DNA of 64,000 bases from Anadara kagoshimensis. Lineage: Eukaryota; Mollusca; Bivalvia; Arcoida; Arcidae. Shown here in pieces: positions 1-64,000 of the stretch. A program made the position numbers and the translations under genes. The notes beneath the pieces were generated by a model, which was given only the letters and a program-made list of their open reading frames with translations, had not been told where the DNA came from and did not search any database. The DNA is taken from assembly GCA_021292105.1 (NCBI GenBank), contig CM037874.1, forward strand, positions 53,550,540 through 53,614,539. Direction: 5' to 3'. How positions within the stretch are numbered: position 1 is the first letter of the stretch; every line of letters starts with the position of its first letter.

Positions 1-77
1 AACTTCAACATACAGTAACTGTGGTGATAAGCCAGGTAGTAGAGTTATCAAGGGACATAATAATGAGGCTTTACTGT
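1..77 (-). repeat. Truncated pogo-like MITE (family P1), right end
   Basis: The window opens inside a short inverted-repeat element whose end is GAGGCTTTACTG followed by TA. It matches the right half of the better copy at 1703-1890 (GCGATAAGC, TTATCAAGGGGC, ATAACGAGGTTTTACTG). The left half is outside the window. Confidence 0.6.
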
Positions 78-144
78 AAACTTAAACAGATCGAAACACT
101 GATTTTACTGAATCACTTAGTCACTTGCATGGGATTGCTTAAAT

Positions 145-475
145 GAAATTTTATGTCCCAATCAAGAATAATTCACTTATATTGATACATCACCAGCTAT
201 AAATGGAGTGGCAAATTGTTTCAACTGTGCAGTGCACTCAGGGGATGTACAGGAAGGGTTCTTTAACATGTCACATCAGGTGTAATATATAGCATCAGTT
301 TTTAAGGTGTTTTCTGGAGACCCCAATGGCCATTGACTTTCTAAATGCTGAGTGGTTGGTGAAAGAACAGTCACTACATTTTTTCAAGTCTTGGCCAGAA
401 CCCAGTCAGGGTTCAAACCCAGGATTTTCCACATACAAAGCAGTACTCTGCCATTTGAGCCACTGTAGAGATCAC
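145..475 (-). repeat. Diverged tRNA-derived SINE (family A)
   Basis: Read on the minus strand it starts with a decayed tRNA-like head (B-box remnant GGTTTGAACCC) and ends with the CCAGCTATA / CACTTATATTGATA / CAAGAATAATTCACTTATA tail block found in the sharper copies at 7848-8166 and 39570-39925. Many substitutions mark it as old. It lies in the SPNS intron after exon 3. Confidence 0.6.
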
Positions 476-526
476 TTGCATGTGGCCTGGAATGACAGGT
501 TGCAATAATAGACATAGTCAACTTAC

Positions 527-678
527 CTGCCAACTGGAATAGCAAAATAGAATATCATTAACATCCTGGTTCTCATATCACCAACAAACAGATCTGCTAT
601 GACGGTTGGTGCAATGGTAGAGTAACTCGCTTCTCCTATACCCACTAAAGCTCTCAGTATAGCAAAAGCAAAGAAAGA
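527..678 (-). CDS. SPNS1: Spinster-like MFS transporter, coding exon 3
   Basis: A 152-nt exon (50 codons plus 2 nt) bounded by a TTTTTCAG acceptor and a GTAAGT donor on the minus strand. It encodes an MFS helix followed by [20 protein letters not shown] and the loop [11 protein letters not shown], then FYFAIPVG. The [13 protein letters not shown] block is diagnostic of the Spinster family, and IADLF favours SPNS1 over SPNS2. The exon starts in phase 0, matching the end of exon 2. The remaining exons, about two thirds of the usual ~500-residue protein, lie to the left of the window. Confidence 0.88.
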
Positions 679-726
679 CTGAAAAATAAATGATAAATAG
701 ATCACATATATACTGTTAAATAAGTG

Positions 727-900
727 GCCCATGGGCCTTTACGCTCACCTGAGGATATGTGCTATATCTTCTGCAGAAGTTCAGCAGTCAATTACAGGGA
801 ACTTCAAAACCATCAATTATTACAAACCGTAAAACAAGAAGGTTCATGGGCCTTTACGCTCACCTGAGGATGTGTTCCATATCTCCTGCAGAAGTTCAGT
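727..900 (-). repeat. Two copies of the end of a bivalve-type dispersed repeat (GGGCCT...GCTCACCTGAG)
   Basis: Two near-identical segments begin at 728 and 846 with CATGGGCCTTTACGCTCACC followed by TGAGGAT and TCTGCAGAAGTTCAG. This is the reverse-complement style end of the element seen at 55317-55620. Together they form a ~118-bp tandem duplication in the SPNS intron. Confidence 0.55.
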
Positions 901-1034
901 AATCAATTACTGTATTTACAGGGACCCTCAAAATTTATTCTAACAGTTTTAGTTACAGATTAAAAATATATTCCTTGTAATTAACCATTTCAGTATTCTT
1001 AGGCACATGTGACTTTGACTCTTACATACTTAAG

Positions 1035-1295
1035 CTATATAGAGGTTGTCCCATGAACTTGGACACTGACACCAAGGGTATGACAGTAGGGGTGAAGTGG
1101 AGTGGAGTAATGGTATTTTTAGTTCCAGTCAAGATTTTTTCACCTATATTGAGGTGGTCAGTTCTGGGATGGTGGAGGAAACCAGTGTGCCCAGAGAAAA
1201 ACCAACCTTCAGCAAGTGAACTGACAAGCTTTCTCACACTAGAATCTGTCACGAATGTGGTTCAAACCAAAATGCCGATAGGCCCTGTGATCCAT
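1035..1295 (-). repeat. SINE-like dispersed repeat (family D), reverse copy
   Basis: Reverse orientation. The complement of the family-D core is visible (GGTCAGTTCTGGGATGG, GGAGGAAACCAG, AACTGACAAGCTTTCTCACA). It accounts for the 119-codon and 76-codon open frames here, which are therefore not genes. Confidence 0.65.
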
Positions 1296-1398
1296 AACTG
1301 TGCACTTAAGATCACTTGGACACCAAGCTCCCTCCCTCTTCTTCCAAGTTATGACAATAGACCTTTAACACTTCCTGTAGGAAGGCCAAAACACTTAC

Positions 1399-1601
1399 AT
1401 CTGATGGTATAAATGATCCCGCTAAGGTTACTGCTGACCAAAATAATATACCGCCAGCCATGATATACTTCCTTATCCATCTGTCGCCTAGGTAACCGAA
1501 TATCGGTGAAAATACCATATATGTCAGTATAAACACCGTCTGAATTAACCCAGCTTCTGAATTAGTTAATGAAAAATACAGCTCGATGTCTTTTAGTACT
1601 C
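1399..1601 (-). CDS. SPNS1: Spinster-like MFS transporter, coding exon 2
   Basis: A 203-nt exon (2 nt + 67 codons) with acceptor CTTCCATCAG and donor GTAAGT. It completes the glycine of YTIAG and continues VLKDIELYF, then EAGLIQTVFILTYMVFSP, the MFS signature loop GYLGDRWIRK, a transmembrane helix, and AGSFIPSD. IQTVFI and the GYLGDR motif match Spinster proteins. These are proton-linked lysosomal or late-endosomal transporters, and SPNS1 is known for lysophospholipid efflux. Exits in phase 0 into exon 3. Confidence 0.9.
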
Positions 1602-1702
1602 CTGATGGAAGAAAAAAATAAAAAATAAAATGTTAAATTAGACAGAACACAACAAGAAATCTATGAGCTACTGTTTCTTTAGTATACCCCAACTTTTAAC
1701 AT

Positions 1703-1890
1703 ACAGTTAAACCTAGATTCATCGCCACAATTTGTTCAGTCAAATTTTGGCATTATAAAGGGGTTTGGCGATAAATTGAGGGAGGGTCATAAAGAAAAAC
1801 ATAAACAAAATGGATTTTGGTACTTCAAAAAAGTGTGGCGATAAGCGAGGTGGCAAAGTTATCAAGGGGCATTATAACGAGGTTTTACTG
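1703..1890 (-). mobile_element. Pogo/Tigger-like MITE (family P1)
   Basis: A ~188-bp element flanked by TA, with terminal inverted repeats CAGTTAAACCTAG at the left and CGAGGTTTTACTG at the right. The interior (GGGGTTTGGCGATAAA, AACAAAATGGATTTTGG) is the reverse complement of the copy at 3626-3811. There is no transposase, so it is non-autonomous. The TA duplication fits the Tc1/mariner-pogo superfamily. Confidence 0.75.
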
Positions 1891-2416
1891 TATATGTTAG
1901 AATATAAACAAAATGTGAAGTAAATTTCAGGCAGACTTGAAATCTGTACTTGTGACATGAAACCTCATACTTAACTCACATACAAAATTTCAAGGGGCTG
2001 TGTTTAGCAGTTGCTGAGAAAATCTTTTTTTCAGAATGGAGTGATTGAAGGACAAAAATAAAACAGTATACTCCCCCTCTTCTGCAAAGCACAGGTATAA
2101 AAATTATAGCATTGAACTTAAAAAGTACAGTATGAGTAAATTTTCAATAAGTCAGAAGTGTTAAAGATTCTGAATCTTAAAAGATTGCAAGGAAAGTCAA
2201 TAAGGTTTTGGTTTTGATTAAAATGCAAGTTCTACTTTTCAACTGCAGATTTTAGATTGTTTGGGGGGAGACTTGAGTGGGTGAGAATGCATTACCCTAT
2301 AATAACTGGAAAAATGCCTATTTTAAACTAACAGATCAATTTGGACCATTGTCTTTGTGACAAAATTTTATCAATTTTACTCAATTTGTTTGAAAGATTG
2401 ATGAATTGCATATTTA

Positions 2417-2826
2417 CAGGGATTTTTCTGGGTATCCACAGGGTCCGGTAAAGGGGCCCATTCCCAATGCAAAAAAACATACATTTTTCCCAATTCTGTT
2501 GTAAAAAATTCCCAATTAGCTATGTTTATCAATTTTTTAAGAAAAAAAATTTCACAAGATCATCAACATCATATTCGGAGGATATCTCGTTCTGATAATG
2601 ATTTCAATCTATATTAACCCACATTTTGCTGGATGATTTATATAGAGACAAAAGAGACAGCGTTGTTTTGCTGTGAAACCGATATAATTTGTTCAATTAC
2701 CAGTATTCTAGTAGTCTAGAATTTCTAATATGTTGTTGTGATTTTTCCCAAAATTACATTTTTTGTTGAGCATTTTACCAATTTCATCCCAAGGTCCTTT
2801 TCCGAAAAAGGCCAGAAAAATCCCTG
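2417..2826. mobile_element. MITE with CAGGGATTTTTCTGG inverted ends
   Basis: A ~410-bp element with 15-bp perfect terminal inverted repeats: CAGGGATTTTTCTGG on the left, CCAGAAAAATCCCTG on the right. It is flanked by the direct repeat ATTTA at 2412-2416 and 2827-2831. The interior is AT-rich with no ORF. I cannot assign a superfamily. Confidence 0.7.
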
Positions 2827-3625
2827 ATTTACAAAGAATGACCTATTAGCAGCAACAATTTTTTTCTTGGCCTAACAAGTAACTTCCTTATATCAGTTAT
2901 TATATATTTCTGGGTTACAGTAATTACATACAGATACATGTATATGAAACTTGTAAAATATCTAAATTTTTAAATCCGTTCCTTTTCTCTCTAATTCTAA
3001 TTACAAGGAAGGAAATTATGTCTTCAAGTCACTTGATAATTTCATCACTGGACTTTCATATGATAATAAAAAGGCAAATGTTATGGTAAGAGTTCCTTTT
3101 GTAACCCCCCCCTCCCCCTTATGAAATTCTATGTAAAATTTTTGAAAAATAATTTTTCACAGAAATGTTCAAAATTGTTTGATTCTGTCAATTTAGACTT
3201 TTTAGTCGAAATTAAAATTTTACTGGATGGTACAAATGGAACTCTTTCCAATTACAGTATTACCACATATTTTTTATACCAATATAACCATATGCATGTG
3301 CATAAGGCAAACTTCATACATCAATTGATTAGGATTAAATCTCCATTTTATTGATTTTGAAATGTGTATTTTTTTTATTTCATGAGATTTGTGAAAATAT
3401 TATTCAGAAATTGTTGTCTAAAATGATGGATCATGTTGAACTAGAACAAACGGTCTGTATGGGGAAAACAAAATGGTTGGTCTAAAAATGTATTTTCTTA
3501 CTTTATTTATCAAAATGATATATTATTTGACTCAATATGATAAATTTCTGTTAGTTATACTTTAATTATTACTAAGCTGATGTATTTAAGTCATTAATTA
3601 ACTTTGTATCACTCATACATGTACA

Positions 3626-3811
3626 GTAAAACCTCGTTATAATGCCCCTCGATAACTTTGCCATGTCGCTTATCGCCACACTATTTTGAAGTCCCAAAAT
3701 CCATTTTGTTTATGTTTTTCTTTATCCGCCTCCCCTGATTCATCGCCAAACCCCTTTATAACACCAAAATTTGACTGAACAAATGGTGACGATGAATCGA
3801 GGTTTTACTGT
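3626..3811 (+). mobile_element. Pogo/Tigger-like MITE (family P1)
   Basis: TA-flanked element with ends CAGTAAAACCTCG and CGAGGTTTTACTG. The interior matches the reverse complement of the copy at 1703-1890. Three related copies fall within 4 kb of the SPNS introns. Confidence 0.8.
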
Positions 3812-4265
3812 ATATATAAACATATACATGGTAATAACACATTTGTTATTTAAATGTATGGGGCAATAACCATTCTGTTATAAAAAGATATATCTCTCCT
3901 ATTTTTATGTTGAAGATACTGGCTAATCATTTTACAAAAATGTTCTTCTAAATACTGAGTGTTCAATCCAGAACTTATTGTGGTCATGATCTGGGCAGGA
4001 AATTTATTTGTGGGGCCAATGAAATAAAAGCCCTTCTGTTTCTTTATATTAAACACTTAACATTGAACGGTACTATATATGCCAACTACATATATACATG
4101 TATTTAAGATGTTAAAGTTTTTTGGTGTTAATGATGGTTTACAGTAATCTAAAAGCATGATCTACAATCCTGCTAATAGTTAAACAATGGATTTGGGATT
4201 TTATAGTAACTACAATAGTGAAAAGATAATAAATTTGAATACATGTATCTATTGTTACAAAAACA

Positions 4266-4440
4266 TATATGCCAGCTGATCTAACTTCTAAGGATTTTCC
4301 TAAACCTATGGTTACAAATGTATCAAGGCTTACTGATCCAAGGGATTTTTCCCAAATCTGTGGTTACCAACTTATAGGCCTACTGATCAAAGAGTTTTTC
4401 CAAACCTGTGGAAAAAGTCTTACAAACTTATGGGCAATTT
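4266..4440. repeat. Degenerate minisatellite
   Basis: Imperfect repeats of about 55-60 bp built on TACTGATCxAxGGATTTTCC / CAAACCTGTGGTTAC. Weaker echoes follow at 4640-4680 and 4740-4870. The open frame that crosses it is a by-product. Confidence 0.5.
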
Positions 4441-4507
4441 TTGGAGAAATCAGTTTTTACTTTGCTCAGTCAGACAGTCTGTTTCAAACGCTTTTAGTAT
4501 AAAGCAT

Positions 4508-4640
4508 CCTGAGCTGTAGCAGCCACAGGTGGCCTACTCTTTTCGAACTCTAAAGAGGTGTATTTAGCATGAACTGAGACATGGGAACTTTTGAGTCTCA
4601 TCCGAAAGACTATTCTAATAATGAGCTTTTAAAAGTTTAT
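4508..4640 (-). repeat. 5'-truncated SINE (family C)
   Basis: Matches the tail half of the full copy at 9727-10000 (CGAACTCTAxAGAGGTGT, GAGTCTCATCCGAAAGA, GAGCTTTT). The tRNA-like head is missing. Confidence 0.55.
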
Positions 4641-5039
4641 AGGTTTACTGATCTGTAAATTTTCCCAAACCTATTAATGATGTTGAGTCTTGAGTTTGAG
4701 TCAATTTAGAGGAAAGTTTCCATTCCAGATGCTTACCGTAGGTTTGCTGATAATACTTTTTCCCAGAACTTGTTAAAGATGTTAAAAGTTCTGGAGTTTG
4801 AATCCCATTCAAAGGACAGATTTTGCTACACATGTTTAATGTCCTGATGAAAGGGGTTTGCCCCTAACCTGTTGACAATGTTGCCAAGTTACAGCATGTT
4901 ACAACCATCCATGACCATACATTTGTTACAACCAATAATTGACTATGAGTGCATTCTAGAAGGGGCCATGGGGTCATTGTCTCCTATTTTGCCAAATGAC
5001 CCTATTGTTAATGTCTTAATGTGCCATATTTAACATGGA

Positions 5040-5290
5040 CAAACATGGCCGAGTGGCACTTGTCACTGAAGGTTGTGGCTTTGAAAACTCACTCTGGACT
5101 TGGAAAATTTCTTAGATGATTTTCATCTCCTGCCCATACTAGAGATGATAAAAGCTTAAAGTAATAAAATAGTCTTTCAGAGGAGACTCAAAACCGAGGT
5201 CCTGCATCTTTGAGCACGCAAAAGACACATTTGTAGAGTTTAAAAAAAAGTAAGCTACCTGTGGTCGCTACAGAGACCCTTACAACTAGA
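5040..5290 (+). repeat. tRNA-derived SINE (family C), plus orientation
   Basis: Begins with a decayed tRNA-like head (ATGGCCGAGTGGCACTTGTC ending in GTTGTGG), then the body GATTTTCATCTCCTG and the tail GAGACTCAAAACCGAGG ... ACACATTTGTAGAG. It is the reverse orientation of the copy at 9727-10000. Confidence 0.55.
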
Positions 5291-5433
5291 AGCGATTAAA
5301 ACAGACTAAGCAAGAAAAGAGTAAGAGTAACATAATGACACCAAGATCACCATGATCGAACACAAATTAAAAAAGTAATGAAGAATTTTGTCAGAGCACC
5401 TACAAGTCAAAGATCTGATTCGTTGTTCCCCTT

Positions 5434-5537
5434 TACTCTTTTTTATATACTTAGGGTTTTTTTTAAATTTTATTATGAAACTGGCTACTCTTTTTTATAT
5501 ACCTAGGGTTTTTTTTAAATTTTATTATGAAACTGGC
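5434..5537. repeat. 52-bp tandem duplication
   Basis: Two adjacent ~52-bp units starting TACTCTTTTTTATATAC and ending ATGAAACTGG, nearly identical (ACTTAGGG versus ACCTAGGG). It lies immediately beside the TIR element at 5550. Confidence 0.8.
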
Positions 5538-5549
5538 CACTGTGATCAT

Positions 5550-6252
5550 CAGTGCTTCAGATTGTCGGTGCGCCCGTGTCAATCCCGCATTATTTCAAAA
5601 AATGGCGCATAATATTTGCTTCTAATGGGTCCACATGGCGCATGGTTTTTCTTAGCCAAATTGATCGTTAATAATTTCTTCCCAAAACTACATATTTGAT
5701 TCCATGGGGTTTTCCCATTTGACTTTCTGCTTTCGTTTTCTATCGGAAAATCTCTAGCTTCTTTGTTTATCTCATAATCAGCATATAGACAGGACTCCCG
5801 ACAAGCCCCTTCTCTTCGCTCTATGCGTCGGTTATTAACATTAATATTCAAAGGGAAGGAACTCGTAATAAAACTTGTTATGACCTCGGACGTTGTCGTT
5901 CATTTAATATACTAGTGGCAACCATGACTACGAGATGCAGACGACTCTATTCACATTTTTTAAAACAACACAAAGCGCAGAGAAGTAGATGCACATAAAA
6001 TGAATCATCGAGGTGAAAGAGTTTAAAATATATCGTAAAGGTTAACAAAATATAAATTAGCAGATGACAAGATCACTTTTGGTGCATTATATGAAGATGT
6101 CAAGTGCCGACTTTCACTTTCAGTCACGTGGTTGTGGCATAACATTTAATTATGTGTCAAAACATGACCCACTATAACAAAAAATGACCCCTTGTTATTG
6201 GACCTGGTGGGCCCTTATGGCCCACTATCTGTAAAAACAATCTGAAGCACTG
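5550..6252. mobile_element. Non-autonomous TIR DNA transposon, 703 bp
   Basis: Inverted ends CAGTGCTTCAGATTGT and ACAATCTGAAGCACTG, flanked by direct repeats GATCAT at 5544-5549 and 6253-6258. The CAGTG-type termini suggest hAT, although hAT normally makes an 8-bp duplication and only 6 bp are seen. There is no transposase; the 90-codon minus-strand ORF inside is unrecognised. Lies in SPNS intron 1, 89 bp downstream of exon 1 in the gene's sense. Confidence 0.65.
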
Positions 6253-6341
6253 GATCATAATATAGATATAATTTGTGTTTTAGACGAATTTTTTTTAATA
6301 TGGCCAATCTCAAAAAAAATTAACTGAATCAGTAAACAAAC

Positions 6342-6588
6342 CTGCTATTGTATATCTGTCCATGTAATTAAGTAAGTTGATACAAAGAAGTATGATGACT
6401 GTAAAAACTGCCCTTCTAGTGGAAATATCGTCTGCATCTTCAGCATTAACAACTTCTGTTTGTACATGGGAACCAGGTTTACTTTCATCTTCGTCGCCCG
6501 GATCAACTATCGGCGCAGTGTCTGAAAAATCAACAGGCATGTCGTCTAGTTGAACAGTGTCATCGAATGGTGGTGTGTATGCACTCAT
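6342..6588 (-). CDS. SPNS1: Spinster-like MFS transporter, coding exon 1 (start)
   Basis: The first coding exon, 247 nt: ATG at 6588 down to a GTTTGT donor after 6342 (82 codons plus 1 nt). The N-terminal ~55 residues are cytosolic and acidic (DDMPVDFSDTAPIVDPG, DEDESKP). They lead into the first transmembrane helix (AVFTVIILLCINLL) and the family hallmark NYMDRYTIAG, where NYMDRYTVAG is usual. The start fits: no upstream in-frame extension is plausible, and the acidic tail plus NYMDRYT spacing is typical of SPNS1. The gene is transcribed away from NF1. Confidence 0.88.
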
Positions 6589-7785
6589 TGGTTAACGACA
6601 TCACATATAAACAAATACTTGAGATAAAAATTCGTAATTGTCAAGTGATAACGAACAAAAATAGGTCGGAAGTTCACAACATGCATGCAAACCGGAAGCA
6701 TTTGAAAAAAACTAATATCCATTACGAAAAACGCATTATTCCGGTTTATTATAAAATTAGAATTTAAGATGTTATATAGAAACATATGATAAGAATACTA
6801 AATGTCATCATATGTCCTGTTAATTTGAACTAATGACAAGTTTCCTTGTTGAAAGAATGTGTCAACCATACAAGATATGTGATGTTTGATTATTGATAAA
6901 AAAAATCTTAGATACAGAAATGGGTTAACATTTTCTCGCCAGCCCGCCTTACGCATTTGTATAGCCACAACCACCAATTGACCAATTCGACGGATTTATC
7001 CACTGATAAACGGACGGATGACATGAAAAAGTCAAATTAGACGCATTTTTCCCAATTTGACGGGGTTTTTTATTAAAAGTACTGAAAAATTTGGACTTTT
7101 TGTATGGAAATTGTATCAGAATCAAACACTTAACAATAAAAAAGTACCTATGTGGTAACTAAAAACGTACAGATGTGGACAAATAAATACATTTGATAGG
7201 CCAGCTTGCACCAACACCCCAGCCACCCCATTTCTGTAAAATATTATCTTACATGACCAGTTCGCATGGTTCGTTTGAATAAATGACTATGATTCCATTC
7301 TTGGTACCCAATATGGCCATTAGCTACTAATGTATGAGAAATTCTTTCAGCCGAAAAAGTATCAAAACTAGAGAAGAATTTTTTTTTTTTAAAAAAGGGC
7401 TAGATTTTTACAAATTTGGGAAAGTTCGCTACTAATAATTATAAATTTATGGAAACCTAGAAATGGTATAATCGTCATTTTGATTGTACATGTAACATCA
7501 TTAGAAAGAAGGACAAATGACTGAGACCTACCATATGACGAATGTCTGTCCGTTTTTGTTATAATTTCCACTGTAACTGGCATACTGCTAGTATTATAGT
7601 AAATCACACCATAACCGGAATATTTGTTTAAGCATGCGACAGACTGTTGTGGTAATGACTAAGTATCAATTTAGGTAACTGACTGATTATAAAACTGTAC
7701 ATAACAGCCCAAGTTAACAAGTCAATGTACACTGACGTTTATTGACCGTTTTAAGAGTATGCAAGTCGCGTGAGTCGGTGTCAGC

Positions 7786-7787
<2 letters not shown>

Positions 7788-7818
<31 letters not shown>

Positions 7819-7825
7819 ATTTTAT
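7788..7825 (-). repeat. (GATT)n tail of SINE A
   Basis: A run of ATTG/GATT tetranucleotides just beyond the 3' end of the SINE at 7848-8166. The other intact copy (39570) has a GAGT array in the same place, so the family appears to end in a variable simple repeat. Confidence 0.7.
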
Positions 7826-7847
7826 CCACATAATGAATTTGATGTTG

Positions 7848-8166
7848 TTTGAGTTGAGTAACGGTGTTTAACGTCCCAGGATAAGTCAAGAATATTTCAC
7901 TTATATCGAGACGTCGTCAGCTATAGGCAAAGGTGCAGAAATTGTGTCCGTCCGTTGCGCAAGTTTCTTTATCGTGCCAAGCCCGCCGTGACACGGAACC
8001 TCGTTTATTTTAAGTTCCCATCCGAAAGAACCGCGACTTTCATTTCGTAATGCCGAGTGCTTGACGAAAGCACTTTCAAGTCTCGGGTCAGACCCGGTGG
8101 GGGTTCGAACCCACGACCTTCCACTTACTGATCGAGCACTCTACCAACTGAGCTACCGCAGTGGGC
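7848..8166 (-). repeat. tRNA-derived SINE (family A), well preserved
   Basis: On the minus strand the 5' end reads like a tRNA: GCCCACTGCGGTAGCTCAGT with TGGTAGAGTG (A box) and GGGTTCGAACCC (B box). A unique body follows, ending ATATAAGTGAAATATTC. It should not be called a functional tRNA: the fold continues directly into SINE body and the same head recurs at 39840-39925. Confidence 0.85.
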
Positions 8167-9387
8167 GCATGTCGTTTGACTAAGCGACCGTTCTACTTGG
8201 TATTTTGTTGATGGATGTGCTTACTCATTCGATTATTCGTGACCTTTGACCTTTATATCGTGTTGTTTTACATTTGAGTAAAATTATGCTATTTAAACAG
8301 AAGGCGCTTACCCCTCCAAAACACCCGGTCTCGCTTCCATGGTGGGCGTTAATGCGTTTAACTTAATTTGCCAAATACAAAGTTATTACTTTGCTTAAGA
8401 ATTGTGAGTCGGGCATGGATTAGTATGTTTGGACATCAAGACTAAGATTTGACCTTGTTACCTTGACTTTTGACCTACTTGCATAAATATGTTAGGTGAT
8501 ATAACTATCATCTCATGTTGGGTTACATTCCTGTCAAGTTAAATTAAATTCATTAATAGATGTGAGAGCGGACACGTCATTTGGATATTGAAACTAAGAT
8601 TTTACCTTGTGATTTTAACCGTTGACCCTCATACTTTAAAATGTCTCATTTTGGTATACATTTGTTCCAAGTTTGATCAAAATCCACTGAAAGATGTGAA
8701 AGTTATGAAGCGGGGTTTTACATGGACAGACAGAAAAATATTTTTCCTATGTACACTTACCCCCCCCCCCCCCTCTTAAATTAAGTTACGGGGTACAGTT
8801 ATTTAAAAGCTTAAATCAGAAATTGTATAAAAAAAATACAAATAATATAAGCTCTAGGTAAAAATCAAATGAACGTTTTTTGGAGGTTTTTCAATTTAAG
8901 TTGATTTGCCCAGACTTAAAGGAATTGGGTAAGATGATGCCAAGGTTAGATGCCTGTGCCTGTGTATTTGCCAAATAATTAAAGAGTTTATGCCACATTA
9001 AAATCTGTAAAAACTAGAGTACTCTCTTTGGAGACAAATACTCCTGTCGTGTGCTACTTTGGAATTTTTATAAAACAACGCATTCAAAAGTAGCACATGA
9101 CAATTTGAATTCGATAGTTTATCAAAATTAAAAAATGGCACATGACACTCCCATCCCCAATATCGTCATTCGCCAAGTTTTTATTTCCAAGATCAGTGAC
9201 CTTGTGACCTTGACCCTTGACCTATGCACCTATATTGAAAGTTGTAGGGAGAAAGCTACCAGCTGCTGAAAAGTAACCGAGCTAACAATGGTCCCAAATG
9301 TATTTGATACCGATCTGGTAGCTTAGTGTTAAACTTTTGACGGGACTGTACTGTAATTGAAATGTTTGTTTTACTATTATTAAAGTT

Positions 9388-9671
9388 AAAGTCTGTCCCG
9401 AGACATTAGGCCCATCAGGCCGGAGCTTATCCCGGTTTCGGTGGCGTTAAGCGACTGAGAGTACAAGACTCCCCCCTGAATGGGACGCCGGTCCATCGCA
9501 GGGTTAACCCCCAGCATTTTGCTGGTACTCATTTATTTTTCAGCTGAGTGAACTGGAACAACGTGAAATTAAGTGTCTTGCTCAAGGACACAACACATCG
9601 CCCGGTCCAGGGATCGAACCCATGACCTTCGAATCATGAGTCCAACGCCTTAACCACTAGGCCACGCGCTT
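9388..9671 (-). repeat. tRNA-derived SINE with TTGAGCAAGACACTT core (family B)
   Basis: Minus strand: a tRNA-like head (GCGTGGCCTAGTGGTTAAGG ... GGGTTCGATCCC), then the core GTCCTTGAGCAAGACACTTA, widespread in metazoan V/Deu-type SINEs, then TGCGATGGACCGGCGTCCCA. It is well preserved, so probably comparatively young. Confidence 0.8.
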
Positions 9672-9726
9672 ACTATTATTATTGTTCTTATTATCTTATA
9701 CTTATCTCTGTTATTTTCTCAGTTTG

Positions 9727-10000
9727 TTTCAATCGCTTGTAGTTGTAAGCGTCCACAGGTTCGAACTCTATAGAGGTGTCTTTAGCGCTCACTGAGGCAA
9801 GGGGCTTCGGTTTTCAGTCTCATCCGAAAGAGTACTGAGTAACGAGCTTTTTACAGCTTTGGTGTTGACAGGAGATAAAAAAAATCATCCCAGAAAATTT
9901 CAAAGTCCCGATTGAGGTTCGAACCCACAACCTTCAGTGACCTCGAAAGCCAGTGACGGTACCACTATCCTGCTACCACTCGGCCATGTTCGCCACCTTC
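9727..10000 (-). repeat. tRNA-derived SINE (family C), fullest copy
   Basis: Minus strand: head ATGGCCGAGTGGTAGCAGGA to a B box GTGGGTTCGAACC, body ending GAGTTCGAACCTGTGGAC. Truncated relatives lie at 4508-4640 and 5040-5290. Confidence 0.7.
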
Positions 10001-11096
10001 GGTTCAGTATATTTTCCCCACGATTTGTTTTCTACTAGACCATAATTAATGCAGCATCATCATTTAAGATCGTTCGGAAATAACTGCCGGATATTATAAA
10101 TGTAGTTTTTTAATTGTTAATTTCCTTGTTTATATAATAACCAGGATTCACTATCACGGAAATGAGTCCAGGAAGGAATAGAGAACTACATACATGTCAT
10201 AAATATTAACTTTGTCAATTGCATTTCTATGTTGGAATGTAGTTGTTGCATTCAGTCACAAAGAAATTGGCTTTTCGAAAACGACACTTCATAGTTTGGT
10301 GTAAAAAATTACATACCGATAAAAAAAGTTTTTAGTCAATGCTGACATTTTGATAACTTAAAAAAAAAGTCAGCTATAGATTCTACCTAATGTCAGATAA
10401 TGTCCCTTATACGCCTTCGTACAGATGCTATCTTTTGAATACTTTATTTAAAAAAGAACAAAACCCTGGCCCCCTGTGGTTGAAAAAACATAACCATAAC
10501 ATCCAAAACCATTAAGTTTGATTAATTAATTAATTTGTTTGTTTTTTATTGTCTGGTGCATCTATTTCAAACATTTTTAAGGCGAGAATATATACTAGTT
10601 TCAATAAATATCGCTTTGCAATAATACCGGCAATAATAATAATAATAAACCCATACCTTTTATATTAATCCCAAAGCAAAGTAAAAACTTTGAAGACTGG
10701 AAAATTTTAAAAGAGGACTGCCACCAGAAAAATGAGGCCGGGTGGCTGCTTCAAAATTAAGTATCATTTGAATTTTTTAATTAACATTCAGCTTGATGTG
10801 TTAAATATTTCCATTATTCAAAATTATTTTCAGTGGACGCATTTACCAATTAGTACAATGTATACGCACTGTTATAGTTTCAAAATGTACAAACAATGTT
10901 CATTTTTTTTCATAAATCTAATACTTTGTTTGAACTGTTTACAATTATAAAAAACACCATGAAATGTATACATTTTTTTTGAAAAATTGATTAATGTATA
11001 CATTTTTCGAAAATTGATTTTGAGGCAACTTTGGGTTGGTGATGTAAGAGGATGTAGATAAGGGGATTGTCCATATATGGAAAATCAATACATCAA

Positions 11097-11147
11097 CCGC
11101 GCATGCGTTTATTATATCAACATAACTAAAACATGGCGGTGAGATAG
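11097..11147 (+). promoter_or_regulatory. NF1 promoter-proximal motifs and short uORFs
   Basis: CCGCGCATGCGT at 11097-11108 is a near match to the NRF1 palindrome, and ACATGGCGGTG at 11131 resembles a YY1 site, which often overlaps starts of TATA-less genes. No TATA box is obvious. If transcription starts upstream, two tiny uORFs would be present: ATG 11103 to TAA 11129, and ATG 11133 to TAG 11147. The motifs are seen; promoter function is inferred. Confidence 0.45.
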
Positions 11148-11192
11148 ACCTGAGAAGCCTACAGTGGTTGTTATTTAACCATATTCTCCTTA

Positions 11193-11255
11193 ATGATGGC
11201 GACACAGAAGCCAGGGGAATGGGTGCAGTCTCTGATTACAAGATTTGATGCACAG
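11193..11255 (+). CDS. NF1: NF1 exon 1 (start codon)
   Basis: Two consecutive in-frame ATGs at 11193 and 11196. The second gives MATQKPGEWVQSLITRFDAQ, aligning with the human N terminus (M-A-...-P-x-EWVQ...SRFDEQ), and I prefer it. The donor GTTCGT follows 11255; phase 0 exit. Confidence 0.92.
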
Positions 11256-14142
11256 GTTCGTAAATTAACTCATATCAACACGCGTACGTGTAAAAATTAC
11301 CGTGTTAAAATTGACCTTGTTTTTGGTACAACAACCGATCTCGAATTTTATGAATGAACTGTCCACATAAGCTGTCAGTTCCCAAAATCGTTACAAATGT
11401 GACGAATTTTGCTCCGGCAATTACCAAATTTCAGTAAAATGTTAAAATTTTATTTTGAAATAAACCTTTGTTTTTCTGATGTCATTGGCGTAATAAACAT
11501 AAACTGAACATAATGTATGCGTGGGTGTGTGGCCGGCAGTGTGTTTTTTCATTCAAGTAAACCCAGTCGTCACGGTTCAGTTGGTATTTACAACCTTTAT
11601 TAGACACAAACATGAATGAATGTGTAACTCTAGAGTACTATAATTGACTTCCTTCACTGATTTTATATATAAACGTTACTCAAACAAAACGAAATGCCAT
11701 TATGTATTTTGCAAAACAGGAAATGAAATATTGAATACACAAAATTTATTATGTTAATATCAAGCATACATAATAAACCAAACACTCCTGTTTTTTTTTT
11801 TTTTTTTTTAGTTTATTTTAATTTTAAAACATAATATTAATTTAAACCAGCATGTTTCCAACTACATATTTTTTAATGAAATTTATAAAACTGTTAATTT
11901 CAAAAGATTAAAATATATATTATATCTATTTAAATGTATCTTTGATTAACCATATGTTTTTGTAAAATCTGGAGGGAGGGTGATGTGATTTTGGAATTAA
12001 AAATTATCCCATTATTTTTATAAGTCAACTAAAAATTAAATGTTACAAGTGTTTCAAAATAAGTCAACATTTTTAGCCAGTCCTTGTTTTCTAATTTCAA
12101 CATTTTCTTATTTCTATTCTTGTACATATTAATATAGGAGACTTGAAAAAGTAATCAGTCCTTCCCAAAAGTTATCCACCTCAGGACTGTCATTTTGAAG
12201 CTGTTATTTCAATAGTGTTGTTACAGATAAAAGTGTGTCAACGAAAATTTATAAACTTTATTTATAACACAGTTTTGATTCTCTACATTATGTGTTAAGT
12301 AAATTAATGAACTCTAACATGACCCTGCATTTTCCATCCGCAGTGTAACAAACAATGACCCATGGCTGTTCTGTTTTAGTGACATACTCCCTTTCTCATC
12401 TTATGATGTTATGCTGTGTGTTGGGACATTGGTTGTGATGTAATTTTCACTCATAAAATCATTTATTTCAATGGAGGTAATCTCACGAGCTGAATTGTTA
12501 AAAAAAACCTTTTTTGCAAATAAATAGTAAAATGTACTTCCAAAGAAAAAGTTCGCAATGTTTATTTCAATCCAGTTTGGTTCATTTTGGGACACTTATG
12601 AAATGACATTTCTTTTCAGTTTTAAATTGTTTATTGAGATTGTAATATTGTTTATTACTTTTTCAGCTTCCAATACGGACAGACCTACACACAACACAAT
12701 CCATTCAGAATGTGGAACAAAATAAAGATTGTCTTATCAATGTCAGTAAACATAAATTTAGAGAGGTTATTAGTGGACTTACTAAGACCCTACAGTCCTT
12801 ATCCACCATGGTAAGTACTATCACCAAGTTAAATTTCAAAAACAGACATACTAATCCATGTCCAAATCACAATCCCAGAGCAAAATTTAAAATTTTTGAA
12901 ACTGGCAAATTAGGTTATAAATATGAACTTTCACAAGAAGTGAGGCCAGGTGCTGTAGAAGGATAAGCACCTCCTGTTTAGCTAGCTACATGTACAACCA
13001 CCACACGTAAAATTTAAATTAAGAATGAAAGAAACATTTACATCAAATATTTTAAGGGTAATTTGGGATACAGACTACAGTCAATGAGAGACAACAAAAT
13101 TAACAACAATATTGTGATGACAGCCGTAAAAATAATCAGTAATGAAGCTTAACTATTTTGAGTTGGGCCCCAGCTCACTTCAGAAAGGAAGTAGTATTTA
13201 TAAAAAATATGTAAAATGTGTGAAATTTAGGGGTCCAGACTTTTTCTGGGAGCAGTGTACTACTGGGTTCCAGCTAATCTTAAACCCAGAATATCACCAT
13301 GTAAACCAATACATAATAGTACTATCTTTGATGGGTTTGAATGTGCCTTTTATAAATGTAGTGGTTATGACTCCTGACTCTCAGAAAATAACAGTTTGGA
13401 GTTTATATGAATTGATTCTTCAAGGATTTGTAATAAAGTATCTGTCTGTTGGAGGCCAAAGGGAAACCCTTCATGTCGCATTCCATGTACATGCATATGC
13501 TAAAGACAGTTTGGGACTTCCAAGAAGACTTAGTCACTTGGTCCTTTAAAAAGTACATTTTGCAGTAACAGTATTAATCATGTTAAAGATAACTCTAAAT
13601 TTCCAAAATAACCTGGCCACTTGCAACATTTGAGGGTCTATTTTTCCCATATGGGACAAGAAAATTCTGTTTTAACAGGGTAAGATTTTTCTGTCTATCG
13701 CACTGTGGCGTCACAATACCACTTTAATTGTAACGCAACAATTTAGATTGTGACATCATCGGTTACAAATGTCAACAATGTACTTTTAAGTAGTTTTAGG
13801 TGATTTTTAACCATAAAATCTTTACAAAACAAAAATATATTGGATATGGAAGAAAAAGATCAGCCCCTGTTTTTAGTGAAGACATAGAATTCTCAACCTT
13901 CGGGATCAGATTCTGTATTTTCTAGAAAATGAAAATTCTCATCTCTCGGGCCGAGATTCCTATCTCAGGGGTAGATTCTGTTAGTTGATGGCCAACAGTG
14001 AACCCTGCATGTCACAGTATATGCTTTGGATTTCCAGGGATATTTGGTCACTAAAGTTTTAATAACTAACATATATAATTATATCCAGCACTGCTAAAAG
14101 GTTACTTTGTTAGTGATTGAAATTATTAAACACACACACACA

Positions 14143-14193
<51 letters not shown>

Positions 14194-17100
14194 CTTTGTC
14201 ACCCATATCAGTTTATGTATATGGTATATTTAATATTTAGGTTGCTCAGATTAGATAGTTTATATAATATATTATTCTGTTTTAAATTTAAAATATTAAT
14301 GCCATATCGGGGAATTTCAACACAAGTACATGTGTACTTAAAATTATATTGCTTACCGTAATCTAGATACTGTTTAATTTGTGATGCAAATTGGAATAAC
14401 GCTTCATTATATGTATACATATCTAAGTTATACATGTATTGCAATATTCTGATTTTAAAAAAAATTTCATTCTTGTTTGTTCCTTCTGGTCAATCAAATA
14501 TTTTTCAGAACTTTTTTTCTTAATTGTTTTTTGAAACCTAAAAAGTACAAAACTATTTTGGCTTTTGAAAAAAAACCATTTAGTTTAAATTATCTAAAAC
14601 TAAAAACAAAATTATATTTACGTGGACCATGCATTAATTTAAAACCATGCAGTTATTGGAATTTTCTGAATGGGAAAAAAAAATTAAAACTGATAAATTT
14701 ATAGAAAACTTTAATTTAGCTGTTATATCAAATGTTTCTGGTTCTAAATTTAATCACTAAAGCCTTGAAAACAATGTTTTAGAGTAAAATAAATATTTTT
14801 TTGGTCATAATCAATTTTTAGCACAATTTAAAAAAAAATAAGGCTCTGTACCATCAGGAAAGAGGGCTGTATTAGAATTTGGCTCAGAGAAATGCAAACA
14901 AAATATTTCATATTCACCGATATACCAGAGTTTGGGTTAGAATTTAATCATTTACACATTAATTATGTCGACCTGGTTTAATTTTAAATAAAGTCAAACA
15001 AACTGTACACAGTGTATCATTTTAAACATAAATACGAGGCAGTGATAACATTTTAGATAGCAGATTAATGTACTTATGTTAGTACTTACTGTTATAGCTT
15101 TTCACTGGTACCAGTTCCACAGTCGAAGCCGAGGTACTTATAACCGATGATGAAGTACTTAAATTCCCAGTAGACATAATTTGAAAAAAATTAAGAAACC
15201 CAGATCACTTTTTTCTTGCTCAAATTTAAGTTCCAGTACAGCACATGTGTAAAATTATTGATATCGTATGATCTTGACCTTTATCTGACACACCTCCTTT
15301 TTACCTGAGGGGTGCAAAAGGGAGCTCTTTAAAAATTTTGAAAATTTCAAATTTGATTTCCCTCTTTTATGTTTTTGATATTAAAAGACAATAAATATAT
15401 TTTCTATATTCAATAATTTTTTTAATCTGCTAAATCATTGGCCACTGTACCACATGTGAATTAAAATCTAAATTATCTTTATCACTTTCATGTATGGTTT
15501 ATCTAAATGTGGACAATTTTTCCTGTAGTACATGAGGGGCACCATTAAGGTGATTTTTAGATGGTAGAAATTTCATGAAACTTGACATGTGTCATGACCT
15601 TCAACCAAGGTCATATCTTGAAGGTCAAGGTATAGGGGTCATATCTAATTGCTTTGCAATGTTCGAATCCCATTCGGGACAGATTTTAATGCCAGAAAGG
15701 TTGTCAGTATGTTTGCCAAAAGTCCATTTTTATGGACACTCCAGATTCCTCTACCATTCTTGAACTGACCACCTCAATATATATATAAAGTTAAATAAAT
15801 ATTGACTAGGGTTTAAAATTCCATTTTCTAGATGAAAACAACTGCAAATCAAAAAGGCATTTTATTCAATTTCCGGGAATTAGAATCAAAATGGAGAAAA
15901 CAAACCAGTGCCTAGTGAGGCTCTTATTAGTTTCAGTTTCCAGAGTGAAAAATACCCCATTATCTAGAACAAAAAGTCCTCAAGAATCATCTTATCAAAC
16001 ATGTTCAACAAATAAAACAGACATTTTATACAATTTCTGGGAATCAAAATTAAACATGGAGAGAAAAAAAAGAACACAGTGGGACTGTGCCTAGTGAAGC
16101 TCTTATTACATGTAGCTTCAGTTGCCAGAGTAAAAAGTACTCCATTATTTAGAAGAATAAAACCTTAAGAGTCACAATCAACCAAAACCATGCCAGTAAA
16201 TGTCCATGTTCAATAATAAACAAACTGCTATCCAATTTCTGGAAATCAAACATGGAGTAAAAAACACAGAGTACCTAGAAAGTTTGTTTACTAAAACAAG
16301 ATAAATTAGTTTAAGAAAAGTGACATTACTTCTATCTCTTAATCGTTTTGAGCTACTTTAAGATCGTTTATCAGAAGACATTTTCTGTCATTTGTTTAGG
16401 AATGGAGAGATATGTACCTGTTAACAAATTTAGTTTTAAGTTTTTGTTACCTTATCGGTCACATGCATTAGAAAGACAGTTTCTTAAAGAGAATATATAA
16501 TAGTCACATGGTTTTGTAATGAAACTGAAACATTTCAGACCCAAGTTTCACAATCAGTCCTTAACTAGAGTTTTCCATAACTTAAATCTGGCAAAATTTC
16601 AAATCTTAATAATTTTTTTTTAATTTATAAGATACATGTATTTAGAAATTAAATGTGTTGTTTAAAAGATCACTTCTAGCTTAAAACATTTTTATTTAGT
16701 TTTTCAAAACTATTTATTAGTAAATTCAAAAAAAAATTACAAAAATTAGCTAAATTTATGTTTAGGAAAACCATAGTTAAGGAATGATTGTGAAACTGGG
16801 GCCTGGTCTAAAGATTTTGTATCTCAGCATTTGCTGTGATTTAGTAATCAGCTGATCAATTTGTTTTACTATAGTAACTAATACCTGAGTTTTGTAATAT
16901 CTCTGCAACTGGGTATTATTCATTAAATCTTTAACTTTTTCAAACTATTATAAATTTCAAATTACATGAAGACTACCAACTGGTTTTATGTCCTAAGGAA
17001 TATGGACAGGTGGTCTTTATATAGAGGTTCTTTTTAGTTGAAATACAAAGCAAAGGAACTTAAAACACTGGCCTTAATTGACAGGTGGTCTTTATATAGA

Positions 17101-20100
17101 GGTTCTTTTTTGGTTGAAATATGAAGCAAAGGGACTTAAAACACTGGTCATAATGGACAGGTGGTCTTTATATAGAGGTTATTTTTAGTTGAAATACAAA
17201 GCAAAGGGACTTAAAACACTGGTCATAATGGACAGGTGGTCTTTATATAGAGGTTATTTTTAGTTGAAATACAAAGCAAAGGGACTTAAAACACTGGCCT
17301 TAATTGACAGGTGGTCTTTATATAGAGGTTCTTTTTTGGTTGAAATATGAAGCAAAGGGACTTAAAACACTGGTCATAATGGACAGGTGGTCTTTATATA
17401 GAGGTTATTTTTAGTTGAAATACAAAGCAAAGGGACTTAAAACACTGGTCATAATGGACAGGTGGTCTTTATATAGAGGTTATTTTTGGTTGAAATACAA
17501 AGCAAAGGGACTTAAAACACTGGTCATAATGGACAGGTGGTCTTTATATAGAGGTTATTTTTAGTTGAAATACAAAGCAAAGGGACTTAAAACACTGGTC
17601 TTAATGGACAGGTGGTCTTTATATAGAGGTTATTTTTGGTTGAAATACAAAGCAAACGGACTTAAAACACTGGTCATAATGGACAGGTGGTCTTTATATA
17701 GAGGTTCTTTTTGGTTGAAATATGATAATATAACTGCACATAAATCTTTCAATAATGATATTGGGTTTTTAAAACTTTATACAGGATCTGCCAAAAATAA
17801 AAACAAAACATAATTTTACAGTCAACCCTGTCTATAAAGGCCACCCAAGGGAACCAGTAAAAGTAGCCTTTATGGACAGGTGGCATATGTATACAGGTTC
17901 AAATAATATGAATAAAGAACAATTGGGATACAATTCTACTGGCCTTTATAAGCAGGTCGATGTTATATAGAGTTGGCCTTTGAGACGTTTCACTGTATGT
18001 GGCATTTTATTGTTCTAAATTTTAAAATAGCAAAAGTATGTGGTCCAAAATTTAATATCACTATGACGACTAGATCACACCGACAATACAAGTAGTTGAA
18101 GTACACTAAAGTTAAGTGTTATATTCATCTTACAAAGAAGTAAATCAAAATAGCATTATATATATATATACCTAATTTGCATAATTAATTAATATCTTAA
18201 GGTACATCAGCGTTTTGAGTTGTGCCATTTAAACTTCTAAAAATAATACAAAAACGTCACAATTATTCAGTATATGTCACAGAAAATTTATCACATTACT
18301 CTGTCTTGATGGTAAAGGCACTGTTAGTGCAAGTAGTTGAATTAAGTGGAGTGACAGGGTTCAACATTAACCCATGTCCGACAGACAATATCGGGTGTCG
18401 GGTAAAAGTCTGGGCAGCCAGGTGAGAACTTTAAACTGGCAAATTAGCGTTATCAGGGTTTCGATTATTACTCATCCACTCGTCCTGACGAGTGAAATGT
18501 GTACTGGGACGAGTATTGTTGTTATTGCACTCGTCACGTTGCCGAGTTAAATTTATCAGACATATACATCATGGGCTTGTTACAATTAATAAACAGCAGA
18601 CAATTTAGTGTAGGTCTGGAAGATCGTGTATAAGGAGGTTAATTGTCGACCTGGGCCCCTTTGTAAAAATCATGCCGTTCTGTAAATTGTTACAAGTGTG
18701 AATCAACAAAATTTTTGAACATTTGCATCATATGTGCAAACCGTTTCGCATTCGGTAGTCATTTAGTGTAACGTAAAATCCAACTGATGTTCCGAGTGTT
18801 TATATATTTGTCAGTGGTCTGTAAAAGTACAGTATGTTAAAGACAATATTATCTTTTACACTTGTGGTAACTGTGCCGAGTTAAATTTCCAAGTGCCGAG
18901 TGGTTTTCTTATTAAACTAGGCACTGTGCCAAGTGGAATTAAAAATTCTATCTAAGGCCTGGTTGTCATGAACTTATACCAGGAAAGTGAGGTCGGGTAC
19001 TCAGAAGGGTAAGCACCTCCTGTTTAGCTAGCTACATCCACCAACAATGCAATCAGTGAAGTATGAAAAATGATGAGATAAAACACATTTGTCATGACTT
19101 TTCTGAGCTAGTAGAATTTAGTTCAGGGTTAGTAAAAAATTTCAGAACTAGCCTGACTGGTCTAGTCTTTAAAAATCATTGTGATGAACCCTGAGTGTGT
19201 TGTTTTTTGTCTCAGTCAGGAGTATTTCACTTATCGTAAATCAAGGTGGGCAGTTCAGGGTTGATGGAAGAAAATGGAGTACCTGCCAGTCCCAGAGAAA
19301 ATCAGTGACTTTAGGCACACAAAGTGACTTACTCGCATGTTAACTTGAGGTCAGTTTCAATCAAGATGTTGTTGAAAGGTCATTCTGTGAAATCATTAAT
19401 TTTTTTGTTGTGTTCAATTTTCGAGGTTTTAAGAAAAAAATTGTGGTTTGTGATTACCATGTTAGTTAGGTTTGTTATATATATATATATTTTGTATTTC
19501 ATTGACATGTAAATTAATAGGTCAGGTTATTCAGGAGAATAACGAAAATTGGGACATCATGAAAATGAATGAATTCACAGTATAAGTAATTTTTTGTAGA
19601 GTTAATGGAGGTAAAGATAAGATAGTTTGTTCTGAGCCTAGTTTCACTATCATTCCTTAACTAAGATTTTACTTAACTTAAATCTGGCAAATTTCAAACC
19701 ATTATGATTTTGTTAATTGTTAAGATATTTGGGAAATGTAAGGTGTCATATTAAAGATTTCCATCAAGCTTGTGCCATCTGCTTTTAGTTTTCACAAAAA
19801 TATTTATTCGTAGTTCCAAAAAGAGCTTGTCAAAATTTTTTTTTTTTTTTTTTTTTTTTTTATTCTTTTTCACTGTTTTACACGTATATATAATATAAAG
19901 ACATATAATTAACAGTTTTACATAAAAACAAACTTATATTCACACACTCATACAAAAACATATTTCAATAATATAGTTAAGGACACTGTTCAAATTGTAA
20001 ACTAAGAGAAAATAAAAAAGTCTTTTTTATTTTTTAAGTTACATTTCCATTTCATGTAACAGACCCCATTTCTTCAGAAATTTACCATACTGAAATTTTA

Positions 20101-23100
20101 TTTTATATAAATATTCCTCAATTTTTTTATAATAAAACATTTCTTTTTTCATGCCTTCAAAGCAGGGAATACTGTTTTTTAATTTTTGTTTATATATATG
20201 AAATTTAGCAAGAATAATACATAAATTTAGTATATCATTATTTTGGGAAAAATATCCAAATATAATTTCTGTCACAGTAAGTTTTAGATTTAAATGCAAT
20301 GTATCATTTATCCACAACTGAAAATTTTCCCAAAAAGATGTGACAAACCTACATTCATAAAAAATATGAATTAAAGTTTCTGGTGTTTCATGACAAAAAC
20401 TACACAAATCACTTTCAACGACATGTATTTTTTTCAAAAACTGATTGGTACTTAGTAATCTATGTACTATACGAAACTGAAACCATCGGAGTTTTACATC
20501 TTTTGTGCATTTAAATATTAGTATGTTACATCTTTTCCAAAAATCATCAGAAATACCCTCTATTTTCTGTTGCCATTTAAACTCACTAACTGGTTTACTA
20601 TACAATGTTTTGACAAAAATATCGTAAATATTTCTAGTTCCTTTTTTCAGTTTTACAAGGGAAAGTATGAATTGGTGACAGTATGGTAGATTGCTTTTAA
20701 AAATGAAAAAATTAAAATTTGTACAATTTTCTTTTAACGCTTTACATATACCAAAATATTGTGTGAAAGGAGGATAAAAACTAAACTTATTACAAAAATC
20801 ATTATAATCTAAAATGTTACCATTTACATCTAATAAATCACCAACTAATCTAACTCCTTTAATGAACCATTGTTTAAAAAATACACACTTTTTCCCAATC
20901 TTAATTAAATCATTATACCATAAAGGTGACAATATAAACTCATCTTGCTGAACATTCATATACTCAATTAAAGATGTAAAAACGTCTTTCCAAAAAGGAT
21001 TACTGGTTTCAGATATCATCTTCTTCATAAAAGAAGAGCCAAACTTAGTAAAATGTTTAAAAATGTCAGGCATAATGTCAAAAAGTAATTTATTCCAACC
21101 AGAATCAGATAACAACAACCTTCTTATCCAAGTTAATTTCAGACTCTTAATGAATGATTTGACATGTATCATTCTTAAACCTCCATTATGATAATCTTGA
21201 ATAATTGATTTTCGAGATATTCTGTCAGTTTTCGAATCCCAGATATAGTTAAAAAACAGTGTTTCTAACTCATTTAATATATTATTACTTGGATTGGGGA
21301 GACTAATAAAAAGATGAGTAATCTTTGATACCAGAATGCTTTTGACAACAGTAATTCTGCCTAAAGTTGTTAATTTTCTTTTGGACCAAGAATTAATTAG
21401 CTTCTTTATCTCCTCAATTTTGTGTCTAAAATTTAAATCAATTATTTCTTCAAGGTGTACAGAAAAAGTTATGCCTAAGACTGTAAATGGTTCATTAGTC
21501 CAACTCAAATTGTATTCTTTACACAACTTTTCATTGCTAAATCGTTTTGAGCCAATCCAAATGCATTTAGTCTTATCATAGTTGGGACGTAAACCTGAAA
21601 ATTTTGAAAACTGCAAAATTAAAGATAATGTATTTCTCACAGAAGACTCTGTTCCATCTAGGAGAATTACAGTGTCATCAGCGTACTGAGATATCAGATA
21701 CTCTCTGTTTTTTATTAATATACCCTTTACATTTTTACTATTTCTAATCATAATACCAAGGATTTCTGCACATAATATAAAAAGGTAGGGGGATATTGGG
21801 TCCCCTTGTCTACAGCCTCTACCAATATTAAAAAAATCTGAAAAAAACCCGTTTTGAATGACACATAGTTTTATATCTTTAAACATTGTCTTTATCCACC
21901 CTATAAAATATTTTCCAAAATTAAAAAAGTTAAGAACGTTAAAAATAAATTCCCATGATACAGAATCAAATGCCTTTTCAAAATCTATTAGCATTAGCAG
22001 CCCAGGCATATTATTTTCTTCTAGATAGTGCAACACATCATAAAGCAGTCTTGTGTTTTCACCAATATATCTGCCAGCAATAAAACCTTTTTGGTTTTCA
22101 TGAACTAATTTATCAAGAACTGTCTTCATCCTACTTGCAATTGTACCAGATATTAACTTATAGCTAACGTTGAGAAGTGTTATAGGTCTCCAGTTTTTTA
22201 GATACTCTTTAGGCTTATTTCCTTTAGGCAGCAATGTAACGATTCCCTGTTTTTGAGTATGAGAAAGTATACCTTTATCGTAACTAAATAAGAAACTTCT
22301 GAACAAAAAATCCCCCAAATCTACCCAAAACATTTTAAAAAATTCAGCCGAAAAACCATCTGTACCCGGAGATTTATCACTTTTCATTTTTTTTAGGGTG
22401 GATAAGATTTCTGATTTTGTAATCGGACAGTCTAAGTGATTTTTCATTTCTTCATTTAATTTATCAACCTTATATTCTCTCAATAATTCATCTAAACAGA
22501 CTGTTTCTAATTCACTATGTCTATTACTATATAAATGAAAGTAAAATTTTCGAGTCTCCTGTAATATATCTTTCTGATTTATTAAAAGTTCACCATTATC
22601 TTTTTTTAATCTAGATATTGTTTTATTTATAAAATTTCGCTTTTCAAGGTTGCAAAAATACTTGGTTGGCTTTTCGCCCTCTTCTATCCATTTGGCTTTT
22701 GTTCTAATCAATAGACCCTCTAGTTCAATTTTCCTAATTTCTTCTAATTGTAACTTTAAGTCATGTAAGACTTCATTCAGAAGACCATCATGATTTTCAT
22801 CAAGAGCTACAGCTAAAATAGCAATCTGATCTTTTAGGGATTTAGTTTTTTCTTGCTGTTGACGCTTTTTTGATGCACAATATGGTAGTGTCATTTGCCT
22901 AATTTTCATCAAAAGTGTTTCAAAAAACAAATTATCATCAATAGTGAACTGAATATCATCATTAGAGATTTCGTGTATCTTTTCCTGAAGATAAATTGGA
23001 ACTGCATATTCTTTTTTAACTTGTAAAATGACTTCTTTTACTTTTTTAATATATTCATGATCTTTAAGTAAAGAATTATTGAATCTCCAGAAACCTTTGC

Positions 23101-26100
23101 CTTTTTTAATATCAGAGAAAGTTAGCTGAAGTTCTATCATTGAATGATCAGTGCGATAGCCAGGTAGAATATCTACTTTGCTCACCAGAGATAATAATTC
23201 TTCAGATATTAAAAAAAAATCTAATCTGGCTTTTTTGATAGGATCGTTTCTAAACCAGGTGAATCTCTTTTTTTCTGGGTGATAAACTCTATATGCATCG
23301 ACTAGATTGAACTCATTTTTTAAATTTTCCACACAAGTTCTATTTTTTGGATTGTTCACATTTTTATAATTAAAGCAATCTTTTTCCTGATCCTGAACAA
23401 CATTCCAGTCCCCACACATAATAATAAATTCATTATCAAAATCGTTAATTATGTTCTTAATATCATTAAAAAATTCAGGGGAATTTCTATTTGGACCATA
23501 GATATTTACTAAAGTTATGTTATAATCTCCAGTTTCTATTTCTGTCACTAATAAGTTACCATTGCTATCTATTTTTTCCCTACCCAGTTTGTAAGAAAAT
23601 AATCTTCCAAGCAAAGATGCCACACCCCGTGAGTTACTGTTCCCTGGACTGAAGTGACAGTCTAGACCCCATTCTGATCTCACCTGGCCTAGAACCGATC
23701 CATCAAAATGTGTATCTTGCAGACAGTATATTGATGCTTCTTTTTCTCGCAAATACTTAAAAACATCCTTTCTTTTCTTATAATCTTGTAATCCTCTACA
23801 ATTGAGGGATACTATTTTTAGTGTATCACTCATAATTAATATAGATTAAAAAATCATTCAACCAAAAAGGGTCTACTTTCATATATGAAAATTTGAAAGG
23901 TGCTATTAAAAGAAACTGAAACACATTCATACTACATACAAACCAAAGACAAGACAATAAAATATTAACATAAATTCCGTTCACCATGGTACTGCTGAGT
24001 AATAATTGCCCAGAAAATTTTAAACAAAATCACTGCCAAAGGCATATATAAAACTCTGAAATGTTATTTGAATCCACTTGATAAGACAGTTGTCTAGTGA
24101 CTATGTATACTTATGAAATAACTATATCGGTTGAACCAGAGACTTACGGAAATATGTGTTCATCTTGACTTAATGACCTTCAATATGAAACTTCAGTTAT
24201 AGGTAAAAACTAAAAGTTATTATTTTCCATCATGTACTTATACACAGGTAAGATTATATTGAAATAAATAAATATCAGTAATATCATATCTTTGTATACA
24301 AAAGAAATATAAAACACACTTTCCGAAATCTATGCGGATACCATAATCTTAAGAACCAGTTATATAATTAATATCACAACATTAATCATAATTCACATAC
24401 GCGATATATTTATCAAATTATGCATTACAGATTGGCAAGTTTCATAGTTTGCTTTTCTTACAAGGTCAATATGCAAGGCAATAGTAAATATGAGATAGTT
24501 ATGCCAAGAGAGACAACTCTTGCTTTTTCCAAAAAACCCTTACTTGTCATTTTTCAAAATCCAACACACTATACTACTGACTTCCCCTATAGGAAACTAA
24601 GGAAAGTTTTTACATTTTAAATATTTAGATATTTAAACTGATCATTTAAACTACTTTCTATCAGTACCTATCAGTATAATAATTAACATGTTCTATGTTG
24701 CCATTTACCTTAACTTACATACTTAAAAGTGAAATTCTTTTCTTTATGTCAATTATTTGACATCAGTATCTATATAAACTTGCAAGGAACATTTTGGCTT
24801 GGCCGGGCTCACATATCATTTCTTATAACAGTATTCAAAATACACCATCATACCTTTTAATCTCTGTAAATTTTGTGTGTAGCTATAATGTACAGATACA
24901 CAATCTTTTATCACTGGTATTTTTTTTTTTTTTTCACAAGTTACAAATACGTTACATGTACACAGTGAATCAAAATATTGTAATTATTTTTAATAAATTG
25001 TACATAAAACAATGCAAGTACACAATGCATATATGTCACAAAAGTTTTCAAAAAGTCGAACTCAAATATAAGTAACATTGCAGTGATCAAGTAAATTACT
25101 TTGCAGGACTGGAAATTTTTACCAAATACTGCTCATCTGCACTAGTTAAAGAGTACATTTTCCACGGCTGATTTTTACCAGCTCTCGTTTCGATCCAAAC
25201 ATCATTTTTGGATTCGCGCATGGCAGTTTGTAAGTGTTCATCGCGTCGGAGTCTGTACGAGATTCTTGCTAACTTGCCTCTCTTAGCCTTCAAGTCATTT
25301 GGCAGATCTGTGCGGATCGACATTTTAGAGTCTTTCAAATTTACTCTTGCAAAATAAACTGTGTTCCTATCCTTCATTCGTGCGAACTTAACCACTATAG
25401 GGTTTGGCATTCCTGGTTTGTATTCTTTATTTAGGCGGGGGACCCTATGGACGTTGCTTATAATAATATTTTCTACAGAAGAAGACTGCAGTTTCAGATT
25501 TTCTACAAAGAACTTTAATATAGTTTTCTCACAATCTTCATTGGGATTTTCTGGTATTCCATATATTAATAGATTATATTTACGGCTTCGACCCTCCTGA
25601 TATCTCAATTGCTTTTCAAGGAATTCAATTCTATGTAAAAGTTCTGTTTTCTCACTGTCTGACATAACTAGACCCTCCAGCTTATTTATTCTACCACTTT
25701 GGAATTCCAATGACTCCTCAACATCTTTCATGTCTGACCTAATTTGCTCAACTTCATCCCTAATACTATTTATAGATGTTATCATTCTCTTCTCGGACTC
25801 GTCAATTTTTGACGTCAATTTCTTGTCCATCTCTTTCATAAATGAAAGTAAGTCATTGTTTGAAATATTTTCACTTGACTTTGGAGTTTTTTCAGTGGAT
25901 TTAGACTGCTTTTCTAGTTCTTTATCTTTACCCATGCTTACTGACGATAATGACGACGTAGTAGATCTAGATAGTTTACGGGGGGGTGAGACTAACAGAC
26001 TCTATGTTTACTTCTCTGTTCTCCGAACTAGACCCCCGTAATCTGGTGAAATAATTATGAAGGGAATTCACACTCATAAATAGTTCATCGCTTGGCTTTT

Positions 26101-29100
26101 CCAGCCCAGTATGCAAGTCTTTGTGGGCAATTTTATCAACAATATCTCACCGACCGCAAAAAACGTGCAGCATGGCCGGCACCGGAAACGGAAGTCCGAG
26201 CTTGTCAAAATTAGCTAAATTTAAGTTCAGGAAACTCTTAGTTAAGGAATGATGTTGAAACTATAGGGCCTATTCATATAAAGTTAACAAATCTTTTACT
26301 TTATACACTTGTAGAGAACACAACCAGAAGCGGAGAGGAATTATTATGAATCACAGTTAATTATCTTAGACACATTGGAACAAGTTCTTAATTCAGTAAG
26401 TATTGGTACTCATATTTATATAGAAGGTGTGATGTCAAACCTTGTCCAGGTTTGATTTTAAATCACAGTTAATTATTTTAGACACATTAGCATAGGTTCT
26501 GAGTTCAGTAAGTAATGGTTCTTTTATTTATATGTGAGTTTTAATTTATAAGATGATATTATAGGCATTTTAGCACAGATGCTAGTCATCTGTAGAACAC
26601 AAATTTCTGTGTTAAAATTGCCCCTTTCATAGTCCTGTTGAGTGTGAGAAATGGCTGTTTCTCTTAAACTTGATCATGCTTTTCAACTGCCTCTTTCATA
26701 GTTTTTTTAGTGTGAGAATTGATTTCTACTACTCTTTGATATGATGAAGTCTGTTGCAATGTTTATCTTGTTCTGTTCAGTATTAATTTATGTATATATC
26801 TTTTATTTGTTATTTTTAGCAACCCAAAGATACATCAAGGTTAGATGAAGCTCTGTATGTAAAGTTATTACTGCCAGAAATTTGTAAGGTAAGTCTATAG
26901 ATCAAAAACTTTTACTTTTATGAAAATGGAGGGGATGAAAAAATTAAAGGGTCTGGATTGTAATTGTTGTCATGCAAATAACATAAATATGCTTTGGGGT
27001 GGGGTGGGGGGTCTATAAGAACATTTGAAAGAAAAAGGAAGATGCTTTTTAAACTACAACCAATAGTTATCTGAAATTTGACCAGTCAAATACCGGTTGT
27101 AAAGACAGTAATTTCTCAGTAAATGTCTTAATATTAGTATCAGTGTGTAAAAACATTTCCATCATTGATTCATTAAGCAATATGCTTGACTTTTTCTTGT
27201 TTCTTTTTTTGTAGTTTCTGAACCAGAACACTGGTAATGATAACCCTCTGGTGCTTCAGTTGAAGAATCTGGCATCTAAAGTACTGTTTGCACTTAGTCT
27301 GAATAATTTTACTGCTGTCTTCAATAGAATCTCTGCCAAGTAAGTATAGTCTTAATGCTTAAAGACAAAAATGTCTTGTATGACAATAAGAGAAGTGCTG
27401 TAATGGAGTTTTACACTCCAGTCAAGATGCGTTATTAAGATACAGATAGCTAATGCCTGAAAAGTTACCGAGATATGAATAGCTCTTGCCAACAGACCAA
27501 GATATGCTGTCAGGACTAATTCATTTGTTCAGCGTTCAACTTTCTACAGGTCTGTACTGTAGCTTGTGTGAAGTACAGAAGAACAAAAGTTCTGTCTCAA
27601 GTTTAGTGTTATTTAATGGATTTCAAACCTAAGTAGTGACTAGTGAGGGACGCTGTATTATAAGTCATCAAGCACCAATGAAATCAATGAAATTGAGATA
27701 AGAAGTCGCGTTAGCAGCAGTGAGACTAGAACAGACTAAATTTACTTAACAGAAAGAAAACAGACAATGGTTTTAACATCATTTGAAATTATCTTACAGG
27801 AGTTTTGTATGATTTACTAATGTATATTTTAATATTTTTCAGATTAACAAATTTGGCTGGGGTTAACGATGATCAAATAGATTTGTCAGACTTAGAACTC
27901 ATACAGCATATAAATGTGGACATGCTCAGACTTATCAAATTACTAAATGGTGAGTTAGATATCAGTGCCGATGGTGATGGTATAGGGGGATGGTGGGTAT
28001 GTGTGTGTGTGTGTGTATGTGTGTGTGTGTATGGGGGGGGGGGTTGGTTAACAATGATCAAATAGATATATCAGATCTAGAACTCGTACAACATATAAAT
28101 GTGGACATGCTCAGACTTATCAAATTACTAAATGGTGAGTTGGTTATCAATGGTCATGGTGGTGGTGATTGTAAACGAGGGTGGTGGTGGTAAGGGGATG
28201 GGGAGTTAATGATGATTAAATACATTAATAATTTTATCAAGACTTAGAACTCATACAACATATAGATGTGGATATGCTCAGACTTATCAAATTACTAAAT
28301 AGTGAGATGTCATTGGGCGTGGTGGTAACGGGAGGGGGTAACAATGATCAAATACATGTAGATTTATCAAGAATTATCAGACTTAGAAATCATGGTGTTA
28401 TCCATGCAACATCTTATAAATGTGGATATGTTTAGACATATAATTTACTAATTTGTGAATAAGTTATTACCAATAATACTTTGACATTGTAAATATGTAT
28501 AAATGTGCCCTCTGCTCACCTGCATGAAGTGCAAAAAGGCTATTGTTTTACCCATAACCATCTGTTTTTTCTTTTTCAGAAATTGTATCTAAGTTTAAAT
28601 TACTCAAGTCAAAACAGCTGATTATAAATCTGGCATTCAATCTAGAAAAGGTAAGGATTATGACAGCAGGAAGAAATTTTAACGCTGAATACTATTTACA
28701 TTCATTACATTGCATTGTATTTAGATACATGTAGTAATTGCTCAAAGTAATAATTACAATACTTGTTATTTAAAGCTTTTATCCATTTCTTATGAGGGGC
28801 CAAATCGTCTAAAGTGCAATCACAGTGCCTCTCCACCTAGATTGCAATCCATTTCAGAACAGATCCTAGTGTGAGACAGTTTGTCAGTTCTCTTGCTGGA
28901 GGTCTGTGGTTTTCTCAAGACATTCTGGTTTTCTCCACCATCTCAAATATGACCGCCTTGATATAAATTAAAGAACCCTGGCAAGTGTGTAAAACATTAT
29001 TACTCTATTTTCCACTCCTTTGATTGCCTATAAAATTTTTAAAAACAATGTAATACTTAACCATTGAACTGTCTAGAAATGGCGTTTATAGTGCTATAAC

Positions 29101-32100
29101 TGCCATTGCCGTGCAAAGCAAACTGAATAATGCACGTTTGCAGTTATAGCAATATAAATATCATTTCTAGACAGTTCAATGGTTATATTTACATTTACCA
29201 TTTTTTTTAAGATATTTTGGTATTTTAATCCTAAAAAAACCTTAAAAACACTGTCGTGTACGACATGTGTTTCCAATCGCTGGAACAGCCAATCAATGAC
29301 GTCACGCGTATAGCGGCAAGGAAGAAATGAGTGATGTCACATTAGCAATGGCATTTATACTCCTATAACTGCTATCTGGTCTTAAACAAAGTTTAATACA
29401 TAAAAACATCACAAATGTAAATATAAGTTAATATGGTATAAGAGTGCAGAAACATTGAAGGGAACCTGTATGTTATTGGTAATTACCAGTACTTCTTGTT
29501 TTCAGGCAATATGGAACTGGATGGATAATTATCCAGAAGAATTTACAGATTTACAGAAAAAACCAAATGATGATTTACAAGGTTTGTTTTGTTAATTTAC
29601 ACAATTGTCCACCGTATTAGTCTTAATTAGAAGCTACCTCAATTGGTAGAATCCAGTTTAGGAGCCAGGTTTGGTCTAAAGTGTGCACTTAGGGATCACA
29701 GGACCAATTACCGCCTCAGGTTGCTCTAATATGAAAAAGTTTGTCATTTGGTTTGCTGAAGTTCTTTCACCATCTTAGTTTGAATCCCATTCACCAAAAT
29801 CTTAGTGTGAAAAAGTTTGTTAGTTCCCTAGCCAAAAGTCAGTGGTTTAGTCAAGGTATTCTGGTTTCCTCCGTTAGCTCATTGCTTAAGTATTTATTTT
29901 TGCAATGTCATCTATAGCTTATGGTCATAAAAAGATTTTGGCATACAATCATTGTGAGGGTTTGAGACAGGGTCAAGGTTGATATCCAATTTTCGTTAAA
30001 AAGCTTTACTTTTCTTTCAGCTGTTGTTCCATACATTAAATTCAACATCTTATTATAATTGAGATGCAATGTAATTTTGACTAGGATGTGAAACCTTATT
30101 CAATCATTTAGTTAATGTATCAGTCAATTGATTTTGTAATTTATACATTTTTGTTGACTGATATTTTTGTGTTGTATATTTTCAGATTGCTGTGACAAGC
30201 TGTTTGAGCATTTTATTTTATCTCTGGAAGGGTCAAGGAAGAGAGCTTTATTATGGTCATTACAAATGATGTTACTTGTCATGTGCCCAGTAAGTGGTCA
30301 TCATATCCTCAAATTTCTTCTGAAATGTTTCATATGTTGTCATGGCAACATTAATGTTTTATTTTAACCCTAAAAAATTAAAGTTATGGTCAGTACAAAT
30401 TATGTTACTTGTTGTGTCCAGTAAGTGGTCATCATATCCTCATCTTTCTTAATTGCACCATTGTATATGCTGTCATGGCAACAAGATTAATGTTTTATTT
30501 TAACCCTGAAAATGTCAAGTTATAGTCGATACAAATTATGTTACTTTTTATGTCCATTAAGTCGTCAAAAATGCAAATACTGTTAAAATAAAAAAATCAT
30601 ATTTATTTTTCATGGTGTCCAATTCCCGTAGTTCTAAAAAAAATTGTAAAGCCATGGTTATGGAGAATACATGCATATAAGGTTATCACTGTATTAAATT
30701 TCAGTTTTAAGTTTGATTATTTCTGTTTTCTTGTAGAAAATCTTGGAAGAAATCAACAATGCAGATTCTGGTGCCCCTTGTTCACCTCAGCATATTAAAA
30801 AGGTATGTAAAACATTACATTAACAGTCATGCATACTGTATAATCATGCACTTGATGTTTTAAGCTGAATATCTATTATTTAAATGGAGTTTGCCAATGT
30901 ACGATGTGATACCCCATAACATTTCTGCGTTTTCAGTCAATGTTTTCCTGTAAAAATGAGGTTATTCCAGGAAATTTCTTCATTTCTTCAAGTAAAAGGT
31001 CAGGGGTTCAAAAGCTGCTCTTGACCTTTTACATTATATTTTTATTTACAGAAACATTTTATTGATTAGGTGAAAAAGGCAATATCTAGTCACCATGGCA
31101 ACAAAACATGCTGCAGGAATATTAACATTTGTTTTCGTTTGTTATTTACAGAAACATTTTATTGATGAGGTGAAGAAGGCGATATCTAGTCACCATGGCG
31201 GCAACAAGAACATGTTGCAGGAATGTGCTGCAGTCACATGTGTCCGGTTGTGTAAAGCTTCAACATATATCAACATAAACGACAGACTTAATGTACTGTT
31301 TAGTCTGGTACAGTCTGTCATCAATGATCTCAAGGTAAGTTGCCACTCCCATCTTCTCTTCCCCTCTCTTGCTCTCTCTCTCTGTATTTCTCACATCTCT
31401 CTTTTCTCTCTTCCCCTCTTTCTCTCTATATTTCTCTATTTCTCTCTATATTTTTCTCTCTCTTTTTCTCTTTTTTTCTTTCTCCCCTCTATTCTTTTCT
31501 CTCTTCTCCTAACTTTCTTTTTTCACCCCCTCCTCTCTGAGTTAGTTATCTCTTCTTTTCTTTATTTCTTTTCCCTCTTTTTTCCCTGTTCACCTTCATT
31601 CATTTGGCCATTGGAACAGTCCAAATGCTCTACTGCAGTAATGAAACACAAAAGATAAAATCATTATACAAAGTATAGCTGGGCTACTGATATAAATTTA
31701 TAATGATATTCTTAAGATGTCTTAGTATTAATTGATATAACAAAACTGTTAAAATAATTACTAAGTGAATTTTGAGGGAAATATTAAATGTATTACAATT
31801 ATAGGGTAAACAACCCTCATAAATGTAAGGAAACTAAACAACCGGGTGAACCCTCATAAATGTAAGGAAACTAAACAACCGGGTGAACCCTCATAAATGT
31901 AAGGAAACTAAACAACCCTCATAAATGTAAGGAAACTAAACAACCGGGTGAACCCTCATAAATGTAAGGAAACTAAACAACCCTCATAAATGTAAGGAAA
32001 CTGTAAAACTTTAACTTAGTTTAATTTGAGGGAAATGTTAAATATATTTTATGGTAATCATACCGTATGTATGTATGTTGTGACTTTTATTATGTTTTTT

Positions 32101-35100
32101 ATTTTCAGACATTATTGTTTAATCCTCCGCCTAACAGTAAGCCATTTTCCCGAGGACAGGTTGTTATACAACAAGACTTAGATCTCTATATAGACTGTTT
32201 TGTTTCCTGTTTCCGAATCAATCCACACAACAATGACGTACTCAAAGTATGTCTAAACCCTCACTCGCCACCGATATACCATTTTGTACTTGTCAATGCT
32301 CTTCACAGAATTATAACACAGGTAAGTTATAGATACAGGGAAAAATTAACAGCATCCCCCTCTAATAAACCAAATTGCGGGTCACATTTTTAACACCCTA
32401 GATTGCAATTCCACTTTGGTAAAGCCTAGTGTGACAAGATCTTTTAGTTTCTTGCAGAAGGTCAGAGGTTGGTGGTATTCTACGGGTACTCTGGTTTCCT
32501 CCACCCATTCCAGGAATGATCAACTTATTATAAATGTAAATCAGTATTTCTTCATTCGATCCCCCTGTTATAAATTTTGGTTCCTTTGATTAAGATATTA
32601 AAAACTTATGTCCAATGCCATAGTAGATATGGTGCAAAAACAAACCCTCACTAAGGAATTTTTTTTAGCCTAGGAGGTGTTCTGTTTAGATACATTGTAT
32701 ACAGGTTACACTGTACTTTGTTATACCTCAGTAAATAATACTATACAATCTGTAATTTAATTGTTTCGTTGGATCATATGATCAGGGTGGAGAAAACGTT
32801 GTGTATCCCTTGGAAAACATCATATCCCATCCCTTAAGAACACACCATAATGTTACAATGATATGATGTCATCAAAAAAGAATCTGTTTCAACATTCTAA
32901 CGTTTGCCTCTGATGAATTCCGATAGGAGAAAAAAATGATAGGAAGAGAGATTTATGGTCATTTCAAACGATGACAAAACATTCTTTTTTTATCACCATT
33001 GTGATCTTTCGTTTGTGTATAATAAACAATTTATTGCCTTTAATAAAAATATTGGGAGATATGACTTGTTGCAGGTGAAGAAATGTTCTTATCTCCCTCG
33101 CTCACAGGCAATAGATGTATAATGCCCCTGTTATAAGAACCACAGTGTTTTTCAATGCAGAAATGTGAAATTTCATTTCTCCTGTTTTAAACTAATTATA
33201 CTAAGATATTATTCTATACACTAGATACTTAACAAATTTTTCTTTGTATATTTTCAGCCCCGATTACAATGGTGGCCTAACATAACCATTATATATGGGA
33301 AGGCAGGTGAACTGCGGAATATGTTTACAGATACCTTAAATAAAGTAACCCAGGGAATGACGTCACATACACAGCCAAAAGTTACGGGAGTTAGCTTGCC
33401 ATATGTAAGTTAGAAATCATGAGATTTATATAGAGGTAGCATTGATATTGTCAGTTTAGAAATATTCAGAAAGTCAAATATGACTGGCTCCTAGCTAAGT
33501 GGCTCCCTAAATTTTATCTTGCATGCAAATTTTTCATAAATTAAGAAATCAGTTTGATCATTGTAATAATAATGTCAGTATATAAGTAAGAATAAACAAA
33601 ATATATTTTAGCTCTGTATGAAGTGCATAAGACTTGTCATATCCCTGGTCTGCCTCAGCTTCAGTGTCCAATATTAAGTTGATGGGATCACCTCTACAAA
33701 ATGATGCATCTATGCCGGCAAGCTATCTGGTCGGTTAGAACTACTATGGAAGCTCAGTGGTAGAGTGCTTGCTTCTTTTGTTGGAGGTCATGAGTTCAAA
33801 CCTCAGTTGGGCCTGACCAAGACTTAAAAATAAGTAGTGAGTGTTCTTTTGCCAAGCAATCAGCATTTAGAAATGAAACTCACAGGCTCCTTTGAAAGAG
33901 ACTTTAAATATTGATGCCCAGTGTCATGGCAAGTATGTCATGTTGAAGAACCTTCCCTGCAAATTGCCATGAGTGCACTGCAAAGGCAAAATAAGTTACC
34001 ACTTCATCTATAGCTTTTGACTTCTCGATATGAGTGAAATATTCTTGACTAGGACGTAAAACCCCTTTTAATTAACTATCTGGTGGGTTTGTGGTTTGGA
34101 CATTGACTGGTATGTTTGTGATCAATTGATCTTTATAGATGTGATTCTGTCTGTTATGGATGACATATGGTCCTTTGTTTGTGACACCATATTTGCTTTT
34201 GATTCCTATATATAAAGACAAACTTATTTTATTTTCAGCACCTAACAAAGTTTACATTGTACAAATTGAGTAAAGGTACAGATGAAACCACTACAACATA
34301 CAAGTACCTGCTGTTATGGATTGTAAGACTAATCCACGCTGATCCATACCTCATGTTACATGTAAGTTATAACATAAAAATATAAATAAAGGTTTCCTTA
34401 ATGAGTAGCAGCAGATTGACAGAGTTTAACATCTATATGTGGCCTGTCGGCCAATGTGCAGACCATACCATAATGAGTAAAAAAATATAATTCCAGTATG
34501 AAGATTATCTTTCCATACTCTTTACTTTGATTTTAAGACGACAACATCCCCTTACTTACCTGGATCATCAGTATATGATGTAATATCCTAAAGTGTTTGT
34601 GTGGCCCTATTTCCATAAGATAATTGAGGTTTTTGCAACAATCTTATGAGAAATTGAGACATAAATGCAATCCATATCATTTTACACAAACATTTATAAA
34701 ATGTCGGCTTTGAAACCCCATGTTAGGGATTTATTTATGCATGATCTCATTATTTGTGATCACTGCCAGGTCTGATCTAGACTTGGAAATTGGACGTGAC
34801 TGTTCTTGCGCTAAGCACTCTGCATTTAGAAGTTAAAGTCACAAGGTCCTTAGGAAGATACCTTAAAAATCGATGCTTCATGTCAGGGCAGGGTGGCATG
34901 TTAAAGTTCCCTCCCTACACATTGCTCTGAGTGCACTGCAAAGGTAAAATTTTCTGCCACTTCACCAATAGCTGGTGAAGTCTTGATATAATGAAATATT
35001 CTTGACTGGGACATAAAATCCTATTCAATCAATCTATCATTATTTGTGGACCATGTGCTGTCATAGATGATTGTTTTCTATGTATAATAACAGTCAAAAT

Positions 35101-38100
35101 TGACCTTCAAATGGGTCCATTTAAAAGGTTTTGATTTGAAAATTTTGGAACAGATACTGAGCTAACAGAATTGTGACCATCAAATGGGTTCATGTAAAAA
35201 ATTTTTGATGAAAACAATGCTTTTAAAGACTTCTGTTTCTGTTGTAATGTTTTGGCAACATTATATCTATTTATAGAATCAAGGAAAACCAGGACACGAG
35301 ATACAGAGTAGTACACTGGAGTTAATGAATGGGTTAGTGTCGTTAGTACATCAACAATGGATGCCAGATGTAGCACAGGAGGCCATGGAGGTACGTTTTA
35401 AGCATTTTACAAAGATTCTAAGACACACATACGCACACATATGCACACATATGCACTTGGTCATATACATGCAAATAGACTTGTTTACACATAACTAATT
35501 TTCCATTAATTTGTGAAAATGTAATCCTTTTTAAAGCAATTTTTAAAAAAAATTGTTACAAGAAGTTATATTTTGAAAGAAATTAATAGCCAGTGGTGAT
35601 TTTGGCTATCAGGAAATGAAACATAGGCAAATCATACACATACACACAAAGAGACACAGTCTGACACACGCATGCCAGACCTGTTCTTACACAAAAAACC
35701 TTACACATGAAATATAAACATTATACTTCCAAACATTCTGAATACACATGCAAACACAAACATGAATCTACACATGCAATTTCCTACACAAATACATCTC
35801 TCAAAGAACCTAAAGCATGACAAGTTCCTGTGTTACATACAAAATATCACTAACTACTCAAATAAGTTCAAATACCACTTGAGGCAGATCCTAGCCTGAG
35901 AAAGTTTGTCAGTTCACATGTCAAAGACCTGTGGTTTTCTTTGGTCACTCCAGTTCCCTCCATCCTTGAACTGACTGCCTCAATATAAGTGAAAGCTTCT
36001 TGACTGGGGCTCAAAATAATTATTCCACTACTTAAAGACATAATATTTGATCTTTCATTGACATTTTGTTTCAGTCTCTGTTGTGCTTACATCAACCAGA
36101 GAACATAGAACTTTGGAATCCAGAATCACCAATCAACACTTTCTGGGATGTCAGGTAAGTATTTTAAACAAAACTTTGTCATTTACTGTAAAGCTATAAA
36201 TTTTTGTGTCAATTAATTTTCATGAGATAAAACATTTTCTTCTGTTGTATATTCTTGTGAATTTTTGTATCATCAGATGATAGCTACATGTAATTTAATT
36301 AAAGCTAAAAATTGAACATAAATATTTGTGATAATTTTATTTTTTCATTCTGATACCAAAGAAAACCTGAACTTCATTGAATTAATCCTCTGTTGACAGG
36401 AGTCTTGGTGACTGAGTGGGTTAAAGTGCTTCTAGTCACTAAGGTTCAAATCCCACATGGGCAGATTCTAGTGTAGGAACGTTTGCCAGTTTACTTACTG
36501 AAGGTCGGTTGTTTTCTCCAAACACTCCAGTTTCCTAAACCCTCCCATAACTGACTGCCTCAATATAAAAGATAAAAATCTTGGAATAGGGTGTAAAACG
36601 CCATTTCTTCACCACATTCTTCTTTTCATTAAAATAAAGAAAATATTCAATGGAGTTCGCCAGCATACCACATGATCAATACCCCTTAACATTTGTGCGG
36701 AATGTTTTGGAAAACGTTTACGTCGACAATTTCCCATTGTAACATCATTTTTACAGGAAAATGTGAACTGAAGCGATTTTATCTCCATTGGAAATGGAGA
36801 AATGTTATAGGGTATAACCTGGTACATTGGTGACCCACATTGTGTAACTAAATTTAAATTTCTGGTCTCATTTGTTTTATCTTTGTTTCAGTTCCCAGGT
36901 GCTGTTTTCCATATCTCAGAAACTGATACAGAGACAACTGATCAATTATACAGAGATATTAAAATGGTTACGGGACATACTCGTGTGTAGGAACAGCTTT
37001 CTACAGAAACACAGTACCAATGCTAATCTAGGCAATAACAAAACTATATGTATACATATCAAACTAGAGGTAAGTGCTCAGAAGTTGTTATGGTTACGGG
37101 ACATACTCATGTGTAGGAATAGCTTCCTACAGAAACACAGTACCAATGCTAATCTAGGCAATAACAAAACTATATGTATACATATCAAACTAGAGGTAAG
37201 TGTTTAGAAGTTGTTATGGTTACGGGACATACTCATGTGTAGGAATAGCTTCCTACAGAAACACATTAACAATGCTAATCTAGGCAATAACAAAACTATA
37301 TGTATACATATCAAACTAGAGGTAAGTGTTTAGATATTGAAATGGTTACGGGACATACTCGTGTGTAGGAATAGCTTCCTACAGAAACACAGTACCAATG
37401 CTAATCTAGGCAATAACAAAACTATATGTATACATATCAAACTAGAGGTGAGTGCTTAGAAGTTGTTATGGTTACGGGACATACTCATGTGTAGGAACAG
37501 CTTTCTACAGAAACACAGTACCAATGCTAATCTAGGCAATAACAAAACTATATGTATACATATCAAACTAGAGGTGAGTGCTTAGAAGTTGTTATGGTTA
37601 CGGGACATACTCATGTGTAGGAACAGCTTTCTACAGAAACACAGTACCAATGCTAATCTAGGCAATAACAAAACTATATGTATACATATCAAACTAGAGG
37701 TAAGTGTTTAGAAGTTGTTATGGTTACGGGACATATTCATGTGTAGGAATAGCTTCCTACAGAAACACAGTACCAATGCTAATCTAGGCAATAACAAAAC
37801 TATATGTATACATATCAAACTAGAGGTAAGTGTTTAGAAGTTGTTATGGTTACGGGACATACTTGTGTGTAGGAACAGCTTTCTCCAGAAACACAGTACC
37901 AATGCTAATCTAGGCAATAACAAAACTATATGTATACATATCAAACTAGAGGTAAGTGTTTAGATATTGAAATGGTTACGGGACATACTCGTGTGTAGGA
38001 ATAGCTTCCTACAGAAACACAGTACCAATGCTAATCTAGGCAATAACAAAACTATATGTACACATATCAAACTAGAGGTGAGTGCTTAGAAGTTGTTATG

Positions 38101-41100
38101 GTTACGGGACATACTCATGTGTAGGAATAGCTTCCTACAGAAACACAGTACCAATGCTAATCTAGGCAATAACAAAACTATATGTATACATATCAAACTA
38201 GAGGTGAGTGCTTAGAAGTTGTTATGGTTACGGGACATACTCATGTGTAGGAATAGCTTCCTACAGAAACACAGTACCAATGCTAATCTAGGCAATAACA
38301 AAACTATATGTATACATATCAAACTAGAGGTGAGTGCTTAGAAGTTGTTATGGTTACGGGACATACTCATGTGTAGGAACAGCTTTCTACAGAAACACAG
38401 TACCAATGCTAATCTAGGCAATAACAAAACTATATGTATACATATCAAACTAGAGGTGAGTGCTTAGAAGTTGTTATGGTTACGGGACATACTTGTGTGT
38501 AGGAACAGCTTTCTACAGAAACACAGTACCAATGCTAATCTAGGCAATAACAAAACTATATGTATACATATCAAACTAGAGGTAAGTGCTAAGAAGATCT
38601 GAAAATAAAAATTTGACTTAGTGCTTAACTCTTTGACTTCCAATTTTTTCAGGAAATGTACTCCATACCAAATTTATTTTGAATAAACATTTTAATCAAT
38701 ATTTGTTGGTAATTGTTATGAACTTTTCAGGATATTATGTTTATTAATTACTTCGGTATATATGAAAACATATCCCATATAGTAAACAAAGAGCGCTTGC
38801 TTTGTCCACAATTTACACAATCACAGGTGAGACAGGTAGATGCTCAGGTAAAAATAATTAATTGTAGTATAATTGTGGTATATTACCTGCTAAAATAATG
38901 TACCAATGTATGGCATTCATGTCAGTAAAGCGTACATTGCTATGACTTTCTGCTAAGATCAGGCTTCTTTAGTATGTAACTAGAAATAGGGGTCCTTGTA
39001 ATTAAAACCTGAAAGGAATATATCCGTTCTATCATGAGATATGAATTCTGGGACGTGAAATGGGTTTGCTGACTAATGGACATTGGGAATGAATTTTAGG
39101 AATCTGTTAACATGTCGCCGCAGGATGCATCAAAATAATTTGTGCAGTCCGGCGAGCTAATCTTGTTATTCTGAATAATTATATTTATATGATCTGACAG
39201 TTTCAACTCAGATTCTGAAACAGAAATACATGTAGTTACCACGTGGTATATGAGTGAACCTAATTGTCTAGCAAAAGAATTAACATTGTATTCTTCATTA
39301 CAGGTTGTATTCTTCATGTATTTATGGAGCATTGACATAGATGCTGTGTTAACGGCTATGTCATGTTTCCACTTGTTGTGTGAGGAGGCAGACATAAGAT
39401 GTGGAGCTGATGAAATGGCTGTAACACAGTTATTACCTAACTATAATGTGTATGCTGAGTTAGCTCAAGCCAGTACAGTTCTTACTGTCGGTCAGTATAT
39501 ATATTAGTTATTAGAATTCCTACTGTTTAACTGTGAGATGGTATTTACTTTGGTGTTCATTAATTTTGAGTGAGTGAGTGAGTGAGTGAGTAATGGTGTT
39601 TAGCATCCCAGTCAAGAATATTTCACTTATATCGAGACGTCGCCAGCTATAGGCAAAGGTGCAGAAATTTTGCCTGTGCGTTGCGCTGATGGCATTATAC
39701 AGCAGGGTTCTTTATCGTGCCAAGCCGGCTACCAAGACACGGGACCTCGTTTATTTTAAATTCTCATCCGAAAGAGCCGTGACTTTCATTTCGTAATGCC
39801 GAGTGCTTGGTGAAAGAACAGTCACTACCCACTTTTAAGTCTTTGGTCAGACCCGGCCGGGGTTCGAACCCAAGACCTCCCACTTACGGAGCGAACACTC
39901 TACTAACTGAGCTACAGCAGTGGGTAAAGATATATGATTTTAATATATATTAATTTAATATATATTAATTTTGACAAAAAGTCACAATGATATATAACAT
40001 GATACAAATTTAATTTATTTTCATATCTAAAAGTCTGAAAATTATGTTCTCAGCTGGTACTATATTAAAGAGTACCCGTCCCACCTCAATAATATCATGT
40101 TTTTATTTGCTGTGTCAGGGGCAGATATTAGGTGTGGAACTGATAAAATGGCAATTACACCTAACTACAATGAAGAATTAGCTCAAGCCAGTACAGTTCT
40201 TACTGTTCTTACTATATTCACTTGACGTTATTAGAATTCCTGGTCTGTCCCCTACCACCCCCCACCCCTGCCCCTCATCTTCAACCATATCAGTTTTCAC
40301 CAAATGGGGTTCACCAGTGCTCTCTGGTGTGTACTTACACATTACACATTCTATAACTAATATAATGAGTAATTCTTGTTTATATACATATACCTTACTT
40401 ATTGAACTTCCATGATTATTGTTTCCTAGGACGAGCTGCTTTACAGAAGAGAATTATGGCTTTACTGAGGAAAACTGACCAGTATACCTCTGGAAACTCA
40501 CAGGTAAACTAATTACATTGGTTCACATATCATAATGCTATATTGGATAATTACAGTATATCATTAATGTTCATTAACATTTTGTAGTTTTATATTTTTA
40601 AAAAATTATGTTAGGGGATGGGGAGGGGCAGTGATTTTGTTTGGCTAAATTAACTACGGAATACATGTAGATTCACCGAAGGAAAAATTGACTGAGATTT
40701 CTTAATTTGAACATTAAAATTCCCAAAACAAAATTAATTCTAGTTGTCTGTCACCACAAAATACCAAATATTGTCAAAATACAACATTATTGCAATGAAG
40801 ATCTTAGCTATTATTGGAAACATGTCAAAATGCATTTTGCTATACATGTACATGTATTTTATAACTTCAGTTTTCCCAATCTTATAGGCAGAAGGCAATT
40901 TTAAAAAATATATATATAACAAAATCACCGAGGGGTTGGGAATTTTGTGAAAATTTTGTGGAATTGTGTTCAGTTTTGTGTACGTTTAGGATCCTAATGT
41001 TCTATGATGTACATTTTAAACCTGTCAATAAATAAAACAAAAAACTTGTATTTTTTATTATTTTAAAGGCATGGGACGACACATTTAGAAACTGGGAGGT

Positions 41101-44100
41101 GATAACTCAGTACTTAGAAACATATCCCAAAGATCCCAAAGTGAAAGCCGAGGACAGTACTCAAGCAGGAAGTCTTAGTGATTCCATACGCTTGTCAAAA
41201 CGTAAACCTCCCCATCACGCTAATACAGTACATGAACTTGAGGTGAGTTATATGGTTGTCAAAATGTAAACCTGTCTATTATGGTAATATTTACACATAT
41301 ATATGTGCTTATATCCTGTGCTGTGTTTAAGTTTATTTAATGTCATGATTGATAGCCATTTGTGAAACCCCACTGACCGTGTGTAAGAAAGGGTTATTCA
41401 TTGCCATTACAAAAGGTTTTACAGATTTACAGGTCAAGTGTAGGCATGAGTCCTCTGACAAATATATATACAAATGTATATGTGTGTGTGTGGCTTCTTA
41501 GAAACTTTTTAAAGAGGTAGGGAGTTTGAACTAACAACTCTTGACTTCAAATACCAAGGTATATCACTGTACCAAGTCAACCACTATCACCATGATATTT
41601 ATATATGTAGTAGAGAGAGATCTTGATGGCTGAGTTGTATAAAGTGCATACTTACAATCACAGCACCACCTACAGAGTGGTGCCATATATATTCGGACAC
41701 TTTGTAAAATCCTTCTTTATTTCATATAAAACCATATATTTTTAAAAAATTCTCAAAAATTTATTTCTTGGTCAGTTTTCATGATTTTTTCACCGTTAAA
41801 TGTAAAATTTGTTGAAGTTTTTCTTAAAAATAATTAAAAAAACCAATTTCTTTGTTTTTAATAGATAATCATTTAAAATTCAACGGAAAATTTCTAAAAT
41901 TGAAATCTACTATATAATCATGCTTCACATGGCTGTTAAAAATTACAATGCTGTTCAGCTTATGTTTTCTTGACTGTTATAAGACGGACAATATTTTGAA
42001 CATTATTGGAAGAAACTACAACTAATTTTTCATTAAAGGATGAAAAAAATCATGGAAATTGACCAAGAAATAAATTTTTGAGAATTTTTTAAAAATATAT
42101 GGTTTTATATGAAATAAAGAAGAATTTTACAAAGTGTCCGAATATATATTACACCACTCTGTAAGTTCAAATCCCGCTTCAGAGAGATCATAATGTTAGA
42201 AAATTTGCCAGTTTGCTTGCTGAAGGTCATGGTTTTAAGTGAAAAAAAATCTTGATTTGGTCACAAAAATTCATTACTCTGCAGCTCTACTCTGTATAGT
42301 AGACCTTTCTGTATTGCGAATGAAGAATGCATATTGAAACTTTGAAAGGACAATATTCATTTAACAAAATTGTTGATTTTTTTTACAGGATCAGTTAAAT
42401 GAGTGGGCCAACATGACAGGATTTTTGTGTTCGTTAGGTGGAGTAAGATTACAAAGCAGACCTCAGAGAATAAGGTAAGTGACCCCCCAGAGAATAAGGT
42501 TGGTGATCTCGGGGAATTAGATAGGTGAATTTTACAAATGGAGATTCCATTGCATAATGTAATATGCCATCGCATTTGTATGGAACTATTTGTGGATATA
42601 GCGTACCATAAGTTGGCCTTTTACATAAAAATGACATTTCCAGAAATATGTAATGTAAATCTTTTCTATATTTTTTTTGCACAAATTTTATTGAGTTGAT
42701 CACACATGTTGACAAACCCCATTCCAGAGGATGAACTTTTATAAAACATTTTTAAGTTAGATTAGATGGAGTTGTGATTGTAGACTTTTTATCATACAAC
42801 CTGGTACTGTGTATCTTTTTATAAAAATGACATAGGATTAAATAAATTAAAAAGCATTTTCATTTTTCAGTTCAACATCTTTACCATCAGGACTAGATTC
42901 CAGAAAGAGCAGTTTAATGCAGAGTTGTGCACCAGATTCACAGTATTGTCCTGTTACTGTGTAAGTATAATTAAATTAATACCAAAAACTTCTGGGGGGT
43001 TATATAGCAATCACCTTATCTGATCCTGTTTTTCTGTCAGTCATTCCTTCTGTCTGTCCATTTACCTATGTATATATGTACAGTCAAACCTGTCTAAAAA
43101 GGCCACCCGAGGGAACCAATAAAATTTACCTTTATTGGCAGATGGCCCTTATATACAGGTTCAAATAACATGAAAAAAGAGCAATTAAGATAAAATTTTA
43201 CTGGCATGTATAAGCAGATGGCCCTTATATACTGGTTTAAATACATGTACCATGAATAAAGAGAAATTATGATAAATTTTTACCACCCTTTATAAGCAGG
43301 CAGGTAGCCCTTATATAGAGGTGACCTTTATGGAAGGCCGACCGATATCAAGTGTTATAAGATAGCATCTTCATACATGTACTTTTTAAGGCCCTTGACA
43401 AGCTTATAGGTCATATTCAGGCAACATACAGCATTTAAAAGCCAGGAACAACAGCCTTTTATATGCAGTTATGCCCCTTTTAAACAATTCAGGAATGAAA
43501 AATATTTGAAATATCATTTTTGAAATGTGAAAAGATAATCTTAAACTATATGTATAGAGATAAAAAAGGACTTTGAGTTATTTATAGAACAATTATGTAC
43601 TTTGATTAATTTTTTTTTAATTTTCAGGTTCATAAGCAACTTGTTAAAGTTGTTGATCTGCCAGAATGAGAAGTTTGGTGCTCAAATACAGAAACATGTT
43701 AAAGAATTGGTTGGACATGAATTAAACTCAGCACTGTATCCCATATTGTTTGACCAAATCCGGATCTGTGTTGACAAATTCTTTGACCCATCAGGACAAG
43801 TAAGATGTTATTTAGGGATAATCTCAAAGTTAATAAAGCATTAAAATCTGTTTAAGGCCTTATCAAGCTTGAATTCAACCCATTTTGTTTTCCTCTATCA
43901 GGATCTGTGTTGACAAATTCTTTAACCCATCAGGACACATTAGATTTTGTGTAGGATAGTAAATGTTTAAATCTGTCTTAATATAAAAGCAAAGGGACTT
44001 TCAAACACTAGTCTTAATTGACAGGTGTTCTTTATACAGAGGTGGTTAAGAACATAATAACAGGTGATTAAGTGTTTTACATAACTACAGTTGAATCTCG

Positions 44101-47100
44101 TTATCTCGAACTCGGTTATCTCGAACTACCGGATATCTCGAACTTTTTTAAAAAGTCCGAACAGAGTTGTTCTTTATTAAACCAAAATAACTCCGGTTAT
44201 CTCGAACTCGGATATCTCGAATTATCGGATATGTCGAACAATATTTTCGTCCCCTTGAATGAAAATCCTAGGAAAATTACACTCGTTAACTCGAACAAAA
44301 AATTTAGGAAAATTAAATTTGTTAACTCGAACAAAAAATTTTGAGAAATCAAATTTGTCAGCGCCTACAGATTTTTTTGGTAGAAAAAACACATTCCGAC
44401 ACAAATAAAATATTTGACTGTCGGCCTCGTGTTGATTTTAAAATTACAACATTGCACTGACCTCCCAATTTCCTTAAGCCCTTAATTATTATCCCTTGCA
44501 TAAGCAATTAAACCATCCAGGTGATTATCAGGTGTTATAATTACTGCCAAGCTGAACATGGCTTCCGAAAGCGTGTGATGTGAACATTACTCAATACAAC
44601 CGGAAGCTTGGGGTGATTAAAGTACACAAAGCGAAACTGGTATGGACCCCAAAGCCGACTCTACTATTTGTCGGCTAATAACAAGTAACAGATAATCTCC
44701 CGATTTTTTATATACTTCATTCTCAATTATAAATACAAATAATAAATAATGAAGTTTTGATATATCATGTTTGAATACATACGATATAGGAGAAAACGGC
44801 AATATACAGTTTGACAAGATAAAACCGGAAGCGACTTCCGGTAGGCGTGTACGAGTTACTTCCCTTTTGTTGCCGTTTTTAACATCGGTTATCTCGAACT
44901 CCGGATAAGTCGAACTTTTTGCATTTCCCCGTCGAGTTCGAGATAACGAGAGTCAACTGTATTTATATTTATGCATTTGTGCAAACACTAATTCTAGGAT
45001 GAAAAATCTCAGCTGTTTCTAACTTTTTAGTATAAATTTTCAAAAAAATAGATTTGCAGAATTTTTAGCCATTTATTGTAATAAGTTTTATTTTCAAAAT
45101 TTCTTACAGGTCATAGTCACAGACTTAAATACACAGTTTGTAGAAAATGTCATCTTTATCATGAAGAACATCTTAGAAATGAGATCAGATCAGCCATGTG
45201 AACACCTCGGTGTTACAAATATTGAATCACTTATGTTAGCTGTAGTTAGGTAAGTCAGAATAAAATTAATGGTGTTAAATTTTGTTACTGTAAATTGGTA
45301 AATTTTGGGGTTGGCAGATGAATGACAACACACATGTCATGTCATGTCACATGATCAATGAGATTTCTAGCTTATGAAAACACAATTCATTTATAAATAA
45401 TAAAATATTTTGAAACCTATTTGAAAACTCAAAATATTACAGGATTGCTTGGCTAATAGATTTTTGACAATTTGAAAAAATATTGTTTTTCCCCATATTT
45501 GCCCCATGTTTGTCCATGTGTTAAAAACATAGAATTCAATACTTCATTGTTTTAAAATTTTCAATGTTTTAGAGTTTCAATACTTTCAGTACTTTGATTA
45601 ACAGTTGAAATAAAATATTTTTTTCATGTTGGTAACAGTATTTTTGTAAAGTTTTGTAAAAGAAACAACACTTGTACAATCCATTTCTTTTTGTATCAGA
45701 TATGTACGCCATTTAGATTCAACAGTCCATGCCATACAGATAAAAATCAAACTTTGTCAGCTCGTCGAGGCCATGATGAATCGGAGAGATGACCTGACAT
45801 TCAGACAAGAAATGAAGTTCAGGAATAAGCTGGTGGAATATCTGACAGATTGGATTATGGGTAATTCCCATCAAGTGAACATTGGCGACATCTGCAGCAT
45901 GTCCAGGTATTTTTAACTGTGTCATATTTATTCATATCTTATGAACACTGCTAAATTGTTTATGAATTTTTAAAATATTCCCGTTCTTTATTCATTCTTT
46001 GTGTTTGTTGTGATTGTGAAAGGAATGATAGCATTATTGAAGTGGTTCAAAATATTTTATTAATTGTTGTAAAAAGTTATTAATTTTTTTTAACATCTGC
46101 TTTTTTTCTGCTTTTAAATTGGTTTTTCGCACATCCAACAAATACTTGTATTTTGTATTTTTTTCTTTTGCTGAAGAATTATTTTGTGGTTTATTTGCAT
46201 TTTTGAGGTTTCTCAGATGTTGCTTTTGTTGTTTTTTTCTTGGCATTGACATTAACATAATACTCTCTGTGTACAACCAATCAAATATGATCTGTCAATT
46301 GTGATTTCCTGGTACTAGAACTATTGGTGTTTGTTTTAATTAGAAAGCATGCCGTAAATGGTGTAAAGAGACAATTAAGAATTTATTCAACATTACAGAA
46401 TAAAAAATCTTCTTTAAGAATTATACATTGTTACATTAATCATATGATTTTTATGGGAAATTTTGATACTAATAATTTTAAAGTTTAAAACCTAGTATTT
46501 GTTACAGGCATAGAGTTTGTTCTACAAATAATGCTAGGAACATATAATTTACAAACACATGCTGTAATTTAGGAGAAGTTTTTAGTTACCACATTCCTTA
46601 GCTATCTGACTAGAGGTTGTACACGGGGAGTAATTTGTTTTTATTATTATTATTATGTTTATTTTTGCAATACCGTCCTGATCTTTTTATTTATTTTATT
46701 AATTGTTGTTTGTGTATATGATTTGTTTTGTATTTCTTGATAATAATTCTGTTTGCTAGGAAATATGAAAAGGGCGTCTCGGGGAGAGCTTCAGGTCTTC
46801 AGCGATACATCCACCACGCAAACTCGTTTCCGGGGCAGTTGTCCTCAAATAAAGGGACACTATCAGTACAACCTAGTACTACTCCGCTCTTTCTACAAAC
46901 TCAACCAGTTGTGTGAGTATAAACATACTACTGACAAAGATGGATGTAGAAAACGCTAGCTAACTTACTAACATCTTACTAACAGCTGTGCATCATAAAA
47001 AAAACAAGCTGAACATTTAGGTGTCTTTGTTACCATGGAAACAAAACCGTATAACATCTTAGTTATCTTGGAATCAAAATGGCAATAGTGTCTTAGTCAT

Positions 47101-49486
47101 ATTGAAAACAAAACTATGGTTGTAATATCTTGGATACAATCAGTATGGTATTTACGGTAACTCAGTTTTCTCCTGTGCTTTTTTTTATTATATTGTTGTT
47201 TTTTTTTTGTTTTTTGTTTTTTTTGTTTTTGTTTTTTTTTTTAATAGGAACAAATGCAAGCTATCAAAATTATTTTGTAACATTTATAAATCTGAACAAA
47301 AAATATTGATGACATTATTCAATGAAAAATCACTGGTAACGAGGTAACAAGGGAGACATAAGAATCCTGTAATGTTTTGTAAATGCATGGAGGGAAGGTT
47401 TGAAAATTACGGCTAATCTGCATTGTGTAATGCTCTTTTTAAAACATGACGGATTTTTGTTCTTTATGCATGCAATAACATCAATTTAGACCAATTTATT
47501 GGACCATTTGAGTAACTAACTACAATGTATTAATATTAACAAGAAGTATAAGCCTGTTTCTTGACCTTTATAAGCAGGATGACATTAGGGCTAATTCTAC
47601 GTCATGTATGCTACTAGATCGTGGGTAAATTGGGCTTCTTTTGCTTTTTGAATAGGGTCTGTGTCTTTCAAAATTTTTTACGTTGTATATAATCATGAAA
47701 ATGTTCCATGAAATTTGATTCATTTTACACAATTTTGTTATCACACCCATTTTTCTTGTTCCTGGATATTGCCAATTCATTGTGGGGATTTTAGTGGCCA
47801 AGTGGTCTAAACCACACACTTAAGGATCACCTAGGTTTGAATTTTACTCAAGACAGGTTATAGTGCTAGATTTTTTAGTTTACATGCCAAATGTCTGTGG
47901 TTTTAGTCCAGGTACTCCGTTTCTTAATCATCCATGAAATGACAGCCTTGTCCTGAGGGAAACAATCTTAACTCCATTACTCCACTTCACTTCATTTTCC
48001 TGATTTTGCAGACCTTATTGTAATCTTTCCTGAGCTTTATGTGCATTTTTCTGTTTGTCTATGCTTATTTTTCATTTACATTTAGTTTGTTTCTTTGAAT
48101 GCTAGTTGCTGATAGAATATGTAGATTTTAATGCTTAACTGTGTAAGTGAATTTTTTCATGCATTAATTTGTTAAAAAAAAGATAGTTAGAAATTTTTTT
48201 TATATAAAAAATTCAAGACATCCCATTATAGTTCATGAAAACAATGGAAAATTACTTAATTATTCATTTTATTTACAATGTACCAGTAAAAACCCACCTA
48301 CCTTAACTTAGCCCCATGAACAAAGTTTAGTTTGTGTTTGCAATTATACATGCTGACCAAAATGCAAAAGCAGAAGGACTCAATACTTGCAAAAAAATTA
48401 AAAAAGGTTTTCATCTAATGAAGTTTTAACTAAAAGTAGAACAACCTGTTAAAACTTGTCCTGAGCAATCTGAAAACTGAGCTCAGAGCAATCTGTTTAT
48501 GAAGCCTTGAGCAATTTGAAAACAAAGCCTTGAGCATCTTGTGAAAAGTGAGTCCTGAGCAATCCAAAAATGAGTTCTGAGCAACTTGTTAAGACCGAAC
48601 CCTTAGCAATCGGAAGAGTCCTTAGCAACCTGCAAAAAGCCAGACCTGAGAAATCTGTTAACCTGTGTAAACTGAACTACATTCTTTGATGATAAATTGG
48701 TAAATGTAGTGTTAAAATTGTTTGTGAAATTACCTTGTATAAGCTGAAATTATAACTTCGTGATTTGAACAAATCATAAGTCTGTCAAGTATTTGATTCA
48801 GACGGGTTCTGTTGTAGATGTAAATGAAATGGAAAAACCGTGTATATAAAGACAACTCTTAAATTGGAAGAAATATGGACTAGGTAGACATGTGGTCTTT
48901 ATATACAGGTTGATAATGGTTGAAATAAAAAGCGAAGAATTTTTATATTACTGGTCTTGAAGATGCTTAAAATAAGGAACAAACTAATTAATCTTTATGG
49001 AAAGTTTATCTTGATATACAGGGTAGAAGGTGGTTGACATACAGAGCAAAAGAACTTTAGAGTAACTAGTCTTTATAGAAAGATGGTCTTTATCCACATC
49101 TGATCAATATTGCAGGTTAATTTGTTATATTATTTGATATTTAACAGAGATTTGGACCAGGCTAGTATGGAAGCAGTGGCAGCATTATTAGCAGGACTAC
49201 CACTTCAACCAGAAGAGAGTGATAGAGGGGACCTAATGGAAGCTAAATCACAACTCTTTTTGAAGTAAGTATTGTCAGATATGATATTCTAATTATCTTG
49301 CAGCCATATTAGATTTTTGTAAGTCCAAAGCTAATTTTATTAGCGGCCATATTGGATAATTTAGTCGATTCGTAGCCATTTTTTTAAGCAGAAATCTTGG
49401 ATTTTTCAGTAGGCTTATAGCCTACAGAGCAATAATTCATTATGAATTTATTTATTTATTTATTATTTATTTATTTATTTATTTTT

Positions 49487-49565
<79 letters not shown>

Positions 49566-52500
49566 TTTTTGCAGATATCTGACATTATTTATGAACCTGT
49601 TAAACGACTGTTCAGAAGAGGAACAAGACAACGCCATGGATCCAAACAGAAAGAGAAGTACATCCAACCTTAGTGCACTAAGAAACTGTACTGTCCAAGC
49701 CATGTCCAATCTACTGAATGCTAACATAGACAGTGGACTCATGCATTCAATAGGTAAGTCATTTGTGATATGTCTAGCTAAAATCATACATACAGTGCTA
49801 CTTGTATATACATGTAAATACCGCAGATGGGACCTACAAAATATGAACTTCATAGCAGGGGTTCAAAATTGTATTTTGTAATGGAAGTTCCAGGACCTTT
49901 TTTCTTTATTTTTGACAGGTCCCACATAAAGGGTTGAAAGTCCAATATCATCTTTGAATGATTCGTGTGCAACTATATTACTATGTAGAAAAGGTAGTAT
50001 TATCCTGATAAAAAATGACAGGTCCATCAGACTTTTTCAGAACTAGGAAATTTTGAATCCCTGCAAGGACAGGGGTTGTTGTATAAATAGGGTTCTTTTT
50101 GTTGAAATGTGAAACATAGGACTTTGAAAATATAGTCTCTATATAGAAGTATTCACTATAACATGCATTACTATAAGGAATTAATAGACAGGTGTTTTTA
50201 TATAGAGCAGGTCCCTATAACAAGCTTTACTATAACAATTAATAACTTATTTTTTTCATTTTTATGACAGCATTGGGCTACCATAAAGATCCACAGACAA
50301 GAGCTGCATTCATGGAGGTCTTGACAAAGATTTTACAACAGGGGACAGAGTTTGAGACGTTAGCAGAGACAGCGCTGGCAGACAGGTTTGAACGGCTCGT
50401 AGAATTAGTGACAATGATTGGTGACAAAGGAGAATTACCCATCGCCATGGCCTTGGCAACCGTAGTTCCCACCCAACAGATGGTAATTACCTCCCTTTAG
50501 TCATGTGACATTACATACGGAAAATGTCCTTGACCATGTTCTTTCATCTCTTTCTTATATTATCCAACTAGAAGTTTTCCAGATAAATTATAGAATTTTT
50601 CAAAATTATATTTTTGAAAAAAAAGTTCATAAATAAAGGTATTTTACTCCTTTAAAAATGAAGATTGTCTAGGCACAAACTAGACTCAAATTGAAAACAG
50701 TACCCCCTGCATATTTATTCCGGTGTATAAATTTCAAGTAAAAACTATCTACAGCCAGAGTTTCATTGAAAAGTCAAATATCTTTCTTAATCTTAAGAGA
50801 CTTTAAAGTTGTAGAGATGATGAAATTGTAATTCCCTACTACACATTCTATGAATAGATGAACTATTCCTGATACGACAATGTGCAACCAGTTCACTGTT
50901 CACTTGATTTTAGCTGTATCAATTTCTGCAACTTTCCTATAGCTGATGAAATATTTAAAATCCCATTCAATGTATCAAATCCACCGAACCCTGACTGATT
51001 TGTCCATTATAATATGACAGGTGTAAGACAAGGATATCTATTTTCTCCCTCCTTGTTTTTCAAATTTTTCTCTCTTTCAAATTTAACATATGTGTGATGT
51101 ATATTTGAATTACAGGATGAATTAGCCAGAGTTTTTGTTAATTTATTTGATGCAAAACATTTGTTGTATCAACTCCTGTGGAATATGTTTTCAAAAGAGG
51201 TTTGTTTGGTAACTTTTATTTTCTAATTACTAATTTTTCCTATATTTAATTAAAAAAAGACTATGTATCATAAAAGTGACATTTTTTGGCTCCTTTTTAT
51301 GGCCAAATTAAGGCTCTTAAAGTCAAATTTTTCAATGAAATTAAGACTTTATTTTCATTTTAAATAAGGAAAATATAAATTTTGTCTGAAGTGATCCATT
51401 TTCAATAAAATGAGTTTTATTGAATAAAAAGATTTTTTTTTGAGTGGGAGGGGTTTAGTGGTGGAATTAGTATTTGCTTTTATTTTACATAGTCTTTTTG
51501 CTGCATGAAATACATTTATTAATACATGTAGTCACTCATGGTATATTATATTTGCTTTGATGATGGGGATGGTGGTTGCTATAATCATGAATATTTCTAG
51601 ATATTGCAACTATATATATACAGAAATGACATCTATAGAATGGGCATAGTTAGCACACTAATGACAACATCTAAAAGGACACCTGTATATACACAAAGGT
51701 TTCAAATTTAGAATTCTTAAATACCTTTTAGTCACACTTTTGGTAGATAACTAATCTGCATTTTGAAGAATTTTGATTTCCAGATGAACATGTAAAAAAT
51801 AAAACTTATTGCTTGATGAAATTTTTATGAAACTTGAGATTGCTGTTTCCAGGCTTTTTTTAGCTCACCTGGCGATTTCAAATTAAGCTTATTTGTGATA
51901 TAACTTGCACTTCTTTCCTCTATGTTAATTATCATAAACTCGCCTGCACAGTATTTCTGTTTTATCCTTATTTCACAAAATTTGAACATTTCACACTTTC
52001 TGATCACAAGAGCTTTTAACAATTTCACACCTGTTGTTCACAAATTTTAACATTCCTTTCATCTTCAGTTTAAAAGATCCTGATATTTTTCATCCTTAAT
52101 TTACAAAACTCATCCCCCACCTCATTTATAACCCTTTAATAACATGCATGTACATTTTGTAAATCCTAAACAGCGCCAATGACATCCTAACCTCTGATAA
52201 CATTATAACATATAGACCCAGTTGCATAAAATCATAATTAGCAATCATGTCCCAATTCAAGGGGCATAACTCTAATCTGATCTTCTTTGATACTTGTATT
52301 TGCATGTCTCTCAAAATGCTAAACAAAAATCAATTTTAAAATCGATGATAATCATCCATTTTTCCTTGATTTTCCAATTTATTAAATATTAAAGCATTTT
52401 GCTTTTTCAATACTGTTAAAATTGTTAGGGTCATTATAAGAATCATATTTATTTAATCTAATATATTAGCTCAGATGATAGAGCAGTCATTCCATACTAT

Positions 52501-55500
52501 TGATTCATTCTTCAAATAGGTCAGGTGTATGTTGGATCTTGATCAAGATGGAACCAAGATTTGAAAATGGCTAAAAACTGTTTTTTACCAAGTACTTAGC
52601 TTTAAAACTTAAAGTCATGGCCTCTACAGATGAGAGTGTTAAAATTATTCTGATGGCTAAACTGATTGGAACTGCTCTTTACTGCAAGCATGCTATAATT
52701 TGTGGGGCCTTCATGTCTTAGTGGTCTAACCTGTGTGTTTATGGATCATGACACCTATCACTGCCTAGGTTTGGATCCTATTTTGGCAGATTTTAGTGTT
52801 AGAAAGTTGATCAGTTTTGCTTGCTGAAAGTATGGTTCTCTCTAGGCACTCCAGTTTCCTCCATAATTCCAGAACTGACCACCTCAAAATAAGTAAAGGG
52901 ATTTTAACTGGTAGGTAAAGCACTATTACGCCACTTCACTCCACCATCTCAAAACTGACCACAATAATATAAGGGAAAGAATTTTGACTGGGAAATAAAA
53001 CAACATTACTGTACTTCGCTCTCTCAATCTCCTCTAGAATTTGCCATATGTATACAGATAAAAGGTAGATAACTTAAAACTTTGAAATTTTAAATGGCGC
53101 AAAGTCATCTCTCAGTCTCAACCAAATTATATATTGTTACTTGAGTCACATGTGCAATTATTCAATTCAACGTATATAAAATAAATGAAAAATATAAATT
53201 TTAAAATTTAATTGATAAAAATCATAAACATACAAGACACCAATGATTGGAATTTTTTATTGGTAAAAATAAAACGTTGAATATATAAATATAAAACACT
53301 CCACTGATTGGATTTTTTTATCAGTAAAAGAAAAAACTTGAAATACATTTTCATTTGTGTTTGTTTAGGAGATTTACTTGTAAACTTTCTGTAATTTTAG
53401 GTTGAGATTGCCGACTGTATGCAGACATTATTTAGAGGTAACAGCTTAGCCAGTAAGATCATGGCATACTGTTTCCGGTTTTATGGCCAGAACTATCTGA
53501 GAGAACTACTTAATCCACTTATAATGGAGATGTGCTTTCTAGAGAAGACCCAAAATGTTGCTTACGAAATTGACCCCTCAAGGTAAGGTTATCTCTCGAT
53601 ATAAATACAATTGGTTTTTTTTTAACTGCTACAAATGACTTACTTACTTTGGACTTTGACTCCCATTGGAGCTTAGGCCATTGACAAACTCTCTCCAGCT
53701 GACTCTGTTCTGTGCAAGTTTTTCTATGCCTGGCCAGTTGTATCTTCTCTGTTCCATGTCCAAATTAACACAAGTGTTATTTATTTGCTAGTTGGTTCTG
53801 GCAATGAGTGGAAATATATACACAATGTGTATTATAAAATTTTAGCTTCATTAAGGGTTGCACATCATTCAAGCTGACTCGCCAGGCAGTGATTTAAAAT
53901 CAAGCATCTTGAAACATTCTGTATCAATTTCGACTCAAAATAGCTTCGCTGTTTTGATAAAAGACAACATCTTCCCAATCTTGGCTGAGGTAGAAGTCAC
54001 TTCTCCCTATTTCAAAAATCTATTTTGATCCCTTGAATGGTAGAGAAAGCAAGAGTGTCTAAAGAAACCAGCAACATTCAGCAAGCATTTCACACCTTAT
54101 CATCTTCTTGACTGGCATTCAAACTATCATAGTGACAGGTGGTGTGATCCATAAGCCAGCACCTTAGACTGCTAGACCACTGAGACCCAAACTGACACTG
54201 AGAGGGGCTTTGATCCATAAGCCAGGGCTTTAGTCCACTAGCCCACAGAGGTCTTGAGTAGAAATGTAGTAGTTAGATTTCTGGCTCTGTCATCTTTATT
54301 AATGATAAGTTTTTATGTTGTTTTGATATTTTCCAGGTTGGAAGAAGGAGAAAACATAGAAAATAATAAGAAATATCTGATGATTATAACACAGAAAGTT
54401 TTCAATGCTATAGTCGGATCTGCTCAAACGTACGTATAACATTTCATTACCTAGATCTTTGATTTTGTTATGACATTGCTTCAGTTTCCATAATTACATA
54501 TTGATACGGAAAGTTGAAGCAATTAGCTAATTTGGTAAAGTGTTGATTCCAGACCTTAGCTAGTTACTTCATTTGGCATTGAAAATCAGAAATTAGAAAT
54601 TGAGTCTAGTGACACACAATATGGTAATTTAAAATCTAATTGGTGTTCAGATCAGGAATAAAAAATTGACTCATTTGATGTAATTTACAATCGGTGTGTT
54701 TGATACTGGAAATTTAATTTAAATATATTAATTCTTTACAGGAATCTGATAAAAAAAATTAAACTGCAATAACAAGTAAAGTCTATGACACTGGACCAAG
54801 TGTGAATTAAATTCCACTCACAACTGTTCTGTTTCCACCTTCATCAGTAATTTAAATTGGTCACATGACCAGATTAGTATATGCTATAACGCTCATTGTA
54901 TCCAATTTAACACCCCAATTTTGTTTTAAGAAAAATTTGATGTACAAGTGTATACATTTATTATTTTTTATTTTAAAACGACGTGTTAAAACTGTTCAGT
55001 TTTTGCTAAGATTTTCTTTGGTAGATTCTGAAGGACGTTTATATTTTTTATACCTCAGTCATGGATATAACAATACTGTACATTGAGGCAGTCAGTTGCG
55101 AAATGGTGAAGGAAAACCAGAGTGCCAGAGAAAATCACCTACATTCAGAATTCAAACATCAAAATTTCCATACCTCAACTAAAAATAACCTTTATTATAT
55201 AGACCACCTGTCTATAAAGTCATCCCGTTGTGTGTGTGGGGGGGGGGGGGGGGGGGAGCTGTGACCAAATGATCAAAAGCACAAGCACTTACGGGTCCTA
55301 GGGTGGGAAAGTTTTTAGCTCACCTGAGCCAAAGGCTCAGATGAGCTATTGCAATCTATCACCATCACCGTCCGTCGTGTGTAAACTTTACATTTTAATC
55401 TTCTCCTCCAAAACTACTGGGCCAAATTTGATGAAACTTGACGATTATCATGTCTGGGTAACAGCCTTTTAAAATTGTGTTCGGGGTTTGGCCACGCTCA

Positions 55501-58500
55501 ACAAGATGGCTACCGTTTCAATAAGGAGTTTTCTTTAATAAATGTTATTGACCTTTGAACCTCTGCATGAGATATGTACTTAGCCTCAGGTGAGCGTTAA
55601 GGCCCATGGGCCTCTTGTTTAATATTGTTTAAATTATTTTTCTGAAGATCAGTGGTTTTCGCTGTGTTTCAGTCACCTTCGCCACCCAGAACGAACTGCC
55701 TTTATATAAGTGAAAGGATCTTCACTGGGGCATAAAAAATTATCTTTGGTACCTTAGGTGGTCTGTATGCAGGCCTTACTGCATTTTTATGATATATTTA
55801 ATTAATATATATTTATTTTGTTTTCATCTTGTTACAGGTCATTATTTGTTGAAAAGTAATTTTTTTAACATTTCATACATTTCTCTTTAATATGTAAAAA
55901 CTATTCTAAAAATTTATAGAACTTAATTCATTTATATTAAAAAAGTATTTTATTTTGCCCATTTTAAAAAATAATTTGTTATATCTTTACAAATAAAATT
56001 ATATATATATATATATATATATATCTACATATATTTTTCTGCTTAAATCCTTTACATGTTTTTCCCCTTAAAATTAAATTTTTTCTGAGATTTCAATATT
56101 ATTATAAACCGTTTATTATCTTATTTTTTAGCTCCACTGGCTATAGCCAGCTGAACTTATTGCATGGTGAAGCATGTGTGCGTCCGTAAACTTTGACTTT
56201 CTCCTCAGAAATCACTGGGGCAATTGAAACCAAATTTGGTGTGGAACGTCTCTAGATGGAGCATATCAAAGTTTGTACAAGGCAACCCTGTACAAAATCC
56301 TAGATGGCTGCCATTACTATAAATACTGTAGCAAAACCACTAAAATTATTATTGTGCATTCAATTTTCCACCGATTTTCTTCAAATTTGAAATATAGGAA
56401 GTAGATACCTAGCCATTTAATATATACAACGGGGTTTTCCTGAGAAATTTTTCATTGACCTTATTTTAGCAAATTATGCAAATTAGGTCAAATCTTGCCA
56501 GTTGAGCATTACAGGCACTTTTGGGCCTCTTGTTTTTTTAATTTTCAGTAAATTTAAATTCCTTTTTGTATTTTTACATATTTTTCCTTTTATGTTATTT
56601 ATTTTTCATTGAAACATAAACAATTAATCTAATTAAGTATTTCTTTTTAAATTATTGTATTATTTGTATATAGATTTCCGCCAAAACTTGGTGTCATGTG
56701 CCATTGTGTATTCCAAGTGATCAGCCTTCGATTTCCACATGACAGCGTGTTAGCGACGGGAACAGTGATATTTCTGCGTTATTACAACCCTGCATTAGGT
56801 AAAGTCGATCAGGCTGTGGTCTCCAGAACGTTGTTGATCATCGTTCATCATCTTGACACGTAGGAATGGTCCCAGGCATCCAGGACATCTTGTACACCAC
56901 CTGTTTTATTTATTATCATACCTTTATACTGTTGTCTCTTGGATCTTAATACAACAGCCAGATTGTATAACCTTCAAGTAATGTGACAATGCTCAATTTG
57001 ATGGGAGGGGGGAGAGAGAAACAAAACAACATAAAAACTACACCGTATCTTGTTACCGTAATTTTAATATTGCATTTTTGGCATACAAAAGTGACAAAGT
57101 GTCAAACACTTTAAAAATATGTTATATTAATATACAATGTAATTAAAAACCAGAATTTTAGAAAAAAAAATCTCCCATTATTTGACATGAGTAATTTTGG
57201 TGGTTGTGGTGTCAAGATATTGCTTGTCTTACACCACCTGTGTGAGACAAGATACATATGTCATATGAGATGATTTGTAATTGGCATGCTGTAAATCTTG
57301 TATATAAAGACCAACTGTATATATGGACTTTACAGATGGATAGTGTTTTGTTGAAATTTGAAGTAATAAGAACCATTAAACACTGGTATGAAATAATGGA
57401 CTGAGAGATTTTGTCATATCTAAGTGCTAAGGTAGCAGCTATCATTTTTGAATACGAGTCAAAAAAAATTTTCAGTTTCTATCGGTTTCTTAGTGTCCAT
57501 CTTTTTTGAGAAAAAAAATTATCCATAAAGGGCAAAACATGCATTTTTCTGATTAATAGTAAAAAAAGATGACAAATTCCTGAAACCATAAGCATTGTCA
57601 CATTACTGAAATGCTATGTAATATAGAAAAATGACCAATAAGAACTAATACTTTTTTATATTTTTTTTCTATATTTGCAGCCTGAAAACTAAATGGTAGT
57701 CGATAATTTATACAACTGTTTTCAAATCAGTCATGTGATGTTTTTAATATCAATTCTACATAAGATTATTCAAAATAAATGACTATCTTGTTATGAAAAT
57801 ATCCAATAATAGGAATTACTTTTTTGATGATATTGATATAAAAAATATCAAATATAATTACTTTTTGATGATGTTGTTAGGAATATCCAATATGATGACT
57901 ATCTTGTTGACATACTATAATAACCACTCTGTTTGTGACAGTGAAATACTCCTTATATCCATAGAAAATATCAAATAAAATGGAATAAAGATTGATATTT
58001 TTCACTTACTTGTACCTAGTCATAACAGGAAATCTGTATGCACATCCATGATTGTCATAACATATGTCTGTAGAAAGGAAAATGTTGGCGTTATGGGGAT
58101 TTTACATGACAAAAATGGCGATGTTTACACCAGAAGTGACGTCCTTGTTGATGTTTTACATCATATGTGCAACAGAATCCCCCATTTGCCTGGTTTTCCA
58201 ACATGTTAAATCCCCATTGTGTTTACCATGTGCAGATATATTCTGGGCTAATTGCGGATATGCATACAGATTTCCTGTTACGACTCGGGTACAAGTAAGA
58301 GAAAAATATCAATCTTTATTCCATTTTATTTGATTTTCTATGGATATGAAGAGTATTTCACTGTCACAAACACATTGGTCTCTACAGTAGTTACAAAAAT
58401 ATAGAATATAGCAACTTGTCTTGATCATACTGGTATAAAACTGCATCGTAAATTATATATAATTATATATATATAAGCATAATCTGTACTGTCTAAATAA

Positions 58501-60564: not shown

Positions 60565-60769
60565 GTAACGCTGTATTCCACAAAAAAAATATAAAAAAAT
60601 TGTTAGATGTGGTTTACGTTTTAACGCTGATGCTGGTGTGAATTACCTTCCCTTCCTTCTCTGAGTACTAATGATATTGGTTCTAATATTGTTTTTGATT
60701 TTATTGAAAAAGATATCATATCGGTAATTTTTTGTTGTATTCACTCATGTGGTATGTGAACAATTTTAG

Positions 60770-61275
60770 ACTCGAGTGTAAAGAGACTGAAACTTGGGTG
60801 CCAAGGGACTAAAATATCGGAGACTTTGGTATGAAGAGACAGAGAGATGTGAAGTGACCAAGACTGAGTCTTGGTGTGAAGTGACCAAGAATTGAGTATG
60901 AAAGCACTGAAACTTTGGACTGAGACAGAGACTTGAATGTGAATTATTGGAGACTTTGGTATGAAGGGACTGAAATTCGGGTGTGAAGAGGTCAAGATTG
61001 CGTCTGGGTGTGAAGTGACCAAGACATGAGTGTGAAGCAACTGAGACTTGAGTATGAAGAGACTGAAACTTGGGTGCTAAGGTTGTGAAATAATTCAAAC
61101 TTTGGTTTGACGAGATCAAGATTTTAAGTGACTAAAATTTGGGTGTTAAGTGATGAAGACTAAGTCCGGGTATGAAGTGACAGAGATCTTAGTGTGTAGT
61201 GACTGGGTCTTTGATGTGAAGTGGCTGAGAATTGAGCATGAAGTGACCAATATTTGAGTTTGAAGATTCTGAGAT
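60770..61275. repeat. Degenerate minisatellite, GACTGAAACTTGGGTGTGAAG type
   Basis: About 20 imperfect units of 20-30 bp (GTGAAGTGACCAAGA, GACTGAAACTTGGGTG). It produces two overlapping repetitive minus-strand ORFs (60741-61040, 60766-61119), which are not genes. Confidence 0.9.
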
Positions 61276-61319
61276 AAAAGATGTTTCCATGCCTAGTCAC
61301 AAAGCTTTTCACTTCATAC

Positions 61320-61480
61320 AAATGCCACTTGGGCAGATCTTAGTGTGAGAAAGTTTGTCAGTATGCTCGCTGAAGATTCGTGGTTTTCTCTGGGCACTTC
61401 AGTTTTCTCCTCTACCAGTTAGTAATTGTCTGTATATAAGTAGAGGAATCTTGACTGGGGCATAAATTATCACTATCCCT
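61320..61480 (+). repeat. SINE-like repeat (family D)
   Basis: ACAAATGCCACTTGGGCAGA-TCTTAGTGTGAGAAAGTTTG-TCAG, GGGCACTTCAGTTTTCTCC, TCTGTATATAAGTAGAGGAA-TCTTGACTGGGGCATAAA: one of the cleanest cores. Confidence 0.75.
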
Positions 61481-62851
61481 CTACAATCTCTCGGCTTCCA
61501 TGCACTTCTTTTCAGTACGTAAGGAAATCAGTCTCAAAAATGAAGCTTTGTTTTTAGCTAAATTCAGTTATATATAAATGAGGAACCAATACCATTATGC
61601 CTAGAACTAATGTAGGAACAAGAACTACCTAACGCATATTTGGAACGAACATTGAACTGTAAACCAACTTTAATGTCTAAACGTTTAAACCATCTGTAAA
61701 TCAAGATACATAATTGATTTCAAAGTAAAAAAAAAACAGCAGAAGCAGTGTCACCAGTTGTGTTAGACTGGACACTAGGAAGTAATGATGTTGAAGCCGA
61801 TTTTGTCTGACTGAGTACCAGATAGTAATGATGCCACCACCTGTTTTGCCAGACTGCTCAATTGCTTAGTGATATCATTTTGATGCAGTTTCTAAACGTT
61901 CTTTAGAATCACAAATCCATGCTAGTTTACACACCCTGTAATAATTATCTGTTTCTGTGAGGTTGTTGTACATGTTTTTTACATTAAAATGCCAGGAAAG
62001 AGCAGATTTGTGACATAATTAAATTGCGTACATAAGAAATATTACTGTTAAAAATGGTGCCCCAAAATTCCAAAATTGTTCCACATCATTTCAGTGTGTT
62101 ATTATTTTTACTTTAAAAATTATTAGTAGCCATATTTCCAAAGTTTGTGAAAATATAGTCCTTTTAAAATTTTTTTTTCACAAATTCCAAATTTGCTAAG
62201 CTAAAGTAGGTTACTTTTTGAAATAATTTCTCATTAATAGCCAGTAGCAATTTTGGCAACCCAGGAATGGAAAATATCCAAGGTATATACTTATCCAATA
62301 TAGCAATGACAATTTTGGCTACAGGAATGGGAATTCCTGGGAACTAGTGGTTGTTCTTTTTAAATGGAATTATTATTTGACTTTTAATATAGGGGAAATA
62401 TAAGTTGGTTTACAGTTCTTGTGTACTGACATATGATTGAGCACATTAATTAAAAGTCACCTAACCAGCTTGTTTATTTTAACCATGCATGGATTATGAT
62501 TTCATCACATTTATTAATATGTCCCGTATGGTTGCTATGGTAGTATGACATCACACTTTTTATTTTTAGTTAACTCCTCCTTATCCTAATTAACGTTAAG
62601 GCATTTTGTGGTCTGACTTTTTAAGTTGAACCAACCTCATCTTGTGTGACCAGCTTTATATGGACCAAGATTAGGAAATACAAAATGAAAGCTAAAGAGT
62701 TGTCTCCCGTGAAAGGGACCCCATAAGAAGACCAACTTATGTTTATTATTTTTAAAGATTTTTGTATCTTATTTCAAGACATTTTATTAAAATAATGATC
62801 TGTTTGTTAAGGAGATCTAAAATCTTTGTAAATACGGATTGAAAGCATTGA

Positions 62852-62938
62852 CAACTGGATAAAAGACTTGTTTAGTTGAAAACTGGATAAAAGTCTTGTT
62901 AAGTTGAAAACTGGATAAAAGTCTTGTTAAGTTAGATT
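62852..62938. repeat. 34/35-bp tandem repeat, ~2.5 units
   Basis: Units ACTGGATAAAAGTCTTGTTA-AGTTGAAA. The 60-codon minus-strand ORF is read from it. Confidence 0.9.
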
Positions 62939-64000
62939 GAAAATCCATAAAAATTGTACCCAAAGAAAAAAACGAGCACAATAAAAATCTGAAAAACAAG
63001 CAAGATTTACTATTTTACTTGACCATTGAAGGTCATAAATGAAACATTTTCAATACACTGGTGAAAAGTTTGTTGTGTCTCTGCATTTGTGCATATGTTC
63101 ATGCATGCATTCTTGAGATTTTAATCAACCTTGGAATCACTTTGAGAAATTTTTTTGTATATTATGGGTAAGATTTAAAAGAAAACTTTGTCAGACTTCT
63201 TGCCACACCTATTGGGCACCATTAAAAGATAGAATATTTGACATATTTGAATTAAAAATTAGGAGTCTCTTGTCCATCTGTCTTGATGTCATTGGCTTGT
63301 CCATCTGTCTGTTCATTATGCCTGGGTTATCTCCAATAGTATTGATTTTAGATAAATCCTTTAACACATGGTAAACCTACATGTGTATACATCATACCAT
63401 GAATCACAAGCCAGTATTTACAGAGTTATGTCCCTTTCATGAATTTTTCTGGTCTTGACTACATATATAGCTTGGTGACATCATACTAAGTCCTTGTGCA
63501 GGCAGAGGCTACTACTTATATGCAGTAGTCTCATATGTGCAGAGTTATGCCCCTTGACAGTTGGGGGGGGGGGGGGATGAGAGGGACAGGGGTATTGATT
63601 TCGTTTGGACAGGTCAAGTTTACACATGATACAAATCACTATATTCTCTCTTTTGACAACTACAGTTATCAGACATGATGTATTTTTACATAGCTAAAAA
63701 CAAAAATGTGTAATAACAATTTTTCATGTATTTATGTCTTAGTAACTTGTTTTTCGGTTCACAAGTTTAACTTACTTATTTATTATTGATTATTATTATT
63801 TTTTAATTTTATTTTTGGTAATTCTATGTATTGTTATTTATTCAGTCTTCTGGTATGCATATACTGCATGATCTCTTTATTTTAAATTGTTATTTAAAAA
63901 AAAAAAGATTTGTTATGTAAAGACTGGTCGTTATTGTTTTATTTTGCCTAGCGCATCACTTTAAATTTAATTTGTTTTTTGTACATTATTTTATTATATG

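What the first reader, a model, noticed from the sequence alone, without database searches (positions are those of the whole stretch)
56674..60564. Duplicated, frame-enforced mutually exclusive exons in the catalytic RasGAP domain of NF1
Seen: two exons 3.6 kb apart (125 nt and 137 nt) encode alternative versions of one GRD segment (F-P-x-K-L-G ... CHC ... FLR-x-x-NPA). Both are open, have GT-AG borders, enter in phase 2 and exit in phase 1. Each length is 3n+2, so including both or skipping both breaks the frame. Residues are 63% identical to each other (26/41, by eye), too diverged for a recent or assembly duplicate, yet no stop has accumulated. Known: in vertebrate NF1 the regulated exon 23a inserts 21 residues inside this peptide (after CHCLYQ) and lowers GAP activity. 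Inference: this lineage independently uses exon duplication at the same place to make two neurofibromins with different Ras affinity or turnover. 32b keeps FLRFINPAI, while 32a has FLRYYNPAL at the Ras-binding groove. I know of no description of this.
Basis: partly seen in the sequence, partly recalled or inferred. Interest (0 to 1): 0.92.

Follow-up and report, generated by a model that had tools for sequence, protein, structure and literature searches.

The report
Twin alternative exons in neurofibromin gene
An animal's NF1 tumour-suppressor gene carries two old, intact and different versions of the exon that supports the Ras-switching site, arranged so that a protein can be made only if exactly one is used, which suggests a splice switch for Ras control that still needs RNA proof.

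Summary
Exons 32a (56674-56798, 125 nt) and 32b (60428-60564, 137 nt) lie 3,629 nt apart in an NF1 gene that runs from about 11.2 kb to past the window end. Both encode human residues 1357-1397 and can splice in frame from exon 31 (ends 54429) to exon 33 (starts 65321, outside the window); using both or neither gives an early stop. They share 26/41 residues. Codon positions 1, 2 and 3 match at 31, 31 and 17 of 41, and 10 of 13 fourfold sites differ: an old duplicate kept under coding selection. In simulations, neutral drift of one copy since duplication did not reproduce this. No third copy was found in the 1.1-Gb assembly.

Two points were missed. 32b has a four-residue insertion (WTVI, 60513-60524) before the FLR motif, while 32a has canonical spacing but FLRYYNPAL. 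The gene also holds nine partial exon copies and a 13-copy array, so exon duplication is common here; only this pair is complete.

Best reading: mutually exclusive exons tuning RasGAP activity. RNA and relatives could not be examined, and the species is unidentified. The kind is known; the gene and site appear new.

The parts
53401..53582 (+). GRD exon with the arginine-finger segment (TLFRGNSLASKIM); here called exon 30
   Evidence: tblastn with recalled human NF1; junctions
54337..54429 (+). Exon 31, shared upstream exon; its donor AAC|GTACGT is among the gene's weakest
56674..56798 (+). Exon 32a, 125 nt, FPPKLGVMCHCVFQVISLRFPHDSVLATGTVIFLRYYNPAL; canonical spacing, altered residues after FLR
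60428..60564 (+). Exon 32b, 137 nt, FPSKLGSMCHCLYQVVTQRFQQSSVDAVWTVIGTVIFLRFINPAI; canonical FLRFINPAI, 4-residue insertion
60513..60524 (+). 12-nt insertion in 32b (WTVI); resembles the next 12 nt at 8 of 12 places (counted by eye), so probably an old codon duplication
   Evidence: insertion: alignments; duplication origin is inference
56799..60427 (+). 3,629-nt intron between the two exons; too long for steric exclusion; holds a common foldback repeat at 57913-58389

Best explanation
Exons 32a and 32b are mutually exclusive, tandemly duplicated exons of NF1. Shown: two complete, intact, homologous exons in the same phase, with lengths that make only single use productive, and a divergence pattern of coding constraint over most of the time since duplication. 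Inferred: one is picked per transcript through weak, regulated splice sites, and double use or double skipping is removed by nonsense-mediated decay. Inferred: the choice swaps the helix that carries the FLR motif and so tunes RasGAP activity. The 32a protein keeps canonical helix spacing but has Tyr-Tyr after FLR; the 32b protein keeps FLRFINPAI with about one extra hydrophobic helical turn before it. I expect both to be GAPs, with different catalytic efficiency or stability.
For: Frame logic and intact splice sites. Codon positions 1/2/3 identical at 31, 31 and 17 of 41 (positions 1+2 against 3, Fisher p 0.0003); 10 of 13 shared fourfold sites differ; dN about 0.27, dS saturated. With one copy neutral since duplication, 0 of 1,500 simulations at each of T = 0.5, 0.75, 1.0 and 1.5 were stop-free with at least 26/41 identity; T of about 0.75 to 1.5 fits the observed third-position identity. 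The 15 replacements are more conservative than neutral ones (p 0.022), as reported for human duplicated-exon pairs (PMC9741552, one Results section read). F1389, L1390, R1391, N1394, P1395 and A1396 are kept in both; R1391A costs about 400-fold in GAP activity (PMC7437355, passage). Donors of exons 31, 32a and 32b each outscore only 1 of 41 other donors of this gene, a cluster of weak sites expected of regulated splicing. Precedents in molluscs: oyster AOX exon 10 (PMC5589949, abstract and passages) and snail NALCN (PMC3557258, abstract).
Against: No RNA evidence of any kind and no relatives to compare. 32a has more private changes than 32b (10 against 3 with human as outgroup, p 0.09). A neutral phase of roughly 10 to 30% of the elapsed time, depending on T, is not excluded. 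The splice signals are not distinctive: 27 of 526 AG sites between exons 31 and 33 score at least as high as the 32a acceptor and 103 of 526 as the 32b acceptor; 40 and 48 of 610 GT sites score at least as high as the 32a and 32b donors. Exon duplication is frequent in this gene, and 6 of the 9 partial copies are also open over their short copied part. No exclusion mechanism was found: the intron is too long for steric hindrance, the sites look U2-type, and none of 18 splice-site/intron pairings reached z of -2 against shuffles.
Confidence: 0.74

Rival explanations
1. 32a was a working alternative exon for most of its history but has recently lost use in this species; 32b is now effectively constitutive.
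For: 32a has more private changes (10 against 3, p 0.09). A neutral phase of roughly 10 to 30% of the time since duplication is compatible with the intact frame. The 32a donor is weak.
Against: The splice signals and frame are intact and the FLR and NPA residues are kept. The donors of 32b and exon 31 are just as weak, and the 32b acceptor scores lower than that of 32a.
Confidence: 0.14
2. One copy serves mainly as a poison exon: including both, or neither, shifts the frame and lowers NF1 output through nonsense-mediated decay.
For: Double inclusion and double skipping both give early stops.
Against: A poison exon needs no protein conservation, yet positions 1 and 2 are far more conserved than position 3 and 32a joins exon 33 in frame.
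Confidence: 0.07
3. 32a is a neutral relic, one of many local exon duplications in this gene.
For: Nine partial copies of eight exons and a 13-copy array lie in the same gene; 3 of the 9 carry an in-frame stop.
Against: None of the nine is a complete exon. They are 72-92% identical to their parents at DNA level, whereas 32a/32b is 79 of 123 identical and still fully open. Neutrality since duplication gave 0 of 1,500 runs at each T of 0.5 or more.
Confidence: 0.03
4. Assembly artefact: the two exons come from two haplotypes or two loci wrongly joined.
For: No reads were available, so it cannot be checked directly.
Against: 64% DNA identity with saturated synonymous sites is far beyond allelic divergence. 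The listing of repeats over 54300-62000 (17 direct families) shows none with the spacing of the two exons. Within the 134 kb examined exons 31 and 33 have no convincing second copy. No other exon 32 turned up in the assembly.
Confidence: 0.02

Closest known systems
Vertebrate NF1 exon 23a (isoform II)
   Same: Alternative splicing inside the GRD that alters RasGAP output; its insertion point (Q1370/V1371) lies inside the peptide swapped here.
   Different: 23a is a 63-nt in-frame cassette that adds 21 residues; here a homologous exon is exchanged, skipping breaks the frame, and there is no intron at the 23a point. The fly GRD lacks these 21 residues (PMC11048932, passages).
Oyster AOX duplicated exon 10 (PMC5589949)
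   Same: Tandem exon duplicate in a mollusc: 41-residue peptides differing at 15 sites, 63.5% DNA similarity in C. virginica, one copy with novel residues beside functional sites.
   Different: Terminal exon with its own stop; one mRNA holds the second copy and the other holds both, so not strictly exclusive in RNA; different gene; demonstrated from mRNA.
NALCN alternative pore exons in snails and other invertebrates (PMC3557258)
   Same: Alternative exons exchange the functional core of a protein in a mollusc (abstract).
   Different: Ion channel; both isoforms were measured in tissues.
Human tandem duplicated exon substitutions (PMC9741552)
   Same: Adjacent homologous exons, conservative replacements, functional residues kept (abstract and two sections).
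   Different: Those are annotated splice events; NF1 has 0 occurrences in that paper (search listings).

Membership tests
Mutually exclusive tandem-duplicated exons | Adjacent homologous internal exons in one gene | tested here: met
Mutually exclusive tandem-duplicated exons | Same entry and exit phase; each joins the shared neighbours in frame | tested here: met
Mutually exclusive tandem-duplicated exons | Intact splice sites on both copies | tested here: met
   All four are GT/AG; both donors and the 32b acceptor outscore only 1 of 41 sites of the gene, the 32a acceptor 6 of 41
Mutually exclusive tandem-duplicated exons | Both copies under coding constraint, functional residues kept | tested here: met
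   from one pairwise comparison, so recent loss in one copy is not excluded
Mutually exclusive tandem-duplicated exons | Exactly one copy per mature transcript | not testable with these tools
   No RNA data; frame logic only
Mutually exclusive tandem-duplicated exons | Pair conserved in related species | not testable with these tools
   No eukaryote relatives held; scans of viral and prokaryote collections gave no relative
Vertebrate-type exon 23a cassette | 63-nt in-frame insert between Q1370 and V1371, skippable | tested here: not met
   No intron at that point; skipping exon 32 gives a stop
Neutral exon relic (pseudo-exon) | Equal divergence at all codon positions, stops or frameshifts | tested here: not met
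NF1 orthologue | Collinear match along the length of neurofibromin | tested here: met
   with a recalled human sequence as probe; exon 32 found only here. RasGAP-domain matches on other contigs were not identified further

The most novel reading that the evidence does not exclude
This lineage independently evolved a splice switch in the RasGAP core of neurofibromin, in the same domain segment where vertebrates have exon 23a. One isoform would be a strong and the other a weak or Ras-selective GAP, set by swapping the FLR helix: canonical helix with Tyr-Tyr in 32a, helix lengthened by about one turn in 32b.
Probability: 0.4. Interest if true: 0.78.

Novelty: new member of a known kind. Interest (0 to 1): 0.62.

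Why it matters
Neurofibromin's GAP strength is tuned by splicing in vertebrates, but the fly protein lacks that exon's residues and no invertebrate equivalent turned up in the searches made here. A second, structurally different solution in the same part of the domain would suggest that animals repeatedly need two grades of NF1 GAP activity. It would also give a natural pair of GRD variants, one with a helix insertion, for dissecting how the FLR helix sets catalysis. It is directly testable with RNA-seq.

Tried and rejected
Species identification by a haemocyanin domain (PF14830): no match and no control rang, so uninformative. Relatives in viral and prokaryote collections: 21 and 47 pattern matches, none encoding a relative. 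RNA pairing between splice-site regions and the three introns: 8 of 18 combinations (stopped by the time limit; 25 shuffles each) and the other 10 (12 shuffles each); none reached z of -2. Steric exclusion rejected (3,629-nt intron). U12 incompatibility rejected by eye only (recalled consensus). TGCATG (Rbfox-type, recalled): 2, 2 and 3 sites in the three introns against 0.5, 1.0 and 1.2 expected, including one at 60318, 110 nt before 32b; suggestive at most. YGCY and TGTKT counts lay within 2 SD of expectation. The hairpin at 57913-58389 belongs to a repeat with many copies (40 scored of 3,857 first-look candidates), so it is not a dedicated regulatory stem. Helix check: hydrophobic moment 0.34 for the human FLR helix, 0.30 for 32a, 0.07 to 0.15 for 32b; a rough index only.

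Limits of the counts. The gene model covers 48 junctions, up to 83.9 kb; the exons from there to 94.5 kb were seen by tblastn only. For splice-site ranking I dropped 5 of the 48 junctions as doubtful and the 2 exon-32b junctions, leaving 41. The nine partial copies leave out a tenth self-match of 28 nt (73454-73481) and the matches starting inside the 13-copy array; 374 self-matches were found in all and only those overlapping exons were printed. The simulations assume equal time on both branches, synonymous change only in the constrained copy, and no indels.

Full report
What is there. The window lies in a 1.115-Gb, 36-contig assembly at C18:53550540-53614539. Splice junctions fitted to the human protein give a model of 48 junctions up to 83.9 kb; the fit asks for an open frame, and 5 of the 48 are doubtful. 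In it, exon 30 (53401-53582) carries the arginine-finger segment, exon 31 is 54337-54429, and exon 33 starts at 65321. The species was not identified. The per-exon identity to human (roughly 35 to 93%) makes a vertebrate unlikely (inference).

The pair. Exon 32a (56674-56798) and exon 32b (60428-60564) both encode human residues 1357-1397. Each alone has neurofibromin as its best PDB hit. Each joins exon 31 and exon 33 in frame; both together stop inside 32b, and with neither there is a stop after three codons of exon 33. Searches of the assembly gave no other exon of this type at E below 1, and a scan from exon 31 to exon 33 on both strands showed none at its threshold.

It has four extra residues, WTVI, directly before GTVIFLRFINPAI. 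The extra 12 nt (60513-60524) resemble the next 12 nt at 8 of 12 places by eye, so an old in-frame codon duplication is likely (inference). So 32b has the canonical FLRFINPAI behind a helix about one turn longer, and 32a has canonical spacing with FLRYYNPAL. Neither is simply 'the human-like one': 32b matches human at 29 of 41 aligned sites, 32a at 22 of 41.

Age and constraint. Codon positions 1, 2 and 3 are identical at 31, 31 and 17 of 41 sites (positions 1+2 against 3, Fisher p 0.0003), and 10 of 13 shared fourfold sites differ. dN is about 0.27 and dS is saturated. I simulated a constrained copy beside one drifting neutrally since the duplication. At each of T = 0.5, 0.75, 1.0 and 1.5, 0 of 1,500 runs were stop-free with at least 26/41 identity; T = 0.3 gave 3% but leaves third positions too similar (mean 26 against the observed 17). 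By symmetry this speaks against long neutrality of either copy. A neutral phase of roughly 10 to 30% of the elapsed time, depending on T, is not excluded. The 15 replacements are more conservative than neutral ones (mean BLOSUM62 0.13 against -0.69, p 0.022). Against equal treatment of the copies: 32a has 10 private changes, 32b has 3 plus the insertion (p 0.09 for 10 against 3).

Splice sites. Against 41 junctions of the same gene, the donors of exon 31, 32a and 32b each outscore only one donor. The 32a acceptor outscores 6 of 41 acceptors, that of 32b 1 of 41, and that of exon 33 14 of 41. This cluster of weak sites fits regulated splicing; it fits decay of 32a less well, because exon 31 and 32b share it. 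It also means that the sites do not stand out: 27 and 103 of 526 AG sites, and 40 and 48 of 610 GT sites, between exons 31 and 33 score as high as those of 32a and 32b.

Background of duplication. This gene is rich in local exon copies. Self-comparison shows nine partial copies of eight exons beside their parents, 72-92% identical in DNA (a tenth match of only 28 nt is left out). Three of the nine have an in-frame stop; the other six are open over the short part copied. A 126-bp unit repeated about 13 times from 36964 to 38596 carries the end of an exon and its donor. None of the nine is a complete exon. So duplication is cheap here; what marks exon 32 is completeness plus survival of the frame at 79 of 123 identical bases.

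How it probably works. The swapped peptide includes the FLR motif. In human NF1, L1390 contacts Ras residue 61 in a KRAS-Q61L complex, R1391 pairs with Ras E63, and R1391A loses about 400-fold GAP activity (PMC7437355, passages). F1389, L1390, R1391, N1394, P1395 and A1396 are kept in both exons, so both proteins may well be GAPs (inference). The neighbours differ: F1392Y and I1393Y in 32a, an extra helical turn in 32b. I infer different catalytic efficiency or stability, chosen by splicing. How exclusion is enforced was not found: not by distance (3,629 nt), and no intron pairing with the splice sites reached z of -2 in 18 of 18 combinations tested. Decay of wrong products is the only exclusion step that the sequence itself supports.

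Comparison with the known. Human exon 23a inserts 21 residues between Q1370 and V1371 and lowers GAP activity up to tenfold (PMC12352984, its sections 3 and 4 read; PMC8580823, passages). That point lies inside the swapped peptide, but 23a is a cassette and this is an exchange. The fly GRD lacks those residues (PMC11048932, passages). Duplicated-exon splicing in molluscs is known for oyster AOX, with very similar divergence (41 residues, 15 differences; PMC5589949, abstract and passages), though there one mRNA holds both copies, and for snail NALCN (PMC3557258, abstract). Eight searches of open full text showed no NF1 or RasGAP case of this kind in their listings (some searches listed 15 of 38, 12 of 213 and 12 of 5,489 papers, one search listed 4 of 5). 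A C. elegans review speaks of gap-2 isoforms made by alternative splicing and start sites (PMC3771449, passages). Subscription papers and transcript databases were not searchable.

Verdict. It is a new member of a known kind at an unexpected and medically familiar site.

Noticed in passing
window 36964-38596: A 126-bp unit repeated about 13 times contains the 3' part of an NF1 exon with its donor; 7 exact GAGGTAAG sites remain, and the reading frame runs open from the exon through the second copy, so the exon could end at either of two in-frame donors 126 nt apart.
   Followed up: partly
window 26455-26533, 28046-28326, 30384-30567, 31039-31120, 40092-40241, 43879-43955; and 72423-72472, 73451-73592 in L002: Partial local copies of neighbouring NF1 exons in the adjacent introns (72-92% DNA identity), several with a splice site at one end; this gene seems prone to short tandem duplications across exon borders.
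   Followed up: partly
window 57913-58389: Foldback, MITE-like repeat between 32a and 32b; 40 copies scored of 3,857 first-look candidates in the assembly, the others 86-89% identical to this one.
   Followed up: yes
window 60757-61274: Degenerate 22-bp minisatellite (TGAAGTGACCAAGA-like) in the intron downstream of 32b.
   Followed up: no
window 17002-17722: 75-bp unit repeated about 9.6 times, 94% matches, in a long intron near the start of NF1.
   Followed up: no
G000 C15:54564505-54566347 and C15:56468000-56469453: Two RasGAP-domain loci about 1.9 Mb apart with nearly equal profile scores, each with one TAA inside the first match; possibly a duplicated RasGAP gene, not compared or identified.
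   Followed up: no
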